This document shows, in pieces, positions 1 through 64,000 of a stretch of 64,000 bases of DNA. A program made the translations under genes and the position numbers. This DNA is from Methanolacinia petrolearia DSM 11571 (GTDB lineage: Archaea; Halobacteriota; Methanomicrobia; Methanomicrobiales; Methanomicrobiaceae), in the NCBI RefSeq assembly GCF_000147875.1, contig NC_014507.1, positions 1,550,001 to 1,614,000 of the forward strand. The letters are read 5' to 3'. The number at the start of each line of letters is the position of its first letter. The first letter of the stretch is position 1. Below the pieces are notes generated by a model. The model had not been told where the DNA came from. It saw only the letters and a list, made by a program, of their open reading frames with translations, and did no database searches.

Positions 1-748
1 CTGCCCGAATTACTAGTCATCATTATGCATTTTGAGTCTCTGCATCAGCCGGAAAAGCATCTAAGAAGATATACAGGGATTCATAAAAGTCACAAAACCG
101 GTCCAAAGCCCCCGAAGATCATCAGAAGATAATAGCAGAGAGTCCTGCACGTGAAGATGATATTCCGGGAACACGAAACAGAACCCAAAGAATCATATTT
201 GGCTGACTAAGAAAAGGACAAAGAAAAAAAGCAGCTAAAAATATGGCCCCCCGTATTCCGGAGAAAGGAGACAAACTATCTGTTAATATTGTTCCATATG
301 AAAAACAGAGACATTGGTGAATGAAACAGTGAAGAAAGCAATAGGATAATCTATCGTTAAAAAAATACAATTCCACTATTTTTTGTATATTTAACCATCT
401 GAATACCGATCATAGATACAGAGTCTCAAAAGATGAATTCTGTATTACACCGGGTAAATATCGCAGAATAAGAGATTCATACAAAATTCGTACGGTTTGA
501 ACAAAAACGAATGGAAAATTTAATATAATTGATTGTCTTTTTTAATTATAAGACTGGAAAACAAACGCAGGTCATACTCTAACTGCTGTTGTTACTGGCC
601 GAAATTTGTTTTCTGGGGGACGGTTATTACGAATGCCAACATTAAGTCTAGCTCTGCCCATGCCGGGCGGCGAACTTTTTAGTAAGTCATACCAGCGACT
701 ACCCGACGACATGGAATCTGCCCGTCACCTGACAGGGAGGGATGTTGA
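1..748. other. Upstream non-coding region
   Basis: I see no gene I can support here. A minus-strand reading frame at about 122-376 is hydrophobic but has no recognisable domain or convincing ribosome site. AT-rich stretches around 510-550 could hold the promoter of the beta-helix gene that starts at 749. A stretch at 541-562 resembles one at 4358-4376 in front of the paralogous gene, so some upstream sequence was probably duplicated along with the gene. Confidence 0.4.
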
Positions 749-3538
749 GTGATACCGGACAGAGGGGAACGGACCATTGCATTAATCCTTTTCATTTCGG
801 TTTTTGTCCTGGCTGTGCCCGTCGCCGGTGAGACTATCACAATCGACAATTCTTCTTCGATTGCCAGTGCTCTTCTTTGTGTCGGCGACAGCGGGACTCT
901 CATCCTCCAGCCGGGTATATATTTCGAAAATTCGATAACCCTGACGAACAACACCACAATTACTGCCAACATATCGGCCGGCGGCAGTGCGGCGGATACG
1001 ATCATCGACGCGGTGATGGGTGGAAGGATCTTTGATACCGGTGCCTATTCGATCTCAGTCGACAGCCTGAGTCTAAGGAACGGGTATGCAGATATCGGCG
1101 GTGCGATCTACACCACCACCGGTGAAGTAAGCATCAATTCATCCGAGTTCACAAACTGCTCGGCCAGCCAGCATGGCGGTGCAATCGATTCCAACGACAT
1201 CGTAACCGTCAACTCTTCCGCATTCACAGACTGTTCGGCTGCAAACGACGGCGGCGCGATATATTCCTACGGCTCTGAAACTGCCGTACATGCTGACAAC
1301 TCTACATTCACGCGCTGTTCCGGCAGAAACGGCGGCGCAATATTTTCCGGCCTGGACGATAATCCAGAGATCATAACCTCATCCACGTTCATAAACTGTA
1401 CAGCTACAAATAAAGGCGGTGCGGTCTATACCAATACCGGCGGCGGCACAACCTTCGAATCGTCCACATTCACGGACTGCACTGCCGGAAGTGGCAGGGG
1501 CGGTGCAATATTTTCCGGCGGCAACTCTCTTTTAACTATTGCCTCATCGGGTTTTACAAACTGCACAGCCGGACAAGGAGGTGCGATCCTGTCCAACTCT
1601 CTTAATTTAACAACCATTACATCATCAACATTCACAAACTGCTCGGCTACAAACGGCGGCACGATCCAAACCGGCGAAGCAGTCACCCTAACCATCAGCG
1701 TATCCACGTTCACGGGCTGTTCGGCCACCGGCAACGGGAGCGCAGTCAACTCCGACGGCGCCGGTACCGTAACAGTTACCTCCTCCGTATTCTCGGACTG
1801 CTCGGCCGGCCTGCACGGCGGCGTAATTTTTTCTGCCAACGATACCATAACTGTGGATTCTTCCGTGTTCACAGGCTGTTCGGCTACAAACGGCGGCGCG
1901 ATATATTCCTATCTTAACACTGTAACCGTCAACGCCTCGACTTTCACGGGCTGCTCGGCAGACAGGGGCGGTGCGATCTTTTCCGCCAATGATAACGTGA
2001 CCGTCAATTCCTCTACGCTCACAGACTGCACGGCATCCCTTTACGGCGGTGCGATCGGTGCCCGCCTCGGCAGCATGCACTTCTCCCGGATCTACAACTG
2101 TAGTTCAGGGGACCCTGCTGTGCATTCTTCCGAATCCTTCAATGCGACGAACAACTGGTGGGGGACTAACAGCGACCCGTCAGGATTTACATCAGGACCG
2201 GTCACGTACACCCCGTGGCTCGTCCTCGGGGCGACAGCCGATCCTGTTACAATAATGACCAGCGAGACCTCCGTCATCAGGGCGAACCTGACACACGACG
2301 TAAACGGCACCGACACATCGGGCAGCGGTTTCGTCCCCGACGGAATCCCTGTGAAGTTCGATCTTGTAACCGGTTCCGCAAGCCTGTCGGTTACTGAAGG
2401 AAACATAACCTCCGGTGTAAACGAAACAGTCTTTACACCAGCCACCTCCATAATTTCAACAGTCAACGTCACCGTCGACGATCAGAACGTAAGCGTTCAG
2501 ATTTTGATAACACCGGAGGCGTCGTTTTACGCCACACCGGTATCCGGAACCGTTCCGCTCACAGTATCGTTCACCGATACGTCCACGGGATCTCCGACCT
2601 GCTGGAACTGGTCGTTCGGCGACGGCGAATGGTCCAATACCACCAACCCCGGCTTAAAAAATGTTACACATACATACCTGTCGACAGGAACTTATACGGT
2701 CAACCTGACAGTCAGCAATGCATTGGGAAATGACACAGAATCACTGGCCGGTTACATTACAGTTAATACGGCTTCTTCATCTGTAGGCACCACCTCCTCC
2801 GGGGGAGGATCGAACACCAACACAGGAACGGGTTTTACGACCGATCTTGAAGCTGGAAGCAGTACATCCTTCGATATGGATAAAGGTGCGGTATATATGG
2901 TCACGGTCACAGCCGGAAACGACATTCAAAAACTGATGATAACAGTCCAGAGAAGCACCTCGGTTCCCTCATCGGTAGGATATACGGGTACTAACGTCTA
3001 CGAGTACGAGGATGCAAAACTCTATTATGCCGACGCCTCTGACGTTTCCGGGGTGACTTATTATTTTAAGGTGGAAAAGAACTGGCTGGCAACCAGCGGC
3101 TATAGTTACGACGACATAGTAATGATGTATTATAATGAAGAATCAGGAGAATGGGAGAAACTGGCGACTACTTTCGCCGGCGAGGACAATACATATTATT
3201 ATTACAGTGCGGACGCCCGGTCATTCTCGTGGCTTGCAATCACTATATTCAAAGGTGCAACAATCGTTCCGGAAGGATCTGAACCTGCTTCATCCCACTC
3301 TAATGCTTACATTACACAAACCGATGCAACAACAGGTACCTCTTCGTCGTCCAACGTGACAGCCAAATCAACCGTAACTTCAGGCAATACAACTGCTCAA
3401 GAAGAACCGCGATCATGGTCGTCCTTTGCAGTCCCAATATTACTTGTTCTCATGCTCATTATATTCATAATCATCGGGCTGGCAACGCGCAGGAAAAAAG
3501 ATGAATATCCCGAAGAATGGTATGAAGGCCGGAAATAA
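749..3538 (+). CDS. Secreted beta-helix surface protein with PKD and PGF-pre-PGF-like domains
   Basis: Predicted cell-surface protein of 929 residues. The GTG start is chosen because GGGAGG lies just upstream, and it gives a short N-terminus followed by a signal peptide (residues about 9-27). Residues about 30-485 are a right-handed beta-helix of repeated units with the pattern GGAI, then S-S-x-F, then a Cys (polymorphic-membrane-protein-like repeats). An Ig/invasin-like segment follows (about 490-585), then a PKD domain (about 588-673, with the WNWSFGDG signature). Next comes a region resembling the archaeal PGF-pre-PGF domain (about 700-850), a Ser/Thr-rich stalk, and one transmembrane helix (about 890-912) with a basic tail. 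Function is probably adhesion or surface structure. A shorter paralogue lies at 4447-5778. The domain reading is confident; the ligand is unknown. Confidence 0.85.
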   Translation: MIPDRGERTIALILFISVFVLAVPVAGETITIDNSSSIASALLCVGDSGTLILQPGIYFENSITLTNNTTITANISAGGSAADTIIDAVMGGRIFDTGAYSISVDSLSLRNGYADIGGAIYTTTGEVSINSSEFTNCSASQHGGAIDSNDIVTVNSSAFTDCSAANDGGAIYSYGSETAVHADNSTFTRCSGRNGGAIFSGLDDNPEIITSSTFINCTATNKGGAVYTNTGGGTTFESSTFTDCTAGSGRGGAIFSGGNSLLTIASSGFTNCTAGQGGAILSNSLNLTTITSSTFTNCSATNGGTIQTGEAVTLTISVSTFTGCSATGNGSAVNSDGAGTVTVTSSVFSDCSAGLHGGVIFSANDTITVDSSVFTGCSATNGGAIYSYLNTVTVNASTFTGCSADRGGAIFSANDNVTVNSSTLTDCTASLYGGAIGARLGSMHFSRIYNCSSGDPAVHSSESFNATNNWWGTNSDPSGFTSGPVTYTPWLVLGATADPVTIMTSETSVIRANLTHDVNGTDTSGSGFVPDGIPVKFDLVTGSASLSVTEGNITSGVNETVFTPATSIISTVNVTVDDQNVSVQILITPEASFYATPVSGTVPLTVSFTDTSTGSPTCWNWSFGDGEWSNTTNPGLKNVTHTYLSTGTYTVNLTVSNALGNDTESLAGYITVNTASSSVGTTSSGGGSNTNTGTGFTTDLEAGSSTSFDMDKGAVYMVTVTAGNDIQKLMITVQRSTSVPSSVGYTGTNVYEYEDAKLYYADASDVSGVTYYFKVEKNWLATSGYSYDDIVMMYYNEESGEWEKLATTFAGEDNTYYYYSADARSFSWLAITIFKGATIVPEGSEPASSHSNAYITQTDATTGTSSSSNVTAKSTVTSGNTTAQEEPRSWSSFAVPILLVLMLIIFIIIGLATRRKKDEYPEEWYEGRK

Positions 3539-3607
3539 TCCGGCATCTCTCTTTTGACTGATACAACAGGATATATTTACCGCAAATAGATCGGAACGTA
3601 ATCAAAC

Positions 3608-3946
3608 TCAGGCAACCACTTTGAAAATCCGGACAAGAACCTCTTCGACCTCTCCTGCTTTAACGGGATTCACTTTGCCGATCCTGTACAAAATTATCGA
3701 CTTTTCCGCCGTAAAGATCCTGTTCGGCCGGATGAAGCTTTCGACCTTAATTGCACCTTCTACAAAATCGGAGTCGGACAAAGGGACAGAATAATTGTCA
3801 TTTCTGTTCCTGGAAGTAATCTGGCAGAGAATCAGGTCGTCCCCGTTTAATACCGCGGCCACAAAGACCGGCCTCCGTTTTGTGCCGGATAAGTCGGAGA
3901 AAGGAAACGGAACTACTAATACATCCCCTTTTACAAATTGCTCCAT
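3608..3946 (-). CDS. MazF/PemK-type toxin
   Basis: A 112-residue protein of the MazF/PemK family. It has the N-terminal signature GDVLVVPFPFSDL followed by KRRPVFV and a mid-protein C-Q-I-T-S segment, as expected for these SH3-barrel endoribonucleases that cut mRNA when free of antitoxin. Length is typical. It overlaps the upstream AbrB-type antitoxin gene by 16 bases, the usual coupled toxin-antitoxin arrangement. The pair sits between two beta-helix paralogues on the opposite strand and is probably an insertion into that duplicated locus. The specific cleavage site cannot be told from sequence. Confidence 0.88.
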   Translation of the reverse strand: MEQFVKGDVLVVPFPFSDLSGTKRRPVFVAAVLNGDDLILCQITSRNRNDNYSVPLSDSDFVEGAIKVESFIRPNRIFTAEKSIILYRIGKVNPVKAGEVEEVLVRIFKVVA

Positions 3947-4173
3947 GCCTCATCTTCTTCCTTTGAATCCCAGTCTCCTGCGAGAACTTTTTCAGAGGCA
4001 TATGCACATGAAAGCAGTTCGTCCACATCGTCAAGAGGTCTCAGTTCAATCCTGTCATCATAGGCAAGAATGGCAACTTTTGTTCCCTCGCGGAACTTCT
4101 CCCTGACAGACTTGGGTATGACAACCTGCCCCTTCTCAGTTATCTTTCCGGTTTTTATCTCGATAAGATCCAT
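3931..4173 (-). CDS. AbrB/SpoVT-family antitoxin
   Basis: An 80-residue protein with an N-terminal swapped-hairpin AbrB DNA-binding domain (residues about 5-45: T-G-K-I-T-E-K-G-Q-V-V-I-P-K-S-V-R). The acidic C-terminal tail (KEEDEAW) would bind and neutralise the toxin encoded immediately downstream. The frame stays open 59 codons further upstream, but the extra part looks like unrelated AT-rich sequence. I therefore start at the Met directly before the AbrB domain. It probably autoregulates the pair, as is usual for this family. Confidence 0.85.
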   Translation of the reverse strand: MDLIEIKTGKITEKGQVVIPKSVREKFREGTKVAILAYDDRIELRPLDDVDELLSCAYASEKVLAGDWDSKEEDEAWSNL

Positions 4174-4446
4174 ATTATCCCGACTTACATATCTTATTTG
4201 TAAGGTGAATATTAAATCCATTCCCTCATAACAGTCGTACTTCCTGGAGATCTTCGGGCGAACCCGACAATCAAAATTTATTTTACATAGTTGAAAAAGC
4301 CATACATTTAAAAAAATCAAAATCGCAAACGGCAAATAGCGCTTTTTCATGAATAATTAATTACAGACTGGAAAATGTATACAGACCGGCCTCAGTATCA
4401 TTTTTGCCGCCGGTCAGCCCCTTATTTCCGGGAACAGCAACTACAT

Positions 4447-5778
4447 ATGTCGATATTCACCAGGGTTCGCGACGCGACCGAATGGCGGGTTGTCCGGAGA
4501 ACAATATCTCCGGGCCCCGGCCCCTCACCAGAAACAAAGAGACGACGTATAAAGCAGGTCAGGATCTCCCTGGCCAAAGTCCTCATCTCTTTTCTGGTTT
4601 TGGCGATGGCATTGCCCGTCTCGGGCGAAACAATAACCATTGACAATACATCCGGCACACCCACAATCGCAAAGGCACTTCTTTATGCCGGCGACAACGG
4701 GACGGTCGTTCTCAGGCCGGGAATATATTTTGAGAATTCGATTGTCCTGGAGAACAGTGCAACAATAACCGCCGACAAGTCCGCAGGCTACGGTGCGGAG
4801 GACACGATCATCGACGCGGAGCAGTCGGGCAGGATCTTTGACGCCGCCGGTTATTCGCTCTCTATCGACAACCTGACCTTCCGGAACGGAAAGGCAGATC
4901 ACGGCGGTGCAATATACCTGGATTCAGGCACACTCAGCGTCACGTCATCCGTATTCGCAAACTGCTCTGCGGACTACGGCGGTGCGATCTTCTCGGACAC
5001 CGACAGCACGGTCACGGTTATATCATCCGCGTTCACCAACTGTTCGGCCATCAACAGCGGAGGCGCGATCCTGTCCGGCTTCAACAGCACGGTCACGGTC
5101 GTATCATCCGCGTTCACCAACTGCTCGGCTGTCAATACCGGAGGAGCGATCTATATCTTCTCCGGCACTCTTAACACCACATCAACGGCCTTCTTCAGCT
5201 GCTCTGCATCATCCTACTCCGGCGGTGCGATCTACTCCAGTTCCTTCAGCCCCGTCACAATCACATCATCCTCGTTCACCGGCTGCTCGTCTCCCTGCCG
5301 CGGCGGTGCGATCTGTTCGTACAAAGGCGGCAGCATGCATTTTTGCCGGATCTACAATTGCAGTTTGGAGGCACCTGCAGTATATTCCCACAACAATTTC
5401 GATGCATCGGAGAACTGGTGGGGTACGAATACCGATCCGTCCGGGTTTTCAGAAGGGTCCGTCAGGTATGACCCGTGGCTCGTCCTCGGAGTAGCCACCA
5501 GCTCAGTTACCGTAGCGACCGGTGAGACCTCCGTTATCCGGGCGAACCTGACGCACGATGTAAACGGAATCGATACCTCGGGCAACGGCCTTCTCCCTGA
5601 CGGAATTCCGGTAACATTCGATCTTGCAGCAGGTTTGGGCAACCTTTCCGTTACCGGGGGAGAGATCGCCGGCGGTGCGAACGGGACAATCTTTACTGCG
5701 GCCGGCTCAGGGCTGGTGACCGTCACCGCCAAAGCAGACGGCCAGACAGTCGGCACATTTACCATGGTAACATCCTGA
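4447..5778 (+). CDS. Beta-helix surface protein, short paralogue without C-terminal anchor
   Basis: Paralogue of the protein at 749-3538, sharing the signal-peptide junction (SGETITIDN), the beta-helix repeats (GGAI / S-S-x-F-x-x-C) and the Ig/invasin-like segment that follows. It then stops (residues counted from 4447: signal about 39-59, helix about 60-345, Ig-like about 350-443). The PKD, PGF-pre-PGF-like and transmembrane parts are missing, so the product is either released or a truncated duplicate. An ATG at 4375 is in frame and would add 24 residues; I prefer 4447 because even from there the signal peptide is preceded by a long basic stretch. The start is uncertain, the reading frame is not. 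Confidence 0.75.
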   Translation: MSIFTRVRDATEWRVVRRTISPGPGPSPETKRRRIKQVRISLAKVLISFLVLAMALPVSGETITIDNTSGTPTIAKALLYAGDNGTVVLRPGIYFENSIVLENSATITADKSAGYGAEDTIIDAEQSGRIFDAAGYSLSIDNLTFRNGKADHGGAIYLDSGTLSVTSSVFANCSADYGGAIFSDTDSTVTVISSAFTNCSAINSGGAILSGFNSTVTVVSSAFTNCSAVNTGGAIYIFSGTLNTTSTAFFSCSASSYSGGAIYSSSFSPVTITSSSFTGCSSPCRGGAICSYKGGSMHFCRIYNCSLEAPAVYSHNNFDASENWWGTNTDPSGFSEGSVRYDPWLVLGVATSSVTVATGETSVIRANLTHDVNGIDTSGNGLLPDGIPVTFDLAAGLGNLSVTGGEIAGGANGTIFTAAGSGLVTVTAKADGQTVGTFTMVTS

Positions 5779-5851
5779 ACCTGTAATATGCGGCCATCAT
5801 TACGGAACGAATTCATAAATTCAAATATACTGTAGAGTAAAACAATAATTA

Positions 5852-6190
5852 ATGACCAATATTGTAGAGATAGAGATCGTTGGGTTCTCGGATTCGTCAT
5901 GCGGGCCTTTCCCTTGCGACGGCGACCGGACGTGCGAACTCGAGAAGTGTGCACCTTCCGAAAACTTGGTTACGGCGTTCGAGGCTCTTTCCGAGCGTAT
6001 CAAATATATCTTCGGCAGCAATGTTGCGCTGAAGCTCACGCTTCTCGACGACGGGATCCCGGATCATATCGTCGCGATAATCGAAGAAAAACACCCGCCT
6101 ATCCCGATTGTGATCGTCAACGGAAAGGTAACGCCTATCGGAAGGATCTCGCTTCCCCAGATCAGGGAAGAGATCGAAAGGGCCCTGTGA
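5852..6190 (+). CDS. Small thioredoxin-like conserved protein
   Basis: A 112-residue cytoplasmic protein with four Cys near the N-terminus (S-S-C-G-P-F-P-C-D-G, then C-E-L-E-K-C). A PPIPIVIVNGK segment near residue 90 matches in shape the cis-proline strand and final helix of thioredoxin folds. A small redox or metal-handling protein is likely, but I do not recognise a named family. It lies 74 bases after the short beta-helix gene and 52 bases before a small membrane protein on the same strand, so it may share a transcript with the latter. Confidence 0.7.
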   Translation: MTNIVEIEIVGFSDSSCGPFPCDGDRTCELEKCAPSENLVTAFEALSERIKYIFGSNVALKLTLLDDGIPDHIVAIIEEKHPPIPIVIVNGKVTPIGRISLPQIREEIERAL

Positions 6191-6241
6191 GCGCCTTTTT
6201 CAGGAAGGATTTTATTATTGATATGACAAGGATTGTGTTAC

Positions 6242-6601
6242 ATGCCTGAACTTGTATACATAAACCCGTTGTCCGCGGCAAAAATTGTAGCAGCCATATC
6301 GATCGTGCTCGGATTTATTGCGGGAATAATAATAGTATTTCTCGGACTTTTCACGGTCCTGGCGTCACTGGTGATACCTGTCAGCACAGTCGAAGCGGGA
6401 GCCGATCTCCTTTCGGGCGTCCTGCAGGTGATCGTAACGACAATCGCACTCGCGATCCTGGGTTTCATCACCGGCGGGATCGCGGCGTTCATCTATAATA
6501 TAGCGGCGGGAATCTTCGGCGGTCTCGACCTCGGTTTTGTCGACGCGATATTCGTAGCTGAAGAGGAACCCGGAAATGAAAATTCCATAGGGTACGAATG
6601 A
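6242..6601 (+). CDS. Small integral membrane protein, function unknown
   Basis: A 119-residue protein with an N-terminal hydrophobic helix (about 10-45) and two more hydrophobic Gly/Ala-rich segments (about 60-105), then an acidic tail. The ATG at 6242 is preferred to a TTG nine bases upstream. I do not recognise the family. It is convergent with the tetrapyrrole operon, and the AT-rich stretch 6602-6667 between them, with T and A runs, could end both transcripts. Confidence 0.6.
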   Translation: MPELVYINPLSAAKIVAAISIVLGFIAGIIIVFLGLFTVLASLVIPVSTVEAGADLLSGVLQVIVTTIALAILGFITGGIAAFIYNIAAGIFGGLDLGFVDAIFVAEEEPGNENSIGYE

Positions 6602-6667
6602 TTCGTGCCTGAAAATAAAAATTAAAAAAATCAGAAAATCAAAAAAAATTTTTAAAAATATTCCCGG

Positions 6668-7393
6668 TTACTCCCTGTAAAGAGAGACTACATCCCCGAT
6701 GACAATAATAGCCGGGGGCTTGACACCCCGCACCCGGGCTTTTTCTGAAATATCTTCCAGCGTCCCGGTCGTTACACGCTGGTCGGGCCGAAGCCCCCTC
6801 TCGATTATCGCGACCGGCCGATCGCCGTTCATGCCGTTTTCAACGAGGAACCGGCTTATCTTCGGGAGGTTCTTTACTCCCATGAGGATGACGAGTGTTC
6901 CCTTCGTTCCTGCAAGCCATTTCCAGTCGATTGCAGACTCTTCTTTTGTCGGGTCTTCGTGCCCGGTGAGAAACGTGACCTGCGAAGCGAAGTCCCTGTG
7001 GGTTACGGGAATTCCGACGCACTCGGGGACTGCAATTCCCGAAGTTATGCCCGGAACCATTACGACCTCGATGCCGTTGTCCCTCAGGATCTCCATCTCC
7101 TCTCCGCCCCGGCCGAAGAGGAACGGGTCGCCGCCCTTGAGCCGGACTACTGTCTTTCCCGCTTTGGCGAATTTGATCATGAGGTTTTCAATCTCGTTCT
7201 GCTCCTTCGTGTGGCTTCCGCCGTACTTCCCGACATCGATCTTTTCGACATCAGGGAGAGAGGCGATGATCTCGTCGCCCGGGAGCTGGTCATAGAGGAT
7301 AACGTCTGCGAGGTCTATGACCTCCCTCGCCCGAAATGTCATGAGGCCCAGGCCGCCGGGGCCGGATCCCACCAGATACACTTTTCCTGTCAT
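6668..7393 (-). CDS. cobA: Uroporphyrinogen-III C-methyltransferase (SUMT)
   Basis: A 241-residue SAM-dependent enzyme that methylates uroporphyrinogen III at C2 and C7 to make precorrin-2, the branch point to siroheme, cobamides and coenzyme F430. It carries the N-terminal V-G-S-G-P-G SAM-binding loop (residue about 8), the RLKGGDPFLFGRGGEE motif (about 84-99), a VPGITSG segment and the HxxxSQVTFLTGH region. The length fits a stand-alone SUMT without the CysG N-terminal half. It is the last gene of the operon, 23 bases after hemC. Confidence 0.96.
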   Translation of the reverse strand: MTGKVYLVGSGPGGLGLMTFRAREVIDLADVILYDQLPGDEIIASLPDVEKIDVGKYGGSHTKEQNEIENLMIKFAKAGKTVVRLKGGDPFLFGRGGEEMEILRDNGIEVVMVPGITSGIAVPECVGIPVTHRDFASQVTFLTGHEDPTKEESAIDWKWLAGTKGTLVILMGVKNLPKISRFLVENGMNGDRPVAIIERGLRPDQRVTTGTLEDISEKARVRGVKPPAIIVIGDVVSLYRE

Positions 7394-7416
7394 TTTTACA
7401 CCTTATGGCTATTCCT

Positions 7417-8295
7417 TTACAGCCCGAGACTCAGTCTGGCCTCTTCAATTATATCGTAGCCGATCGAACGGAGCTTCTGACCGATCAGCCGGGCCTCCTC
7501 CACGCTGCTGCCGTCGTCCTCGATCCTCTCCCATCTCTTTCCGTCGAGCGAGAGAACCTCAGCGATAAGGAACCCGTCCTCGCAGAAGACGCCCTGCGGG
7601 GTATAGCAACCGCCGCCGATCTCCTCCATGACCGCCCTCTCGACGGACGCATCCATTCTTGTCTGCTCGTGGTTCAGTGGTTCGAAGGTCTTTATGAGTT
7701 CGGGATCGTCCCTGCACACGACTGCGATGATCCCCTGGTTCGGCGACGGGACGTGCCACTGGGGGAGGAGCCTTGTTCCGGGAAGATCGAGACCGAGCCT
7801 CTCCATCCCCGCTTCGGCGAGAACTATTGCGTCGTACTCTCCTTCCTTCAGTTTTCTGATCCTCGTATCGACGTTCCCGCGAAGCTCCTTCACCTCGACA
7901 TCAAGTCCGCCGCGAAGGAACTGGGCACGTCTACGGGTGCTGGAGGTTCCGACGATCTTCACCTCCTTCAAAGGACAGTAGTGTACGAGGAAGTCCGCGG
8001 GGGAGTCCCTTTTCAGGATCGCACATGTAACGACACCGTCCGGCCTTTTTGCAGGGATGTCCTTCATGCTGTGGACCGCGAAATCGATCTCGCCTTCGAG
8101 GATCGCATCGTCGAGAGCCTTGACGAATATTCCCTGTCCGCCGACCTTATGGAGCGGAACGTTTGTTACGTTATCCCCGCTCGTGCTGATCTTTTTGACC
8201 TGGGTTTCGATCTCCAGGTCGTAGAGCATCCTGGATACTCTTTTTGTCTGGGCGAGGGCGAGCTTTGAGGCCCTTGTTCCGGCGATCAGAGACAT
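7417..8295 (-). CDS. hemC: Porphobilinogen deaminase (hydroxymethylbilane synthase)
   Basis: A 292-residue enzyme that joins four porphobilinogens into hydroxymethylbilane. It begins with the family signature [13 protein letters not shown], has FVHSMKD-type residues ([12 protein letters not shown], about 80-91) and STRRRAQ. The GGGC motif near residue 236 carries the cysteine that anchors the dipyrromethane cofactor. It overlaps the end of hemL by 10 bases. The next enzyme of the pathway, HemD, is not encoded beside it. Confidence 0.97.
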
Positions 8296-9527
8296 TTGCA
8301 GTATGCCTCTGATATCTTTTCTATATCCCCTGTGGTATGCGCAGCGGAGACGAAGTTCGTCTCGAACTGGGACGGCGGAAGGAAGATCCCCTCCTTAAGC
8401 ATCCCCTTCCAGAACTTGCCGAACTTTTCGGTGTCGCTCTGCTTCGCCTCGACATAGTTCGAAGGCGGAGAGTCCCTGAAGTAGAGCTTGAACATCGAGC
8501 CGAGACGGACGAAAGAGTTCCTGTAGCGTTCGGGAAGATAATCTTCGATTTCTTTCGTGAACCCGTCGAGCTTATCGTAGAGACCGCTGTTTTCATGAAT
8601 ATATCTCAGCGCCGCGATTCCTGCGGAGACCGAGAGCGGATTCCCGCTGAATGTTCCGGCCTGGTAGACCGGTCCTGCGGGTGCGACGAGCTCCATGATC
8701 TCCTTTCGTCCGGCGAAGATTCCCATCGGAAGACCTCCACCTGCGATCTTTCCGAGCGTCGTTATGTCCGGCTTTATATCATACATGACCTGTGCTCCGC
8801 CGATTCCTACCCTGTAGCCGCAGATAACTTCGTCCATTATCAGGAGGACGTCGTTTTCGGCCGTGATCTTTCGCACCTCTTTGAGGTAATCCTTCTCCGG
8901 GAGTACCGGGCCGACATTGCCCATGACCGGTTCGAGGATGAATGCGGCGATATCTTTGTTCTTCGAGAGAATTTCTTCGAGTGACTCGATGTCGTTGTAC
9001 GGAACCTGCATCGTGTGGGATACGACATCCGGGATTACTCCTGCTGAATCGGGAACGCCCATCGTCAGAGCACCGGACCCGGCCTGGATAAGAACCCCGT
9101 CGTGGGCGCCGTGGAAGCCGCCTTCGACCTTAATGATATCCTTCTTGTTCGTGTATCCCCTTGCAAGCCTTATGGCCGCCATCGTGGCCTCGGACCCGCT
9201 GGATACGAACCTGCACATATCTATCGACGGGTGATCGCAGGCGATTATCTTCGCAAGTTCGATCTCCTTTTCAGTCGGAGTCCCGTAGAGCCAGCCGTTT
9301 GTGGCTTGTTCTTCAATTGCCGCTTTTACGACGGGGTGGCAATGACCGAGAAGCAGCGGGCCGTAGCCCATACAGCAGTCGATCAGCTCGTCGCCGTCTT
9401 CCGTGTAGATCCTCGACCCGTTCGCTCTCTTGGTATAGAACGGGTAGGGCTTGATCGCCCGTACCGGGCTGCTCACGCCGCCGGGAATTAGTGTCTTTGC
9501 GATATCGAATAGTTCACTGCTCTTCAT
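8286..9527 (-). CDS. hemL: Glutamate-1-semialdehyde 2,1-aminomutase
   Basis: A 413-residue PLP enzyme converting glutamate-1-semialdehyde to 5-aminolevulinate in the C5 pathway. Signatures are [13 protein letters not shown] near the start, [25 protein letters not shown] and the PLP-lysine region [14 protein letters not shown]. The Met at 9527 is chosen because a GGTGG ribosome site lies just upstream; the frame could extend nine codons further to 9554. It overlaps the end of hemB by 14 bases, so translation is probably coupled. Confidence 0.96.
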
Positions 9528-10497
9528 CGATCCACCCTGCGATGTCCTCTGCAAAATAGGTGATTATAAGATCGGCGCCCGCACGTTTTATCGATTTCAC
9601 GCTCTCCATTACGACGCGTTTCTCGTCGAGCCACCCCTTTTCGGACGCGGCCTTTATCATCGAATACTCGCCGCTGACCTGGTAGGCCGCAACGGGAACA
9701 CCGAGTGATGTTACTGACGCGATGATGTCGTGATAGAACCCGGCGGGCTTTACCATGAGAATGTCCGCTCCCTCAGAGAGATCGAGTTCGGATTCGAGGA
9801 ACGCCTCCCTCGCGTTTCCGGGCTCCATCTGGTATGTGGTCCTGTCTCCGAACGCCATGCCCGAGTCTGCGGCCTCCCTGAACGGACCATAGAGTGCACT
9901 TGCGAACTTGGTCGAATACGACATTATGGGTGTGTCATCGAAGCCTTCTTCGTCGAGAGCCTCCCTGATTGCAGTCACCTGTCCGTCAAGCATGCACGAG
10001 GGTGCGACCATATCGGCACCGGCCTCTGCATGGGATACGGCGATCCGCATCATCAGCTCAAGCGAGGGGTCGTTTAGGAGATCCGGTCCGCAGGGGGTGT
10101 CCCCGACGATCCCGCAGTGGCCGTGGGACGTGTATTCGCATGCACAGACATCTGTTATGACGACCATCTCCGGAACTTCGGACTTTATCATCCGGACGGC
10201 CTCCTGGACTACGCCGTTCTCGTTCCAGGCCTCGGTTGCCTCCTCGTCCTTGGACCCCGGAATTCCGAAGATGAGCATTGCCTGGATTCCCTTGTCAAGG
10301 ATCCTCTGCGCAATGTCGCCGGCTTCGTAGAGCGGATACCTATACTGGCCGGGCATGGATTCGATCGGCTTTTTTTTCGCGATATTCTCGTCGAAGAATA
10401 CCGGCATTACCAGGTCCTCCTTCAGGACCGTGGTCTCCCTGAAGAGAGGCTGGATATTTCTTTTTCTCAGTCTTCTGAGTCGTCTTTGCGGATACAT
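9514..10497 (-). CDS. hemB: Delta-aminolevulinic acid dehydratase (porphobilinogen synthase)
   Basis: A 327-residue enzyme that condenses two 5-aminolevulinates into porphobilinogen. It has the RRLR start typical of HemB and a zinc-type cysteine cluster ([13 protein letters not shown]). The two Schiff-base lysines lie in [15 protein letters not shown] and in [10 protein letters not shown]. This is therefore a zinc-dependent form by motif. Its start overlaps the end of hemA by 31 bases. Confidence 0.97.
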
Positions 10498-11750
10498 GGA
10501 TTGTTTCCTCTGGTTATTGCATGGACATACTTCTCTGCACCTTCCAGGTCACCGGATTCGGCACAGCCTCTTATTGCTATAGTGGCGTCTGAAAACATCT
10601 TCTTTACCAGCACCTTGGATAAGTCTTCGATTACGCCCCTGGTCTTTTCATCGGCATCTTTGAGCCTCGATAGGGCCTTGTCCCTCTCGCGTATGCGTAT
10701 GGACTCGGCCCATGTATAGAGGTCGACGAGGATATCGTCGGCGGAGGTGCGGTTGAGCATCGAGACAAAAGAGATGAGATCCAGCGAGATCATTTTTTCT
10801 GCGGCTTCCGCCTGTTTTTTACGGATGCCCATGTTCTTCTCGCTGACGCTCCTGAGATCGTCGATGGTGAAAACCTTCACCCTGTCGATGTTCGCGATCT
10901 CTTCCTCTACGTCGCGGGGCTGGGCGATGTCGATGAGTATCAGCGGGCGCTCCTTTTCGTCGAGCGGCCAGCGGCGGCTTTCAAGCGCCTCCCTGAGTTC
11001 ACTTGCATGGATTACGGCATGAGGGGCACCGGTGCACGAGATCACGACGTCGGATAAGGAGATGTAGCGGTAGAGATCGTCCATCTTCACCGCTTTTCCG
11101 CCGATCTTGTCTGCAAGGTCGACGGCCGTCTCGTATGTCCTGTTCGTGACATAGATGGCCTTTAGGTTCTTCGCCGCAATTGCCTGTGCGACAAGTTTTC
11201 CCATCTCGCCGACGCCGACGACAAGGATGTGCCGGTCTTCGAGCGTTCCGAGAAGATCTTCGGCGAGGGTTACGGCCGCGGACCCGATGGATACTGCGCC
11301 GCTGTTGATCTTCGTCCTGTTCCGGACTTCTATGCCGGTGTGGATCGCCCTGTTGATGCACATGTCGAGGACGCGGTCGCAGTGCCCGGTCTCCTGGGAG
11401 AGGATCAGGGCCGTTTTGAGCTGGCCGAGGATCTGGTCCTCGCCGATTATCATCGACTCCATCCCGGATGCGAGTCTCAAAAGATGATCGAGGACGTCTT
11501 CTCCTTCGAGCATCCTGTAGCCGGATCGTCCCTTGTCTTTGAGGAAGCGATCGAGTGTTGCACCGTCGCCGTGCACGAATATCTCGATCCTGTTGCATGT
11601 CTGGAGCAAAACGATGCCTTTGAAGAGCTCTCCGGCCTCGTCCATGAACTCCTTCTCGTCGGGGAAACGGAAGTCCTCGAGTGCCGGGATGTCCGCCTCC
11701 CTGTGCGAGATGCCGGCGCATGCAACGGGAATAAAAAGGCTGTTTTTCAT
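10467..11750 (-). CDS. hemA: Glutamyl-tRNA reductase
   Basis: A 427-residue NADPH-dependent enzyme that reduces glutamyl-tRNA to glutamate-1-semialdehyde, the first committed step. The catalytic cysteine lies in LLQTCNRIEIF (about residue 52). ESMIIGEDQILGQLK, the Rossmann segment LVVGVGEMGKLVA and VISCTGAPHAV follow in the usual order, and a helical dimerisation domain closes the protein. The gene overlaps the upstream precorrin-2 dehydrogenase gene by 4 bases (ATGA). This step is normally the controlled one, but no regulatory site is visible inside the operon. Confidence 0.97.
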   Translation of the reverse strand: MKNSLFIPVACAGISHREADIPALEDFRFPDEKEFMDEAGELFKGIVLLQTCNRIEIFVHGDGATLDRFLKDKGRSGYRMLEGEDVLDHLLRLASGMESMIIGEDQILGQLKTALILSQETGHCDRVLDMCINRAIHTGIEVRNRTKINSGAVSIGSAAVTLAEDLLGTLEDRHILVVGVGEMGKLVAQAIAAKNLKAIYVTNRTYETAVDLADKIGGKAVKMDDLYRYISLSDVVISCTGAPHAVIHASELREALESRRWPLDEKERPLILIDIAQPRDVEEEIANIDRVKVFTIDDLRSVSEKNMGIRKKQAEAAEKMISLDLISFVSMLNRTSADDILVDLYTWAESIRIRERDKALSRLKDADEKTRGVIEDLSKVLVKKMFSDATIAIRGCAESGDLEGAEKYVHAITRGNNPCIRKDDSED

Positions 11751-12367
11751 CTGAGATATTTCCTGGTTATATATTCAACCGCAGCTCTTTTGTCAGTTTC
11801 GAGATGGCCCCAGACGGTCTCGTCTTCGAGTATCTCCCTGAGTATCCGGTTCCTCTCGTCCTGGTCGGGGATTTCATTTTTGAGCGTCTCCCTGAACTCC
11901 GACTGGAGTTCGATCATATCGTCGATGCCGCGACATTCCTTCTCCAGCAGGTGACGGATGTAGCGCGGGATCGCGGGGCTCTTTCCTTCGGTGGAGATGG
12001 CGATCATGTAGTTCTTCCCCCTGACGACAGAGGGGATCATGATGTCGCCCGGATCACCGTCGGCGTTGTTGAACGGGATTCCCCTCTCCCGGCAGACTTC
12101 CCCGATGACGTTGTTCAGTTTTTTGTCGGAGGTCGCCGCGACTACCAGCGCCGAGCCTTTGATGAAATCCGCGATCGATTCCCTCCCGGCGCAGACCTCT
12201 TTCGTGATGCAGGTTACGCCGAGCTTTATGATCTCCTCGTCGATGCTCCGGCCGATGACGGTCACGGCTGCTTCAGGGTGGAAAAAAGAGGCTTTCCTGA
12301 ACGCAACGCGCCCGCCGCCGAAGATTGTGACACTCTTTCCCGAAAGATCATGGATAAGAGGAATCAT
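11747..12367 (-). CDS. Precorrin-2 dehydrogenase / sirohydrochlorin ferrochelatase-like protein
   Basis: A 206-residue NAD-dependent enzyme of the CysG N-terminal / Met8p type. It has the Rossmann loop V-T-I-F-G-G-G-R-V-A-F-R-K (residues about 13-25), a second strand AAVTVIGRS, VVAATSDKKLN and the IPFNNADGDPGDIMIPSV segment typical of the family. It oxidises precorrin-2 to sirohydrochlorin; whether it also inserts iron is not decidable here. First gene of the operon, with the product feeding siroheme, F430 and cobamide branches. Confidence 0.93.
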   Translation of the reverse strand: MIPLIHDLSGKSVTIFGGGRVAFRKASFFHPEAAVTVIGRSIDEEIIKLGVTCITKEVCAGRESIADFIKGSALVVAATSDKKLNNVIGEVCRERGIPFNNADGDPGDIMIPSVVRGKNYMIAISTEGKSPAIPRYIRHLLEKECRGIDDMIELQSEFRETLKNEIPDQDERNRILREILEDETVWGHLETDKRAAVEYITRKYLR

Positions 12368-12387
12368 TGTTTTTAAAAGTAGGTCGT

Positions 12388-12404
12388 AGTTTTATAAAAC
12401 TTTA
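12388..12404 (-). promoter_or_regulatory. TATA-type promoter of the tetrapyrrole operon
   Basis: The minus strand carries a near-palindromic GTTTTATAAAAC (about 12389-12400) roughly 22-33 bases upstream of the first ATG (12367). That spacing predicts a transcript beginning at or very near the start codon, so a short-leader or leaderless mRNA. Confidence 0.5.
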
Positions 12405-12632
12405 TCAGAAAAACCAGTTGCTTTTGTAACACCGAACTTTCACATCGTTTTAGCTGGACAGCGCTTCGGACCCGGACGGGGGAAAAGATTAATATCAAAA
12501 TTAATATCAAATATCGACCCGATTCAAAAAAAGGCTGAAGGGCTGAAGGATTTCGATATGTTTATATTGATTCAGCAGTAATATTGTAGAGCACCACAGA
12601 AGGGATGTCTGAAGATGTCTTCTGTCTGTAAT

Positions 12633-12704
12633 GCGTCGATAGTGTAGCGGTTATCACTAGGCGTTGCCAACGCCTAAACTCGGGTTCGATTCCCGGTCGA
12701 CGCA
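12633..12704 (+). tRNA. tRNA-Gly (anticodon GCC)
   Basis: A full cloverleaf is visible: acceptor GCGTCGA pairs with TCGACGC, the anticodon stem AGGCG/CGCCT encloses the loop TTGCCAA (anticodon GCC), and the T arm is CGGG-TTCGATT-CCCG. The discriminator base is A and CCA is not encoded. A TATA-like TTTATATTGA at 12561-12570 sits at a suitable distance. The 3' end is duplicated at 13550-13563 (see the island entry). Confidence 0.96.
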
Positions 12705-12706
12705 CT
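12693..12706 (+). repeat. Putative attachment site, tRNA copy
   Basis: Copy of the 14-base direct repeat inside the 3' end of tRNA-Gly. The partner is at 13550-13563. Repeat is seen directly; the attachment-site role is inferred. Confidence 0.6.
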
Positions 12707-12922
12707 CTTTCTTTAGAATTTTATGAAATATTTGAGAATATTTAAATTTTTTTCCCCTTTTACAACTCAATATTACCTGCCGGTTTTATAAGGATTAAAT
12801 TGTTATTTTTAACTCCTTCATCCGAATCATTGATTTTTCTGTCATTATATTATCTTTAGATTATCAAAAACTAATTTCATATCATCAAAAACTTTTTATA
12901 TTGAATACTAGTATTGTGGATT

Positions 12923-13312
12923 ATGCCACAAAATGATAAACCATCCATAATTTTTGGATCAGTGATTACCCAGTTGAAAGAAGAAGAAATAGAAGAAATA
13001 AAAGAAAAGAGCATCCCGGTATCCAGTGAGACCCTTATCAATTCTACAGTTCTTTATAACAGGATGTATCTACCCAAGGTTGAGTTCTATAAAAAAGCTG
13101 AGGATTTATCTGAAAAAGCTTTAGATGATTCGTTAACCAAAATTGGGTACCTTAGTGAGAAATTAAACAAGCAATTTGAGGGAATGGTAAAAAAGCCCAA
13201 CAAAGTAGAAGTTTCATTTGGTTTAAAAGTAAGTGGAGGGATTGCATTATTCGTAGAAGCTACCGGTTCATGTGAATTTGCTGTAAAACTAACCTGGGAA
13301 TCCAAATCCTAA
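12923..13312 (+). CDS. Trypco1-like (trypsin-co-occurring domain 1) protein
   Basis: A 129-residue soluble protein. The C-terminal third (about residues 95-127: VEVSFGLKVSGG, then a Val-Glu-Ala stretch, then F-A-V-K-L-T-W-E) matches my recollection of the Trypco1/CU044_2847 family: a V-E-V-x-F-G-L-K-L start, a central A-x-V/F-A segment and a final V-x-L-T-W. The helical middle (E-K-A-L-D-D-S-L-T-K-I-G-Y-L-S-E-K-L) also fits. Trypco1 proteins are proposed partners of trypsin-like proteases in bacterial conflict systems; no protease gene is adjacent. ATG 12923 is preferred to a TTG at 12914. A TATA-like box lies at about 12890-12903. The family call is moderate. Confidence 0.6.
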   Translation: MPQNDKPSIIFGSVITQLKEEEIEEIKEKSIPVSSETLINSTVLYNRMYLPKVEFYKKAEDLSEKALDDSLTKIGYLSEKLNKQFEGMVKKPNKVEVSFGLKVSGGIALFVEATGSCEFAVKLTWESKS

Positions 13313-13549
13313 ATTATTAAAATTAAGAACTAAATTATAACAAAAGTATAGCTAAGGGTGTAGAAAATTATCTTTTGTGATTAATCAATAATTTTTAAAA
13401 TACCTATCCCAACAACCGGAAAATACGAAAACAGAGAACCTCATATAGGGAAAATTACCAAGGAAAATTAATAGTTAATAAAAGGGAATCCAATAACAAG
13501 AACGAGCAGAATCCATAAAATGACGGGAATCTAATTTAAGATTAAACCA

Positions 13550-13563
13550 CCGGTCGACGCACT
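13550..13563 (+). repeat. Putative attachment site, distal copy
   Basis: Second copy of the 14-base tRNA-Gly 3'-end sequence, not part of a tRNA gene. It marks the far edge of the putative integrated segment. Confidence 0.6.
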
Positions 13564-13619
13564 TTTCTTTTGCGTTTCAGTTGCATTATGTTTGCTCTTC
13601 TCATCACGTTCAATATCAC

Positions 13620-13740
13620 AAAATCAAAATTGCAAACTTTATCCCGTCTCCTGCGATACAACGAATATCAAACACTGGTGATGAGATGAGGGGAGATCTT
13701 TTTTTCATATTCGTTTTGCTGTGTCTGGTTGCTGCTTTCG
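13620..13740 (+). repeat. Leader plus signal-peptide cassette, copy 1
   Basis: About 120 bases upstream of and into the lipoprotein gene at 13686 are nearly the same as 14360-14480. They share the 21-base run from TTTATCCC to GATACAA, the CTGGTGATGAGATGA ribosome-site/start region, and the start of the signal peptide. After the lipobox the two proteins are unrelated. Confidence 0.75.
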
Positions 13741-14348
13741 TTATTGTTGTGGGATGCACGGGGGGCACCAGTACTGATATTGGAGAGGTAAAAAGTTTTG
13801 ATGATTATGGGATTGTGATTGACGGGAAGATCACCGATTCTGAATGGAATGCTCTTAAAGACTTCAGTTATGCAACACTTGATCAAATACAGAAAAATAA
13901 CTATAATGGAACTCTGTTTCCTATAATCGAAAAGAGCATAGTTGTAATCGGCAACGGTGATGGCAATGACATTCCGGATTTGTATTTTGCCGAGCAGGCA
14001 AATGCACAGTTTGTTCAGGATTTGAATAAAGTGGGGGTTATATTAAATGGCAGAATTTGTATTCGGGATACTGAAATTCTATATCCCTGCATTGCAATTG
14101 GCTATTCAGATAACCAGGTATTTATATACAAAGATTATAGTGAACATCAATTGTCAGATGTGCCCGATGAAAGAGACTTCTCCGATTCGATGTATTACAA
14201 ATCAAATTCTGATAATACAGTCTATGAAGGGATAATCTACGATATTGGAGATGATATTGAAACAATCTCGCGAGGAGGAAAATTAAAAATCATAACACTT
14301 GCAGTATCAACAAAAGATGTAGAGCTCTCCAAAATCTTACTTAAATAA
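13686..14348 (+). CDS. Predicted lipoprotein, function unknown
   Basis: A 220-residue protein starting with a lipoprotein signal (hydrophobic core, lipobox V-V-G-C at residue about 21). The mature part contains DYGIVIDGKITDSEWNAL, reminiscent of the start of carbohydrate-binding CBM9-like DOMON folds, where an I-DG-x-x-x-x-x-EW pattern is common; I hold this loosely. The ATG at 13686 sits behind GGTGATGAG and matches the start of the paralogous leader in the next gene. The frame is open 35 codons upstream, but that part is the shared leader. Located outside the membrane. Confidence 0.7.
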   Translation: MRGDLFFIFVLLCLVAAFVIVVGCTGGTSTDIGEVKSFDDYGIVIDGKITDSEWNALKDFSYATLDQIQKNNYNGTLFPIIEKSIVVIGNGDGNDIPDLYFAEQANAQFVQDLNKVGVILNGRICIRDTEILYPCIAIGYSDNQVFIYKDYSEHQLSDVPDERDFSDSMYYKSNSDNTVYEGIIYDIGDDIETISRGGKLKIITLAVSTKDVELSKILLK

Positions 14349-14359
14349 CTCTTTTTTTC

Positions 14360-14480
14360 AAAATCAGAATTACAAGCTTTATCCCGTCTCCTGCGATACA
14401 ATCTATATCAAATGCTGGTGATGAGATGAAGGGAGATCTTTTTTTCGTATTCGTTTTGCTATGTCTGGTTGCAGTTTTCC
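14360..14480 (+). repeat. Leader plus signal-peptide cassette, copy 2
   Basis: Second copy of the cassette described at 13620-13740, here in front of and into the glycoside hydrolase family 3 lipoprotein gene. Confidence 0.75.
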
Positions 14481-15625
14481 TGGCAGCCGGCTGTACCGGG
14501 AACTCGCAGTATAACGAACAGATTCAGGCTCCTGACGATCCTGTAACTTACGAATCGGCAGACGAGTGCATTGTTCCGGATGCGACACTGGATGAAAAGA
14601 TCGGCCAGATGATTCTGGTGGGCTTTCGTGGGTTTACGGCGGATAACGACTCACAGATTGCGGATGATATCAGAAACGGAAGAGTAGGAGGCGTTATCCT
14701 TTTCGATCGTGATGTCGCCCTGAACAGCAGCGAGAGAAATATAAAATCCCCTGAACAGGTTTTTTCGCTGAATGGCCAGCTCAAGGGCTATGCAGAAAAT
14801 ATCCCCCTCTTCATTTCAGTCGACCAGGAAGGCGGTAAGATCTGCCGTCTCAAGGAAAGTTACGGTTTCCCGGCGGTTCCCTCAGCCGAATACCTCGGCA
14901 GTATGGACAATGAGACTGTAACTCGTGATGCAGGAAGCATTCTTGCAGATACAGTGAAAGATGCCGGGTTCAACATGAATTTTGCTCCGGTTGTCGATCT
15001 GATGGTGAATCCGGATTCTCCGGCAATAGGAAAGCTTAACAGGAGCTTTTCAGAAGATCCGGTTGTCGTAGTCCGCAATGCCGGCTGGATTATTGATGAG
15101 CACCAGGAAGCCGGTATAATTACGGCGATAAAACATTTCCCCGGCCACGGGAGTGCGATGGCTGATTCCCATGCGGGTTTTACCGATGTGACGGATACAT
15201 GGAGCGAGGAGGAGCTTATACCTTATCAAATCCTGATAGATGAGGGTATTCCGGATATAGTGATGACCGCACACATCTATAACCGAAATCTTGATCCTGA
15301 TTATCCTGCGACTCTCTCGGAAAAAACAATTACAGGTGTCCTCAGGGACAGGCTGGGTTATGACGGCGTCGTAATTACCGATGCTATGGATATGGGTGCG
15401 ATTTCCGATAATTACGGTATTAAGGAAGCATTAAATCTTTCAATAAATGCCGGCTGCGATATTATTCTCTTTGCAAACAATATCGTCTATGATGAAAGGA
15501 TCGCAGAGAATGCGACAGGTCTGATTAAGGAGCTTGTACTTGATGGCGAGATCCCGGAGGAGAGGATTAACGAGTCATATGAAAGAATTATCCGGCTGAA
15601 GATGAAGTATTTGGGATGCGAATAG
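14426..15625 (+). CDS. Glycoside hydrolase family 3 lipoprotein (beta-N-acetylhexosaminidase-like)
   Basis: A 399-residue exported lipoprotein (lipobox A-A-G-C at about residue 22) with a single GH3 domain of NagZ type. It has KIGQMILVGFRG near residue 55, a SVDQEGG segment, KHFPGHGSAMADSH (about 236-249, the acid/base loop of NagZ-type enzymes) and VITDAMDMGAI with the nucleophile Asp (about 314-324). It should hydrolyse terminal N-acetylhexosamine or a similar sugar outside the cell. As a methanogen has no murein, the substrate is probably a surface glycan or glycoprotein; that is inference. Confidence 0.9.
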   Translation: MKGDLFFVFVLLCLVAVFLAAGCTGNSQYNEQIQAPDDPVTYESADECIVPDATLDEKIGQMILVGFRGFTADNDSQIADDIRNGRVGGVILFDRDVALNSSERNIKSPEQVFSLNGQLKGYAENIPLFISVDQEGGKICRLKESYGFPAVPSAEYLGSMDNETVTRDAGSILADTVKDAGFNMNFAPVVDLMVNPDSPAIGKLNRSFSEDPVVVVRNAGWIIDEHQEAGIITAIKHFPGHGSAMADSHAGFTDVTDTWSEEELIPYQILIDEGIPDIVMTAHIYNRNLDPDYPATLSEKTITGVLRDRLGYDGVVITDAMDMGAISDNYGIKEALNLSINAGCDIILFANNIVYDERIAENATGLIKELVLDGEIPEERINESYERIIRLKMKYLGCE

Positions 15626-15662
15626 TATGGTTTTTGACTCCTTACTATCTCATGTCTTTCTT

Positions 15663-15778
15663 TGGCGACCCCGGGCACCACCGGCCGGAGACCGGTGGAC
15701 GGCCCCTACCCAGGGGCCTTGCCTTAAGATAGCCATCACATGGCACGCCCAGGGGACCGGTGAAGGTCCCCCTGGCTG
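15663..15778 (+). repeat. Triple-hairpin GC-rich repeat, copy 1
   Basis: This intergenic element aligns end to end, in reverse complement, with 20371-20486. It contains three successive hairpins: CCACCGG/CCGGTGG, GGCCCCT/AGGGGCC and CCAGGGGACC/GGTCCCCCTGG. The stems are preserved with compensatory changes between the two copies. It lies in the space between the GH3 gene and hicB, which otherwise holds nothing recognisable. Confidence 0.75.
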
Positions 15779-15939
15779 TTTAATTTAGTTTTGTTTGGAA
15801 ATCCCACTTGAGATTTTTATGATTTCTTATCCTGGTTCCAATAAAATTTGCGAAAAAATCTAATAAATTCTCTAATTACCCAGGGAATTTTTATGATACA
15901 GTGAAAGATATTATTACAGATAACCGGAGATTAAAAATT

Positions 15940-16161
15940 ATGCGAAGACAACTGACTGCCATAATTGAGAAAGAAGACGATGGCTATGTTTCATTCTGTC
16001 CGGAATATGATATTGCAAGCCAGGGCGATACAGTCGAAGAAGCTCACAAAAATCTTCAGGAAGCCTTAGAGCTCTTTTTTGAGACTGCATCGCCACAGGA
16101 GATCCAATCCCGGTATCACGGAGAAATTTATATTACAAGGATGGATGTAGCCTTTGGCTAA
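15940..16161 (+). CDS. HicB-family antitoxin, orphan
   Basis: A 73-residue protein with the partial RNase H fold of HicB antitoxins: RQLTAIIEKEDDGYVSFCPEYDIASQGDTVEEAHKNLQEALELFF. A GGAG lies 12 bases upstream of ATG 15940; an upstream in-frame GTG (15901) is less likely. There is no C-terminal DNA-binding extension. The expected HicA toxin is present only as a 20-codon stump that overlaps its end, so this is an orphan antitoxin. It may still neutralise HicA toxins made elsewhere. Confidence 0.85.
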   Translation: MRRQLTAIIEKEDDGYVSFCPEYDIASQGDTVEEAHKNLQEALELFFETASPQEIQSRYHGEIYITRMDVAFG

Positions 16162-16216
16162 ACTTCGCAATGCAGAAACAAATTTCGGATTCAACATTTT
16201 CATCATTCTGTACTAG
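16154..16216 (+). pseudogene. hicA toxin remnant
   Basis: Overlapping the hicB stop codon by 8 bases, a TTG-started frame encodes (M)AKLRN, the canonical first residues of HicA. It then departs into unrelated sequence and stops after 20 codons. Position, overlap and the N-terminal match show a hicA gene truncated just after its start, replaced by the neighbouring minus-strand gene, whose last bases overlap it. Confidence 0.7.
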
Positions 16217-17000
16217 CAACACTCAATTGTGGAATCTGTTCACTGAAGATTTTCTCAATTCTTGAAATATTATCAGGAAGACTTGAGAAAGATCTATCGC
16301 AAACGTCTGTTAATCTGGCTACAGATTTTCTATTGTTACTCTCCTGCTTTTCATATATTCCAATTGAATAGAACTTTATTTTCATCTTTTCATGCCAGAG
16401 TATTGTTATTGTGGCATCGTCTATTTTTTTATCAGAATTTAAGGCAAATATGAAGATGGGGACACTTCCTCCATCTATTCTATAATCAACTGGATATTTA
16501 GCGTCAGTATCCAAAGTTGGATGGTGCCAGTTGTAACTTATTGATTCTTTAGGAATAAATCCTTGAATAGTTTCCTTTAAATCCTCAATAAAGGTCGTTT
16601 TAACGCGATCTCTTGATAAAAAGGATGTATCATATATTTTTGAGATTGCTTGGATCAGGTTAAATAGAGAATGACCATATTCTTCATCTGGTATTTCAAC
16701 ATATAATTCGCCATCATCCTCATTGACACTGAATTCTTCTTTAGCAGAATTTACAATGTCAAACCTTGTTCCTTCAGATAATGCCTCCATATCCAACTTG
16801 TATGATAAATGCATGAATGTATGGCCTTCATCCGATAATACCCACCGGCTTTGTTTCTTTTTAAGAATTATCAGATATCTGTCACCATCATTGAACCTAA
16901 ATGGAGTAAATACATGAAATCTATTGAGTCCTTCTTCTACGATCCTAATATCTGAACAGACTACTGATTTAAAGGATTTCAATATTTGTTCTTCAGTCAT
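16203..17000 (-). CDS. DUF1828/DUF1829-like protein
   Basis: A 265-residue protein. The N-terminal half (about 25-75) has FRFNDGDRYLIIL, a basic patch, then W-V-L-S-D-E-G-H-T-F-M-H-L. That is the D-G-x-x-I / L-S-D-x-G-x-T pattern I associate with DUF1828, and the rest fits the paired DUF1829 region. The function of this family is not established; it occurs in phage-like and plasmid contexts. It starts 8 bases inside the end of the upstream gene, so the two are an operon. Base composition is AT-rich relative to core genes, consistent with acquisition. Confidence 0.65.
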   Translation of the reverse strand: MTEEQILKSFKSVVCSDIRIVEEGLNRFHVFTPFRFNDGDRYLIILKKKQSRWVLSDEGHTFMHLSYKLDMEALSEGTRFDIVNSAKEEFSVNEDDGELYVEIPDEEYGHSLFNLIQAISKIYDTSFLSRDRVKTTFIEDLKETIQGFIPKESISYNWHHPTLDTDAKYPVDYRIDGGSVPIFIFALNSDKKIDDATITILWHEKMKIKFYSIGIYEKQESNNRKSVARLTDVCDRSFSSLPDNISRIEKIFSEQIPQLSVASTE

Positions 17001-17481
17001 ATTTCACTCCTATAAGTGAGGAATTTCCTATTTTCTCACAATTGCAATCATTTAAAAGACAATGAAGTGCGTCAATATAGTTTGCATATCTATCTGTTTC
17101 AATAGCATATCCTTCTTCCTTAAACCCTTCTTCCTGATATTTCTGAGTAGCATAATGGATATGATAATTATAAAAAATCTCTCTCTCAATACGGTTTTCA
17201 TGCTCATGACTTTTCCCATTATATCTTCTCAGAATAAATTCTGAATAATTTTCAGGTTTTTTATATGTCAATATCCATGAGAAATCTAATTTATTAATTT
17301 TTGAAATTCTCAATATCAGCCCGAATTTATTACCTTTTTCACCGTTTAACTCAAATGACAATTCTTTATGGCCACGTTTTATTCTGTATTTTGGTTCATC
17401 CTCGACAATATCAAAAATATCATCAGGAAGAAACTTTTTTTCAAAAATTAAACTTTCAATCTCATTATCATTTATTATCAT
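16993..17481 (-). CDS. DUF6978-like partner of the DUF1828 gene
   Basis: A 162-residue soluble protein. The Met at 17481 is chosen because GGGGGT lies directly upstream; the frame is open to 17538. Visible features are F-G-L-I-L-R-I-S-K near residue 70, Y-K-K-P-E-N-Y, L-R-R-Y-N-G-K-S-H-E-H-E-N, an N-Y-H-I-H motif and Y-A-I-E-T-D-R-Y-A-N near the end. This His-rich pattern fits what I recall of DUF6978, a family found next to DUF1828 genes. No biochemical role is known to me. The two-gene operon has the look of a toxin-antitoxin or defence pair, which is inference. Confidence 0.55.
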   Translation of the reverse strand: MIINDNEIESLIFEKKFLPDDIFDIVEDEPKYRIKRGHKELSFELNGEKGNKFGLILRISKINKLDFSWILTYKKPENYSEFILRRYNGKSHEHENRIEREIFYNYHIHYATQKYQEEGFKEEGYAIETDRYANYIDALHCLLNDCNCEKIGNSSLIGVKYD

Positions 17482-17714
17482 CAATACCCCCATTCTTAAA
17501 TTACAAAAATCAGTCTTTCTTCTCAGCAATCTTTTCAATAATCTTTCTCAACCAACCATAGTTCTCAGAAAGTCCGCAAACACAGAGACAATTCCTCAAA
17601 ACATATATTCATAGTGTCTGTAATTTTAATTAGCAAACCGAAATAGAAATATTTTCCTGTTCAACAAAAAAAATCCAAAACCCATGAATCCTCATAATCC
17701 AAAAAATATCCATA

Positions 17715-17994
17715 ATGAATCCCGTCCTCATCATTTTAGGAATATACATCCTCCTAAACATAATCCCCTCTCTACCTTCGCACTCGAAAGCAAAAGGCCG
17801 CAAAAGGAAAATGGCGGATGCCTGAAAAGAAACTTCTGCTTCTCTCTTTCCTCGGGCCATTCGGGGGAGCCTTCGGGATGAAGATTTTCCGGCACAAAAC
17901 GATGAAGCTGAAGTTCAAGCTGGTCTATGTTTTTCTGGTTCTGCATGTCGTTGTGATTTGTGGTCTAGTGATGATGATTACGAGGATGATTTGA
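17715..17994 (+). pseudogene. DUF1294 membrane protein, frameshifted copy
   Basis: Third, dead copy of the DUF1294 genes at 23363 and 27531. It aligns from the ATG through to the stop. Between the first helix and the K-G-K-W-R-T-P-E-K segment it is 2 bases shorter than the intact copies, so the opening frame ends at a TGA near 17835. The downstream part (E-K-K-L-L-L-L-S-F-L-G-P-F-G-G-A-F-G, H-K-T-M-K-L-K-F-K) is still readable in another frame. About 45 bases of upstream sequence (AAAATCCAAAACCCAT) are also shared with the 23.3 kb copy. Confidence 0.85.
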
Positions 17995-18015
17995 GAATCT
18001 GCTTTAAGAATATAA

Positions 18016-18120
18016 GGGCATAAGCCCCTAACAGGGCAACCAGGAGCGCAAATTTCTGCGAAATTTACGCTATTGTGATAGCCCGGTCTGGACGCTACCC
18101 TTTCGGGTAGCCTCGACCGG
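18016..18120 (+). repeat. Structured intergenic repeat, copy 1 (partner at 47172)
   Basis: A 105-base element with hairpin GGGC-ATAA-GCCC, a GCG-AAATTT / AAATTT-CGC stem, and a nested hairpin CGGTC...GCTACCC-TTTC-GGGTAGC...GACCG. The element at 47172-47287 has the same order of stems with matched base changes (ACTACCC/GGGTAGT, CGGCC/GGCCG). It fills the intergenic space 17995-18196. Confidence 0.75.
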
Positions 18121-18196
18121 AAATATTTCTGGAAGGTAGTCGGAGGAAGAATATTTTCTTTTGTGATAAACAAAAAAATAATTTAATGAATATTCT

Positions 18197-18949
18197 TCAC
18201 AACGGCTTTCTCATTACATTATATGTATAACCGTACTCGTCCGAATATTTCTCAAATATTTCAATCTCTTTTTTCAGCCCTTCGATAACCATGAGGGCGG
18301 TTTCATCGTCTTTGAATTTCTCCCTAAGGTTTCCTAAATTCTCTCTCACTTTACTATAGTAGCTCTCTTCCCAGACTCGTGAAGGAAGCCTGAAGGACCC
18401 GACCAGCTCAAGCCCGGCATTCCGGATGATCTCAAATCCCTTCTCGTCTATCATCAGGTTGGGATCGATCTCCGCGAAGAATTCCCTTGTCTCTGCCGAC
18501 GGAGTTTCAGTGAACCAGAACAGATCGGATATCATCATGTATCCGCCGGGTTTCATGAATTTCTTCCAGTAATTGACGGCATTTCCAAAGCCAATAATGA
18601 ATGAGCAGCCTTCGGCCCATATAATGTCAAAAGATTCCTCTTCAAAAGGAAGATCGTGCATAGATGCACGGACTGTTTTGACTCTCCCGGAAAGACCTCC
18701 GGATGCAATTTTTTCATCCACCACATCGAGGAAAGGCTGGTATAGATCGGTCGCCGTTATCCTGCATGACGGGCACAGGCGGGCAAGGGCCATAGTCTGT
18801 ACTCCCTTCCCGCAGCCGACATCAAGGATTTCACCACCTCCCTCCGGGGGTTCTCCGATGAGAGAAAATGCTTTTTCGGTGTGCTCGTCGTCCCCCGGCC
18901 CCTGCCTGGGGAACGATTCAAAAATCTTAAAAACTGGATTGTTTTCCAT
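18197..18949 (-). CDS. Class I SAM-dependent methyltransferase
   Basis: A 250-residue soluble methyltransferase. Motif I is ILDVGCGKGVQTMALA (about 41-56), followed by ITATDLY (motif II), the DLPFEEESFDIIWAEG segment and MKPGGYMMISD (motifs IV-V). It resembles the UbiE/Methyltransf_11 type acting on small molecules; the C-terminal third is helical and not diagnostic. Single gene with its own space on both sides. The substrate cannot be deduced. Confidence 0.9.
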   Translation of the reverse strand: MENNPVFKIFESFPRQGPGDDEHTEKAFSLIGEPPEGGGEILDVGCGKGVQTMALARLCPSCRITATDLYQPFLDVVDEKIASGGLSGRVKTVRASMHDLPFEEESFDIIWAEGCSFIIGFGNAVNYWKKFMKPGGYMMISDLFWFTETPSAETREFFAEIDPNLMIDEKGFEIIRNAGLELVGSFRLPSRVWEESYYSKVRENLGNLREKFKDDETALMVIEGLKKEIEIFEKYSDEYGYTYNVMRKPL

Positions 18950-19145
18950 ATATCATTTTAATTTCAAGGTTGCTTTTAATTTGCGGTCGCCGCGGAACGG
19001 TGATGCCTGTTCTTTTTTTACCGGTACGTTTTGAGTCGCTCTGATTATTTTCAAATTAGGATCGTTCTGAAATCCGGCAAATACCGGTGCCTGAACAATT
19101 CAGGACTCTTCGCTAATCTGTGTGTGAGTATAAAAAGCAAGTTTC

Positions 19146-20124
19146 GGCCTTGTAGAAACCCTCTAAGAAAATAGCGACCGAAAGATCGATCGTACAGGAA
19201 CTCCAATTTTATTTAACCACAAACAAAGCCGGAGTTCCTTAAATAATGTCTGAGAACAGGTACATCAATCTTGTGGAAACTTCTCTGGAGGTAATCAGAA
19301 ATTCTCATGTGCCATTACGCTCTTCAAAATATTCCAATAAAAAATATACTCAGCATCAACTTCTGACTTTAATTATTCTCAAAGAAGAAATCAGGATGAA
19401 TTATCGTGATTTTTCAGAATTATTACATATATTAACTCCAATTCGTGAAATCCTTAGGTTAAAAGATATACCTCATTTTACAACTATTCAGAAATTTCTA
19501 TCAAGAATTCCGGCACTCACATTTCGCATAATCCTGAAAAAAGTAATTAGAAATATTCATCAGAAAGGAGAAATTATCAGGATTACATCAATAGATTCTA
19601 CTGGATTTACCAGTTCATATGCAAGTCATTACTATTCAAAAAGAATCAATAAAACTCGTAAAAGTTTTATTAAGGCTTCTATTGCTGTTGATTCTGATAA
19701 ATTAATTGTATTAGGATGGAAGTTTTCAAAGGTACCGGTACATGACTCTCAACATGCAAAATCACTCATGAATCAGGTTATAAGAATAACAAAGTCAGAA
19801 TGCTTCACGATGGATAAAGGATATGATTCTGAAAAGATCCATCAGTATATCAGAGAGATTATTGGAGCTGAATCTGTAATTCCGGTTAGGAAATGGGATG
19901 GAAAAATCTATTCTGGAAAATATAGGAGAGAAATGATTGAGAATTTCAATCAGCAAAAATATGGACAAAGAAATATGGTGGAAACGGTTTTTTCTGTGAT
20001 TAAAAGAAGATATGGGGGAGAATGTCAGGTCGAGAAAATATTACAACCAGTTAAAAGAAATCAAAATCAGAATGGTTCTCCATAACATGACTCTCTAAAA
20101 AAGAGATAGGTTTTCTACAGGGCC
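19146..20124 (+). mobile_element. Insertion sequence of the IS5/IS4 DDE type, 979 bp
   Basis: Terminal inverted repeats are visible: the left end GGCCTTGTAGAAACC and the right end read backwards GGCCCTGTAGAAAACC. Immediately outside both ends is the same 8-base sequence CAAGTTTC (19138-19145 and 20125-20132), the target-site duplication. Inside is one transposase frame. Size, an 8-base duplication and a DDE transposase fit an IS5-family (ISH1-like) element; the group assignment is inference. Because the duplication is still perfect, the insertion is fairly recent. Confidence 0.85.
19246..20098 (+). pseudogene. IS transposase with a +1 frameshift near the C-terminus
   Basis: DDE transposase (about 283 residues if corrected). 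Residues include SIDSTGFTSSYASHYYSKR (first Asp), FTMDKGYDSEKIH (second Asp) and QRNMVETVFSVIKRRYG (Glu). After TAT-GGG a run of five G (about 20014-20018) puts the frame into GGECQVEKIL and stops at 20085. Removing one G restores the family-like end GENVRSRKYYNQLKEIKIRM, followed by a short tail ending at 20098. It is therefore a one-base insertion, a programmed slip, or a sequencing error in a homopolymer. The catalytic residues lie before the shift. Confidence 0.85.
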
Positions 20125-20370
20125 CAAGTTTCACTACTTTTGGCAACCCCTCGCCGCGAACCGCACAGCGGGCTCGCGAATCGGCCCCGACCTCGGGGCC
20201 TCTCAATGGTGATAGCCACTCAGGGGATAGACAAGTATCCCCTGAGTGGCGAGACACGGTAGATTCATGGCCTGTACGGAACGGGATTACCAAAAAAGTT
20301 TATGAAACGAATGTTTCATGTACTGTTTCATGTAAATCACAACGTGATTTGCATGTAAAACTATATTCAA
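20125..20370 (+). repeat. GC-rich hairpin region after the IS
   Basis: No gene. It contains a perfect 14-base-stem hairpin (20216-20249, arms CCACTCAGGGGATA / TATCCCCTGAGTGG), other inverted repeats around 20160-20200, and ATGAAACG/GTTTCAT repeats near 20300-20330. It is probably an extension of the adjacent triple-hairpin repeat, or a terminator. Confidence 0.5.
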
Positions 20371-20486
20371 CAGCTCAGGGGACCCTTGCCGGTCCCCTGA
20401 GCGTGCCGTGGAAGGGCTATCCTGAGGCAAGGCCCCTGGGCAGGGGCCGTCCGGCGGCTTGTGCCCGCCGGTGCCGGGGTTGCCCG
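20371..20486 (-). repeat. Triple-hairpin GC-rich repeat, copy 2
   Basis: Inverted partner of 15663-15778. Read on the minus strand it has the same three hairpins in the same order, here CCGGCGG/CCGCCGG, GGCCCCT/AGGGGCC and TCAGGGGACC/GGTCCCCTGA. The stem changes relative to copy 1 are mostly paired, so the folded form rather than the sequence is conserved. It ends close to the 3' end of the FKBP gene. Confidence 0.75.
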
Positions 20487-20514
20487 AGTAAGAGTAAGAA
20501 GCTTGAAAAAAATA

Positions 20515-21111
20515 TTATGCCCTTTTAATAACGGAATCAAGGGTAATTGTAAACTGGAGATCTTTTCCTACGAGCGGCTTGTTCGTATCGACGGTCACCG
20601 AATCGTCGGTTACATTAGTAAAGACGTATCTCATGTATTTCCCTTCCGGGAGTTTGTATTCGATCATCGGGCAGGAATAACCGGGGATAAACGATATCGT
20701 GATGTTCTCCTTGTCCATGCTGCTTACAAGATCTATAGCCTCAGTCAACGAAATATTCTGCACCAGGCTTTCGTTTTTCTCCCCGTATCCCTCGTCCGGG
20801 GTTAAAACAACTGTCTTCGTCTCACCGGGAACCATTCCCCAAATTGCCTTGTCGAACCCGGGGATCATCGCTCCGCTTCCGAGTGTAAAGTTCAGCGGTG
20901 TCCCGTTTACATTCGTTTCGAACACGCTCCCCCCGGGAAAAGAGAGGGAATAATATACGCTTACCTGATCTCCGGATTTTGCAGGCGCTTTATTATCTAT
21001 TTCATAGCTTCCCGCAAGCGTCGATCCTGACAGGAGGACAATTGACAGAATAACGGCAATAATCACCAGCGAAAGACGGGAGAGACCTGAGAAACCAGTT
21101 CCTTTTTTCAT
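20515..21111 (-). CDS. Exported FKBP-type peptidyl-prolyl isomerase
   Basis: A 198-residue SlyD-like FKBP behind an N-terminal membrane anchor or signal peptide (about residues 13-34). The FKBP core has GDQVSVYYSLSFPGGSVFETN, FTLGSGAMIPGFDKAIWGMVPGE and TVVLTPDEGYGEKNE, in the family order. An IF-type insert and a C-terminal domain (VGKDLQFTITLDSV) complete it. It would catalyse proline isomerisation in proteins outside the membrane. Single gene, converging on the triple-hairpin repeat at its 3' end. Confidence 0.92.
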   Translation of the reverse strand: MKKGTGFSGLSRLSLVIIAVILSIVLLSGSTLAGSYEIDNKAPAKSGDQVSVYYSLSFPGGSVFETNVNGTPLNFTLGSGAMIPGFDKAIWGMVPGETKTVVLTPDEGYGEKNESLVQNISLTEAIDLVSSMDKENITISFIPGYSCPMIEYKLPEGKYMRYVFTNVTDDSVTVDTNKPLVGKDLQFTITLDSVIKRA

Positions 21112-21378
21112 ATAATATCAAATTACGTAGGATATCATAACGATTTCTTTTTTTTTGTTTAGTGGATCCTCTGAAGATAGTGTATTCAGATGATCGATCT
21201 TTTTTGGGAGAAGAAAGGATAAATTCATTTAAAAAGTTTTATTATTAGAATTGGGTTATAGAACTAAATCAAGAATATAGTAAGAGAAATACCTACTGAT
21301 GTAATAGTAACAAGAATGTCCATACTAAAGTAATTCCTTTGTACGGAAAATTTAACAAATGAATGAAGGAGGGTAAAA

Positions 21379-23235
21379 ATGAGTGATGCTATTATTGATT
21401 TTTCAAATTGGTTAAAAGATCCAGAATTAGAAGGTTTAAAGCTATTTTCTCTACTTATTAATGAAATGTTATTTGATTACACTATCGACTCTTACCAAGC
21501 ATATACATTAAACACACATACATTAATTGAAGAATTAAATGACGTCATGATTGAGGTTAAAAAAGGTTTTATTCCTATAAAGGCTCTTTCCCCAATAATT
21601 GAAGAAATAAAAAAATCATATAAAGAAGATTTCGTTATAAAAGAAGCTTTAGGATTTAAGAAAAAGTTATTTGAAAAAAAATTGAAAGAAATTGAGAACA
21701 TAATTAATAATCCTAAAAATTATTCAAATGATCATATTAAAAATTACATTTCTGATTTTGAAATATGTCGTATTACTTTAGAGAAAAACTACTATCAAAA
21801 ATTGCAAGAAGAAATTATAAAATACACTCAAAGACCTAATGAAAAAAATAAGATTTCTATTTTGACAAAATTATTAATTCCAGAATTGATTAATAAAGGT
21901 TTTTCAAAATCATATATTTATTCAACCAACAAATCTTTTTTTCTAGAATACAATAAAATATCAAACCATAACCAGATTTACGATTTTTTCAGTAAGTTTT
22001 CTGGTTCAACGGTATTATATGATGTTACTTTCAAAGTCAATTCAGAATTCTGTAAATTTGATCAAGAATTAATAAATAAATTTGATATCTCAATATCAAC
22101 TGAATGTCCTAAAGTTGACTTAGAATCTATATATTATGATGAATTTAAGAAAACTAATGAAGAATTCAATCATTTTTTGTCTATAAAAAACCTTCCTGCC
22201 AAAGATCCTGAAACAGCAAGAATGTCAGGTGAAAAATATTTAGAAAAAATACTTGATTTTATAAAATATCATATTCATGATTCAAATTGTTCATGGGAAA
22301 ATACAGGATTATGTATCTATTCTTCACTTGGCAATGATACAAAAAAACTACATTTCGTAGCAAAGCCAGGTATTCAACCTATATTTAAAATAAAAGATAG
22401 AGAGAGTAAAACTAATGCTTTAATAAAAAGTATTATGCTATTTGATAATTTAGATAAAACATCTACATATAACTTATATAATTCATTAAATTTGCATTCA
22501 TGCTCTCTTTCTTCAAAAACATTTGAAAATCAATTGATAAACCTATGGATTGCTTTAGAATCTTTACTTCCTCCCCCTCCAAATGGCGACGGTAAAAGAA
22601 TCATTCACTTTATGGAAACTATGAGTCCTATCCTTGGAAGAGATTACATATTAAAACTCATAAATGATTTATACAGGAATTTTGAACTATTTCTTGACGA
22701 TAAAGACAGGGATAAATTATTTTCTTATGTCGATGAAAAGCTCTCAAACATTGAAAAATGCATTCATTTGATAATCATATATAATGGATATTTAAAAGAA
22801 AATCCCGAAGAACTCGAAAGTCCAGATAAAACAATAGAAATTGATTCAATATTTGGAGAAAATGTTTTACTTAGGAACCGGTTTTTTAACATCTGCCAGT
22901 TATTAAAAACTACAAATTCATTAAAATCAAAAATTGAGAATCATGATGAAAGAGTTAAATGGCACCTACAAAGAATTTACAGAGCTCGCAATTTAATAAC
23001 TCACAAAGGTGAAGAATTAGAATATATTTCAAATTTACTAGAACATACTCACAACTATTACCATACAATTATTGATCAAATTATTAAAACAAAAATCGAA
23101 CATAAAAAACAGTTTACTGATATTGGGATGATATTACAATTTATAAAAATTGAACATAAATCCCATTTGGAATCATTAACTGAAAATCGAGAAATTACTT
23201 TAGACAACTATAAGCAATTTATTTATGGATATTGA
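21379..23235 (+). CDS. Large AT-rich protein with an Apea-like HEPN domain
   Basis: A 618-residue soluble protein, Lys/Asn/Ile-rich and strikingly more AT-rich than its neighbours. Residues about 385-400 read NQLINLWIALESLLPP, and about 530-550 read RIYRARNLITHKGEELEY. The pair (W-x-A-L-E-S-L-L, then R-N-x-x-x-H about 150 residues later) is the signature of Apea-like HEPN domains; the R-x4-H motif (R537, H542) is the ribonuclease motif of HEPN toxins. The N-terminal 380 residues are unrecognised and helical. GGAGGG lies 7-12 bases before the ATG. An abortive-infection-type RNase is a reasonable guess. Confidence 0.75.
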   Translation: MSDAIIDFSNWLKDPELEGLKLFSLLINEMLFDYTIDSYQAYTLNTHTLIEELNDVMIEVKKGFIPIKALSPIIEEIKKSYKEDFVIKEALGFKKKLFEKKLKEIENIINNPKNYSNDHIKNYISDFEICRITLEKNYYQKLQEEIIKYTQRPNEKNKISILTKLLIPELINKGFSKSYIYSTNKSFFLEYNKISNHNQIYDFFSKFSGSTVLYDVTFKVNSEFCKFDQELINKFDISISTECPKVDLESIYYDEFKKTNEEFNHFLSIKNLPAKDPETARMSGEKYLEKILDFIKYHIHDSNCSWENTGLCIYSSLGNDTKKLHFVAKPGIQPIFKIKDRESKTNALIKSIMLFDNLDKTSTYNLYNSLNLHSCSLSSKTFENQLINLWIALESLLPPPPNGDGKRIIHFMETMSPILGRDYILKLINDLYRNFELFLDDKDRDKLFSYVDEKLSNIEKCIHLIIIYNGYLKENPEELESPDKTIEIDSIFGENVLLRNRFFNICQLLKTTNSLKSKIENHDERVKWHLQRIYRARNLITHKGEELEYISNLLEHTHNYYHTIIDQIIKTKIEHKKQFTDIGMILQFIKIEHKSHLESLTENREITLDNYKQFIYGY

Positions 23236-23359
23236 TGATATAATAAATTCATTGTTCAAAAAAATTTATCAATCATCTTTTTAAACAGGTTCATATTATT
23301 CATAAATATTACCTTAAAAAAAATCCAAAACCCATATCCCTCCCCAACCCAAAAATATC

Positions 23360-23982
23360 CAAATGCAAAACATCCTCATCCTTCTCGCAATATACATCCT
23401 CCTCAATATCGTCTCCCTCTTTGCCTTCGCCCTCGACAAAAGAAAGGCCGCGAAAGGAAAATGGCGGACGCCTGAAAAGAAACTTCTGCTTCTCTCCTTC
23501 CTTGGGCCTTTCGGGGCGGCCTTCGGGATGAAGATGTTCCGGCACAAGACGATGAAGCTGAAGTTCAAGCTGGTCTATCTCTTCCTCGCCCTGCACATCG
23601 TCGCGATATGTGCAATTGTCATGTTCCTGGCGGATCTGATCTGATTTTTTTATTCTCATTTTTTGATTTTCTCATGACCGTACATTACATTTTTTTTCAG
23701 AATGATCGTACAGAAATCCTGTAAATTGTTAAGTAAAACTTAAATAGTGCGAAAATACAGCCAAATTGCCATTTTTTCAATCCACACAGAAGCCCCAGAA
23801 TCCACGATCTCCTCTTCATTCGATATAATCATCGTCCGGAAAAAAGAGGCCGCTCACGGCCCGCTATATCGATGCGATTTGGGTTTTAATTCATATAAAA
23901 ACCGCGTAACGGCGTTTTTTGAAATGGCGTTTTAAAACCAGGTGACAAAGGAGAAAATAAGCCCAAATTGACGTTTTTTGGG
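23360..23982 (+). repeat. Segmental duplication, copy 1 (DUF1294 gene plus about 340 bp downstream)
   Basis: This block matches 27528-28149 through the gene and on past its stop, including a conserved AAATCCTGTAAATTGTTAAG stretch and a GTG-started frame (23747-23935) whose 33 first codons are well conserved. After the DUF1294 stop the two copies drift apart gradually. I could not decide whether the conserved downstream frame is translated. Confidence 0.8.
23363..23644 (+). CDS. DUF1294-family small membrane protein, copy 1
   Basis: A 93-residue membrane protein with two or three hydrophobic helices (about 3-22, 42-58, 70-92). It has the DUF1294 signature: D-K-R-K-A-x-x-x-x-W-R-T-P-E, then LGPFGAAFGM, then the H-K-T-x-K-x-K-F pattern. 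It is nearly identical to the product of 27531-27812. The function of the family is unknown. No operon partner. Confidence 0.88.
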   Translation: MQNILILLAIYILLNIVSLFAFALDKRKAAKGKWRTPEKKLLLLSFLGPFGAAFGMKMFRHKTMKLKFKLVYLFLALHIVAICAIVMFLADLI

Positions 23983-24476
23983 TAGAAGAAAACAAGAGCC
24001 GCCTTCGAAATGTCCGGGCTTTTGAAACTCTCATTAAGTGTAATCTCATTCAGTTCTTTTTAAAAACAGAGCAATTAAAAGAGATATGCTATTGTCCAGT
24101 TTGAAGTACTCTTCGGATTTTCAAGTATATCATGTCCTGTAAGAGACCGTGATCATAACAGTAGCAGGGTTGATTTTCTAAAATATTATTTCATCATTGA
24201 TAGTTTAATCAGTTGGATAAAGAATGTAATTTTTATAGTGTTCATCGTAATTGATCTCCCGCGATATACATAAATCGCTGAAATACTTCTTCATCAAATA
24301 ACCTGTCTGCTGATATGAAGTACCCGAATTTAAGATACAATTCCCTCTAACACCTCTCCCCAAATCCTCTGTCGGGGATTAGACTCTGCATCATACTCCT
24401 TCCGGTTTGCAGTATCAGCATGATCTTCTTTATTCCCGTCGCCCTGCTGCATACGGGCGGCTATCATTCGGAGATA
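23983..24476. other. Non-coding AT-rich region
   Basis: I see no gene, strong hairpin or repeat here apart from ordinary AT-rich runs. It separates the DUF1294 block from the end of the minus-strand surface operon. Confidence 0.4.
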
Positions 24477-24839
24477 CTATGGGTGTGTAGCAAGAATTGT
24501 GTAATAACCTCCATTCCAGCATAAAAGACCCGGTATATAATCATAGTATATCTCCTTGTATCTGCCGGGTTGGACATACACTTCGCTGATGAATTCACCT
24601 CTGTTCGTGTCTATGTTGTCAAATAGTTCTTTCAATTCGGGATACTTCCTGAAATCCGCGTCGGATATTTTTATTTGGGGCGCCAAAACCGTATCCAGTC
24701 TTTCTTCAGGAACTTCATGAAGATACATCGTTCCCCCTGACCCGCTCGATCCTATGAAGCCCATAATCAGTACACAAGCTATAGCAAAGATTACAAGGAA
24801 TACAATTGCAGATATTGCAATTTTATAATAATTTACCAT
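24477..24839 (-). CDS. Small membrane-anchored protein, function unknown
   Basis: A 120-residue protein with one N-terminal transmembrane helix (about 7-29), a short Gly/Ser linker and an acidic extracytoplasmic domain. No family is recognised. It is the last gene of a three-gene minus-strand operon that begins with the conserved leader at about 27180, 36 bases after the previous gene. Confidence 0.65.
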   Translation of the reverse strand: MVNYYKIAISAIVFLVIFAIACVLIMGFIGSSGSGGTMYLHEVPEERLDTVLAPQIKISDADFRKYPELKELFDNIDTNRGEFISEVYVQPGRYKEIYYDYIPGLLCWNGGYYTILATHP

Positions 24840-24875
24840 CTCTCCAAAACCACTGTAAAAATATTCTCCGGCGGC

Positions 24876-25622
24876 TTAATTCCTTTTAATCCTGAAAAGG
24901 ATCGCCATTCCTATACTTATAATTATAATAAAATATGATAAAGGAGACTCTTTTTCTTCGGGCGTCATGATTATGTTGAACTCCACATCGGTGCTCTCGA
25001 AGCTTTCCATACTTTTATACTCCTGATAACCTTCTTTTTCTGCCGTAATCATAAGTTCAGGACCGTAAACATCCTCAATCAGGTAGTTGCCGTTAATATC
25101 CGTCACGTTGCTCGATCCCATATACACATCGAGATATTTGTAGAACGAAGAATTTATCTGAACCTGACAATTATCTACAGGTTCCCCGTTCGAATCTGTG
25201 ACCTGTCCATAGACTGTAAACTGCATCGAATATCGTGGATTTACCGGAGGCCCGATTATTATGGTGAATTCGGTAGTTTCAGATCCTGAATTGCCTTTTT
25301 CGTCCCATGCCGTTACTACTATCGATCTTTCACCGCTGCTGTCGATTCTGATCTCTTCGTCGATTTCACTGAAAGGCTCCTCTACTTCGACGGTTTCCCA
25401 TCCGCTGTCAAGGGTGACTCTCGTTATTTTATATGTCGAAGAGATGTTCGCAAGTACCCTGACCTGGTGGGGAACGACGTCGCTATGGAACTTTGAACCA
25501 TTAGCCGGAGAGGTGATGATGATCGATATGGGATGATCTTCACTTGGGGAAGAAAACGCCGAAACCGGATGGTTTGCAAAGATTAATAATAATATTACTA
25601 AAAAAAGAAGTTTTGATTTCAT
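24876..25622 (-). CDS. Secreted Ig-like / carboxypeptidase-regulatory-like protein with C-terminal anchor
   Basis: A 248-residue protein. The Met at 25622 follows a strong GGAG site; the frame continues 10 codons upstream. It has a signal peptide (about 1-22), an Ig-like domain (about 30-125: ISIIITSPANGSKF, then V-T-A-W-D-E-K-G-N) and a carboxypeptidase-regulatory-like or Cna-B-like domain (about 145-215: GQVTDSNGEPVDNC, G-N-Y-L-I-E). It ends in a transmembrane helix and KRN. It sits between the putative metalloprotease and a small membrane protein, so it is probably a surface partner of the protease. Confidence 0.75.
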   Translation of the reverse strand: MKSKLLFLVILLLIFANHPVSAFSSPSEDHPISIIITSPANGSKFHSDVVPHQVRVLANISSTYKITRVTLDSGWETVEVEEPFSEIDEEIRIDSSGERSIVVTAWDEKGNSGSETTEFTIIIGPPVNPRYSMQFTVYGQVTDSNGEPVDNCQVQINSSFYKYLDVYMGSSNVTDINGNYLIEDVYGPELMITAEKEGYQEYKSMESFESTDVEFNIIMTPEEKESPLSYFIIIISIGMAILFRIKRN

Positions 25623-25652
25623 TTTACTCTCCTCATATAATTGAACTCTCAT

Positions 25653-26939
25653 TCAGCCCGAAGGTGTTGAATCAAATGGATCAATTGTTCCATCATTGTC
25701 ATAATCTCCCCATCCGATGAAGCATCTGGTGGATGTACTTATCACTGATGTTGCCGTGTGATCTCTCATTACGCTGGGAGTTGACGAAATACATGTTACG
25801 TGATTAGTATTAGTATACATATCGTGCATCGGACTTACTGCCAGTATACTGGATTGTCCGCAATAACTTGATTCTGCATATTCATCAAGGGCTCCATAGA
25901 GATGCAAAGATTCATGTTCATAGCTCCCGGGAACAGAGGGTACACTTCCGGAACCTGTTCTTCCCCAATATGAAATTGCAGTTTTGTCTGCATAGCCCTT
26001 ATCTGGTCCGACGGCGTATGCACCCCAGTCATCATGAGTAAAATAAAGTAAAATAACCGAATCTGCACCAGACCAGCTTTTAACTGAACGTGCAAGGTCA
26101 TCGGTTGTACGCCCATCGTCATTAACATCTGTGTACCCTATGTTTTCTGCTGCTTCTTCCATCCAGCCATTTGGATCCCAGGCATCACTATTATCTCCGG
26201 TATTTGCACCCGATACCGTTACTGTATAATATCCGCCGTCATTTACTGCATTGGCAGACGATGGTGCCTGTAGTCTGATGGAATTCGTTCCTATAGATGC
26301 ATCGTTCAATGCGTCATTTCTATCCGCTGTAGTCCATGCACCTTCACTGCTTGGATTTTGGAAGTCGGTGATAATGTATAGATAGTACATTTTTCCACAT
26401 GCATACGGCGCGGATCGGGAACTTGGAGAGATGTAATCCTTGCTTTCTGCCGGATCCTCAAACCTCTCTAAAAGGTAATTTTGATAGTCCTCAACTAATT
26501 GTTCTTTTTGTGATTGAATAAACTTCGCAGTTTGAAGAGTGTTTAATCCCAGGATCTCGCTTACTTCTTCACTAAATACATTGAGGTCCGTTATAGGATA
26601 GTAATTATGTTCTTTATCATAGTAATTATACAAGACTTTTTTTTCAAGAATCTGAGAATATTTTACCAACTCTTCTTCAGATAATCCCCATTCCATCCTC
26701 TTATTCCAGTAACTCAGGTAAGTCATGGGATCTTTAATAATTATTTCACAGTCATTTTCCTTGCTGATTGAAGTGCTTTCACTAATTGAAAAATCAACTG
26801 CTTCTGGTGCCGGTACATCAATTCCAATGATGTTTGCATTTTTGTCATTATCCGCACTAACAGCCGGAACGAAGATCGCACCGGCGAGTGCCACTACAAA
26901 TAGCAGGCCCAGGACCTGCATACCGAGTTTTATTTTCAT
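25653..26939 (-). CDS. Secreted putative zinc metalloprotease (HExxH)
   Basis: A 428-residue secreted protein with signal peptide (residues about 1-29, A-G-A-I-F-V-P-A-V-S-A). An N-terminal helical region could be a pro-segment, and the C-terminal half contains YEHESLHLYGALDEY. This is an H-E-S-L-H zincin motif followed by Asp-Glu, as in metalloproteases that use a downstream acidic or His third ligand. A late G-D-Y-D-N-D-G-T-I-D-P-F is a calcium-binding-like (dockerin/thrombospondin-type) loop. The Met at 26939 follows GAGGTGAAAAA. The gene is directly preceded by conserved leader copy C. Overall family not recognised; protease activity is inferred from the motif. Confidence 0.75.
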   Translation of the reverse strand: MKIKLGMQVLGLLFVVALAGAIFVPAVSADNDKNANIIGIDVPAPEAVDFSISESTSISKENDCEIIIKDPMTYLSYWNKRMEWGLSEEELVKYSQILEKKVLYNYYDKEHNYYPITDLNVFSEEVSEILGLNTLQTAKFIQSQKEQLVEDYQNYLLERFEDPAESKDYISPSSRSAPYACGKMYYLYIITDFQNPSSEGAWTTADRNDALNDASIGTNSIRLQAPSSANAVNDGGYYTVTVSGANTGDNSDAWDPNGWMEEAAENIGYTDVNDDGRTTDDLARSVKSWSGADSVILLYFTHDDWGAYAVGPDKGYADKTAISYWGRTGSGSVPSVPGSYEHESLHLYGALDEYAESSYCGQSSILAVSPMHDMYTNTNHVTCISSTPSVMRDHTATSVISTSTRCFIGWGDYDNDGTIDPFDSTPSG

Positions 26940-27180
26940 TTTTTCACCTCTGTTAAGTTTTTTACCGGCATGCAAACCTTAATCTGCTATAATGCTGACA
27001 TAGGAGATGCCGGTCTTGTTAGTCGGCAAATGAAGGATTAGACTGCGGGTCTGTGTGTAACTTTAGGGCCTGCAATCCGGTCCTTTTACTTACCTTTTCA
27101 TTGGATTTTTTTAAAAGGGGTTTAGTGGAGGTGTACTCCTCATCCGCCCCCGGTTGAAAATATGGTATAGTTATATAATA
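26940..27180 (-). promoter_or_regulatory. Conserved structured leader, copy C
   Basis: Read on the minus strand, this begins with a TATA-like TTATATAACT (about 27169-27178). It continues with GGGGGCGG, a GAGG/CCTC hairpin, then AAACCCCTTTTAAAAA, a variable middle, and a 3' hairpin whose arms ACCGGCAT and ATGCCGGT pair perfectly. The second arm ends about 11-20 bases before the GAGGTG ribosome site of the metalloprotease gene. Three further copies exist (28441, 34000, 39099). Leader or riboswitch-like regulation is inferred. Confidence 0.7.
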
Positions 27181-27527
27181 ATATTTTTCACCATGCTCTT
27201 GAACAATCATCTAAAAAGTTGAGAAAATTATTTTATTGAAAGATAATATTTATTTATGATTTTGTAAAACCAAAGCTTTGAAGTTTTTTTAAAAAAATGT
27301 TGATTTTTGACGCTAATTTTTTCTCCTGCGCTGGCAAAGCTCCCGCATTCCGGGATATCACTGATGCTGATAATCCTCTAAATCAGACTTTATCCGGTTG
27401 TATCCAGCACTTCCACAACTCCAGATAAACGGCCTATGACTAGGTTCCTTATGTAGTCTTTGCAATCGATAAGAGCTATTGAATTGGTGCATAGATAAAA
27501 AAAAGAATGATCTCCAGTAAAAGATCA
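27181..27527. other. Non-coding region between leader C and the second DUF1294 copy
   Basis: AT-rich near 27220-27300 and mixed afterwards. No gene seen. It separates the minus-strand surface operon from the plus-strand DUF1294 gene. Confidence 0.4.
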
Positions 27528-28149
27528 TAAATGCAAAACATCCTCATCCTTCTTGCAATCTACATCCTCCTCAACATCGTCTCGCTCTTTGCCTTCGCCC
27601 TCGACAAAAGGAAGGCCGCGAAAGGAAAATGGCGGACGCCTGAAAAGAAACTTCTGCTTCTCTCTTTCCTCGGGCCTTTCGGGGCGGCCTTCGGGATGAG
27701 AATGTTCCGGCACAAGACGATGAAGCTGAAGTTCAAGCTGGTCTATATCTTCCTCGCCCTGCACATCGTCGCGATATGTGCCATTGTGATGTTCCTGGCG
27801 GATCTGATCTGATTTTTTATTCTCATTTTTTGATTCTTTCATGACCCAACATTACTATTTTTTCAGGATGATCGTATAGAAATCCTGTAAATTGTTAAGT
27901 AAAACTTAAATAGTGCGAAAATACGGCAAAATTGCCATTTTCCCAATCCACACAGAAGCCCCAGAATCCACGATCTCCTCTTCCTTCGATATAATCATCG
28001 TCCGGAAAAAAGAGGGCATTCTCGTGCCGGCATATCGATGCGATTTGGCCTTTAATTCCCGTAAAAACAGCGTATTGACGATATTTAAAAACAGATTTCA
28101 AAACACAGCATAAATCGCGGAAATAAGCCCAAATTGCCGCTTTTTTGGG
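27528..28149 (+). repeat. Segmental duplication, copy 2 (DUF1294 gene plus downstream)
   Basis: Partner of 23360-23982. Similarity starts at or just before the ATG and runs through the coding region and about 340 bases beyond, ending in AAATAAGCCCAAATTG followed by a T run in both. The GTG frame downstream (27913-28113) keeps the first 34 codons but diverges at the end. Confidence 0.8.
27531..27812 (+). CDS. DUF1294-family small membrane protein, copy 2
   Basis: A 93-residue protein differing by only two residues from the copy at 23363. Same helices and the same W-R-T-P-E, L-G-P-F-G-A-A-F-G and H-K-T-M-K-L-K-F-K motifs. Recently duplicated. Function unknown. Confidence 0.88.
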   Translation: MQNILILLAIYILLNIVSLFAFALDKRKAAKGKWRTPEKKLLLLSFLGPFGAAFGMRMFRHKTMKLKFKLVYIFLALHIVAICAIVMFLADLI

Positions 28150-28294
28150 CTGACCGAATCATGAAAAAGTATGGTAAGGTGATGATATCCGGGATTTCAG
28201 TAAAATACCCTGAAGAAATGAATTATCAAGCCATAATTTTCATTAAATACTTCCTCATATCCGCCTTTGCAGCATCTGCAATTTGGATGCAAAA

Positions 28295-28668
28295 AGCGCA
28301 TAGGAAGAATTCTGAGAGTATTTATTTTGCTCCGGGATCAAAGACAAAATATCGATTTTCGCCAATTTAAGCAGAAAAATAAATACTCAATATGATTGAT
28401 GTGTAGACGATCGTTCAAGAAGAAATAAATATGACCATGAGTTATTCTCAACTGGGGGCGACCGGGGGATCTGTGCCTCTGATCAAACCCTTTTAAAACA
28501 CAATCCGGTGCTGTTTCCAGAGAAAATGGAATGAAGATCCCGAAATTAAATCAGTCATCCCGCTTTTCCCTGACTATACACCGGCCGATACAACCGGCAT
28601 CTGCTATTTCAGCGCTATAACGGATAAAAGTTTGCATGCCGGCTGTTAAAAATGAAAAGAGGTGAAAA
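28295..28668 (+). promoter_or_regulatory. Conserved structured leader, copy A, with promoter region
   Basis: The region 28295-28440 (promoter side, AAATAAATATGA near 28424) and the leader 28441-28668 match 33870-34237. Core features: GGGGGCGACC (from 28454), a short hairpin closing with GCCTC, AAACCCTTTTAAAA, a conserved middle (CCAGAGAAAATGGAATGAAGATC), then the 3' hairpin with arms CCGGCAT (about 28594-28600) and ATGCCGG (28636-28642), and GAGGTG before ATG 28669. A 26-mer plus-strand frame at 28134-28370 over the upstream part looks fortuitous. Confidence 0.7.
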
Positions 28669-29766
28669 ATGAAAACGAAAACAACCATGCAGGCATTAAG
28701 CCTGCTAATGGTACTGGCACTTGCAGGTGCGATCTTCGTTCCGGTTGTTGGTGCATCAAATACCAAATCAGCTAATGAGAATCTTCAAAAAATACAGATA
28801 CCTGATCTTCAGGTAGACAAAAGCAAAGCATACTCAATTATTACTGAATCCTTAAGCCCTATGAACACCGAGAGTAAATCCATAATTCCATTAGGCGCAA
28901 TTATCCATCATTCAAATGATGGTAACACATATGTATTCGACTCCACAGGAAAACAAATTCTTATAGCCAGTGACGCAGAGGCTACTGAGATTACCACCCC
29001 AGAAGGCCTTCAACCTGCAACAACAGTTCATGAGGTTCCCCAAGGAGCGCTTATTTTGGACTCTCAAACGAACAAAAATACAACATTTGTATTTAGCCAA
29101 GATGGAGAACTTCTATTTACAGTTATCGATGATAAAATATCAGAAAAAAGTATAGAATCGCGTGTAAATTTAGTTGGGGGATGGATTGTGTGGGCCGAGA
29201 AAACTGTCAGTCAAATCAGTTATTTAAGATCCAGATGGTATACCCCGTCAGCCCCGACCCAAATGACAAATCCATTTGCACTGGCAATATTCAACGGATT
29301 GGAAAATTCGGAAACAATAATTCAGCCGGTTTTAGAGTATAACTATGGATTAAACAATCCCGAATGGACTATGACGTCATGGCGCGTTAGTAGTGGTAGT
29401 TCTTATTATAGTCCTAGACATGATGTAGACCAGGGTGATAATATTGAAGGGACATTGCAATATACTACTATTAATGGCCAGACGGGATGGCTTGTTACTA
29501 CTGCAGATCTAAGTAAAGGGACCTCAACATATTACTTTACAAACGTAATCTCATCTAATAGCAATCTCGAAATTGTTAATACTCTGGAAATTGCTCAGGG
29601 AGGGACCTCTAATCCATATGACATGTGCGGAGATATTACCTTCAACAATGTGAATATTCCTCAAATCACGCTTAATCCGGGCTATACTACAGTCCCCATG
29701 TGGTATGGAATGTTCGATGTCGTATTTAATCCGAATCCGACCCAGGTAACTCTGGTTACGCCATAA
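28669..29766 (+). CDS. Secreted eqolisin-like beta-sandwich protein
   Basis: A 365-residue secreted protein: signal peptide (about 1-29, A-G-A-I-F-V-P-V-V-G-A), a linker region, and a C-terminal domain (about 165-340). The order of motifs there recalls glutamic peptidase G1 (eqolisin): R-W-Y-T-P, then F-N-G-L-E, then I-I-Q-P-V-L-E-Y, then T-S-W-R, then V-D-Q-G-D-N-I-E-G-T. The Gln position is present, but the expected catalytic Glu after the Trp is not, so it may be a binding rather than a protease domain. The fold assignment is my inference. A paralogue broken by a stop codon is at 34238-35323. First gene of a five-gene operon. Confidence 0.7.
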   Translation: MKTKTTMQALSLLMVLALAGAIFVPVVGASNTKSANENLQKIQIPDLQVDKSKAYSIITESLSPMNTESKSIIPLGAIIHHSNDGNTYVFDSTGKQILIASDAEATEITTPEGLQPATTVHEVPQGALILDSQTNKNTTFVFSQDGELLFTVIDDKISEKSIESRVNLVGGWIVWAEKTVSQISYLRSRWYTPSAPTQMTNPFALAIFNGLENSETIIQPVLEYNYGLNNPEWTMTSWRVSSGSSYYSPRHDVDQGDNIEGTLQYTTINGQTGWLVTTADLSKGTSTYYFTNVISSNSNLEIVNTLEIAQGGTSNPYDMCGDITFNNVNIPQITLNPGYTTVPMWYGMFDVVFNPNPTQVTLVTP

Positions 29767-29871
29767 TCCGCAGGACATCCTGACAAATAGAGAATGTGAG
29801 AAGCAGATTTCAGCTTCTCCCTCTCTTTCAACCGAAAAATCTGAATATATTCACCATCAGGAATCGTAAAA

Positions 29872-30495
29872 ATGAAAATTCAAGAAAAATTAGTAATAAT
29901 TATTATAATTGTTACGGCTCTTATAATTCCGGTAAATGGTTATATCCAAGATGACATGGATAATTTGACAAAAACAAATTTGTCGGACGGACCGGCAGAG
30001 TGTGGCGTAGGATCATACTGGTATAAAGTGAACCCTGTTGGAACACAGTACACAGGTGCAAATTTTATAATTTCCGGGACAACCAACCTCCCGGCCGGCC
30101 AGGAAATCAATTATATGCTACAGGTTTCTGACATCGGGCCAGGAAGCCCTGAACTTCGACCCCCCTCGTACACCGATACAACAGCTGTTATTGCGGGGGA
30201 AGGAGAAATTAACTCGTGGTCGGCGAAAGTAGATACAACAAAATTCAAGACTGACACAGGTTTACAATCTGATGCAGTTGCCGGTAACTATTCTCTTATC
30301 ATCGGGCCGTTCTGCAAAGATGTCTTCCATCTTATTATTGTAGACAATTCAACATCCTATAATGAGACTTTCAAATCCGATACAAGTTTAAATTCTAATG
30401 ATAAAACAGACTCATCAACGCAGACAAAAAAATCGCCGTTGCCTGTATTGATTATAATATTCAGTATGGGATTAGCGGTTTTATTCAGGAGATGA
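29872..30495 (+). CDS. Secreted protein with C-terminal anchor, function unknown
   Basis: A 207-residue protein with signal peptide (about 1-24), an extracellular beta-rich domain (ANFIISGTTNLPAGQEINYMLQV, a pattern I associate with archaeal surface DUF3821-type domains), a Ser/Thr-rich stalk and a C-terminal helix ending FRR. The DNA of its last 24 codons is identical to the end of the gene at 30492-31802, so the anchor was copied. It overlaps the next gene by ATGA. Confidence 0.7.
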   Translation: MKIQEKLVIIIIIVTALIIPVNGYIQDDMDNLTKTNLSDGPAECGVGSYWYKVNPVGTQYTGANFIISGTTNLPAGQEINYMLQVSDIGPGSPELRPPSYTDTTAVIAGEGEINSWSAKVDTTKFKTDTGLQSDAVAGNYSLIIGPFCKDVFHLIIVDNSTSYNETFKSDTSLNSNDKTDSSTQTKKSPLPVLIIIFSMGLAVLFRR

Positions 30496-30673
30496 CATTT
30501 AGGTTTATGAATTACATCAAACGATTGAGGCAAACGGAAGGAATCGGAGGTGTGATTATTAATTTCATCAATTCCCCCAAATTTTTAATTTTTTTATTAT
30601 TAATAGCGTTTATAATCATTCCCGCACAGGCATTATCTCCCCTGTGGGTATCAAACCTGACAGAGATCGACCA
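30424..30673 (+). repeat. Gene-junction repeat, copy 1 (250 bp identical)
   Basis: By eye, 250 bases are identical to 31731-31980. They cover the C-terminal anchor of one gene, the ATGA junction and the first 60 or so codons of the next propeller gene. Identity stops sharply at 30674, after which the two propeller genes diverge. This is a gene-conversion or unequal-crossover footprint. Confidence 0.85.
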
Positions 30674-31802
30674 AGACATCCAGGATACAAGTGGCCGCCA
30701 CTTCCTGTTGTTCCTGGCAATTTCAGATGACGGTAAAACAATTGCCACAGCATCATTCGACGGCAGCATATATCTCATGAATGAGAAAGGAAAGGTACTC
30801 CGGAATATAACGGCAGGAAATGAATCCTTAGAAATTCTTTCATTGAGCCTCTCACCCGAAGGGGATTATCTTGCATTCTCAGATGCGGGTTTTTCCCCGG
30901 CATCGAATCCCCCGAAAAAAATCACCCTCATGGACAGAAACTGCGAGGAACTGTGGAATCATCCGACCCGGACATTTACATACATTTTGGCAGTCTCTTC
31001 GGACGGCTTATACAGCGTATTCGGCTCTTATGAAAATATCACATGCGTAGACAAGGACGGATCAGTCCTGTGGAATTATCCCGAGGCCGCAGTCTCTCTT
31101 GACATATCGGACGATTTTGAGTATATCGTCGCTATAACGGATAACCAGAAGGCATTTTGCCTGAACAGAAGCGGATCGGTAATATGGGAAAATAAATTCC
31201 GGTCGCCCAACAACATAAAAATCTCCGCCGACGGAAATTACGTCTCCCTTACAACCACCCTAAGGAAGCTGTATCTCATGGAAAGTACCGGAGCACCCCT
31301 CTGGAACAAGACATTGCCGCCGGGAACAAAGTATGCAAAAAGCGAGATCTCCTCTGACGGCGACGAGATAGTTGTACGAATAAACGGAGCCATATCCGGC
31401 TACGACCGGTCCGGAATGCTCAGGTGGAATTACACAAAAGAACCGGCATCGATATTCTCGCTCTCAAAAGACGGCCGTTTTTCGGTTGTCGCAGCCAACG
31501 ATTCCCTGCTCATCCTTGACGGCGAAGGAAACGAAACCGGGAAATTCTCCTTCGATGAAAAAATTCAGGGCGTGGCCATATCATCCGACGGCTCGAAAAT
31601 AGCGGCGATCACAGATAATGAATTATATTATTTCGACAATCCCGATGCGGAATTAAAGAATTCTGATATCACCCCGGATGAGACCTTACAAACAACAGGT
31701 CCAGAAGAGATAACACCACCGGCAACAGAGACAAAAAAATCGCCGTTGCCTGTATTGATTATAATATTCAGTATGGGATTAGCGGTTTTATTCAGGAGAT
31801 GA
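30492..31802 (+). CDS. Membrane-anchored beta-propeller protein, copy 1
   Basis: A 436-residue protein: N-terminal signal or anchor helix (about 30-48), then 6-7 propeller blades of the PQQ/WD40 type, each with the pattern S-x-D-G-x-x-x-x-x and an N-x-x-G-x-x-L-W-N strand. A stalk and the same C-terminal helix ending LFRR follow. It is translationally coupled at both ends (ATGA overlaps with 29872-30495 and with its own tandem copy). Probably a surface binding or sensing protein; the ligand is unknown. Confidence 0.78.
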   Translation: MTFRFMNYIKRLRQTEGIGGVIINFINSPKFLIFLLLIAFIIIPAQALSPLWVSNLTEIDQDIQDTSGRHFLLFLAISDDGKTIATASFDGSIYLMNEKGKVLRNITAGNESLEILSLSLSPEGDYLAFSDAGFSPASNPPKKITLMDRNCEELWNHPTRTFTYILAVSSDGLYSVFGSYENITCVDKDGSVLWNYPEAAVSLDISDDFEYIVAITDNQKAFCLNRSGSVIWENKFRSPNNIKISADGNYVSLTTTLRKLYLMESTGAPLWNKTLPPGTKYAKSEISSDGDEIVVRINGAISGYDRSGMLRWNYTKEPASIFSLSKDGRFSVVAANDSLLILDGEGNETGKFSFDEKIQGVAISSDGSKIAAITDNELYYFDNPDAELKNSDITPDETLQTTGPEEITPPATETKKSPLPVLIIIFSMGLAVLFRR

Positions 31803-31980
31803 CATTTAGGTTTATGAATTACATCAAACGATTGAGGCAAACGGAAGGAATCGGAGGTGTGATTATTAATTTCATCAATTCCCCCAAATTTTTAATTTTT
31901 TTATTATTAATAGCGTTTATAATCATTCCCGCACAGGCATTATCTCCCCTGTGGGTATCAAACCTGACAGAGATCGACCA
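31731..31980 (+). repeat. Gene-junction repeat, copy 2
   Basis: Partner of 30424-30673; see that entry. It spans the end of propeller copy 1 and the start of propeller copy 2. Confidence 0.85.
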
Positions 31981-33148
31981 GGACATCCAGGATACAAGCG
32001 GTGCTCACTTCCTGTTGTTCCTGGCAATTTCAGATGGCGGCAGAACAATTGCCGCAGCATCATTCGACGGCAGCATATATCTCATGAACGAGAACGGAGA
32101 GGTACTCCAGAATATAACAGCAGAAAATGAATCCTCTGAAATCCTTTCATTTAGCCTTTCATCCGAAGGTAACTTTCTTGCCCTGTCAAGTGTTGGTCCC
32201 GGTCCGACATCGAATCTCCCGAAAAAAATCATCCTAATGGACAAAAACTGCGAGGAATTGTGGAATCATCCGACCCGGACATTCGTATACGATTCGAAAG
32301 TATCGTCGGACGGCTTATACAGCGTATTCGGCTCTTATGAAAATATCACGTGTGTAGATCGAGACGGATCGATCCTGTGGAATTATCCCGTGGCCGCCCA
32401 GGTAATCTCTCTTGACATATCGGACGATTTTGAATATATCGTCGCTGTAACGAATGACCAGAAAGCATTCTGCCTGAACAGGAGCGGATCGGTAGTATGG
32501 GAAAATAAATTCCGGTCGCCCTACGACATAAAAATCTCCGCCGACGGGAATTACGTTTGTCTTACAACATACCTGAGAAAGATGTACCTCATGGAAAGTA
32601 CCGGAACACCTCTCTGGAACAAGACATTGCCGCCGGGAACAAAGTTTGCAAAAAGCGGGATCTCCTACAACGGCGATGAAATTGTGGTACGAACAACCGG
32701 AGCCGTTTTAGGATACGACCGATCGGGATTGCTCAGGTGGAATTATACTACGGAATATCAGCAATCCCTAACCCATCCGATATCGGCCCCGATCTTTTTA
32801 CTCTCAAAAGACGGCCGGTATTCGGTTGTCGCAGCCAACGATTCCCTGCTCATCCTTGACGGCGAAGGAAACGAAACAGGATCATTCTCCTTCGATGAAA
32901 AAATTCAGGGCGTGGCCATATCATCCGACGGCTCGAAAATAGCGGCGATCACATCTAATGAATTATATTATTTCGACAATCCAGATGCAAAATTAAAGGA
33001 TTCCGATATCACCCCGGATGAGACCTTACAAACAACAAACACAGAAGAGAAAACACAGCCTGCAACACAGACGAAACAATCGTCGCTGCCTGTATTGATC
33101 ATAATATTCAGTATTGGGTTAGCGGTTTTCTTCCAGGGCAGGCCATGA
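31799..33148 (+). CDS. Membrane-anchored beta-propeller protein, copy 2
   Basis: A 449-residue tandem paralogue of the previous gene, with the same N-terminal helix, propeller blades and C-terminal anchor region (ending FFQGRP instead of LFRR). Most blades are about 80% similar by eye, and one loop is longer (EYQQSLTHPISAP). It overlaps the following gene by ATGA. Same proposed surface role. Confidence 0.78.
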   Translation: MTFRFMNYIKRLRQTEGIGGVIINFINSPKFLIFLLLIAFIIIPAQALSPLWVSNLTEIDQDIQDTSGAHFLLFLAISDGGRTIAAASFDGSIYLMNENGEVLQNITAENESSEILSFSLSSEGNFLALSSVGPGPTSNLPKKIILMDKNCEELWNHPTRTFVYDSKVSSDGLYSVFGSYENITCVDRDGSILWNYPVAAQVISLDISDDFEYIVAVTNDQKAFCLNRSGSVVWENKFRSPYDIKISADGNYVCLTTYLRKMYLMESTGTPLWNKTLPPGTKFAKSGISYNGDEIVVRTTGAVLGYDRSGLLRWNYTTEYQQSLTHPISAPIFLLSKDGRYSVVAANDSLLILDGEGNETGSFSFDEKIQGVAISSDGSKIAAITSNELYYFDNPDAKLKDSDITPDETLQTTNTEEKTQPATQTKQSSLPVLIIIFSIGLAVFFQGRP

Positions 33149-33636
33149 AAAAGAATCACCTAATCTGCATCCTGATCGGACTGACTGTTATAATATTAAT
33201 AGCGGTAGCGGCTTTATGGTTTTACGAACCGGCGCCGGCGCCGGACAATCCAAAAAAAGATTCACCGCCACCGGGAGTAGCAATAATGAACATACCATAT
33301 CTTTTCCAACCTTCGAAAGTCGAACTGAAAGCAGGCGAGACGGCAGAGGAGAATATTACCCTGGAAACGAGAAAGAACGGGCCGGGGTTGGTTCACTATA
33401 CCGTCCCATCCCGTGTCAAGGACGTTTATTCAACAGAAGAACTTCCCTGGCCGGACGGTTTGAATATCAGTATCGAACCTTCGGACTTCATGGTATACCC
33501 GAACGAGACCTACACATCGACCCTTACCGTTACGACGACTCCCGACCTTTTACAGGGTGAATATGTGTTTCGTTTAGGTTCCCACTTCGAGGGTGTTGAG
33601 ACAGGAGGGGGATGGCTTACTGTGGTAGTAAATTAA
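33145..33636 (+). CDS. Membrane-anchored Ig-like small protein, copy 1
   Basis: A 163-residue protein with an N-terminal transmembrane helix (about 7-26), a Pro-rich linker and a beta-sandwich domain (about 55-163: KVELKAGETAEENITLET, then V-Y-P-N-E-T-Y-T-S-T-L-T-V). The fold resembles NEW3/Ig-like domains of archaeal surface proteins. A near twin is at 35360-35851, and a diverged relative at 36009-36524. The last 140 bases and the downstream 120 are almost identical between the twins. Confidence 0.72.
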   Translation: MKKNHLICILIGLTVIILIAVAALWFYEPAPAPDNPKKDSPPPGVAIMNIPYLFQPSKVELKAGETAEENITLETRKNGPGLVHYTVPSRVKDVYSTEELPWPDGLNISIEPSDFMVYPNETYTSTLTVTTTPDLLQGEYVFRLGSHFEGVETGGGWLTVVVN

Positions 33637-33689
33637 ATATTCTCACGGAAAAATAGTCATCCCTGGCCCCAATTTTCCCGGAATAAAAC

Positions 33690-33779
33690 ATGAAAACGAA
33701 GACACAGCATATCATTATCATCCGCATGTTTGCAATATCCGGAATTGCAGACGATAGAATTCCCCCGGGTCCGGGTTAG
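33690..33779 (+). pseudogene. Small coding remnant (29 codons)
   Basis: The frame MKTKTQHI...FAISGIADDRIPP is a shortened version of the start of the gene at 36537-37112 (MKTKTQHI...AVSGIEDNKIPP). It is the same as a 35-codon frame at 35905-36012 but for one extra C in a C run, which brings an early stop here. A decayed or minimal duplicate. Confidence 0.55.
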
Positions 33780-33794
33780 AAAAGAGGTGTCTGA

Positions 33795-33857
33795 ATGAAT
33801 AAAAAAGGCACAACAAATTATTATAGCAGCATTTGCAGCACCCACAATTACGGATGA
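33795..33857 (+). pseudogene. Remnant of the 36009-type gene
   Basis: ATGAATAA followed by ATTATTATAGCAGCATTTGC lines up with the start of the gene at 36009 but is frameshifted and ends after 20 codons. Nothing else of that gene survives before the promoter of leader copy B. Confidence 0.5.
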
Positions 33858-33869
33858 AAAACGCGCATT

Positions 33870-34237
33870 TGAGGAAATCAGAAGATATTTATTTTGTTCT
33901 GAAATCAAAGACATGAGAGTGATTTCCACCATTTTATGCAGAAAAATAAATGCTCAATATTATTGATGTGTAGACGATCGTGCAAGAAAAAAATATATAA
34001 AAGTATGAGTTATTCTCAACTGGGGGCGACCGGGGGGATCTGTTCCTCTGATCAAACCCTTTTAAAAACAATCCGGTGCTACTTCCAGAGAAAATGGAAT
34101 GAAGATCACGTAATTAAATCAGTCATCCCAGTTTTCCCTGACTATACACCGGCCGATACAACCGGCAATTCCTATGTCAGCGCTATGGCGGATAAAGGTT
34201 TGCATGCCGGCTGTTAACAATTAAACGAGGTGAAAAA
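33870..34237 (+). promoter_or_regulatory. Conserved structured leader, copy B, with promoter region
   Basis: A clear TATA box AAATATATAAAAG (33991-34003) lies upstream of GGGGGCGACC (34022 on), the CCTCTGATCAAACCC segment, the conserved CCAGAGAAAATGGAATGAAGATC middle, and the 3' hairpin (arms CCGGC / GCCGG) directly before the GAGGTG ribosome site of the gene at 34238. The match with 28295-28668 covers the promoter side as well as the leader, with small indels. Confidence 0.72.
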
Positions 34238-35323
34238 ATGGAAATGAAAAAGAAAAACGACATGCGCCCGCTCTTCCTGCTTCTTATAATCGGACTGGGA
34301 AGTATGGTGTTTGTGTCTGCTGCAAGCGCTGAGGATATTGACTGGGCCTATCCGGAACTTGAGATAGACGATTCACTGGATGCAATGGTGATCCAGAGTG
34401 AAATAAGTCCGATGAAAGGTGAATCTCTTTATCAGATACCGACTGACTCCGTAATTTATCATTCCCCTAACGGGATCACAAGCGTATTCACACAGGATGG
34501 AAAACAGATCCTTTCTGCTATAGATGCAGATGCCGTTAAAGTTTCAGTCCCATCCGCCGGATTATTACCGGCGACTCATGTGCATCAGGTTCCAAACTGA
34601 GCTGATCTTTATACAAAGGAGAATATTACAAAGGTCTACAGTGATGGAGCATGTATACTGACTGTCATCGACGATCAGGCGAATTCTAAGAAAAAGTCAG
34701 CTGTTCCTACCTATGGCGGATGGATAGAGCGGTCACAGGATTTGAGTGTCGATGAAATTGCGCAATTCATAGCGTACTGGGATGTGCCTTCATCACCTTC
34801 CCCACAATCAGATTCTATAGTTTATCTGTTCAATGCAATAGAACCATCAAATGGACATGCAATAATACAGCCGGTCCTGGAATGGAATAAGCATTCCGCT
34901 AAAGACTGGACCGGCTCCGCATGGTATTTCCCGCCATACCAGAATGAAGGCTATTTCAGTACTCCAATCGATGTAGATGTTGGTGATACGATTAAGGGCA
35001 CAATGGGGTGGAATCCGGGTAACAACAAGTGGACCATTACATTTAAAGATGAAGACACCGGAGTCTCAACAGTGAATATCACCGGTTGCATAGGTTACCA
35101 AGATGTTAAGGTATTTACTGCCCTGGAAGGATATTATGTTGATGATGATTCTGAAGTTCCGGGCGATACAACGTTTTATAACATGCGCTTTAGGGATTTA
35201 AACCTGCAAAATGTTGATATTGAGTGGCTACCTGATGTAGATGGTACTGCACCGCTAACAGGGCTGAGAGTAGAGATTCCCGATGGTATCAATACCTGGG
35301 TGAAACTACATACAGCTAACTAA
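34238..35323 (+). pseudogene. Eqolisin-like secreted protein broken by one stop codon
   Basis: Paralogue of 28669-29766. The frame is intact except for a TGA at 34598-34600, where the sister gene has a Gly codon after VP-Q/N. Reading continues in the same frame for another 240 codons (YGGWIERS, I-A-Y-W-D-V-P, I-I-Q-P-V-L-E-W, D-V-G-D-T-I-K-G-T). A single GGA-to-TGA change explains it. The signal peptide and ribosome site are intact, so a 120-residue fragment may still be made. Selenocysteine recoding is unlikely here. Confidence 0.8.
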
Positions 35324-35359
35324 AGACAAAATTATTAATTTCCAGGGATTGATGGACCT

Positions 35360-35851
35360 ATGAAAAAGAATCATCTAATCTGGATCCTGACTGGACTGAC
35401 TGTTATAATATTAATAGCGGTAGCGGCTTTATGGTTTTACGAACCTGCACAAGCCCCCGAAGGCCCAGGAACAGATTCATACACACAGAGGTTAGTACAC
35501 CTACCCTCATCACAACTTTTCCAACCTTCGACAGTCGGGCTGAAAGCAGGCGAGACGGCAGAGGAGAACATTACCCTGAGAACAGGGGGGGAAGGACCGG
35601 GGATGGTTCACTATTCCGTATCCCCCCGTGTTAAGGCTGGCTACCCAACAGAAGAACCTTCATGGCCGGACGGTTTGAATATCAGTATCGAACCTTCGGA
35701 CTTCATGGCATACCCGAATGAGACATATATATCGACCCTTACCGTTACGACGACTCCCGACCTTTTACAGGGTGAATATGTGTTTCGTTTAGGTTCCCAC
35801 TTCGAGGGTGTTGAGACAGGAGGGGGATGGCTTACTGTGGTAGTAAATTAA
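35360..35851 (+). CDS. Membrane-anchored Ig-like small protein, copy 2
   Basis: A 163-residue twin of the product of 33145-33636: the same transmembrane N-terminus (ILIAVAALWFYEPA), a variable linker, and a domain nearly identical from S-I-E-P-S-D-F to the end. It follows the broken secreted gene by 36 bases. Role unknown, probably exported and membrane bound. Confidence 0.72.
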   Translation: MKKNHLIWILTGLTVIILIAVAALWFYEPAQAPEGPGTDSYTQRLVHLPSSQLFQPSTVGLKAGETAEENITLRTGGEGPGMVHYSVSPRVKAGYPTEEPSWPDGLNISIEPSDFMAYPNETYISTLTVTTTPDLLQGEYVFRLGSHFEGVETGGGWLTVVVN

Positions 35852-35904
35852 ATATTCTCACGGAAAAATAGTCATCCCTGGCCCCAATTTTCCCGGAATA
35901 AAAC

Positions 35905-36012
35905 ATGAAAACGAAGACACATCATATCGTTATCATCCGCATGTTTGCAATATCCGGAATTGCAGACGATAGAATTCCCCGGGATCGGGTTAGAAAAGTG
36001 GTGTCTGAATGA
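35905..36012 (+). CDS. Possible small protein of 35 residues
   Basis: Starts MKTKTHHIVIIRMFAIS and ends in TGA that overlaps the ATG of the next gene (ATGA at 36009-36012), the coupling seen throughout this operon. A truncated version exists at 33690. It resembles a shrunken N-terminus of the gene at 36537. It may be a translated leader peptide or only a remnant. Confidence 0.4.
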   Translation: MKTKTHHIVIIRMFAISGIADDRIPRDRVRKVVSE

Positions 36013-36524
36013 ATAAACGAACAATACTCATGATAATAGCTGCAATTGCAGTAATCATTGTTCTTAGCATGGCTTTGGTATATCTGGTGGAACCTGCTTC
36101 CGATGATAATAATGAAGACGAAACCACCCCCACACTGGTAACTCCCGGAAGATCTCATTTCGGTGCATCAGAAGAATACCTGTTCCCTGAATCCGGAGAA
36201 ATTAAAGCAGGGGAAAATATGACTTTCAGATTAATGATCGAAAAGAATAAAGAAGCGATCATGAATGAAACGATCAATGTCTCCCGTGTAAATGAAGTTT
36301 ATTCCGATCAAAAACTGCCTTTGCCTGAAGGTGTGAATATCTCCTGTACGCCTTCTGTATTTATTTCGTACCCCGGAGAAAGTTACAATGTGAGCCTGAT
36401 CCTTGCGACAACTGAGGAAACTCCAGGGGATGTTTATCATTTCAGGGTCCATAGACTTTTTGATTCGGGAATTACGACATTATGGTTTGACTTAAACGTA
36501 ACTTCTTCAGGTTTGGCAGACTGA
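36009..36524 (+). CDS. Membrane-anchored Ig-like small protein, diverged relative
   Basis: A 171-residue protein with an N-terminal helix (about 6-27), an acidic linker and a beta domain following the same plan as the 163-residue twins: EIKAGENMTFRL, L-P-L-P-E-G-V-N-I-S-C-T-P-S, S-Y-P-G-E-S-Y-N-V-S-L. Same operon, diverged early. Function unknown. Confidence 0.7.
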   Translation: MNKRTILMIIAAIAVIIVLSMALVYLVEPASDDNNEDETTPTLVTPGRSHFGASEEYLFPESGEIKAGENMTFRLMIEKNKEAIMNETINVSRVNEVYSDQKLPLPEGVNISCTPSVFISYPGESYNVSLILATTEETPGDVYHFRVHRLFDSGITTLWFDLNVTSSGLAD

Positions 36525-36536
36525 TTTGAGTAAGAC

Positions 36537-37112
36537 ATGAAAACAAAGACACAGCATATACTAACCGCCTGCATCCTTGCGGCCGTACTAATTGTCATGG
36601 TTGCTTTTGCAGTTTCAGGAATAGAAGATAATAAAATTCCCCCGGATCCGGCTGAAAAAATCTCCGAAAGCACGGATAGTCAAAACAACCCGACTCCCAA
36701 CACCACCAGGGAGAACACAACCTTCATCGACATCCACCATGCAGACGGCGGAAGAATCATACTCTACCCCGAAGACCCTGAATTTTCTGCAATAGAGACT
36801 GAGTGTTACGAACAGATCCGTTGCATCAATGCACAGATGAAAACCGGTTTTTCCGGTGCTGAGTTGGATGCCATGAAAAACAACGGCACTTATGTCGCGA
36901 TAAATTTCTCCGCCCCGACCACATTTGAGACCAGCTACATAGTCGACGGATCGCCAAAGACAATCACGATCGATGAGGCGATATTCTTCCTCTATTCGGA
37001 ATACGAATTGATGATCATCACACCGATGCAAAACGCAGCCGGTGTCTGGGGAACGTCGCGTGACCGGGGAGAACTGAAAAAACTTGTCGACCCGATCTTT
37101 CAGAAATTGTAA
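36537..37112 (+). CDS. Secreted or membrane-anchored protein, function unknown
   Basis: A 191-residue protein with an N-terminal helix (about 8-27), a Pro/Thr/Asn-rich linker and a globular extracellular domain with two Cys (E-C-Y-E-Q-I-R-C). No family recognised. Last gene of the leader-B operon, 12 bases after the previous one. Confidence 0.65.
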   Translation: MKTKTQHILTACILAAVLIVMVAFAVSGIEDNKIPPDPAEKISESTDSQNNPTPNTTRENTTFIDIHHADGGRIILYPEDPEFSAIETECYEQIRCINAQMKTGFSGAELDAMKNNGTYVAINFSAPTTFETSYIVDGSPKTITIDEAIFFLYSEYELMIITPMQNAAGVWGTSRDRGELKKLVDPIFQKL

Positions 37113-37439
37113 GGCGGCAGCGGGTAACCTATATATCATATAAAGGCAAAGAGTCCCCGGGCAGTGTCTGTGATGCCGGCGATGACGGACCAGTGAAATA
37201 TAGAGGAAACAATGGAAAAATAAGAATAAAATATAATCTTGTTTTATGCCCCCAACCTTTCCATCTCGCTGCCGCCGTCCGGGTTACGGCCTGCCCGCAA
37301 TCTTCTCGTTTTAAAAGGTTCAGGCGATACCGACGACTGAATCCGGAATACCATGCAGATCCCGGAAGAATATTCTGCAATTTCTCCAATAAATATGATT
37401 AAATAATTTTAATAAAAATTAAATAACAGGTGCACCTGC
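37113..37439. other. Non-coding gap
   Basis: No gene seen. An AT-rich stretch at about 37390-37430 (AAATAATTTTAATAAAAATTAAAT) lies where the promoter of the small regulator at 37440 is expected. Confidence 0.4.
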
Positions 37440-37664
37440 ATGAGTGTAAAAAGTTTCAGCATCTCCGACGACGTATATGAAAAATATTCGTCCGAATGCA
37501 AACGCCTCGGCCTTAACATGAGCAAACAGATTGAAAATTTCATGAAGTTCCAGCTCGACGAAGAATTTGCAGTAAGGGAGGAGTACATCTATAAAATAGA
37601 CAAACTTCGGAAAGAAAGATTCAGGCCGGTTTCCGATTTCGACAAAGAATTTGAGATCTCCTGA
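37440..37664 (+). CDS. Small ribbon-helix-helix-like protein (antitoxin-like)
   Basis: A 74-residue protein whose first 45 residues (KSFSISDDVYEKYSSECKRLGLNMSKQIENFMKFQL) have the strand-helix-helix pattern of CopG/Arc-type DNA-binding proteins: S-F-S-I-S-D-D-V, L-G-L-N-M-S-K-Q-I-E-N-F-M. The charged tail would suit an antitoxin. No toxin gene is adjacent; the next 390 bases hold no gene. Confidence 0.65.
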   Translation: MSVKSFSISDDVYEKYSSECKRLGLNMSKQIENFMKFQLDEEFAVREEYIYKIDKLRKERFRPVSDFDKEFEIS

Positions 37665-38055
37665 AGAAAAAATGTTGGATTTCTACAAAACCGGCATATC
37701 TGAAATCGTTGCAATATTCAATAAAAAAAGGTCGTAATTTACAGTTTTCAATATCCTGCACCAGCCTTGAAATCCTGAATTTCGTCATAATCACGCTCAA
37801 AGTGATTGGATGTAATATGACCTCCTTCGGGAGGATAAGCAAGACAGCTTTTTTTCGATTTTGATTGCACCTTTAATTATTGATCGGAGAGAATTGCGAT
37901 TTCTGTAAAATACGGCTTTAAAAGCTTAGTTCGAATAAATAGTTCCAACTCCGCAGAATTTACCAGTATATTCAAAATATTTCCCTGACTTTTCTTTGTT
38001 TTAACATCTTCTCATTTTTAACAATATAACAAATTGACTTTTTAAAAACACGGAT
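37665..38055. other. Non-coding AT-rich gap
   Basis: AT-rich, with no supported gene on either strand and no conspicuous repeat. Confidence 0.4.
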
Positions 38056-38286
38056 TTAACTTTTAGATAATCGACAATACAGCCTCCGGATAATTAACAA
38101 TACTAAACCGAGAATACAGAATATAATAAGTGCAAGAAGAACAAGACCAGCAAATTGGCCAAAAAGCATGAAGAAAATATCTGATCCAGGGAATAACATC
38201 CTTAAATTAAAATAAAAAATTAATAGGAGGAGCATTATAGCAAAAACTACCGTTAAAATAGAATCCGTTGATATTTTTTGCTGCAT
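38056..38286 (-). CDS. Small two-helix membrane protein
   Basis: A 76-residue protein with two hydrophobic helices (about 9-31 and 38-66) and a basic C-terminus. It lies 14 bases after the secreted protein encoded upstream, so it belongs to the leader-D operon. No family recognised. Confidence 0.6.
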   Translation of the reverse strand: MQQKISTDSILTVVFAIMLLLLIFYFNLRMLFPGSDIFFMLFGQFAGLVLLALIIFCILGLVLLIIRRLYCRLSKS

Positions 38287-38300
38287 TCTCCAATCTCCTA

Positions 38301-39098
38301 TTACGAAACTGTTACTGTATACTGATCATCATCCCATGTAGGAATTCCAGTAAGGACCTCTTGTTCATGATCATATGCATAAAAGACAAACTGTCCACGG
38401 GTACTAAACTGTACTCTCACTTTCATCTCTTCATTATAGTCAAATGTATGTAGATCCATCCAATATAGAACTGTGCATGGTCCATTAACACCACCACATT
38501 CCGGGAAATAGGCAGTTTCTCCAGAATCGATATTTACTACCATGTTAGGTTGTTTTCCATGGTAAACAGATATGTAATCAACACCCTCTGGAATTTTGAG
38601 ATAATAATTTGTTTCCCCATCCGGAGCCGTATTTTGCACTTCAATGTTCACTGTCCCATACTGGTTAAGAGTATAGCTATATTTGTCCGGTGTTATTGTA
38701 ATCTCAGCATCCAATATGTAAGGAATATCCCTTAAAATTAAGGGTGAACTTCCCTTTTCAGAAATCAATGGATTTTCTGAATATTCTTTAGTACCTACCA
38801 ATACACCATTTTTAGAATATATATTAGCAATATATTGACCGTTTTCTGATTGTTTCACAGTCACAGTATATTCTTGAGATGCTTTTTCGGATTTGAATAA
38901 CATGGAGGCTTTAGAAAAATCATTATTAGGAATAACTGTAATTTCCATATTATCAATAATTGCTTTATATTCCACTTCATTTGAGTCCACAATTATGTTT
39001 TCATAAGTCTGTTCAGCATTAACTACGGGTATAAGTGCAGTGACAAATACTACTGCAAGGAGTAACGAAAATGCTCTTATTTCTTTTCTAGCTTTCAT
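38301..39098 (-). CDS. Secreted beta-rich protein under leader D
   Basis: A 265-residue protein: signal peptide (about 1-26, L-I-P-V-V-N-A-E), an N-terminal beta region and a C-terminal domain with Y-S-Y-T-L-N-Q-Y-G-T-V-N-I-E-V-Q-N-T-A, G-G-V-N-G-P-C-T-V-L-Y-W. It looks Ig-like, possibly an adhesin. The ATG at 39098 is immediately downstream of the leader; the frame extends upstream into the leader, which is not coding. Family not recognised. Confidence 0.68.
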   Translation of the reverse strand: MKARKEIRAFSLLLAVVFVTALIPVVNAEQTYENIIVDSNEVEYKAIIDNMEITVIPNNDFSKASMLFKSEKASQEYTVTVKQSENGQYIANIYSKNGVLVGTKEYSENPLISEKGSSPLILRDIPYILDAEITITPDKYSYTLNQYGTVNIEVQNTAPDGETNYYLKIPEGVDYISVYHGKQPNMVVNIDSGETAYFPECGGVNGPCTVLYWMDLHTFDYNEEMKVRVQFSTRGQFVFYAYDHEQEVLTGIPTWDDDQYTVTVS

Positions 39099-39330
39099 CT
39101 TATCATCTCTTTTCAATTTTAACAACCGTCGTGCAAACCTTAATCCGCTATAATGCTGACATAGGAGATGCCGGTTGTATGGGTCGGCAAATGAAAGACC
39201 GGGCAACAGGGTTTGATGTGGTAATCGGAGTTCTGAGGCCAGGTCCTTTACTCAACCGTTTATTAATTTTTTAAAAGGCGTTTAGTGGAGCAACAGTCCT
39301 CATCTGCCCCCGAAGTAAATAATTGATCTA
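39099..39330 (-). promoter_or_regulatory. Conserved structured leader, copy D
   Basis: On the minus strand: CGGGGGCAGATGAGGA (from about 39314), a GAGG/GCTCC hairpin, CTAAACGCCTTTTAAAAAA, a variable middle, the conserved CATTTGCCGAC segment shared with copy C, and the 3' hairpin. Here the arms ACAACCG and CGGTTGT pair perfectly, although they differ from those of copy C (ACCGGCAT/ATGCCGGT). It ends just before the ribosome site of the gene at 39098. Confidence 0.7.
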
Positions 39331-39432
39331 ACGGCATATACCTGCTCTGACCCAATCATCGAAATAAAAAGAACTGGTTTCTTTTATTTTATAGTGAAAC
39401 CATCTGACTACATAAAGAACAATCTCTAAAGA

Positions 39433-40542
39433 TCACATATAAAGAACATACTGGTACAGCCCTTTCCGGTCGTACTGGTGTTCGAGGATCCAGTTGTGGA
39501 CTTCGACGCATTCGTTATAGCGGTCGACAACCGACTGGAGACTCTGCGATCTGCTGTTATATGAATTGACCTTCGAATTGTAGACAGGAACATTCTTGTT
39601 GTAACCCGAAATATCCCCGCTTCTTCTCATCTGGTCGAGCTGATTCGACATGGAATCGATCTCGTTCTTAAGAGTTGCAAGCTCCGCCTCCTCCTGTTCA
39701 ATCTGCGACGAGAGCTCTTCGCAGGTCAAAGCTTTTCTTTCAAAAATATTATAGATCTTCTGAACCTGGCTGCATGCGGTATAATACAGTCCGCCTTCGT
39801 TGTCGAAGGTGATCACGAGCGGATCGGAATCCAGCATCTCTCCGTCGCCGATCTCGAGCTTCTCCCACCCGATCAGATTCACGTCCGTCGACTCGATGGC
39901 CGCATATCCCGTATCCCTGTATTCGCACCCGTTCGATTTGATCCCCACGTTCATGTGCTCCTCGGAATCGTATTCGAGAAGTGCGACATCATAGCCCTCC
40001 TTTAAAAGAAGCCCGGCGAGAAGAATGCTCTTGTCGTCGCAGTCTCCCGAATCCTCGTAAACGGTTTCAACCGGGTACTTGGGATCCGTATCGTTTCTGT
40101 CTGTCAGATACGGGATCGACTGCACATAAACCGAGATCAACTCTGCGTACTCGTCGTTGTCAAGCGAAAGCTGATCTTTCACCTTCCTCAGCGACCCGAG
40201 AATCGCCTCGTAGACCTCGTCCATGTATTCGCTGTAGACAAACGACCTGTAATACTCCGAAGTCCATTCTTCGTCCGAGATATTTTCATAAAGATAGACG
40301 TATTTGTCCGTATTCTTCGCATCTTCATACAGGACCTTGTCGACCGAATATTTTATCGAGATCTCGCTGTTCTGGAAACTGAACGTATCCTCGATCGTCA
40401 CGTATTCCGGTGCAGCGTTACCGTGGTCGATGGACGGGTAATCCGCATCGCTGAAATGAAAAAAACTATTCGAACACCCGGATGTCAAAAGAACAAATAC
40501 CAACACCAGTATGAGAATTATTCCGTATTTTACCCTGGACAT
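39433..40542 (-). CDS. Transglutaminase-like lipoprotein with coiled coil
   Basis: A 369-residue lipoprotein (lipobox T-S-G-C, Cys about residue 23). The central region has SGDCDDKSILLAGLL (Cys of a transglutaminase/protease-like triad, about 165-179) and E-H-M-N-V-G-I (the His, about 196-201). Residues about 275-320 form a coiled coil (E-E-L-S-S-Q-I-E-Q-E-E-A-E-L), followed by a helical tail. It probably acts on surface proteins or peptides. It is divergent from the hydrogenase protease gene, with only 39 bases between them. Confidence 0.82.
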   Translation of the reverse strand: MSRVKYGIILILVLVFVLLTSGCSNSFFHFSDADYPSIDHGNAAPEYVTIEDTFSFQNSEISIKYSVDKVLYEDAKNTDKYVYLYENISDEEWTSEYYRSFVYSEYMDEVYEAILGSLRKVKDQLSLDNDEYAELISVYVQSIPYLTDRNDTDPKYPVETVYEDSGDCDDKSILLAGLLLKEGYDVALLEYDSEEHMNVGIKSNGCEYRDTGYAAIESTDVNLIGWEKLEIGDGEMLDSDPLVITFDNEGGLYYTACSQVQKIYNIFERKALTCEELSSQIEQEEAELATLKNEIDSMSNQLDQMRRSGDISGYNKNVPVYNSKVNSYNSRSQSLQSVVDRYNECVEVHNWILEHQYDRKGLYQYVLYM

Positions 40543-40581
40543 GGATCACCTGTTTAATATTTCGGAGCCCAACCAATATAA

Positions 40582-41022
40582 ATGAATATTTTGCTGGGCG
40601 TCGGTAATACTCTCCTCTCAGACGACGGTGCCGGCATCTTTGTCGCCGAATCATTTCTAAAGGACGGCTGGATCCCGTACAACTGCGGAACCGCCCCGGA
40701 AAATTTCACATCGATAGTCAGGAGGGAAAAACCGGAGATTCTTCTCGTCGTCGATGCCGCAAGGATGGGGCTTTCACCCGGCGAATTCAGGCAGGTCCCC
40801 GAAGAAAAGATTACCGATGTCTCGTTCGGGACCCACCAGCTCCCTCTCTCCCAGCTTACTGCATACCTGAAAGAATATGCGGGAAGGATCATCATCATCG
40901 GAATCGAACCGAAGACTACGGACTTCGGGGAGGAGCTCTCGCCGGAGATCGAAGAAGCCTGTGAAAAATTACTGGAAATTATTAAAGACGACCCCGGAAA
41001 AGTCCCGGAGCTCCGGGATTAA
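40582..41022 (+). CDS. hycI: Hydrogenase maturation endopeptidase, HycI-type
   Basis: A 146-residue peptidase of the HycI/HyaD/HybD family. It starts with ILLGVGNTLLSDDGAGIFVA (the first acidic residue of the nickel-binding triad), has LLVVDAARMG (second) and a T-H-Q-L-P-L (His) segment, and ends in an IIGIEP strand as is typical. These enzymes cut the C-terminal tail off a [NiFe] hydrogenase large subunit once nickel is in place. The likely substrate is the Mbh large subunit encoded at 49041-50279; the link is inferred from family and distance. Confidence 0.88.
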   Translation: MNILLGVGNTLLSDDGAGIFVAESFLKDGWIPYNCGTAPENFTSIVRREKPEILLVVDAARMGLSPGEFRQVPEEKITDVSFGTHQLPLSQLTAYLKEYAGRIIIIGIEPKTTDFGEELSPEIEEACEKLLEIIKDDPGKVPELRD

Positions 41023-41116
41023 TACCAAAGAACACAATAACCGGAAGATTAAACCTGCGTGTAAATAATATTCATTATATCTTGTTTCACCTTTATTCCG
41101 TCCCCGGGGGAGCGGA

Positions 41117-41944
41117 ATGATGATCAAACAGCGGGGGAGAGAATATTTGATTCACTTAAAATACGCGATTGCATCTTTGACAGTAATAATTCTGTTACTT
41201 TCTTTTTTTTCAGGCTGCACAACTTCAGATGACCGGGAAACCTTCCTGGATGAAAACGAGGCGCTCCTGGTTGCGCTGAACGACAGTCTCCTGGAAGAGG
41301 AGTTGAATGGAGACGAACCCGGGATTATCGAAACCGAGATAATAACGGGAGAAGACGGGAACACGATCTACAAATTCGTCTTCTATCCTGATCCCGACCC
41401 GGGACGTTCGGGAAGATCGATTACCGTTGCAGTCGGCGGAAACGGAACGGTAATATGGCACGATGTATTCAGCGGATTGGTAAAAACCCCCCCGCACCCT
41501 GAGGACTATGCCTCCCCGCTCCCGGAAGACGTTATAGAGAAAGGAGCATTTGCCGGGAAAATTTACCCTGATACCTCTATAAGGAACGGCGACCTGAATA
41601 TTAAACTCGAATACGCGGAATTCACAAACGAAAGCTCACTGTACTGCTTTATAGCTCACTCCATGTTCATCAAAAACATGTCGGAATCCGGTAACGGTGA
41701 GCCCCCGTACCCTGATGTTTTACTGGATGGCGATATATTTGTCAGCGGAAGAGATCCCGAAAATGTCACATCGACCGACTGGAAAAGATGGGACGGCGAT
41801 GCTATGGGATTTTCAGTCAAATCCGACCCCGTTCCTGCCGGCGTCGAAAATATCACGATAACAATCCGCTCGTTCTCGATAAAAGAACGGCAGTCTCCAT
41901 CGTCATATGAACGCGATGGCAACTGGAGCTACGAGGTATTATAA
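41117..41944 (+). CDS. Predicted lipoprotein, function unknown
   Basis: A 275-residue lipoprotein (hydrophobic core about 17-34, lipobox F-S-G-C). The mature domain is acidic, with two beta-rich halves; no family recognised. GGGGGAG lies just before the ATG. It is the first of three genes that end in touching or overlapping frames (41944/41946, then ATGA at 43625), so it is likely part of a surface operon with the two proteins that follow. Confidence 0.68.
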   Translation: MMIKQRGREYLIHLKYAIASLTVIILLLSFFSGCTTSDDRETFLDENEALLVALNDSLLEEELNGDEPGIIETEIITGEDGNTIYKFVFYPDPDPGRSGRSITVAVGGNGTVIWHDVFSGLVKTPPHPEDYASPLPEDVIEKGAFAGKIYPDTSIRNGDLNIKLEYAEFTNESSLYCFIAHSMFIKNMSESGNGEPPYPDVLLDGDIFVSGRDPENVTSTDWKRWDGDAMGFSVKSDPVPAGVENITITIRSFSIKERQSPSSYERDGNWSYEVL

Positions 41945-41945
41945 C

Positions 41946-43628
41946 ATGACAGAAAAATCTACGGAAAACAGGGAAATCCCTTTATCCGGCATTCTGAAAA
42001 TTACGCTCGCCTACGGATTCGTGGGCTTTGCGGCGATAATAGTCCTGTACGTCATCATGAACGTTTTCTGGGCCGCCTCGATGATGAATATTCTGTATTC
42101 CATCGGTCTTGTCCAGACATATATTATGGTCCTCTTCGTCCAGTTCTCGGCAGGCTTCTTCGCCCAGATCGCCATCTACAGGAGAGATCGTGCAGAAGGC
42201 CCGGAAGCAGACGGAGAACCGGGATCGCTTCAGGTGAAATTCAGCTGGTACGGGCTTTTGGGAGGACTGTTTACCGGGATCTACATCTTCCTCTTTCCGA
42301 CAGTCATAATTCTCCTCGCATCTTTCGGCAGTTCCGGTCTGATGCATTCGCTCACAAACATCTTCAACAACTTCTTCCCCTTTGTCATATCAGGATTAAT
42401 CGGAGGAGTTGCAGGATCCTACTATGCCGGATCACTCCTGAAGAAAGGATTTCCCGGCGGAGAAGATCCCAACAGGGCATTGCAGGAAAAATTTGCCTGC
42501 TTTGCATTAACGGCACTCCTAATCGTATTCGTGCCGCTTTTTTTCGGTCTTGCCGCCGCACATCTCCAGGAGCCTGAAGTAATCAGCTACGGGGAATACA
42601 ATTCAAACAATCTCGTTTTACTGAAGATCGATCCGTACGGCAACAGGACCTGGGAAACAGATCCGATAACAACGACAAACACTCAGCCCGGCACCGTCCT
42701 GGAGATGGAAAACGGAAGTTACGCTCTTTTCGGGTATGAATTCTCGACACACGGGAACCTGAATACCCTGACCTATGTCAGTAAAGACGGAACAATCTCC
42801 GATCCCGTCCCGTTCCTCAGGGGCGACGGAGAAACAGGCAGTCCTGTCGAAATTCCCGGCTCAGGCTTTTTGATATCCTACTACGGCAAAAATATCCTCG
42901 GGCTGGACTACAACGGGAGCATAACCGGCCAATATTCAATTCCAGAATCTCTAAAACAAAATGAAAATTCCGTTAAAATTGTGCCTGTCGATGGAAATAA
43001 GTTACTCATCAGCCGGGGGGTAGACTGTGCCTTTATGGATTCCAGTGGAAATATTTCCGGCACCAGATCATTTGCATATGAAGGATATACCGGACGACCT
43101 TACAAGATGACAATAAATGATGTGGCTCCTGCCTATAACGGCGGGTACATTCTCTGTATAAAAGACGATAAATCCGGGGATTTGAAGGCAATCTGGCTCG
43201 ACGATAACTTAAACCCGGTAAAAGAAGAGATTATCGGAACTTCTCATGCATCCTATATCTCCATTGACAGCGGCAGTGACGGCAATATCATAATCGTCCG
43301 GGACGTCGACCGCCCGGAGGACAATCCCGCGGATTATAAAGAATATTTCCATATATATTACCCGGATTCGGGCACATATCACGATGTAATGACCGGCAAT
43401 TCATTCCCGGAGATTTTTGTTGACGGGAATTCCGGATATACCCTCTTCTCGGTCAGGGACAAATGGCTCTCAGATGAAAAGGAACTGGTTATGGAAACCT
43501 GCGATTTCGACGAAACATGCTCGGATTCCATAAAACTCCTGGAAGGAGAATTAAAAGGAGTCAAAATAATGCAGACATCCGACGGCGGATATCTTATTGC
43601 ATACCTGACAGGAGGTGAGGAAGAATGA
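41946..43628 (+). CDS. Membrane protein with four-helix N-terminus and propeller-like C-terminal domain
   Basis: A 560-residue protein. The N-terminal 200 residues hold four or five transmembrane helices; the rest is a large extracellular domain with repeated G-x-Y-L/x-x-x-Y and D-x-x-G-x-x segments of a beta-propeller (LEMENGSYALFGYEF, G-S-G-F-L-I-S-Y-Y, N-G-G-Y-I-L-C-I, D-G-G-Y-L-I-A-Y). The ATG at 41946 is used; the frame extends 13 codons upstream into the previous gene. Role unknown; context says cell surface. Confidence 0.7.
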   Translation: MTEKSTENREIPLSGILKITLAYGFVGFAAIIVLYVIMNVFWAASMMNILYSIGLVQTYIMVLFVQFSAGFFAQIAIYRRDRAEGPEADGEPGSLQVKFSWYGLLGGLFTGIYIFLFPTVIILLASFGSSGLMHSLTNIFNNFFPFVISGLIGGVAGSYYAGSLLKKGFPGGEDPNRALQEKFACFALTALLIVFVPLFFGLAAAHLQEPEVISYGEYNSNNLVLLKIDPYGNRTWETDPITTTNTQPGTVLEMENGSYALFGYEFSTHGNLNTLTYVSKDGTISDPVPFLRGDGETGSPVEIPGSGFLISYYGKNILGLDYNGSITGQYSIPESLKQNENSVKIVPVDGNKLLISRGVDCAFMDSSGNISGTRSFAYEGYTGRPYKMTINDVAPAYNGGYILCIKDDKSGDLKAIWLDDNLNPVKEEIIGTSHASYISIDSGSDGNIIIVRDVDRPEDNPADYKEYFHIYYPDSGTYHDVMTGNSFPEIFVDGNSGYTLFSVRDKWLSDEKELVMETCDFDETCSDSIKLLEGELKGVKIMQTSDGGYLIAYLTGGEEE

Positions 43629-44395
43629 CGGGAAAGACGATCTCCCCGTTAATCGTTCTTTCGATTCTCGTGATCTTCTTCGCCGGAGGATCGGTTTTTC
43701 TCGCAATGACCCTGCCGGAAGGGTGCTCCGATGTCTGCGGGCCGGTTTATGAGGTCAACTACTTAGACACATTTTACATCCTCTCCCCGGGAAACATCCC
43801 CGGCAGCATTTACTATGGCGAGCCTGAGATAGAATATGACGGAGAGAAGTGGACTCTTCCAAAAGACTATGGAAACGAAATAAACCGGGAACACCGGATT
43901 TCGGATGAAGAATACATGTTTCCGCCGGGAGCCGCAATCCCCGTTTACAACCCGGACATTGAGATAAAAGACGACAAAGTATTCTTCGACGCCATTGTCT
44001 ACAACAACATCGGCTACGATCTCTCTAATGTTACATTCAGCGTTTTATTCGATGTAACAATCAGGAAGAACACCGACGGCGGATACGGTGCATACAGCAG
44101 GTACGATCCCGGCCTCTGGCCGGAAAACGTCACAATAGAAAATCTCCCGGACAACTCGTCAAAGGAGATTAGGATCTTCGCCCCGCTTTTCGAGGTGAGC
44201 GGGCCCGAATCGGTACATGTCGACGTATTCATGATCCTGCCTGAAAATTTGACGGCAGAAGACGGAACCCTGCTTGAATTCGACAGAAACGAGTACATCC
44301 CTTCCGTAACCATACCGGATATCTACGATGCAGGCAGTTCCGGCAGACAGAACGACCAGACAAACGTATTCGGGTATTACATCAACGGGCGATGA
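43625..44395 (+). CDS. Secreted or anchored beta-sandwich protein
   Basis: A 256-residue protein with an N-terminal helix (about 7-28) and then two Cys (C-S-D-V-C-G). The extracellular domain (about 110-220) contains D-A-I-V-Y-N-N-I-G-Y-D-L-S-N-V-T-F-S-V, resembling Ig/CARDB-type domains. It is coupled to the upstream gene by an ATGA overlap. Function unknown. Confidence 0.65.
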   Translation: MTGKTISPLIVLSILVIFFAGGSVFLAMTLPEGCSDVCGPVYEVNYLDTFYILSPGNIPGSIYYGEPEIEYDGEKWTLPKDYGNEINREHRISDEEYMFPPGAAIPVYNPDIEIKDDKVFFDAIVYNNIGYDLSNVTFSVLFDVTIRKNTDGGYGAYSRYDPGLWPENVTIENLPDNSSKEIRIFAPLFEVSGPESVHVDVFMILPENLTAEDGTLLEFDRNEYIPSVTIPDIYDAGSSGRQNDQTNVFGYYINGR

Positions 44396-44608
44396 TTACC
44401 CTGACAGGTAATGCCCGAAACCCTTCCCCAGGCGTACTTATTCCACGGATTAAAATCCGTATTCACAATATAACTCCATATTTTACCCGGGAAAGTTATA
44501 TTTCGTGAGAGATTCTTCTTTCTAACAGGAATTGATCATCATTTAACCGGTTGAAAATAATCAAAACAAATCTCCAGAATCTCCCAATAAACTGAAAGAG
44601 GCGCCTGC

Positions 44609-45547
44609 ATGATTGAGATCTACAAATCAAACCCGGAAGAATCCGCCGTCATCAAGATCGATCAGCCTGAAAAGAACTGCTGGATCAATCTTACCCACCC
44701 TTCGGGAGACGAAATAGGAAAGATCGCCTCTGAGCTGCAGATTCCGGCCGACTTTCTCGCCGCAGCCCTTGATGAAGAGGAAAGACCGCGTCTCGAATAC
44801 GAAGACGGCGTTTCGCTCATATTAATCGATATCCCCCGCGAGACCGAAAGCGACATGCCGTACCTGTATGACACGCTCCCTCTCGGGATAATAATCAAGC
44901 AGGACCATGTCGTCACAATATGCCTCTCCGAGTCCCCCATCATCAGGCAGTTCATCGACGGGAGGATCAAATCGTTTTTCACCAGTAAAAAGACGAGATT
45001 TCTCTTCCTGATTCTATACCAAACCGCAAAACAATACCTGAAATACCTCAGGATAATAGACAGGAAAAGCACGGAATTCGAAGAGGTGCTGAAAAAATCA
45101 ATCCGCAACGAAGCCCTGCTCACGCTCATGAACCTGCAGAAGAGTCTCGTATTCTTCTCGACATCCCTGAAATCAAACGAGATCGTGCTTGAAAAGATCA
45201 TGAAATCGAGCCCGATACAGTTCTACGAAGAAGATGTCGAACTCCTCGACGATGTCATCATCGAGAACAAGCAGGCGATCGAGATGGCGAACATCTACAC
45301 GACAATCCTCACCGGAACCATGGACGCGTTCGCCTCGATAATCAATAACAACATGAATGCGATCATAAAAATACTGGCATCGATCACTATCATCCTATCG
45401 ATACCGACCATCGTCACCAGCTTCTTCGGGATGAACGTCGGCCTCCCGCTACAGCAGAATCCGCTCGCCTATATATACATCATACTATTTGCCGCGATAA
45501 TCTGCTTCTGTCTCGGTTATATCCTGAAGAAGAAAGATTTCCTGTAA
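44609..45547 (+). CDS. CorA-type divalent cation transporter
   Basis: A 312-residue member of the CorA family. The N-terminal alpha/beta domain (about 1-120) is followed by the long stalk helix, and then two C-terminal transmembrane helices (about 250-272 and 286-305). The diagnostic G-M-N motif lies between them (S-F-F-G-M-N-V-G-L-P). It should carry Mg2+ (or Co2+/Ni2+) inward. GAGGCG lies before the ATG. Single gene. Nickel supply for the nearby hydrogenase is an attractive thought but not shown. Confidence 0.93.
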   Translation: MIEIYKSNPEESAVIKIDQPEKNCWINLTHPSGDEIGKIASELQIPADFLAAALDEEERPRLEYEDGVSLILIDIPRETESDMPYLYDTLPLGIIIKQDHVVTICLSESPIIRQFIDGRIKSFFTSKKTRFLFLILYQTAKQYLKYLRIIDRKSTEFEEVLKKSIRNEALLTLMNLQKSLVFFSTSLKSNEIVLEKIMKSSPIQFYEEDVELLDDVIIENKQAIEMANIYTTILTGTMDAFASIINNNMNAIIKILASITIILSIPTIVTSFFGMNVGLPLQQNPLAYIYIILFAAIICFCLGYILKKKDFL

Positions 45548-45603
45548 TACTGTAAGGATGCATTCCGGGCATATCCGGTGCCGCCCGGGAAAAAAATAAA
45601 AAA

Positions 45604-46263
45604 TTATACCTTATGTAAGGTACTGTTGTCGGAATCGGTAAGAGTCTCCCCGTCTGATGACATTGTGAACGTGAAATCCCATTCTTCATCCGGGTAGTTG
45701 ACATCGAAGACATAACCGTCGTTATCGGAAAGTCCTTCGTATTTTACTTCACCATAATATGTCCAGGATTCATCGACATTTCCGTCCGCATCGAATGTAA
45801 GGCTACCGGAAAAGTCGCCACCTTTATAGACCCACGTACCGACAATCGGATCGTCGCCTGCTACGGAAGTGCCGTTCTGTTTCTCATAGTTTGTATCCCC
45901 CGTTCCGTCATCGAAAACAGTACCGTTTTCCGTAAGATAATACGTGTAGACTGTTCCGTCGGTATACGTCACCAGGTAACTTACGGTTCCGTTTTCCGAT
46001 GCACCAGGGGTCCACGTTCCGTTAAAAACCCAGGTATCCTTTAATACCCCGGCCGGACCTATAGAATAGGTTATGGAGGCCCCGTTCGTCATATTACCGG
46101 AGCTCCAGTCGCCTGTGAGCAGCGAATTTGCCGTCTGTTCGGCTGAAAGTGTCTCGTTCTCCTCTATAATAGGAATCCCTGCCGAATCTGTAGTAGTACA
46201 TCCCGACAGGAAGACAAATACCAGCATAATAACGATTGCCACAAATCCAATCCTTTTATACAT
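45604..46263 (-). CDS. Predicted lipoprotein, beta-rich, function unknown
   Basis: A 219-residue lipoprotein (lipobox L-S-G-C). The mature part has repeated W-T-x-G / W-V-Y-K-G-G strands (GTWVYKGGDFSGSLTFDADG, W-V-F-N-G-T-W-T-P-G-A), like lipocalin-type or repeat-domain surface proteins. The Met at 46263 is preferred, though an upstream Met at 46284 is in frame. It converges on the CorA gene. Confidence 0.68.
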   Translation of the reverse strand: MYKRIGFVAIVIMLVFVFLSGCTTTDSAGIPIIEENETLSAEQTANSLLTGDWSSGNMTNGASITYSIGPAGVLKDTWVFNGTWTPGASENGTVSYLVTYTDGTVYTYYLTENGTVFDDGTGDTNYEKQNGTSVAGDDPIVGTWVYKGGDFSGSLTFDADGNVDESWTYYGEVKYEGLSDNDGYVFDVNYPDEEWDFTFTMSSDGETLTDSDNSTLHKV

Positions 46264-46620
46264 ATAATAAGATTGAAATAACACGGATATATTCCTGTTG
46301 GAATGATAAAACTGAAAACGTTCTTTATTTCATAAAATATCTCCACCAGAGAATGTAATTTAGGTTAAATTAACCGGTTTTTACAGAGGATCAGTTTCCG
46401 GCATGCATGTCCTCATCGTAAGACAGGAGAAGGCTGAAAATCCCCGGTCATGCACCGAAGGTTTGCAGGGCAGGTGTCATTATACCGCGAAGAAAGGTCG
46501 CACTCTATTGCACAGACCAAATGCCATCGTCCATTTTAAGAACTATATCATATTCGCAGGACAGGTCTGTTTTATCCAAAAAATTTATAAATTCACAGGC
46601 ATATATCGAACCGATCAGAT
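46264..46620. other. Non-coding region upstream of the toxin-antitoxin pair
   Basis: No gene seen. A TATA-like AAATTTATAAATTC at about 46579-46592 probably drives the toxin-antitoxin pair and predicts a very short leader. Confidence 0.45.
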
Positions 46621-46851
46621 ATGACAGGATCTTCAGCTTCAACGGGAACTCTGGATAACACTCTTCGTGAGATCTTAAACAGGCTCGAGCGTATAGAATC
46701 GAAAATAGATGAGAATTATTACCCGCCGGAGGATTCCATCAGGGGCGAATTCATCGAGGAGACCGAGGCCATAAGGAAAGAGATCGAAGCAGGTCACTTT
46801 TCAAAATGCAAAACGGCAAAAGATCTCTTTTCAGGAACAACAAATGAATAA
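46621..46851 (+). CDS. Antitoxin of a RelE-type system
   Basis: A 76-residue acidic helical protein (TLREILNRLERIESKIDENYYPPEDSI, then I-R-K-E-I-E-A-G-H-F) that overlaps the toxin gene by 8 bases. Its N-terminal coiled coil followed by a short linker helix is the plan of archaeal RelB-like antitoxins. Identification rests mainly on the neighbour. Confidence 0.7.
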   Translation: MTGSSASTGTLDNTLREILNRLERIESKIDENYYPPEDSIRGEFIEETEAIRKEIEAGHFSKCKTAKDLFSGTTNE

Positions 46852-47119
46852 TATTTTTTCTCTTGTCTACGGCACCGATTTTAAATTAAAGCTTAAGAAG
46901 ATCTGCAGGAACGACAAAAGATTCTGCAACCAGATCGAGAATAAGATCGTCCTCATACAGGAAAATCCAAAATCCGGCAAAGCCATGAAGAGTGTTCTAA
47001 AGGGGACACGAAGAATCCATGCGGGACATTATGCCATATTCTACGGAATCGATTATGAAACCCGCAAGATCATCCTGATGAACATCGGTCATTACGATCG
47101 CCTGTATACTAAAAAATAA
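46844..47119 (+). CDS. RelE/ParE-superfamily toxin
   Basis: A 91-residue protein with the RelE core: helix-rich start (FKLKLKKICRNDKRFCNQIENKI), then the strand region M-K-S-V-L-K-G-T-R-R-I-H-A-G-H-Y-A-I-F-Y-G-I-D and I-I-L-M-N-I-G-H-Y-D-R-L-Y at the end. It is expected to cut mRNA in the ribosome when free. The Arg/His positions of the core (R-R-I-H-x-G-H-Y, G-H-Y-D-R-L-Y) are kept, so the toxin looks intact. Confidence 0.85.
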   Translation: MNNIFSLVYGTDFKLKLKKICRNDKRFCNQIENKIVLIQENPKSGKAMKSVLKGTRRIHAGHYAIFYGIDYETRKIILMNIGHYDRLYTKK

Positions 47120-47171
47120 ATTTTATTTGTGTTTTCCCGGAGAAGTATGGATATCACCTCTAATTTCTGTA

Positions 47172-47287
47172 GGGCATAAGCCCCTGACGGGGCAGCCCAA
47201 GCGCAATATTTCTTCGCTGTCGCTCTGAAATTTGCACAATGAAGATAACCCGGCCTGGACACTACCCTCCGGGTAGTCCCGGCCGGG
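47172..47287 (+). repeat. Structured intergenic repeat, copy 2 (partner at 18016)
   Basis: Same stem order as 18016-18120: GGGC-ATAA-GCCC, CCCTGACGGGG, an A/T-rich stem, and CCCGGCC...ACTACCC-TCC-GGGTAGT...CGGCCGGG. The paired changes against copy 1 support a selected fold. More short hairpins follow at 47300-47375 (GACCGAAGGTC, CGAAAGG/CCTTTCG). Confidence 0.75.
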
Positions 47288-47467
47288 AAACTAAAATACA
47301 AATTGGTGACCGAAGGTCGTCCCGGGTATCGAAAGGGCGAAAGCCTTTCGGTTGTCTCAGCCGGGAAGAGGAAATTCAGATAAAATAAAGAAATTAAATG
47401 AACAAAGAAGGGCAAACATTCCTCTTTACATTTGTCAGATTTGAAATCACACTCTTTTTAGAGAGAA

Positions 47468-47535
47468 GCTGCCCGTAAGGGCAGCATTATCGCCGGCGCA
47501 AAGCCCTGAGGTCAGGGCGTGTTCGCAGAGCGAAC
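47468..47535 (+). repeat. Three-hairpin element (relative at 59655)
   Basis: Consecutive hairpins GCTGCCC/GGGCAGC, GCCCTGA/TCAGGGC and GTTCGC-AGA-GCGAAC. A partly decayed relative at 59655-59719 keeps AGGGCAG, GGCCTGAAGTCATGG and GTTCGC-TTT-GCGAAC in the same order. Confidence 0.65.
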
Positions 47536-47589
47536 TTGCGCAAGGGTTGCCTCATGAAAGAGCTTAATCTTAAAATTGGAATTCGAATC

Positions 47590-47611
47590 AATAAAAAAAA
47601 AGAAAGAAATA
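47590..47611 (-). terminator. Probable terminator of the mbh operon
   Basis: Right after the stop of the last mbh gene the minus strand reads a T-rich run (TTTCTTTTTTTTTATTG), the usual form of an intrinsic archaeal terminator. Confidence 0.5.
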
Positions 47612-47615
47612 TCCT

Positions 47616-48020
47616 TCACTCGACAATAAGATTCCCGGAATACCTGTCCTCGTCCGCAAGAAGGAAATCCTCGCTCATATGCAGGCAGTGCACGGGGCAG
47701 GCGTCGTTGCACTGCGAACAGAAGATGCACTGCGTCACGTAGATCCTGACAGTCTTCGTCTCCTTTATGAACTCGATTGCATTCGCGGGACATACACGGG
47801 TGCAGATCTTGCAGCCGATGCAGATGTCCCTGTCATAGGTGATCTTGCCCCTGAAATTTTCCGGTGTCGGAACCGGGGGGTTGATCTCCGCCTTTCCCTC
47901 CGCGACCTTCCCGAGGAATCCGGTTATCGATTTCGGGAGATACTTCGCAGGGAAAAGATTCGTCGCCGGCTTCTTCAGGATCTGTTTTAAGACCTCTACC
48001 ATTGTCGGAAGGAAACTCAT
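47616..48020 (-). CDS. mbhN: Membrane-bound hydrogenase ferredoxin-like subunit MbhN (NuoI-like)
   Basis: A 134-residue subunit carrying two [4Fe-4S] clusters: CIGCKICTRVCP (about 73-84) and CIFCSQCNDACP (about 103-114). It passes electrons from ferredoxin to the small subunit. It corresponds to NuoI of complex I. Last of the 14 genes; its start overlaps the end of mbhM by 4 bases. Confidence 0.93.
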   Translation of the reverse strand: MSFLPTMVEVLKQILKKPATNLFPAKYLPKSITGFLGKVAEGKAEINPPVPTPENFRGKITYDRDICIGCKICTRVCPANAIEFIKETKTVRIYVTQCIFCSQCNDACPVHCLHMSEDFLLADEDRYSGNLIVE

Positions 48021-49048
48021 AATACGACACCTCCCTTCATGAGCACATCAAGGATCACCAGGACAAGGCCGGACAGGGCCGCAACCGCGATGTATCCCCA
48101 GTAGATCGAGACAAGGTGGTTTATCCTGAACCTCGCCATCGAAACACGGATCAGGCTCACAGAGAAGAACATCACGACGATGACCTTCAGGATGAAGAAG
48201 ATAACATCCGCAACAAGAGCCGTCCACCCGGTGATTCCCGTAAACCACGAGATATTCCACGGGAGGAATATCGCAACCGCGAGAGCTGTCATCGCGAAGG
48301 TCTTCACACCGCCTGCGAGGTAGAACAACCCGAGATTTCGCCCCGAGTATTCTGCAACGATTCCGCCGCAGAGTTCGGTCTCCGCTTCGGGCGTGTCGCA
48401 CGGAACACGGGAGAGCTCCGCAGGCGTGACCCATGCAAGAACAAAGAGAAGGATCAGGCAGCCGATGATGCCGAGCGGCCCGACGACGTCCCAGATGACC
48501 ATTCCGGTTCCGACACCGCCCATCGTCGCAAGCGAGAACGGATCGGCGAAACCGGCCATCGCAAACCTATATGCGACAGCGACGATCGCAACCGCGAGCG
48601 GGAACTCGTAGGCGATCATCGTTACCATCTCCCTCTGGGCGCCGACAGTTGCATACGGCGAACCGGATGCAAAACCGCCTGCGACCATCGCAAGAGCGGG
48701 AACGGTCAGGATATACATGACAAGGATCGCGTCCCCGAATCCGCCCAGCACTGGACTCAGTCCTGCAACGGGGATGTAAAGGAGCAGGGTTATCGCCGAT
48801 GCAAGAGCGATCACAGGCGCCGCGTTGAAGACCGAAGCGACCGCATTCTCCGGAACGATGCTGTCCTTTGACATCAGTTTCGCGACATCGATGAACGGCT
48901 GCCTCAGAGGCGGCCCGACCCTCGCCTGCATATGTGCGGCGAACTTCCGGTCGATACCGAGAAGGATCAGCCCGAAGACGATCCCGATAAAGGCAAGGGC
49001 AACTGTTCCGCCGACGACGGTCAACAGAAGATCGATCTGATCACTCAT
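48017..49048 (-). CDS. mbhM: Membrane-bound hydrogenase membrane subunit MbhM (NuoH-like)
   Basis: A 343-residue NuoH/HycD-type integral membrane protein with about eight transmembrane helices. It has FAAHMQARVGPPLRQPFIDVAKLMSKD after the first helix, and the conserved acidic loop S-R-V-P-C-D-T-P-E-A-E-T-E-L-C-G-G of the quinone-chamber region. It anchors the hydrogenase module to the membrane and transmits redox change to the ion-translocating part. Overlaps mbhL by 8 bases. Confidence 0.95.
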   Translation of the reverse strand: MSDQIDLLLTVVGGTVALAFIGIVFGLILLGIDRKFAAHMQARVGPPLRQPFIDVAKLMSKDSIVPENAVASVFNAAPVIALASAITLLLYIPVAGLSPVLGGFGDAILVMYILTVPALAMVAGGFASGSPYATVGAQREMVTMIAYEFPLAVAIVAVAYRFAMAGFADPFSLATMGGVGTGMVIWDVVGPLGIIGCLILLFVLAWVTPAELSRVPCDTPEAETELCGGIVAEYSGRNLGLFYLAGGVKTFAMTALAVAIFLPWNISWFTGITGWTALVADVIFFILKVIVVMFFSVSLIRVSMARFRINHLVSIYWGYIAVAALSGLVLVILDVLMKGGVVL

Positions 49049-50279
49049 CGTTCATCAGCCTCCTCGTTCTCTCGACCGACAAACGATGCAGGTATTCCTT
49101 CGAATAAATATCCGGCTTTCCGTCTCTCACGACCGCAACCCTGTCGGTGCAGGACATGCACGGGTCGATCGATGCGACGATAATCGGGATATCGGCGATC
49201 TGCTCGCCCTTCAGGATCTCAAGCCACGAAAGCTGATTCGAATACGTCGACGCCTTGACCTTCCACATATAGGGTGCATCGGATTTGTTCATCCGCACAT
49301 AGTGAAGGCATTCGCCGCGTGGAGCCTCGACTCTTCCGACCGCCTCGCCTTCGGCCTTCTTGCACGTCGCAAGGAGCTTGGGCATCTTCGTCTCCCAGAG
49401 TGTCTCTCCTTCGGGGATCTGCTTTAAGCACTGGCGGATAAGGTCTACGGACTGGGCGACCTCGAGGAGCCTCACGACAATCCTGTCATATACGTCGCCC
49501 CTCGTCTCGCCGGTGTACTGGTCGGGCATGACATAATCGAAATCGAGATCGCCATAGGCACCGTAGGGCGAATCGAGCCTTACATCCATCTTCACGCCGG
49601 ATGCACGGGATGTCGGGCCTACGGTGCAGAGCTTCAGCGACGCCTCCCTTGTAAGAATACCGCAGTCCCTGCAACGCATCGTTATAGTCTTGTCATGGAG
49701 GAAGAGCTTCAGGAGTTTGCTGATAAGACCTTCGTAGTACTGGAGCCCCTCTTCGATCCGTGCGAACTTCTCCTCTTCGATGTCTCTCCTGACACCGCCG
49801 ACCTGTACGATCGCGTAATTCACCCTGTTGCCGGTGAGAAGCTCGATTAAGTCCATCGACTCCTCGCGGACACGCCATGCAAGATTGAAGAGTGTATCGA
49901 AGCCGAGCTCATGAGCCGCGACTCCGGCCCATAGCAGGTGCGACTGTATCCTCTCGAACTCCGCAAGGATAGTCCGGATGTAATGAGCCCTGTCGGGAAC
50001 CTCGATTCCGGCGATCTGCTCGACGGCCTTCGCAAAGGCGAACGTATGCGAAACACCGCATATACCGCAGATCCTGTCTGTCAGGTGAACGATCTGGACG
50101 GGATTTCTTCTCATCCCCATCCATTCGATACCCCTGTGAGCCTTTCCGGGTGCGAAGTCGACCTCTTCTATGGCCTCGCCGTTGATCTTAAAAGTAAAGA
50201 GGATCGGCTCCTTCAGCGCCGGGTGGGTCGGCCCGATCGGGATCGTATACGGGGCCTTCTTGGACTTGTTCTCACTCAT
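49041..50279 (-). CDS. mbhL: Membrane-bound [NiFe] hydrogenase large subunit MbhL
   Basis: A 412-residue catalytic subunit, NuoD-like. The nickel ligands are present: R-I-C-G-I-C (Cys71, Cys74) and D-P-C-M-S-C (Cys374, Cys377). It is therefore a true group 4 [NiFe] hydrogenase and not an Mbx/complex I-type protein, which lacks them. Early IPIGPTHPALKEP and CRDCGILT segments fit the family. After Cys377 there is a 35-residue tail; whether it is cleaved in maturation is unclear. It takes electrons from MbhJ to make H2, or runs the other way. Confidence 0.97.
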   Translation of the reverse strand: MSENKSKKAPYTIPIGPTHPALKEPILFTFKINGEAIEEVDFAPGKAHRGIEWMGMRRNPVQIVHLTDRICGICGVSHTFAFAKAVEQIAGIEVPDRAHYIRTILAEFERIQSHLLWAGVAAHELGFDTLFNLAWRVREESMDLIELLTGNRVNYAIVQVGGVRRDIEEEKFARIEEGLQYYEGLISKLLKLFLHDKTITMRCRDCGILTREASLKLCTVGPTSRASGVKMDVRLDSPYGAYGDLDFDYVMPDQYTGETRGDVYDRIVVRLLEVAQSVDLIRQCLKQIPEGETLWETKMPKLLATCKKAEGEAVGRVEAPRGECLHYVRMNKSDAPYMWKVKASTYSNQLSWLEILKGEQIADIPIIVASIDPCMSCTDRVAVVRDGKPDIYSKEYLHRLSVERTRRLMNDE

Positions 50280-50973
50280 CGCTCTTCACCTCCTCTTTGG
50301 GTTCATCTTTGGCGGGTTCGGAAGCCTCCGGTTTCTCCCCGGGTTTTTTCTCCGCCTTCTTCGCAGGCTCTTCGTCGCTCTTTTTCTTCTCGGGCTTTGG
50401 CTTCACCGGGGGATTCGGACGGTCTTCGGGCCTTCCGACGGCCCAGAGGTCCTTGACCATATCGTCACGAATACCGGCATCGTCCTTTCTCCACGGGTAT
50501 ATGCCCTCCGGGAAATCGTCAGGAAGGAACAGTCCCCTCTGGTCCGGGATTCCGTCCACGATTATTCCCATCAGCTCCTGCTTCTCTCTCTCGGAGTAAA
50601 CAGCACCGGGGATCAGATCCGAGATCGTCGGGACGACCGGATTTTCCTTCGGCACAGATACGATGAAGCTGACCGTTATCTCCGAACCCTTCGAGCCGAA
50701 GAAGATTGTGAAATGATAGAGGACATCGATCTCTTCGATCATATCGACCGCAGATATGACGCCGAGATGCGGGAAGTCGATCGAGATCAGTTCTCCAACA
50801 GCATCGTGGAGAATCTCCGTCTCGATCTTCATCCAGATCGAATTTATCGGCGTCTTCTTCGTTCCCTCGCACCACTGCTTTATTTCGGAGCTGATTATTT
50901 GGTCCCCGAACTTCGAAGCGAACCTCTCCGCGACCTCTTCGGCCGTCATCATATTCTTGGCCGTATCAGTCAT
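50272..50973 (-). CDS. mbhK: Membrane-bound hydrogenase subunit MbhK (NuoC-like) with charged tail
   Basis: A 233-residue NuoC-like subunit. The N-terminal 170 residues are the NuoC domain, ending in ERE-K-Q-E-L-M-G-I-I-V-D-G-I-P-D-Q-R-G-L-F-L-P-D-D-F-P-E-G type signatures. The last 55 or so residues are a Lys/Glu/Pro-rich tail (PKPEKKKSDEEPAKK and onward) not expected in this family. The Met at 50973 follows GGAGGGG; the frame is open 11 codons more. It overlaps mbhJ by 8 bases and mbhL by 8 bases. Confidence 0.93.
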   Translation of the reverse strand: MTDTAKNMMTAEEVAERFASKFGDQIISSEIKQWCEGTKKTPINSIWMKIETEILHDAVGELISIDFPHLGVISAVDMIEEIDVLYHFTIFFGSKGSEITVSFIVSVPKENPVVPTISDLIPGAVYSEREKQELMGIIVDGIPDQRGLFLPDDFPEGIYPWRKDDAGIRDDMVKDLWAVGRPEDRPNPPVKPKPEKKKSDEEPAKKAEKKPGEKPEASEPAKDEPKEEVKSDE

Positions 50974-51403
50974 TTTTCCCCTCCTGGAGTCTTTCGAGTT
51001 TTGCAATCGCCTTTACCACGCCGTTGATTATCGCTTCCGGCCTCGGGGCACACCCTGGGACATATACGTCCACCGGGATAACTTCCCCGACCGGACCGTC
51101 GAGATTATACGAGTCATAGAAGACCCCGCCCGACTGCCCGCATGCTCCGACGCAGATTACGACCTTCGGGTCGGCCATCTGCTCGTATACGCGGATAAGC
51201 CTCTCCTTCATCGCGTGGACGACAGGCCCGGTGACGAGCAGGACGTCCGCATGACGGGGCGAGCCGACAAGCTTTATCCCGAACCTCTCGGGATCATGCC
51301 TCGGCATCAGTGTTGCCACGATCTCGATATCGCAGCCGTTGCACGAACCGGAGTTGAAGTGGAAGACCCAAAGCGACCGGTTCAGTGATTTCGACAGTCT
51401 CAT
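50966..51403 (-). CDS. mbhJ: Membrane-bound hydrogenase small subunit MbhJ (NuoB-like)
   Basis: A 145-residue small subunit with the cysteines of the proximal [4Fe-4S] cluster: G-S-C-N-G-C-D near residue 20-24, C-V-G-A-C-G (about 85-90) and V-P-G-C-A-P-R-P-E-A (about 113-122). It connects MbhN to the NiFe site of MbhL. Overlaps mbhI and mbhK by 4 and 8 bases. Confidence 0.96.
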   Translation of the reverse strand: MRLSKSLNRSLWVFHFNSGSCNGCDIEIVATLMPRHDPERFGIKLVGSPRHADVLLVTGPVVHAMKERLIRVYEQMADPKVVICVGACGQSGGVFYDSYNLDGPVGEVIPVDVYVPGCAPRPEAIINGVVKAIAKLERLQEGKND

Positions 51404-51753
51404 AGCCCGCCACCCCCGAGAACAATAACCATTACAAGGGCAATGACCCCGAGGAACCAGAGGATGTAATCCGTAAGAATTCCCGAATGAAGGGGCACGA
51501 TTTTGTCGTAATAACCCTCGAGCGCCTTCGTGAATCCCCAGTACATGTTTCCGCCGCGGACATGAACCTCGCTCTTTTCGGGCTCGGCGTTTCCGGAGAT
51601 AAACGGCTTCGTCTGCTCCGTGCCCTTATTATAATCCGACTCGCCCCTGCTCCAGATGAGCCAGGCGATAATTATCGCGATTATGAAAGCCGCAAGCCAG
51701 ATGAGCGGATTCCACGAACCGAATCCCGTATATAATGTCTCGATTGCAGCCAT
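51400..51753 (-). CDS. mbhI: Membrane-bound hydrogenase subunit MbhI
   Basis: A 117-residue protein with two transmembrane helices (about 14-32 and 92-112), joined by a long polar loop (WSRGESDYNKGTEQ onward). Its position between the MrpD-like and NuoB-like genes is that of MbhI, which links the ion-transporting and hydrogenase halves. The Met at 51753 is preferred to one 18 codons upstream, because GGTG lies before it and the upstream part overlaps mbhH. Confidence 0.85.
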   Translation of the reverse strand: MAAIETLYTGFGSWNPLIWLAAFIIAIIIAWLIWSRGESDYNKGTEQTKPFISGNAEPEKSEVHVRGGNMYWGFTKALEGYYDKIVPLHSGILTDYILWFLGVIALVMVIVLGGGGL

Positions 51754-51754
51754 T

Positions 51755-53329
51755 TCAGGCACCTCCCAGGACTGCGGCGATATAACTCCCCTGGTCGACC
51801 AGTGCATTCGCCGCAGGCTCTATCAGGTAATTTACGACCTGCTCGGGGAAGACCCCAAAGAGGATCACGAGCACTGCAAGGATTCCCATTCCGGCAAGCA
51901 TGAACCGCGGGACCTCGCGGACACTTTCATACTCGGGCAGCTTCGGCCCCATGAATATCGAATGGAAGACCTTCACGAAGGACGCAAGGGTCAGGATCGA
52001 TACGATCATCGCTATGACCGACAGGATCGGGCTGAACATGAACACCGACTCGTAGATCATCAGCTTCGACGCGAAACCGTTGAAGGGCGGAATTCCTGCG
52101 ATTGCAAGTGCTCCGATCATGAAGAAGACCATAGTCCATTTCATCTCGTGCCCGAGTCCGCCAAGTTTGTTCAGGTTCCTCGTTCCCGCCTGGTAGAATA
52201 TCGCACCGGCAGTCAGGAAGAGCAGGCCCTTGTACATCGCGTGGTTGATTATATGGAAGAGGCCTCCCTCCATCGCGGTCATTCCGAACGACTCCATCAT
52301 CGCCGCATTTCCGAGAACTGCGAGACCGACACCCACACCGAGGAGCATGTAGCCGGTCTGCGAGACCGCGTGGTAGGCCATCAGGCGTTTGACGTCCTTC
52401 TGCGGGATCGCCATCGAGACTCCGATGAACATCGAGAGGACACCGATTATTATTATGATCCAGCCGACCGTCGCGTAATCGAGCGTCACGTTGTATAATG
52501 TAAAGACGACCCTGAACACACCGTAGAGACTCGCCTGGCTTGCAACAACAAGGAAGGCGGTTACGGAAGACGGCGCCATCGAGTACGCATCGGGAGTCCA
52601 GAAGTGCATCGGGACTGCACCGGACTTCATCGCGAGCGCTACAAGCAGGAGCACCAGTGCAATCTTGTCGAGAACGCCGAACTGCATGTTCTCCGCGATT
52701 ACCGCCATATTCAGCGCATCATACTGCCCGTAGAAGAGCCCGATCGAAAAGAGCACCATCAGCCCGCCGAGTGTCGAGAGCACCGCATACTTGAGACCGG
52801 CCTCCACTGCGTATCCCTTGTCGACCCGTGATGCCACAAGTGCTGCACCTGCGAGCGAATTGATCTCTAAGAAGACGAAGAAGTTGAAGATATCTCCGGT
52901 GCAGACCATTCCGAGGATTCCTACCTCCATCAGGAGGAGGAGTGCATAGAACGAGTCTTTGCCGGACATCTTCGACTGGCTCACGATCGAAAAGAGCGTT
53001 ACCGCAAATCCGACGATCGATGCCGAGATTGCCATGAAGACGCTCATTGCATCGACTGTGAATATGATCCTGAACGGGAACCCGCCGGAATCAGCGGGAA
53101 CCGTCGCCGTGGGATTTGACGCACCGAAGGTGTATACGACCGTCCCGGACGAGAGAACCTCGTTCATCAGCAGCGTTGCGATACAAAGTGTCGCGAAACT
53201 TACGAGCAGGACCCATGCATTCCGTGCTTTATCGGACAATTTTCCGACGAGCGGTGTAAGGAACGCCCCGAGCATCGGGACGGCCAGCAGGAGTGCCGGC
53301 AGGTTTTCCATAATCCAGCCGGTTATCAT
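51755..53329 (-). CDS. mbhH: Ion-transporting subunit MbhH (MrpD/NuoN-like)
   Basis: A 524-residue antiporter-like subunit with about 14 transmembrane helices. It has the Proton_antipo_M core: LLLMEVGILGMVCTGDIFNFFVFLEI, K-S-G-A-V-P-M-H-F-W-T-P-D-A-Y, M-A-Y-H-A-V-S-Q-T-G-Y. The conserved Lys (the K before SGAVP) and the Glu in L-M-E-V needed for ion translocation are visible. It should drive Na+ or H+ movement coupled to H2 formation. Starts 4 bases inside mbhG. Confidence 0.95.
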   Translation of the reverse strand: MITGWIMENLPALLLAVPMLGAFLTPLVGKLSDKARNAWVLLVSFATLCIATLLMNEVLSSGTVVYTFGASNPTATVPADSGGFPFRIIFTVDAMSVFMAISASIVGFAVTLFSIVSQSKMSGKDSFYALLLLMEVGILGMVCTGDIFNFFVFLEINSLAGAALVASRVDKGYAVEAGLKYAVLSTLGGLMVLFSIGLFYGQYDALNMAVIAENMQFGVLDKIALVLLLVALAMKSGAVPMHFWTPDAYSMAPSSVTAFLVVASQASLYGVFRVVFTLYNVTLDYATVGWIIIIIGVLSMFIGVSMAIPQKDVKRLMAYHAVSQTGYMLLGVGVGLAVLGNAAMMESFGMTAMEGGLFHIINHAMYKGLLFLTAGAIFYQAGTRNLNKLGGLGHEMKWTMVFFMIGALAIAGIPPFNGFASKLMIYESVFMFSPILSVIAMIVSILTLASFVKVFHSIFMGPKLPEYESVREVPRFMLAGMGILAVLVILFGVFPEQVVNYLIEPAANALVDQGSYIAAVLGGA

Positions 53330-53670
53330 CCCTTAAGCCTCCCTGTCTTCTCGACATCCACGGTCCCGTATTTCTTGTAGATTATCATTACGAAAGAGAG
53401 GAGCAGTGCGGTCGTCGCGATCCCGATAACGATATTCGTAAGCGTCATCGCCTGTACGGTCGGGTAGACCATCTCCCCGCCGGGAGAGTTCGTGAAGATC
53501 GGAGCGATTCCGCCGCTGATATATCCTGTCGCAACGAGGAACAGGTTCACGCCGGCCTCGACAAGCGAAAGGCCCATCACGATCCTGATGAGGTTCCTCT
53601 TTGTGACCATCATCACTATTCCGATAATGATGATCAGTCCGGCCGCGATATACGGAAGATTATAGATCAT
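53326..53670 (-). CDS. mbhG: MrpC/NuoK-like subunit MbhG
   Basis: A 114-residue NuoK-like protein with three transmembrane helices; family segments are NLIRIVMGLSLVEAGVNLFLV and Q-A-M-T-L-T-N-I-V-I-G-I-A. It corresponds to MrpC of Na+/H+ antiporters. Overlaps the genes on both sides by 4 bases. Confidence 0.94.
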   Translation of the reverse strand: MIYNLPYIAAGLIIIIGIVMMVTKRNLIRIVMGLSLVEAGVNLFLVATGYISGGIAPIFTNSPGGEMVYPTVQAMTLTNIVIGIATTALLLSFVMIIYKKYGTVDVEKTGRLKG

Positions 53671-54137
53671 TCCGCCTTCACCTCCTCGATTCCCGAGAGC
53701 ATGTGCAGAATTATCAGCCCCATCGCACCGATAACCTCGATACCGACCGCGATGTTCATCAGCGGAATTGTTCCCGCCGTGTTCAGGAATCCGGGGTTCG
53801 CCCCGAATGCAACCGACTCACCGAAGATGAAGCCCCCGTTTGCGAGCCAGTTGAAGAAGAATGTCGTACCGAGGGCTATCGCGACGAACGCCGTGACTAT
53901 GAACAGAAGGAGGCCGAGAGCCTCGGTGTACTTCATCGAATCGGTGGAGAACTTCTTTTTGATGATCTCCGGGGAGAATGCTACGAGCATCAGCACGAAT
54001 CCTGTTGCAGCAACCGCTCCGCCCTGGAACCCGCCGCCCGGAGTGAGATGCCCGTGGATTATTATATAGAACCCGAAGACGAGGATGAACGGGAATATTA
54101 TATTCGCCGTCGACCTGACGATCTTACTCATATTCAT
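53667..54137 (-). CDS. mbhF: MrpB-like subunit MbhF
   Basis: A 156-residue membrane protein of the MnhB family with four transmembrane helices: [30 protein letters not shown] near the N-terminus and the C-terminal [10 protein letters not shown]. Start choice: GGAGG lies directly in front of an ATG at 54146, too close to serve it; the ATG at 54137 has proper spacing, and 54131 (overlapping the upstream stop) is also possible. Confidence 0.9.
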
Positions 54138-54414
54138 ACTCTTCATCCTCCTTCATTCTGCGAAACATCAGTGTCACGCCGAGAACGGCGGTGAACAGGA
54201 CCGTAGCCTCGCCAAGCGTATCGAATCCCCTGAAGTCGAAGACGACCGCGGTAACGATGTTGTTCGCCGCCGAGAGCTCCTGCCCGTTGTCGATCATATA
54301 ATTGTCCATCTCGTCATGTGCAGGTGACCCGAAACTCATCACGGTCGCCGGGAAAAGAAGCGATGCCGTAAGGATTATTATGATTGCAGCGGTCAGCATA
54401 CCCTTCGTGCTCAT
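54124..54414 (-). CDS. mbhE: Membrane subunit MbhE
   Basis: A 96-residue protein with two transmembrane helices and the segment [17 protein letters not shown]. That segment is the mark of the MrpA C-terminal/MnhB N-terminal region, which in Mbh is a separate polypeptide (MbhE). Overlaps mbhD by 4 bases. Confidence 0.9.
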
Positions 54415-54683
54415 AATTCATCCTCCTCTGAAGTTTCCCCGGGTTTCCGGGTTCCCTTTATGGCGATTACGAATATTGCGGTCGTAAGTCCCGCTCCGAT
54501 GGCCGCTTCGGCGATTGCCACATCCGGCGCCTGGAGCAGGTAGAACTCGACAGACATCAGGAAGCTGAACACACCGAATGCGATTGCCGCCGAGAGCAGG
54601 TCCTTTAAGACATAGATGACCACGGCGCTTATCACGAGGCCGATTGCCACAATAATCTGGATCAGAAGATACAGGTCGATCAT
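54411..54683 (-). CDS. mbhD: MrpA C-terminal-like subunit MbhD (DUF4040)
   Basis: A 90-residue membrane protein. It has [19 protein letters not shown] and the [16 protein letters not shown] segment, the DUF4040 signature of MrpA-type C-terminal domains. The Met at 54683 gives a 4-base overlap with mbhC. The same frame is open far upstream, but that part is antisense to real genes. Confidence 0.92.
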
Positions 54684-55033
54684 TTTTTCGCCTCCGAAAG
54701 TTTGTCGACTACAGCCTTCGCCGGTTTCTGGCCGGACCTGTACGCCGCCCTCGCGATCGCATGCGATCCGGTCGCGTTGGTGAACGCAAGTGCGAAGAGT
54801 ATTATGACTACGTTTACGGAGAGATCGACGAATTGGGAGTCTTTCGATGAAAAGAATCCCCCGGCACAGTATACTATCGCAGCAAGGCCGAGGAAGATCG
54901 TCCCGAAGGTGGTCATCTTCGTCTCCGCATGAAGTCTCGTGTAGACGTCGGGAAACCTCAGAATTCCTATGACGCCCAGCATATTGAACACAAGGCCGAT
55001 TATTATAAAAATTATAACAAGAGTCTCTATCAT
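54680..55033 (-). CDS. mbhC: MrpG-like subunit MbhC
   Basis: A 117-residue MnhG/PhaG-family membrane protein: LGVIGILRFPDVYTRLHAETK (about 20-40) is diagnostic, followed by T-T-F-G-T-I-F-L-G-L. Three helices. The ATG at 55033 touches the stop of mbhB (TGATG). Confidence 0.94.
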   Translation of the reverse strand: MIETLVIIFIIIGLVFNMLGVIGILRFPDVYTRLHAETKMTTFGTIFLGLAAIVYCAGGFFSSKDSQFVDLSVNVVIILFALAFTNATGSHAIARAAYRSGQKPAKAVVDKLSEAKK

Positions 55034-55290
55034 CAAAGTTCACCCCCGATATACTTCGCGATGAAGAGCGTTCCGATGAACGAAAGAAGAGCATAGACGA
55101 TCGCGACCTCTACGAAGAAGAGCTCCTCATAACCGATTCCGACTACAAGAAACACCCCGACCGTCAGGGTGTTTATCACGTCGAAGGCGACGACCCTGTC
55201 AGGCGCAGTCGGTCCCTTTACAAGTCTCAACATCGCGATGACGATAAGGAGACACAATATTCCCGCAACGATGAACCAAAGTTCGCTCAT
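55033..55290 (-). CDS. mbhB: MrpF-like subunit MbhB
   Basis: An 85-residue MnhF/PhaF-family protein with three helices; L-V-K-G-P-T-A-P-D-R-V-V-A-F-D is the family signature. The Met at 55290 gives an ATGA overlap with mbhA. Confidence 0.93.
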   Translation of the reverse strand: MSELWFIVAGILCLLIVIAMLRLVKGPTAPDRVVAFDVINTLTVGVFLVVGIGYEELFFVEVAIVYALLSFIGTLFIAKYIGGEL

Positions 55291-55811
55291 TCTGCGATCC
55301 TCCTGATCCACCCGACGAGGTTGAATATCGGAAACAGGTCTTTTTCGTCCGCAATCTCTTTTGCAGCAAGTTCTTCGCTCACGTTGATTACATGAACGAA
55401 AAGGTCTCCCGATTCCTCGTCCACCTCCACGGACAAGGTTCCGGGAGTAAGCGTAATCGAGTTTGCAAGAAGAAGCACCCCGAGGTCCGTCTTCAGCCCG
55501 GGCGAGATCCTCACGATCCCCGGGTTTATTTTTCCCGTGATCACCCTCATAGCGACGTCGAGGTTCGCCCTCGCCATCTCGATGAAGAACGGGATGATAT
55601 AGATTACCAGCAATACCCATCTCAGGGGATTTATCATCCTGTAATTTTTGCTGCTGCAAAAGAACCTGCCCGAGATTGCCCCTGCAACAACTGAAACGAA
55701 TACCCCTGCGATGATCTCCTCATAACTCCATAGTCCGAGCACATCTCCGCTTCCCGATGTCAGAATCAGGTAAAGAATGAAGCACAGGATTGCAGTTACG
55801 ATAAAAGGCAT
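55287..55811 (-). CDS. mbhA: MrpE-like subunit MbhA
   Basis: A 174-residue MnhE-family protein with N-terminal helices and then the typical S-I-T-L-T-P-G-T-L-S-V-E-V segment (about 115-128), followed by a soluble V-H-V-I-N-V part. ATG 55811 is preferred to a TTG one codon upstream; GGAG is properly spaced. First gene of the operon. A TATA-like GGTATTTATG (minus strand, about 55863-55872) may be its promoter. Confidence 0.92.
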   Translation of the reverse strand: MPFIVTAILCFILYLILTSGSGDVLGLWSYEEIIAGVFVSVVAGAISGRFFCSSKNYRMINPLRWVLLVIYIIPFFIEMARANLDVAMRVITGKINPGIVRISPGLKTDLGVLLLANSITLTPGTLSVEVDEESGDLFVHVINVSEELAAKEIADEKDLFPIFNLVGWIRRIAE

Positions 55812-56035
55812 CAAAACTCCATCACTCCTCTCTCCGTAATCGATACAATTTCAGATTTCCAGCATAAATACCCGGAATTAAGGAAAAAAGATCCCGGAAC
55901 CAGCAATTTGCTATGATTAATAATGATATATTCCGACATAACTGTTTTGAAAGTGTCGGATCTCTCATTTTCCGGGGGAATAAATTGACAGATGCGGCAG
56001 TTTATTACTTTTAGAATCGAAAAAATTAATCACAG
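55812..56035. other. Divergent promoter region
   Basis: 224 bases between the mbh operon (minus) and the PAPS-reductase-family gene (plus). AT-rich patches at about 55860-55875 and 55910-55935 are candidate TATA elements for the two directions. No conserved leader seen. Confidence 0.45.
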
Positions 56036-57442
56036 ATGGCAAAATCGTTTCTTGGAAAACTGACCCTGTACTGGTGCGACGAGTGCGGAACGCCGGTACT
56101 CGGAAAGAAGTGCTCCTGCGGCGCCGAAACACGCCAGGTCCAGGTGACTCCACCGGGGGATATCAGGCCGGCGTTTCAGGCGGATATAGATCATATAAAT
56201 AAATTATACAGATCCTTCTTCGGTTCCGACCTGATCCCGGAGAATCATATCGCGGTTCTGAATAAAATTCCCGATAAGGACAGGATGGAGGAGGTCGTCA
56301 TGGGAGGCGCAGTAGTCTGTGCGTTCAGGTATCTTCCGGAAGAGAAGAGATGGGAGATCCTCCCGAGGACTCATGCCGCATTATACTCGAAGCCGGAGAA
56401 AGGATTCGTGATTGCCGACGACGGTGCGATAGAATCTATTCAGAGCGGATCGAGCCTGCTTGCACCGGGTCTTGTCGATATTCACCCGGATGTGAAGGAC
56501 GGCGACGAGGTTCTTATACTCGACCGGGCGGGCAACTGCATCGGTGCCGGAAGGTCACGAGTCAATGCAGCCGATGCCGTCAAAATGGAGAGAGGACAGG
56601 TAGTAAGGACGAGAAAGGCCGGACAAGGAGTCTGCATTCCCAAAGAATCCACGTGGGAGAAGGCGGTGGAATCGAATGGAATTGTCCTGAAGAATATGGA
56701 GACCGAGGCGGTGAACTTCGTCAAATCAGTTAAAAGCAAAAATCCCGATCTCTTCGCTTCCGTATCGTATTCGGGAGGAAAGGACAGCCTTGCAACGCTC
56801 CTGATCGTGCAGAAGGCGATAGGAAAAGTTCCGATTATATTCTCGGATACGGGCCTTGAATTCCCGGAGACATACAAAAATATCGAGGAGGTTGTCCGGA
56901 AATACGATCTCGAAATTATCAAAACAGGAGCCGGGGATTCCTTCTGGAATAACATGGAGATCCAGGGGCCGCCTTCGGTGGATGCAAGATGGTGCTGCAG
57001 CGTATGTAAACTGAACCCGGTCAGGGATCTAATAAAGGAGAACTGGGGAGAGTGCCTCTCGTTCATCGGACAGAGGAAGTATGAGTCTCTCGCGAGGATG
57101 AAGAGCCCGCGGGTCTGGAGGAACTTCAAGGTCCAGGTCCAGCTCTCGGCATCGCCGATCCAGCACTGGACCGCCCTGCACGTATTCCTCTATCTTTTTC
57201 AGGAGAAGGCGCCATACAATGAATTATACGAGAGAAGGATCGACCGGATCGGGTGTTTCATGTGCCCGTCGAGCGATATAGCGACATTCGAGACTATAAA
57301 GAGCGATTACCCGGATCTCTGGCAGGTATGGGAGAGCAAACTTGAAGACTACAGGGAGAAGAACGATCTTCCTGAATCATGGGCCGTAAATTTCGAATGG
57401 AGAAAGAGAGGAGAGACGGATGACACAAGTAGCTATTCTTGA
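56036..57442 (+). CDS. Archaeal PAPS-reductase-family protein with zinc ribbon and PUA domains
   Basis: A 468-residue soluble protein: N-terminal zinc-ribbon (W-C-D-E-C-G-T-P-V, then C-S-C-G), a PUA-like RNA-binding domain (about 130-185, G-D-E-V-L-I-L-D) and a PP-loop ATPase domain starting S-Y-S-G-G-K-D-S-L-A (about 244-253). Cys-rich segments later (W-C-C-S-V-C-K-L, G-C-F-M-C-P-S-S) could hold an Fe-S cluster. PUA plus PP-loop suggests tRNA sulfuration or another RNA-linked thiol chemistry rather than plain PAPS reduction; this is inference. It overlaps hisH by 23 bases. Confidence 0.85.
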   Translation: MAKSFLGKLTLYWCDECGTPVLGKKCSCGAETRQVQVTPPGDIRPAFQADIDHINKLYRSFFGSDLIPENHIAVLNKIPDKDRMEEVVMGGAVVCAFRYLPEEKRWEILPRTHAALYSKPEKGFVIADDGAIESIQSGSSLLAPGLVDIHPDVKDGDEVLILDRAGNCIGAGRSRVNAADAVKMERGQVVRTRKAGQGVCIPKESTWEKAVESNGIVLKNMETEAVNFVKSVKSKNPDLFASVSYSGGKDSLATLLIVQKAIGKVPIIFSDTGLEFPETYKNIEEVVRKYDLEIIKTGAGDSFWNNMEIQGPPSVDARWCCSVCKLNPVRDLIKENWGECLSFIGQRKYESLARMKSPRVWRNFKVQVQLSASPIQHWTALHVFLYLFQEKAPYNELYERRIDRIGCFMCPSSDIATFETIKSDYPDLWQVWESKLEDYREKNDLPESWAVNFEWRKRGETDDTSSYS

Positions 57443-58022
57443 TTACGGTCTGGGCAACCTGCGAAGTGTGAAGAAGGGAGTCGAAAAAGCGGGAGCTTCG
57501 GTCTTTATCACGTCAGATGTCGAAGAGATGGCGACCGCAGACGGCGTGGTCCTTCCCGGGGTCGGGGCCTTTTCCGAGGGAATGGAAAAACTGAACGAGA
57601 TGAAGAAGGCCCTTATGAATTACGTCGAATCCTCCCCTGTCCTCGGAATATGCCTCGGGATGCAGATGCTTCTCGACGTCGGTGAAGAATATGGGATACA
57701 CGAGGGCCTCGGGCTCGTTCCCGGGAGAGTGAAGCAGTTCCCGGAGAGGCCGGGATACAAGATCCCTCATATGGGCTGGAACACTCTGAAGATTGTAAAC
57801 GACGATCCGCTCTTCGAGGGGATCCCGGATAACAGCTACGTCTATTTCGTCCACTCGTATTATGCCGAAACAGAGGAGAGATATACTCTTACCTCGACGG
57901 ACTATATCTGCGAATTTTCATCTTCGATAAGGAATAAAAACGCCTGGGGAACGCAGTTTCACCCGGAGAAAAGCGGTGAGACGGGCCTGAAGATCCTTGA
58001 GAATTTTATCGGGATGCTTTGA
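57420..58022 (+). CDS. hisH: Imidazole glycerol phosphate synthase subunit HisH
   Basis: A 200-residue class I glutamine amidotransferase. It releases ammonia from glutamine for HisF in histidine synthesis. The triad is visible: G-I-C-L-G-M-Q (Cys about 78), T-Q-F-H-P-E (His and Glu about 181-183). The start I-L-D-Y-G-L-G-N-L-R-S-V is diagnostic. HisF is not nearby. The 23-base overlap with the previous gene suggests cotranscription. Confidence 0.96.
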   Translation: MTQVAILDYGLGNLRSVKKGVEKAGASVFITSDVEEMATADGVVLPGVGAFSEGMEKLNEMKKALMNYVESSPVLGICLGMQMLLDVGEEYGIHEGLGLVPGRVKQFPERPGYKIPHMGWNTLKIVNDDPLFEGIPDNSYVYFVHSYYAETEERYTLTSTDYICEFSSSIRNKNAWGTQFHPEKSGETGLKILENFIGML

Positions 58023-58149
58023 TTTTTTTCTGAAAATATCCACCCTCCTTCTACAGGGATCCTGGTTTTTATTTTTTTAAGCCTGATTAGATTCTCTTTC
58101 GATATTTCATTTCAACACGGTTATTAGGAAATGCCGTGCATTATTTTGG

Positions 58150-59514
58150 ATGAAGCGAACCGGCCCTCTGTTGGTTGTAGCGTTTATTTTGGTCGTAGTT
58201 CTTCTTTTCCTGGGTTCTGCCGTGGTGTACGGTTCATATGATAAGGGCCCTCGAACGACAACTGAAGTTCTCCTGAACCAGGAGAACGGAACATATATGA
58301 AAGTCATCCATGTTGTCGTCAGGGGAGGAACGGAAGAGGAGATAGGGTATGAGCTGGGAAAGGTAGGTATAGAAGAGTTTAATTCGATTCTTCTGCCTTT
58401 CGACGATCCAGTGTACGGGGAGGAAAAAGAGCAGTATATCAAAGGCTATGATGAAGACCTGTACGAGCGGGTACAGGGAGTGAAGCAGGCATATCAGCTC
58501 GGTGAAGACAATTACAGCTACGATGCCAGTTTCCCGTTTTACGTCGGAGGTATCCCGTTATGTTCGGCGATTTACTTCCCTCCTGTTAGCACGGAAGACG
58601 GTCACGCAATTGCGGGCAGGAATATGGACTGGTACTATAATTCTGACCAGGATGAATTTACAGGTGTTACAGATCTTAGTCTGTTCACGAATAATACGGA
58701 TATCAATGACGAAAAATTCGATGAACTCCTGGCAGATAAAATAGGAACACTTGCCCACGTCGCAGAGATCTATCCTGATGAAGGATATGCCACCCTGGTA
58801 GTAGGAACCATGGATCTTCTTACAGGGGTTGTCGACGGGTTGAACGAAAAGGGGTTGTATGTAGCGTCGCTCCAGGACGGCGACACATATACCGATGCTT
58901 TCTCCGACCTTGCCGGATTCACCACTACAAGACCGAATTACATGCAGGTGCTCGGATCGATCCTTGAGCATTGCGCCAATGTGGAGGAAGCAAAACAAAT
59001 GCTGACCGAATCACAGTTTACAATGCCATTCATGGGCGTCCACTTCCTTATCTGCGACGATTCGGGAGCTGCAACAATTGCAGAATACGACAATGAATCC
59101 CGTGAATTGATCTTTACGGATTACCAGGATACTGCAGTCCCGCTTACCAATTATGCAGTTTATCTCAAGCCAGATATCAGTCAATACCCGCCTGAAAATC
59201 CTAATAATGCACACGACGATTACCTGAGAAGTGCAAAACTTCACGATTATATCTCGGATCATGAGGGGACTTTTACGACGGACGATGCATGGGATGCAAT
59301 GGAGATGGTCGAGGCAAATGCAGATCTCAGTCCGGAAGAAATACTGGCAGGAGAGAATGAAACGGATCGTCTGCTGTGGACTGTTGTAACGGACCTAACC
59401 GACAGATCGATGACTGTCAAATTTTTCTTAAAAGACGGTCCGATCAACAACGAGACATACAGGACTCATGATCTTGTCCTTTCCGAGCCTTTTACATTTA
59501 AACTTGAGCGGTGA
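58150..59514 (+). CDS. Exported C45-type (AAT-like) amidohydrolase
   Basis: A 454-residue Ntn-hydrolase-like protein behind an N-terminal signal or anchor helix (about 6-29). GGIPLCSAIYF carries the presumed Cys nucleophile (about 140). It is followed by G-H-A-I-A-G-R-N-M-D-W-Y-Y, the R-N-x-D-W motif of acyl-CoA:6-APA acyltransferase/peptidase C45, and later M-P-F-M-G-V-H-F-L-I and A-E-Y-D-N. It should cleave an amide bond outside the cell; the substrate is unknown. Because the Cys is not N-terminal, autocatalytic cleavage would be needed for Ntn chemistry. Confidence 0.85.
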   Translation: MKRTGPLLVVAFILVVVLLFLGSAVVYGSYDKGPRTTTEVLLNQENGTYMKVIHVVVRGGTEEEIGYELGKVGIEEFNSILLPFDDPVYGEEKEQYIKGYDEDLYERVQGVKQAYQLGEDNYSYDASFPFYVGGIPLCSAIYFPPVSTEDGHAIAGRNMDWYYNSDQDEFTGVTDLSLFTNNTDINDEKFDELLADKIGTLAHVAEIYPDEGYATLVVGTMDLLTGVVDGLNEKGLYVASLQDGDTYTDAFSDLAGFTTTRPNYMQVLGSILEHCANVEEAKQMLTESQFTMPFMGVHFLICDDSGAATIAEYDNESRELIFTDYQDTAVPLTNYAVYLKPDISQYPPENPNNAHDDYLRSAKLHDYISDHEGTFTTDDAWDAMEMVEANADLSPEEILAGENETDRLLWTVVTDLTDRSMTVKFFLKDGPINNETYRTHDLVLSEPFTFKLER

Positions 59515-59545
59515 GAATAATCGGAAGGAGACCCTGATAGGAGAA

Positions 59546-59567
59546 TTTTTCTTTTTTTTTATTTTTG
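59546..59567 (+). terminator. T-rich terminator
   Basis: A run of nearly pure T (TTTTTCTTTTTTTTTTATTTTTG) 32 bases after the amidohydrolase stop codon. Confidence 0.5.
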
Positions 59568-60106
59568 TTAATATTGATAATAACTGGACAACAAATTCCC
59601 TCTCTTTTTCGGATTAGATATTTAATATCTCAAGTAATATTGACGGGCTTAATCTCCTGAAAGGGCAGTTTATCATAAGAACGAAGGCCTGAAGTCATGG
59701 TGTGTTCGCTTTGCGAACTGATGCTTGGTTTGGGTCAAAGTGTTTGTCTCCTGAATACATGGAATTTATCCATAAAACAATTATATTACTCAAAATTAAA
59801 AACCACCCGTATTCAAAAAAAATTGTTAAATAACAATATTTATTGCTAAGCCATACAAAAATTATTCTCGCATCTCCTGTGGTGCGTTTTGGGGGTTTGG
59901 AGGATGAAATAAAAACCATTTCATCCCTCTGTTTCTTCGTGAAACTGTAATTTCTCCAGGGACCGGTCAATCCCGATGATAATATACAGAAAAATTCCTG
60001 AAGAAATTCCGGTCTGATGAAACCATAAAGATCGGATAAAGAGATTGAGAGGATTTTTTTAATTCTCCGGACACCTCAAAAGCTGGAAAAATAAAGGGGG
60101 ATTATT
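59568..60106. other. Non-coding AT-rich region
   Basis: Contains the decayed three-hairpin element at 59655-59719 and otherwise AT-rich DNA. A minus-strand frame at 59695-59970 partly overlaps the repeat and has no family resemblance; I treat it as non-coding. The composition drop continues into the two genes that follow. Confidence 0.4.
59655..59719 (+). repeat. Three-hairpin element, decayed relative of 47468
   Basis: AGGGCAG, then GGCCTGAAGTCATGG, then GTTCGC-TTT-GCGAAC, in the order seen at 47468-47535; the last stem is perfect, the middle one degraded. Confidence 0.55.
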
Positions 60107-60412
60107 ATGTTTACAAAATTGAAAAATGCATGTATTTTATCGTTGATTATCAACTTTTGTATAAAGGGGTTTGCCCTAACTACTCATGGAAAAGAAAATG
60201 ACGCCAAGACCGGCAAAAATATAAAATCTCAATTTGTTGAAACCAAATTAAAATCAGCAGTTGAGTCTGTTTTATTCAGTCCGGTATGCGGTATGCAACA
60301 GATTCATTGTTCTATGACTGCAGATAGTTTCGGACTTCTGTTTTATTTTGGATCTGAGTCTGCTTATTCCAATTATATGAGAATTTATCATCGATTTATG
60401 GTGATTTTATGA
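60107..60412 (+). CDS. Small protein upstream of the RHS gene, possibly exported
   Basis: A 101-residue protein with a hydrophobic N-terminal stretch (about 9-25) and two Cys (S-P-V-C-G-M-Q-Q-I-H-C). GGGGGA lies 5-10 bases before the ATG. It overlaps the RHS-protein start by 4 bases (ATGA), so translation is coupled. No family recognised. Its position invites a chaperone or immunity role, but immunity genes usually follow the toxin, so I leave the function open. Confidence 0.6.
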   Translation: MFTKLKNACILSLIINFCIKGFALTTHGKENDAKTGKNIKSQFVETKLKSAVESVLFSPVCGMQQIHCSMTADSFGLLFYFGSESAYSNYMRIYHRFMVIL

Positions 60413-63400
60413 AAAAGTTACTTATTATAATTTTAATATTAGGTTGTTTGGTTGGTATATCTTCAGCTTTTTCTTATACGTCTGATCTTGGATATCATGT
60501 TTGGGATGATCCTAATTGGGGTTTAATTGAAGAAGATGAAGTGATTACATTTGATGAAGTTTTAGGTAATGCTTATTGGTGTAATGCGGACCAGTTACCT
60601 TTTGATCTTTCTGTATTCGATGGAGGTTCTTTTACGTGTACTGCAAATGGTGTTACTTGCACTGGAAATATTGAGGGGGGAAGTTCAGGCCTTAACCTTA
60701 TACTTGATGATCCTTCTTTGTATTTTGTTGTTCCTAGACATAGTGTTCGGTATTCTAATTTTGATGTGTATCCCCCTGAACTAATTGATCCGGATGGTGT
60801 TTCAGGCTTTGTGTGTGGTTATCCGGTATATCCTGGGCTTCAAACAATACCTGTTACTTTTGTTTCTCCGTCAAGATTATCAATGTTAGAGGTTCTAAAC
60901 AACCGCCCCCGGGAGTTCCTGCGAAATCTGAGCGCTTTGGGCATTCAAGGATTTTCCGCTCTTTCCAGTGAACCGGTAAATCTTGCAACCGGGAATTATG
61001 TTTACCAGTACCAGGATCTCTACATTCCGGGACGCGGACTGCCCCTGGCAGTTACCCGTAGTTACAATTCCCAGAGTCCCATGAGCGGGCCTTTCGGCTC
61101 AGGCTGGACCTTTAATTACAACATGAGACTGGCAGGAATCAAAGGCAGTGAAGATGTACTGGTGATACGGGAAGACGGTCACACGGATATATATAATGCC
61201 GTTTCGAACGGTACCTATTCCCCACCCCTGGGGGTCTTCGATAGATTGACCATAAATGCAGATTGTTCCTACACACTTGAAAGTAAAGATCACATAAAGT
61301 ATATCTTTACCCCGACAGGTCAGCTGAGTAATATCACGGATAACAACGGGAATAAGATAGATCTCACTTATACCGGCGATTATCTTACCCGGGTGACAGA
61401 TTCCTCAGGGAGAGAGCTGACCTTCACCTATGATGCAGCAGGACGGATCGTTTCAATCACCGATCCCATAGGCAGAATTTTGAGCTATACCTACGATGCG
61501 AATGATAACCTGATCAGGTATACCGATCCTGCAGGCGGACAATTCGATTATACGTACGATGAAAACCACTGGCTGACCTCAATAACAAATTCCAGGGGAA
61601 TCCAGTTCGTAACCAATACTTATGACGGAGACGGGCGTGTTATCAGCCAGAGCAATGCCCAAGGTGTGGTAACCACGTTCAGTTACGATATGAATAACCG
61701 GACAACGACCGAAACCGATCCACTGGGCAGGAGTACCCAATACACCCATAACGAGTATTTCTGGGAGCTTAATGAGGTTGATGCACTGGGCAATACCACT
61801 TATTACACATATGACAGTAATGGAAACAGGATCACCGCAACCGATGCGAATCGCCATTCAACTCTATGTTCCTATGATGAGAACGGGAACATCATTCAGG
61901 TTACAGATGCATCAGGTCACGTCACCAACAATACCTATGATTCAAAGAGTAACCTCCTAAGCAGTAAGGATGCATTGGGACACCAGGAAACATTCAGTTA
62001 TGACGTAAACAGCAATCTGGTCCAAACTACTAATGCAATGGGATATGTTACGACTTTTACGTACGACCAGTACGGACAGGTGACAAATACACAGGATGCC
62101 AACGGACATGCTACCACCAATAGTTATGACAATTATGGTAACCTGATTGCCCTTACCGATGCCGCCGGCAATACGGAAACATACTCTTATGATCTTGTGG
62201 GACGTCAGGTTAGTGCAACCGATGCCAAAGGCAAGACCAGTACACTCATTTATGATGCACTCGACCGGCTTCTGAGTATTACCGATCCGCTAGGCCATAG
62301 CACGGCTTACAGCTATGATGGTGTAGGAAACCGGATCAGCTGTACCGATGCCATGGGAAGAACGACATTTTACACTTATGATTCCCTCAACCTGCTCACA
62401 CAGGTCACCGATCCACTGGGAGGGACAGCAAGTTACGCCTATGACACGGTGGAAAATCTCGTTTCCATGACCGACGCGAACGGCCACACGACCCAGTACT
62501 CTTACGATCAGGTGAACCGCCTGACCGCCATTACCGATCCCCTTGGATATATCACAGGTTACAGCTACGACGCAGTCGGCAATAAGGTCAGTTCCACGGA
62601 CAATAACGGGGATACGACCCATCTCACGTATGATTCGTTAGACCGAATCACAGGAATATCGTACCACGACCAGACATCGGCGAGTTACACCTATGACGCT
62701 GTAGGCAACCGGCTGACGATGACCGACAGTTCCGGGACGACGAGTTACGCATATGACGGGCTTAACCGGCTGACAGGCGTTACAGGTTCAGGCGGTCAGT
62801 TTGTACAATACGGTTATGACCCGGTCGGCAACAGGATCCAAACCACTTATCCCGATGGCCGGACGGTTTCGTACGGATATGATAATGTTAACAGGCTGAA
62901 CGGCGTGACCGACTGGACTGGCAGCATTACCAGCTATGGCTACGATGCGAACAGTAACCTGGTGGACATGACTTATCCCAACGGGAGAGAGACGGAATAC
63001 ACGTATGATGACGCTAACAGGCTGACTAATATGATCAATACGGATGGAGAGGATGTAGTCTCGAGTCACGCGTATACGCTTGATGCAGTAGGGAACCACC
63101 TCCAGGTCACGGAAAGCGGGCTGAACGTTGCATTCGGGTTGAACGTTGCAACTACCACATACGAGTATGATGTACTGAACCGCCTGGACACGGTGACGTC
63201 CCCGGGTACAACGGTGACCTACACGTACGATTCCAGTGGAAACCGGCTGAGTATGGCCACAACTGCCGGGAACGTGAGGTCGACAGTTGCCTACACTTAT
63301 GATGCAGGTGACCGGCTGCTTAGTGCAGGGGGAACCACCTATACCTATGACAACAATGGCAACCGGATTCAGAAAAATGAACTAAACGGGACAACATTGT

Positions 63401-64000
63401 ACGGGTATGATGATGCCGGCAGACTGGCCGGCGTATCACTGCCGGGAGGTACCTCAGTTGAATTTGCATATGACGGAGACGGCAACCGTCTCAGCAAATC
63501 CGTCGACAGCGCCAATACGACATGGTATGTATGGGATGTCAATGGCGGCCTGCCGCAGGTTCTTACCGAAACGGACGGAGAGGGTACATCTCTTTCCCTC
63601 TATGGCCTGCAACGGATCTCCATGACCAATTCGTCGGGAGAACAGATCTATTACCAGTACGACGGACTGGGAAGCGTACGCGGTCTGAGCGACGGCAGCG
63701 GAAACACTGTTGCCGGGTATTCTTACGATGCCTTCGGCGAGCCGGATTTTATAACGGGTCAGGAGTATAACGATTTCCTTTTCACCGGGGAGCAGACGGA
63801 TTCCGAAACCGGATTGATCTATCTCAGGGCAAGGTATTATGATCCGGAAACCGGGCGGTTTATTTCAAAGGACCCGTTTACCGGGTTTGCTACCAACACC
63901 CAGAGTCTGAACAGGTACACGTACGTCCAGAATAATCCTGTCCGGTTTACCGATCCGAGCGGGAAAGTGCTCTGGTGGGTCCCGGGTGTTGCTGGCGCTG
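60409..64000 (+). CDS. Secreted RHS/YD-repeat protein, partial at the window end
   Basis: At least 1197 residues, open to the last base. Signal peptide (about 1-20), then an AT-rich-encoded unrecognised domain (about 20-160), then a DUF6531-type start (EPVNLATGNYVYQYQDLYIPGRGL). About 30 YD repeats follow (Y-D-x-x-G-N-x-x-x-x-T-D), and the RHS core: G-L-I-Y-L-R-A-R-Y-Y-D-P-E-T-G-R-F-I-S-K-D-P and N-R-Y-T-Y-V-Q-N-N-P-V-R-F-T-D-P-S-G. In RHS proteins this core closes a hollow shell and is followed by a variable, often toxic, C-terminal tip. That tip begins here and is cut off. No introns or frameshifts are seen. Confidence 0.93.
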   Translation, partial: MKKLLIIILILGCLVGISSAFSYTSDLGYHVWDDPNWGLIEEDEVITFDEVLGNAYWCNADQLPFDLSVFDGGSFTCTANGVTCTGNIEGGSSGLNLILDDPSLYFVVPRHSVRYSNFDVYPPELIDPDGVSGFVCGYPVYPGLQTIPVTFVSPSRLSMLEVLNNRPREFLRNLSALGIQGFSALSSEPVNLATGNYVYQYQDLYIPGRGLPLAVTRSYNSQSPMSGPFGSGWTFNYNMRLAGIKGSEDVLVIREDGHTDIYNAVSNGTYSPPLGVFDRLTINADCSYTLESKDHIKYIFTPTGQLSNITDNNGNKIDLTYTGDYLTRVTDSSGRELTFTYDAAGRIVSITDPIGRILSYTYDANDNLIRYTDPAGGQFDYTYDENHWLTSITNSRGIQFVTNTYDGDGRVISQSNAQGVVTTFSYDMNNRTTTETDPLGRSTQYTHNEYFWELNEVDALGNTTYYTYDSNGNRITATDANRHSTLCSYDENGNIIQVTDASGHVTNNTYDSKSNLLSSKDALGHQETFSYDVNSNLVQTTNAMGYVTTFTYDQYGQVTNTQDANGHATTNSYDNYGNLIALTDAAGNTETYSYDLVGRQVSATDAKGKTSTLIYDALDRLLSITDPLGHSTAYSYDGVGNRISCTDAMGRTTFYTYDSLNLLTQVTDPLGGTASYAYDTVENLVSMTDANGHTTQYSYDQVNRLTAITDPLGYITGYSYDAVGNKVSSTDNNGDTTHLTYDSLDRITGISYHDQTSASYTYDAVGNRLTMTDSSGTTSYAYDGLNRLTGVTGSGGQFVQYGYDPVGNRIQTTYPDGRTVSYGYDNVNRLNGVTDWTGSITSYGYDANSNLVDMTYPNGRETEYTYDDANRLTNMINTDGEDVVSSHAYTLDAVGNHLQVTESGLNVAFGLNVATTTYEYDVLNRLDTVTSPGTTVTYTYDSSGNRLSMATTAGNVRSTVAYTYDAGDRLLSAGGTTYTYDNNGNRIQKNELNGTTLYGYDDAGRLAGVSLPGGTSVEFAYDGDGNRLSKSVDSANTTWYVWDVNGGLPQVLTETDGEGTSLSLYGLQRISMTNSSGEQIYYQYDGLGSVRGLSDGSGNTVAGYSYDAFGEPDFITGQEYNDFLFTGEQTDSETGLIYLRARYYDPETGRFISKDPFTGFATNTQSLNRYTYVQNNPVRFTDPSGKVLWWVPGVAGA

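What the first reader, a model, noticed from the sequence alone, without database searches (positions are those of the whole stretch)
12693..13563. tRNA-Gly-anchored mini-island with an orphan Trypco1-like gene
A 14-base repeat of the tRNA 3' end bounds 0.86 kb of AT-rich DNA holding one gene. Trypco1 domains are known from predicted bacterial conflict systems with trypsin-like proteases and effector-associated domains. Here it stands alone, in an archaeon, in an integrase-less cassette. It may be a minimal immunity or regulatory part that works with a partner elsewhere.
Basis: partly seen in the sequence, partly recalled or inferred. Interest (0 to 1): 0.7.

Follow-up and report, generated by a model that had tools for sequence, protein, structure and literature searches.

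The report
tRNA-Gly mini-island with orphan Trypco1
A methanogen carries an 857-base insertion that slipped into the end of a tRNA-Gly gene, bounded by a 14-base copy of that end and holding one small gene whose relatives sit beside proteases in predicted anti-virus systems; the insertion is real, but what the lone gene does is unproven.

Summary
The tRNA-Gly(GCC) 3' end (12693-12706, CCGGTCGACGCACT) is repeated at 13550-13563, and this 14-mer occurs nowhere else in the 2.84 Mb genome. Two same-genus genomes have the same tRNA and downstream glycosidase-like gene with the insert precisely missing and one copy of the 14-mer: a clean filled/empty comparison. The 843 bp between the repeats is 29.5% G+C and has one gene (12923-13312, 129 aa) that matches Pfam Trypco1 (45.6 bits, cut-off 24.6). 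No integrase or fragment was found in it. It is the genome's only Trypco1; 60 relatives have none. Elsewhere Trypco1 usually lies directly upstream of a trypsin-like protein (in Methanosarcina often SIR2-CHAT or a Lon-type protease); a few are solo. The genome has one trypsin-like gene elsewhere, but a sister species keeps it without Trypco1, so that pairing is only possible. Best reading: a CIME-like, integrase-less remnant or cargo cassette carrying a diverged Trypco1 adaptor that, if active, works in trans on a peptidase. It is a small new variant of a known kind.

The parts
12633..12704 (+). tRNA-Gly (anticodon GCC), the integration target, intact
   Evidence: ARAGORN (to 12705); Rfam tRNA 62.2 bits
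12693..12706 (+). left 14-bp repeat CCGGTCGACGCACT (attL-like; 3' end of the tRNA plus CT)
12707..13549 (.). inserted DNA between the repeats, 843 bp, 29.5% G+C, absent from G001 and G002
12895..12902 (+). archaeal TATA-box-like TTTATATT about 24 nt before the ATG; suggests a leaderless transcript (inference from sequence only)
   Evidence: sequence
12923..13312 (+). Trypco1 gene, 129 aa; residues 61-126 match profile positions 32-97 of 98; the first 60 residues have no family match
   Evidence: PF19493 45.6 bits (cut-off 24.6); NF041216 38.4 bits (cut-off 23)
13550..13563 (+). right 14-bp repeat (attR-like), interpreted as the original chromosomal tRNA 3' end

Best explanation
A small element entered the chromosome by site-specific recombination at the 3' end of tRNA-Gly(GCC), the way tyrosine-recombinase elements do: the element's own copy of the tRNA end restored the tRNA and the displaced end now marks the right border. 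It carries no integrase, so it is a CIME-like remnant or a passenger cassette that needs a recombinase in trans. Its one gene makes a diverged Trypco1 protein. Trypco1 proteins are predicted adaptors of peptidases in NTPase-based conflict systems, so the most likely activity, if it is expressed, is binding and tuning a peptidase encoded elsewhere, such as the genome's single trypsin-like protein or one on an incoming element. Shown: insertion, boundary, family, absence of integrase and of partner neighbours. Inferred: the recombinase type, expression, and adaptor action in trans (the last perhaps one chance in three).
For: The 14-mer is unique to the two borders in the whole genome. Precise empty sites in G001 and G002 each have one copy of the repeat followed directly by the shared downstream DNA. 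No comparable insertion is seen at 20 tRNA-Gly(GCC) loci of related genomes, these two included. Trypco1 match above the curated cut-offs of two libraries. No integrase, trypsin or phage family in the other reading frames of the insert. Relatives lie directly upstream of peptidase-type genes: trypsin-like in 11, SIR2-CHAT in 5, Lon-type in 10 of 32 non-redundant loci. One Trypsin_2 gene in the genome. Literature: Trypco1 defined by co-occurrence with trypsin (PMC7159879) and called an adapter (PMC10907252); CIME definition (PMC5704250); tRNA genes as main archaeal integration sites (PMC8371274).
Against: No recombinase has been tied to the site; the three integrase genes in the genome lie elsewhere and no other copy of the 14-mer exists. 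The genome's trypsin is kept by a sister species with no Trypco1. The canonical N-terminal third of the Trypco1 profile is not recognisable, the branch is long, and the predicted structure is weak (mean pLDDT 54), so function may be altered or lost.
Confidence: 0.6

Rival explanations
1. Decay product: a larger integrated element carrying a complete Trypco1-trypsin-STAND operon plus integrase lost everything but the first gene, which is now drifting.
For: Long branch and unrecognised N-terminal third; non-coding flanks of 23-27% G+C on either side of the gene; CIMEs arise by decay (PMC5704250).
Against: The reading frame is intact and the family's invariant residues P92, F99 and W125 are kept; no trypsin, STAND or integrase fragments in the remaining reading frames.
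Confidence: 0.3
2. A self-contained one-gene cassette that is moved in trans by the recombinase of another element using the same tRNA-Gly site.
For: Sharp ends, small size, intact gene, empty sites in sisters.
Against: No second copy in the genome, no viral, phage or plasmid record, no element with the same 14-mer elsewhere in the genome.
Confidence: 0.2
3. The protein is an inhibitor or decoy that blocks a peptidase of a resident or competing conflict system rather than an adaptor that serves it.
For: It is alone, on an insertion, and lacks the recognisable N-terminal part of the domain.
Against: No direct evidence; no tested inhibitory role of a Trypco1 protein appears in the papers found.
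Confidence: 0.12
4. The insert is ancestral and was lost from the sister genomes, or it arose by some event other than site-specific recombination.
For: Only three genomes of the genus were available.
Against: The locus is empty in every relative examined, composition looks foreign, and the repeat is exactly a tRNA 3' end, the classic signature of site-specific integration.
Confidence: 0.04

Closest known systems
CIME (cis-mobilizable element) and integrase-less genomic islands at tRNA or tmRNA genes, e.g. Dehalococcoides ssrA islands without an integration module (PMC3146451)
   Same: Bounded by direct repeats of an RNA gene 3' end; no integration or transfer genes.
   Different: Much smaller (857 bp, one gene), archaeal, single rather than tandem, and no helper element with the same site is known here.
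Trypco1 domain (PF19493 / NCBIfam CU044_2847, NF041216) of VMAP and other NTP-dependent conflict systems (PMC7159879)
   Same: C-terminal two thirds of the domain, including the P...VxVxFG...W core, above curated cut-offs.
   Different: N-terminal third not recognisable; no trypsin or NTPase neighbour; lies in a repeat-bounded insertion.
Solo Trypco1 genes of other archaea of the phylum (L063; L067, L075)
   Same: Archaeal Trypco1 with no trypsin, SIR2-CHAT or Lon neighbour.
   Different: L067 and L075 belong to the family that is Lon-linked in Methanosarcina; L063 lies between two helicase-like genes, with no tRNA closer than about 5.8 kb.

Membership tests
Trypco1 (PF19493) | Profile match above the curated cut-off | tested here: met
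   45.6 vs 24.6 bits; also NF041216 38.4 vs 23 bits
Trypco1 (PF19493) | Full domain length | tested here: not met
   Match covers profile positions 32-97 of 98; first 60 residues unmatched. Several Methanosarcina-type members also match only from position 24-32, so this does not by itself exclude membership
Trypco1 (PF19493) | Neighbouring trypsin-like peptidase gene (the property that named the family) | tested here: not met
   Only gene in the insert; no trypsin-like gene among the flanking ORFs. The genome's one trypsin-like gene is about 1.35 Mb away
VMAP / MoxR-vWA ternary conflict system | vWA, MoxR ATPase and VMAP proteins encoded together | not tested
   Nothing of the kind was seen in the flanking ORFs, but vWA, MoxR, VMAP and EAD families were not searched genome-wide
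CIME-like integrated element | attL and attR formed by a direct repeat of the target gene end | tested here: met
CIME-like integrated element | Empty site in relatives with a single copy of the repeat | tested here: met
   G001 and G002
CIME-like integrated element | No integrase or transfer genes inside | tested here: met
CIME-like integrated element | Borders still functional for excision in trans | not testable with these tools
   needs an excision PCR or a recombination assay

The most novel reading that the evidence does not exclude
Trypco1 is a portable, partner-switching peptidase adaptor (trypsin, SIR2-CHAT, Lon-type), and this archaeal island is a one-gene unit that spreads it alone through tRNA sites to couple with, or block, peptidases already present in the host.
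Probability: 0.15. Interest if true: 0.65.

Novelty: new variant of a known kind. Interest (0 to 1): 0.35.

Why it matters
It is an unusually small and clean example of an integrase-less tRNA-bounded insertion in an archaeon, with natural empty-site controls, carrying only a conflict-system accessory gene. If the protein works in trans, it would show that such adaptors move separately from their peptidases. The survey also shows archaeal Trypco1 genes beside three different peptidase-type partners, which gives a way to test what the domain does.

Tried and rejected
A trypsin gene as partner in a second tRNA-bounded island: the 295-aa trypsin lies 3' of tRNA-Ser, but the only 13-nt tRNA-Ser repeat found falls inside the trypsin gene, so it is not a boundary, although G002 lacks the trypsin there. 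Longer islands at tRNA-Gly in relatives: the 12-14 nt matches in L113, L115 and L125 look like chance (L113 and L115 span ordinary chromosomal genes); tandem tRNA-Gly genes explain L114 and L118. Viral, phage or plasmid carriage: no match. Solved-structure relatives: only helical look-alikes and insignificant hits. Fold search not run because the model was too weak. Low-scoring Rfam hits other than the tRNA are below their cut-offs.

Full report
Observation. The window lies in a single-contig 2,843,290-bp genome. A tRNA-Gly(GCC) gene ends at 12704. Its last 12 bases plus CT, CCGGTCGACGCACT, recur at 13550-13563, 857 bp on. This 14-mer occurs only at those two places in the genome, and the reversed control pattern not at all. 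The 843 bp between them is 29.5% G+C against 45.8% for the window, with non-coding flanks of 23-27%; about 3% of equal windows are as AT-rich, so composition alone is only mild support, since the lipoprotein-like gene to the right is also AT-rich.

Empty sites. Two same-genus genomes carry the same tRNA with conserved upstream and downstream DNA. In both, the tRNA 3' end runs straight into the DNA that follows the right repeat here, with one copy of CCGGTCGACGCACT. Twenty tRNA-Gly(GCC) loci from related genomes, these two included, show no comparable bounded insertion. The right-hand copy therefore most likely is the original tRNA end and the left-hand copy came with the element, as in site-specific integration at tRNA genes, the preferred sites in archaea (PMC8371274).

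The gene. ATG 12923 to stop 13312 encodes 129 aa. Residues 61-126 match Trypco1 (PF19493) at 45.6 bits, E=1.1e-11, and NCBIfam CU044_2847 at 38.4 bits, both over the curated cut-offs. The first 60 residues match nothing, and the profile's first 31 positions are not covered. An AlphaFold model is weak (mean pLDDT 54) but suggests a helix at 52-86 and two strands at 94-104 and 116-126. A TATA-like TTTATATT about 24 nt before the ATG suggests a leaderless transcript (inference). No integrase, phage or peptidase fragment was found in the other frames of the insert, and there is no second copy of the insert in the genome.

Relatives and partners. Trypco1 is absent from 60 relatives and present in 20 of 392 sampled genomes of the phylum above the cut-off. 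Of 25 further loci from that search, 10 have a Lon-type (S16) protein just downstream, 5 a SIR2-CHAT protein, 4 a trypsin-like protein, 4 none of these, and 2 end at contig edges. Seven more loci from bacterial and Methanosarcina genomes have a trypsin-like protein directly downstream; in the two of these that were annotated it is fused to nSTAND1-WD40 (L095) or NB-ARC-TPR (L094). In Methanosarcina, the trypsin-linked Trypco1 of L095 clusters with the SIR2-CHAT-linked ones, which suggests partner exchange. The window protein is on a long branch and is not placed firmly.

Possible partner here. The genome has one Trypsin_2 gene, 295 aa, next to tRNA-Ser. G001 keeps it at 96% identity but has no Trypco1, so the two are not strictly linked. 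CHAT is absent and nSTAND1 has only short matches below the cut-off.

Conclusion. The insertion and the protein family are well supported. The mechanism of entry is inferred from the borders. The function is the weak point: adaptor action in trans is the most likely single reading, with decay and inhibition as live alternatives. The finding is a small new variant of CIME-like (PMC5704250) tRNA-bounded insertions with an uncommon cargo.

Noticed in passing
L065 7874-9384, L069 7773-9323 and eight further Methanosarcina-type loci: A Trypco1-like gene directly upstream of a Lon-type (S16) protease domain protein, with the GPSAG serine motif in L069; a conserved chromosomal pair, near a cysS-like gene in L065 and L069.
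   Followed up: partly
L058, L059, L060, L061, L099: Trypco1 directly upstream of a SIR2-CHAT protein in Methanosarcinaceae; L061 also has an nSTAND1-WD40 protein next to it.
   Followed up: partly
window 13612-13732 and 14359-14480: Repeated leader DNA and lipoprotein start of two neighbouring genes; G001 and G002 have one copy and lack the 220-aa lipoprotein-like gene (13686-14348).
   Followed up: partly
L082 8560-9654: Trypsin-like gene 3' of tRNA-Ser, present in G001, missing at that tRNA in G002, where other sequence follows the tRNA.
   Followed up: partly

Follow-up and report, generated by a model that had tools for sequence, protein, structure and literature searches.

Putative structured 5' leaders of secreted-protein genes in Methanolacinia petrolearia and other Methanomicrobiaceae

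Four copies of a leader of approximately 230 nt (class 1) precede secreted-protein genes in the window analyzed here, i.e., 64,000 nt of the genome of Methanolacinia petrolearia DSM 11571 (NC_014507.1, positions 1,550,001 to 1,614,000), and we consider it rather probable, from predicted folds and promoter geometry, that class-1 leaders are cis-acting 5' UTRs controlling the translation of an exchangeable repertoire of secreted proteins. A sequence-only reading had already proposed that secreted-protein genes form a regulon under a cis-acting leader; the proposal holds, but on compensatory change in two hairpins (PA and PB) and on the promoter geometry rather than for the reasons originally given. 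To our knowledge, few cis-regulatory RNA classes have been described in archaea besides those in common with bacteria. Both leader classes of this genome (class 2 is described below) are missing from Rfam, and the leaders precede a large and almost unstudied set of secreted methanogen proteins.

Distribution and promoters of the class-1 leader

The positions and strands of all four homologous leaders, i.e., copies A (26940..27180, minus strand), B (28441..28668, plus strand), C (34000..34237, plus strand), and D (39099..39330, minus strand), were borne out by an alignment of ~230 nt with a mean column identity of 73%. Using blastn against its own genome, copy B matched copy C (E=6e-91; 91% identity), copy D (4.6e-21), and copy A (5.5e-14), and further class-1 copies were found elsewhere in the genome. 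The sequence GATNAAGGTTTGCATGCCGG occurs four times in the window at ≤3 mismatches versus 0.02 occurrences expected; the four leaders are genuine and their similarity is well above chance level. The order of conserved blocks that had been described applies in general, but copy D reads GGGGGCA and shows no clean GAGG/CCTC pairing.

A covariance-model search for more copies placed the four leaders in a larger family spread over eight genomes of five genera, Methanomicrobiaceae throughout, with at least a dozen copies (12 counted) before different secreted-protein genes in M. petrolearia and up to 19 copies per genome elsewhere in the group. The proposed comparison with Rfam (release 15, gathering score) left the class-1 leader without a match, the window yielding one tRNA only and the class-1 and class-2 loci none; permissive Rfam scans of positions 26000-40000 and of one class-2 locus gave only chance-level matches. 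Viral contigs searched for the class-1 leader returned no matches, leaving a virus origin unsupported. An exact-pattern scan of named genomes matched two Methanomicrobiaceae MAGs and one Paenibacillus, a few chance matches being expected given the size of the collection.

Because GGGGGCG is preceded at a fixed spacing by a TATA-like box and by an upstream element that is itself conserved (24 leaders, nearly every copy examined), the entire class-1 block is probably 5' UTR. This geometry places the predicted transcript start at the beginning of the conserved block and not downstream of it, where a start would have spoken against the leader. In copy A the upstream element TTCAAGAGCATGGTGAAA (27186..27203, minus strand) is an exact match, with 0.08 expected in the window, and its pattern has 14 sites in the genome versus none for the reversed control pattern. 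Judged by the spacing in the 24 leaders, the TATA-like boxes lie at 27172..27179 (copy A, minus strand, ~28 nt ahead of the G-run), 28426..28433 (copy B, plus strand), 33994..34001 (copy C, plus strand), and 39335..39340 (copy D, minus strand). Copy D has a second promoter type with the upstream element CGATGATTGGGTCAGAGCAGG, and a similar element also precedes class-2 leaders. The sequence TTTTAAAA as TATA box, which would leave the upstream blocks untranscribed, was set aside because there is a better-placed TATA box with a conserved upstream element and because the type-II leaders lack TTTTAAAA.

Hairpins PA and PB and the conserved 3' element PC

The 5' hairpin PA was located by folding and alignment in copy A (27117..27151, minus strand; GGGGGCGG...AAACCCC, with transcription predicted to start at its first bases), copy B (28454..28490, plus strand), and copy C (34022..34059, plus strand; aligned to copy B and folded as part of the whole leader), whereas the corresponding region of copy D (39277..39311, minus strand; GGGGGCAG...AAACGCC) forms the hairpin badly. 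What had been described as a variable middle is the long hairpin PB, found in copy A (27025..27094, minus strand; z=-3.1 versus dinucleotide shuffles) and copy B (28505..28584, plus strand; base CCGGTG/CACCGG, z=-2.8) and, by the same shuffle test, assigned in copy C (34073..34152, plus strand) and copy D (39185..39258, minus strand; AAAGGACC/GGTCTTT).

In an alignment-free arm-swap test of 12 dissimilar representatives, the statistic of which does not include phylogeny, PB folded at -21.7 kcal/mol with its own arms versus -14.2 kcal/mol with swapped arms (p=5e-5, the lowest value this test can give); the values for PA were -13.4 versus -10.1 (p=5e-5, phylogeny likewise ignored). Within the genus 86% of the PB pairs were paired versus 29-53% when slid, and seven both-side changes were counted versus 3.0 after shuffling (3/500). 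Helix-keeping compensatory changes, as looked for in structured leaders, are hence present in PA and PB and not clearly in PC. The selected RNA fold proposed earlier is upheld by these changes, but its original basis, the 3' hairpin, fails.

This 3' element, PC, is conserved mainly at the sequence level. It lies at 26964..27014 in copy A (minus strand; ACCGGCAT...GATTAAGGTTTGCATGCCGGT, 96.3 bits with covariance model R1, weak covariation), 28593..28645 in copy B (plus strand; 79.4 bits), 34161..34213 in copy C (plus strand; 83.4 bits), and 39123..39175 in copy D (minus strand; 89.4 bits), where the inner pairs are broken (ACGACGG), and its motif is retained in five genera. The arms had been said to change together; the 5' arm is near-invariant (ACCGGCAT in copies A, B, and D, ACCGGCAA in copy C), and the variation is therefore essentially confined to the 3' arm. 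The arms quoted for copy C were actually those of copy A, the true ones being ACCGGCAA...ATGCCGGC. RNAalifold found a single compensated pair and an unfavorable covariation term (+1.21) among 10 copies of the same genome, and arm-swapping gave p=0.049 for the PC arms, with no clear covariation, and p=0.51 for the apex and apical stem, i.e., no support. An anti-P1 pairing between the 3' end of PB and the 5' arm of PC, prompted by the L069 copies, was rejected as it lacked general covariation (p=0.41). By eye, AAACC in PA is complementary to GGUUU in PC in many copies, a candidate pseudoknot.

Secreted-protein genes and a second leader class

Copy A precedes a gene for a secreted protein of 428 aa (25653..26939, minus strand; signal peptide MKIKLGMQVLGLLFVVALAGAIFVPAVSA), copy B one of 365 aa (28669..29766, plus strand), copy C a shorter homolog of the latter with 120 aa (34238..34600, plus strand), and copy D one of 267 aa (38301..39104, minus strand) with a divergent signal peptide and weak fn3/DUF11-like matches below the cut-off. 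Closely spaced genes on the same strand lie downstream of copy B (29872-33636). The earlier description of the mature domains as mostly unrelated fits copies A and D, which are unrelated to the rest, but the mature domains of copies B and C cluster together. Throughout the family the genes have a signal peptide in common and vary in their mature parts, the kinds including secreted proteins, M12B-like peptidases, DUF6345, and transglutaminase-like proteins. For pairs of the same genome and class, similarity was 0.75 for the leader, 0.79 for the signal peptide, and 0.60 for the mature part versus 0.61 for random pairs; leaders stay alike while mature parts sit at the random level. A signal-peptide hairpin (GCGGGC-CTTAA-GCCTGC) is suggestive only, with a mean z of -1.23 versus synonymous recoding (n=48, related sequences) and a few compensated copies.

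Tracing the signal peptide of the class-1 genes led to the class-2 leader, which is unrelated to class 1 and present in 69 of 232 Methanomicrobiales genomes as well as in Methanosarcinales, with up to 13 copies per genome elsewhere in the group; covariance model R3 detected six loci in the M. petrolearia genome, all distinct from the class-1 loci. In class 2 the Shine-Dalgarno (SD) site and an upstream strand compete for a single anti-SD strand. Helices P2 and SD had 70 both-side-change cells versus 26 after shuffling (0/500), and the competing helix was 90% paired versus ≤60% when slid. At three Methanosarcinaceae loci the class-2 leader overlaps, on the opposite strand, a match to Rfam sRNA162 of 33-51 bits, under the gathering score of 78.

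In sister species near-identical mature genes were found after different leader classes, and leader and signal-peptide DNA was located at the borders of the exchanged segments, so the gene pool appears to be reshuffled between two unrelated leader classes. As a tentative and somewhat doubtful extension, methanogens of two orders might possess a combinatorial repertoire of secreted proteins in which mature-domain genes are moved among a limited number of expression sites. Each site would combine its promoter and conserved signal-peptide sequence with an interchangeable structured RNA leader from one of two or more unrelated classes, and a gene swap would alter RNA-level control.

Mode of action, alternatives, and known systems

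For class 1, transcription would begin at GGGGGCG, as set by the TATA box and upstream element, the RNA would fold into PA and PB, each maintained by compensatory change, and the sequence-constrained PC would end 11-20 nt ahead of the SD site, these being the sequence-supported steps. As no U-run terminator separates PC from the start codon, translation initiation would most likely be the controlled step, with the near-invariant PC sequence GATTAARGTTTGCATGCCGG as a candidate contact site for a protein, an antisense or trans RNA, or a ligand. The predicted SD accessibility of class 1 ranges from 0.01 to 0.95 and therefore a common ON or OFF state is not visible. In strand comparisons, PB folded better in antisense than in sense, and its GU and AC counts, given below, did not favor the coding strand. 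The function of class 1 may parallel that of class 2, whose leaders, although not related to class 1, serve the same secreted-protein family and have an anti-SD that can pair with either the SD or the upstream strand. Leader and signal peptide would constitute the expression site behind which mature parts are exchanged.

An antisense RNA, encoded opposite the leader or acting in trans, is an option absent from the sequence-only reading and suggested by a Methanosarcina relative of the sibling class 2 that binds one: in Methanosarcina mazei the transcript start of MM2442 was mapped 184 nt upstream, and gel-shift and footprint experiments showed sRNA162 binding to its 5' UTR (PMC3510493). The opposite-strand overlaps at class-2 loci and the PB antisense strand, which folds no worse than its sense counterpart, agree with such control, but the overlapping matches score below the gathering score and the permissive Rfam scan of positions 26000-40000 contained no sRNA162 match near class 1; we regard this option as unlikely, though of some plausibility. 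Alternatively, the leader itself could bind a small ligand, PC being the aptamer core, and gate ribosome access. Several hairpins and a near-invariant core adjoining the SD, many copies per genome ahead of one functional gene group, and the translational-switch layout of class 2 would suit a riboswitch, which nevertheless seems unlikely considering that the genes, mostly of unassigned function, lack a metabolic or transport theme, that the best-conserved part has no clearly covarying helix, and that an Rfam relative is absent. An RNA thermometer, in which an SD paired at low temperature would sit in a marginally stable hairpin of little conserved sequence, would fit less well with the strong sequence conservation of PC; SD pairing is inconsistent among class-1 copies, and the best Rfam thermometer match (27 versus a cut-off of 58 bits) lies inside a coding region.

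PA and PB could also be palindromic protein-binding or recombination sites in DNA, their RNA fold being incidental. Inverted repeats are indistinguishable at the DNA level, the 44 GU versus 70 AC counted in PB, about as expected from an A/C-rich sense strand, do not favor RNA, and the exchanged segments are bordered by leader and signal-peptide DNA. However, the block lies between a consistently spaced TATA box and a downstream SD, PB (70-80 nt with internal loops) is long for an operator, and the SD pairing of class 2 is an RNA feature, making a DNA-level element quite improbable. Recent duplication with neutral drift had been named as an explanation that would undo the reading: leaders would be alike only through copied 5' ends homogenized by recombination, in keeping with the 91% identity of copies B and C, the common leader and signal peptide ahead of different mature parts, and the segment exchange in sister species. 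It is insufficient because the arms of PA and PB have diverged far between genera yet stay complementary, the PC motif is present across five genera, and we give it very little credence.

The link between class 2 and sRNA162 offers Methanosarcina as a tractable host for testing the mechanism, and from the same link the start codon and "missing" ribosome site of MM2442 may need re-reading.

The surface antigens of Campylobacter and Mycoplasma are organized in expression-site or cassette systems in which the 5' end is constant and the mature parts vary. The methanogen genes resemble these systems in that promoter, leader, and signal peptide are conserved, the mature parts are unrelated, and exchange occurs at the 5' end, whereas in the methanogens every copy has its own promoter and exchange is known here between sister species, not within a culture. 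Translational riboswitches and protein-responsive leaders, e.g., bacterial and archaeal ribosomal-protein leaders (PMC7247131), are likewise conserved, structured, multi-copy, and SD-proximal, and share with class 2 the mutually exclusive helices at the SD; compared with these, the class-1 and class-2 genes encode secreted proteins and have neither a metabolic theme nor an Rfam family. The 5' UTR of MM2442 in M. mazei, the target of sRNA162 and sRNA171 (RF02792 being the antisense RNA), is similarly long, belongs to an archaeal gene without assigned function, and has an adjoining paralogous locus (Jager et al., 2012; PMC3510493). Its position, together with the Rfam match found in antisense in relatives, makes it the counterpart of the class-2 leaders, whereas the sequence of class 1 is unmatched. 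That study deals with a single leader and a single antisense RNA (with a paralogue), and the leader family, the SD-pairing switch, and the secreted-protein repertoire described here go beyond it.

Class-1 leaders and their promoter

The four class-1 leaders of the sequence-only reading, copies A to D at 26940-27180 (-), 28441-28668 (+), 34000-34237 (+) and 39099-39330 (-), were present as described and could be aligned over their full length. The genome of M. petrolearia, a single contig of 2,843,290 bp (C1) in which the window spans C1:1550001-1614000, was found to contain 12 class-1 loci using R1, a covariance model of the class-1 3' core trained on ten copies. Strong R1 scores were obtained in seven other Methanomicrobiaceae genomes, with up to 19 class-1 loci per genome. 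Using the broader covariance model R2, 8 of the 232 Methanomicrobiales genomes were positive, and the R2 matches across 394 genomes of the phylum were restricted to Methanomicrobiaceae. An Rfam scan of the class-1 sequences matched no family. At L172 (831747) and L173 (1462208) the class-1 leaders were decayed or altered, with the promoter and the 5' hairpin (PA) retained and the conserved 3' element (PC) either replaced at its apex or absent.

For the promoter comparison 24 leaders were aligned at the G-run of PA. A TATA-like box was located at about -32 to -26 in nearly all of them, with a conserved element upstream of it; the commonest form of this element, TTGTTCAAGAGCATGGTGAAA, occurred at 14 sites in the genome (reversed pattern: 0). 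Most of these sites were located 5' of class-1 leaders and the remainder before decayed or different leaders or leaderless genes. In archaea the TATA box is positioned about 26-30 bp ahead of the start, and by this spacing transcription should begin at GGGGGCG. At C1:822418 of M. petrolearia (L081 2419-3900) the promoter element occurs twice before a leaderless secreted gene, and the gene that follows has a helix-turn-helix-like end and is possibly a regulator.

Hairpins and level of control

The region 5' of PC that was formerly regarded as a variable middle corresponds to a long hairpin (PB), seen in copies of several genera. Its arms are strongly divergent across genera, yet each 5' arm is complementary to its own 3' arm: AAGGATC/GATCCTT in L084, AAAGGACC/GGTCTTT in copy D, CCGGTG/CACCGG in copy B, CCAGTG/CACTGG in L069, and ATTGG+AAAAGAAG/CTTCTTTT+CCAAT in L070. 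In an alignment-free test, run twice, PB arms paired with a mean of -21.7 kcal/mol with their own partner versus -14.2 with the arm of another copy (p=5e-5, the lowest value attainable with 20,000 permutations), and own-arm pairing was likewise preferred for PA (p=5e-5). Within genus, PB pair counts were 86% paired versus 29-53% when slid. These tests take no account of phylogeny; the representatives were picked for dissimilarity. A strand test comparing G-U with A-C gave no support to the coding strand, and the claim of selection on RNA over DNA therefore rests on position and on a sibling class, the unrelated class-2 leader found before the same secreted-protein family.

The co-variation previously proposed for the arms of PC was not borne out, as all four copies have ACCGGCA for the 5' arm and variation is essentially confined to the 3' arm. 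In wider class-1 sets PC was conserved at the sequence level (GATTAARGTTTGCATGCCGG), with covariation weak at best in its arms (p=0.049) and absent at its apex (p=0.51). PC is likely the contact site of the class-1 leader. Because the stretch from PC to the start codon showed no U-run terminator, class-1 control would likely act at translation. A Shine-Dalgarno (SD)-sequestering state common to class-1 leaders was not seen.

Reassortment of leaders and genes

The signal peptide behind class-1 leaders is near-universally similar to MKxKKGMRALSLLLVMALxGAMFVPAVSA. Different signal peptides follow in a few cases (copy D, L060, L061, L076), and the class-1 leader is thus not merely a piece of one duplicated gene. 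The mature domains recognised were M12B-like metallopeptidases and DUF6345, most mature parts having no match in the Pfam search. Same-class pairs within a genome scored 0.75 for the leader, 0.79 for the signal peptide and 0.60 for the mature part (random 0.61).

A 1.68-kb gene segment, 98.9% identical between the two genomes, follows a class-1 leader in M. petrolearia and a class-2 leader in the sister genome G015, where it is joined to the leader inside the first codons and flanked by sequence with 98.7% and 93.5% identity to M. petrolearia class-2 loci. At another locus leader and signal peptide were 93% identical and the mature part was unrelated. In such exchanges of segments between leaders in sister species (L140 versus L082, L123 and L125; L075 versus L081), the borders fall either at the start codon or where the signal peptide ends. 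Both leader classes occurred within several mature-domain clusters (90 cross-class pairs). Judged from these exchanges and mixed clusters, leaders and mature genes form separable units.

Both segments of a long direct repeat in the window (23316-24049 and 27519-28209) match the same L071 stretches at 87-94% identity, and an adjacent pair of beta-propeller (PQQ/BamB-like) genes lies downstream of copy B (30492-33148). The inverted repeat GCGGGC-CTTAA-GCCTGC is conserved in the coding sequence at codons 7-13 of signal-peptide genes, and some copies (L031, L038, L136 and L122) are compensated. In M. limicola a repeated 440-bp unit (L065 8534, 14008 and 16721; L066 1883 and 15517) consists of a class-1 leader and a 45-49 aa ORF ending in VDTDFISPNYAGKIIPF, and then comes a second promoter and leader ahead of a full-length gene. 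L066 also holds a sixth copy, which carries a frameshift.

The class-2 leader and sRNA162

The signal-peptide search gave matches in 47 of the 232 genomes, and many of the genes so found lack a class-1 leader and bear a different conserved one, class 2, instead. Using its covariance model R3, class 2 was identified in 69 of the 232 Methanomicrobiales genomes (17 genera), including six M. petrolearia loci (C1:384266, 387782, 391552, 463160, 464232 and 467476; L122, L123, L125), and in 46 genomes outside Methanomicrobiales in the phylum sample; it is widespread in Methanomicrobiales and Methanosarcinales and matched no Rfam entry. Two more leader types, unlike either class, precede the same signal peptides in L128-L130 (G012, G010) and L135 (M. 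limicola).

Two class-2 helices covary strongly (70 both-side-change cells versus 26 shuffled, 0/500), the paired cells being inflated by an alignment fitted to both helices and the slid controls being far lower. One of them is predicted to sequester the SD (GTCTCC/GGAGAC or CCTCC/GGAGG), and the anti-SD strand has an alternative upstream partner (CCCGGAGGCAA/TTGCCTCCGGG; 90% paired, no covariation). As predicted from sequence, these competing helices have the layout of a translational switch.

At three Methanosarcinaceae loci (L175, L178 and L187) the Rfam family sRNA162 matched the class-2 leader in antisense over its 5' part (E=1e-6, 4e-4 and 0.013, all below gathering). In M. mazei sRNA162 has a 65-nt antisense overlap with the 5' UTR of MM2442, whose transcript was shown by RACE to begin 184 nt ahead of the annotated start, and binding of sRNA162 to this 5' UTR was demonstrated by gel shift and footprinting (PMC3510493). 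From the correspondence with the Methanosarcinaceae loci, which ties class 2 to the antisense regulation known for MM2442, we infer that the MM2442 leader belongs to class 2.
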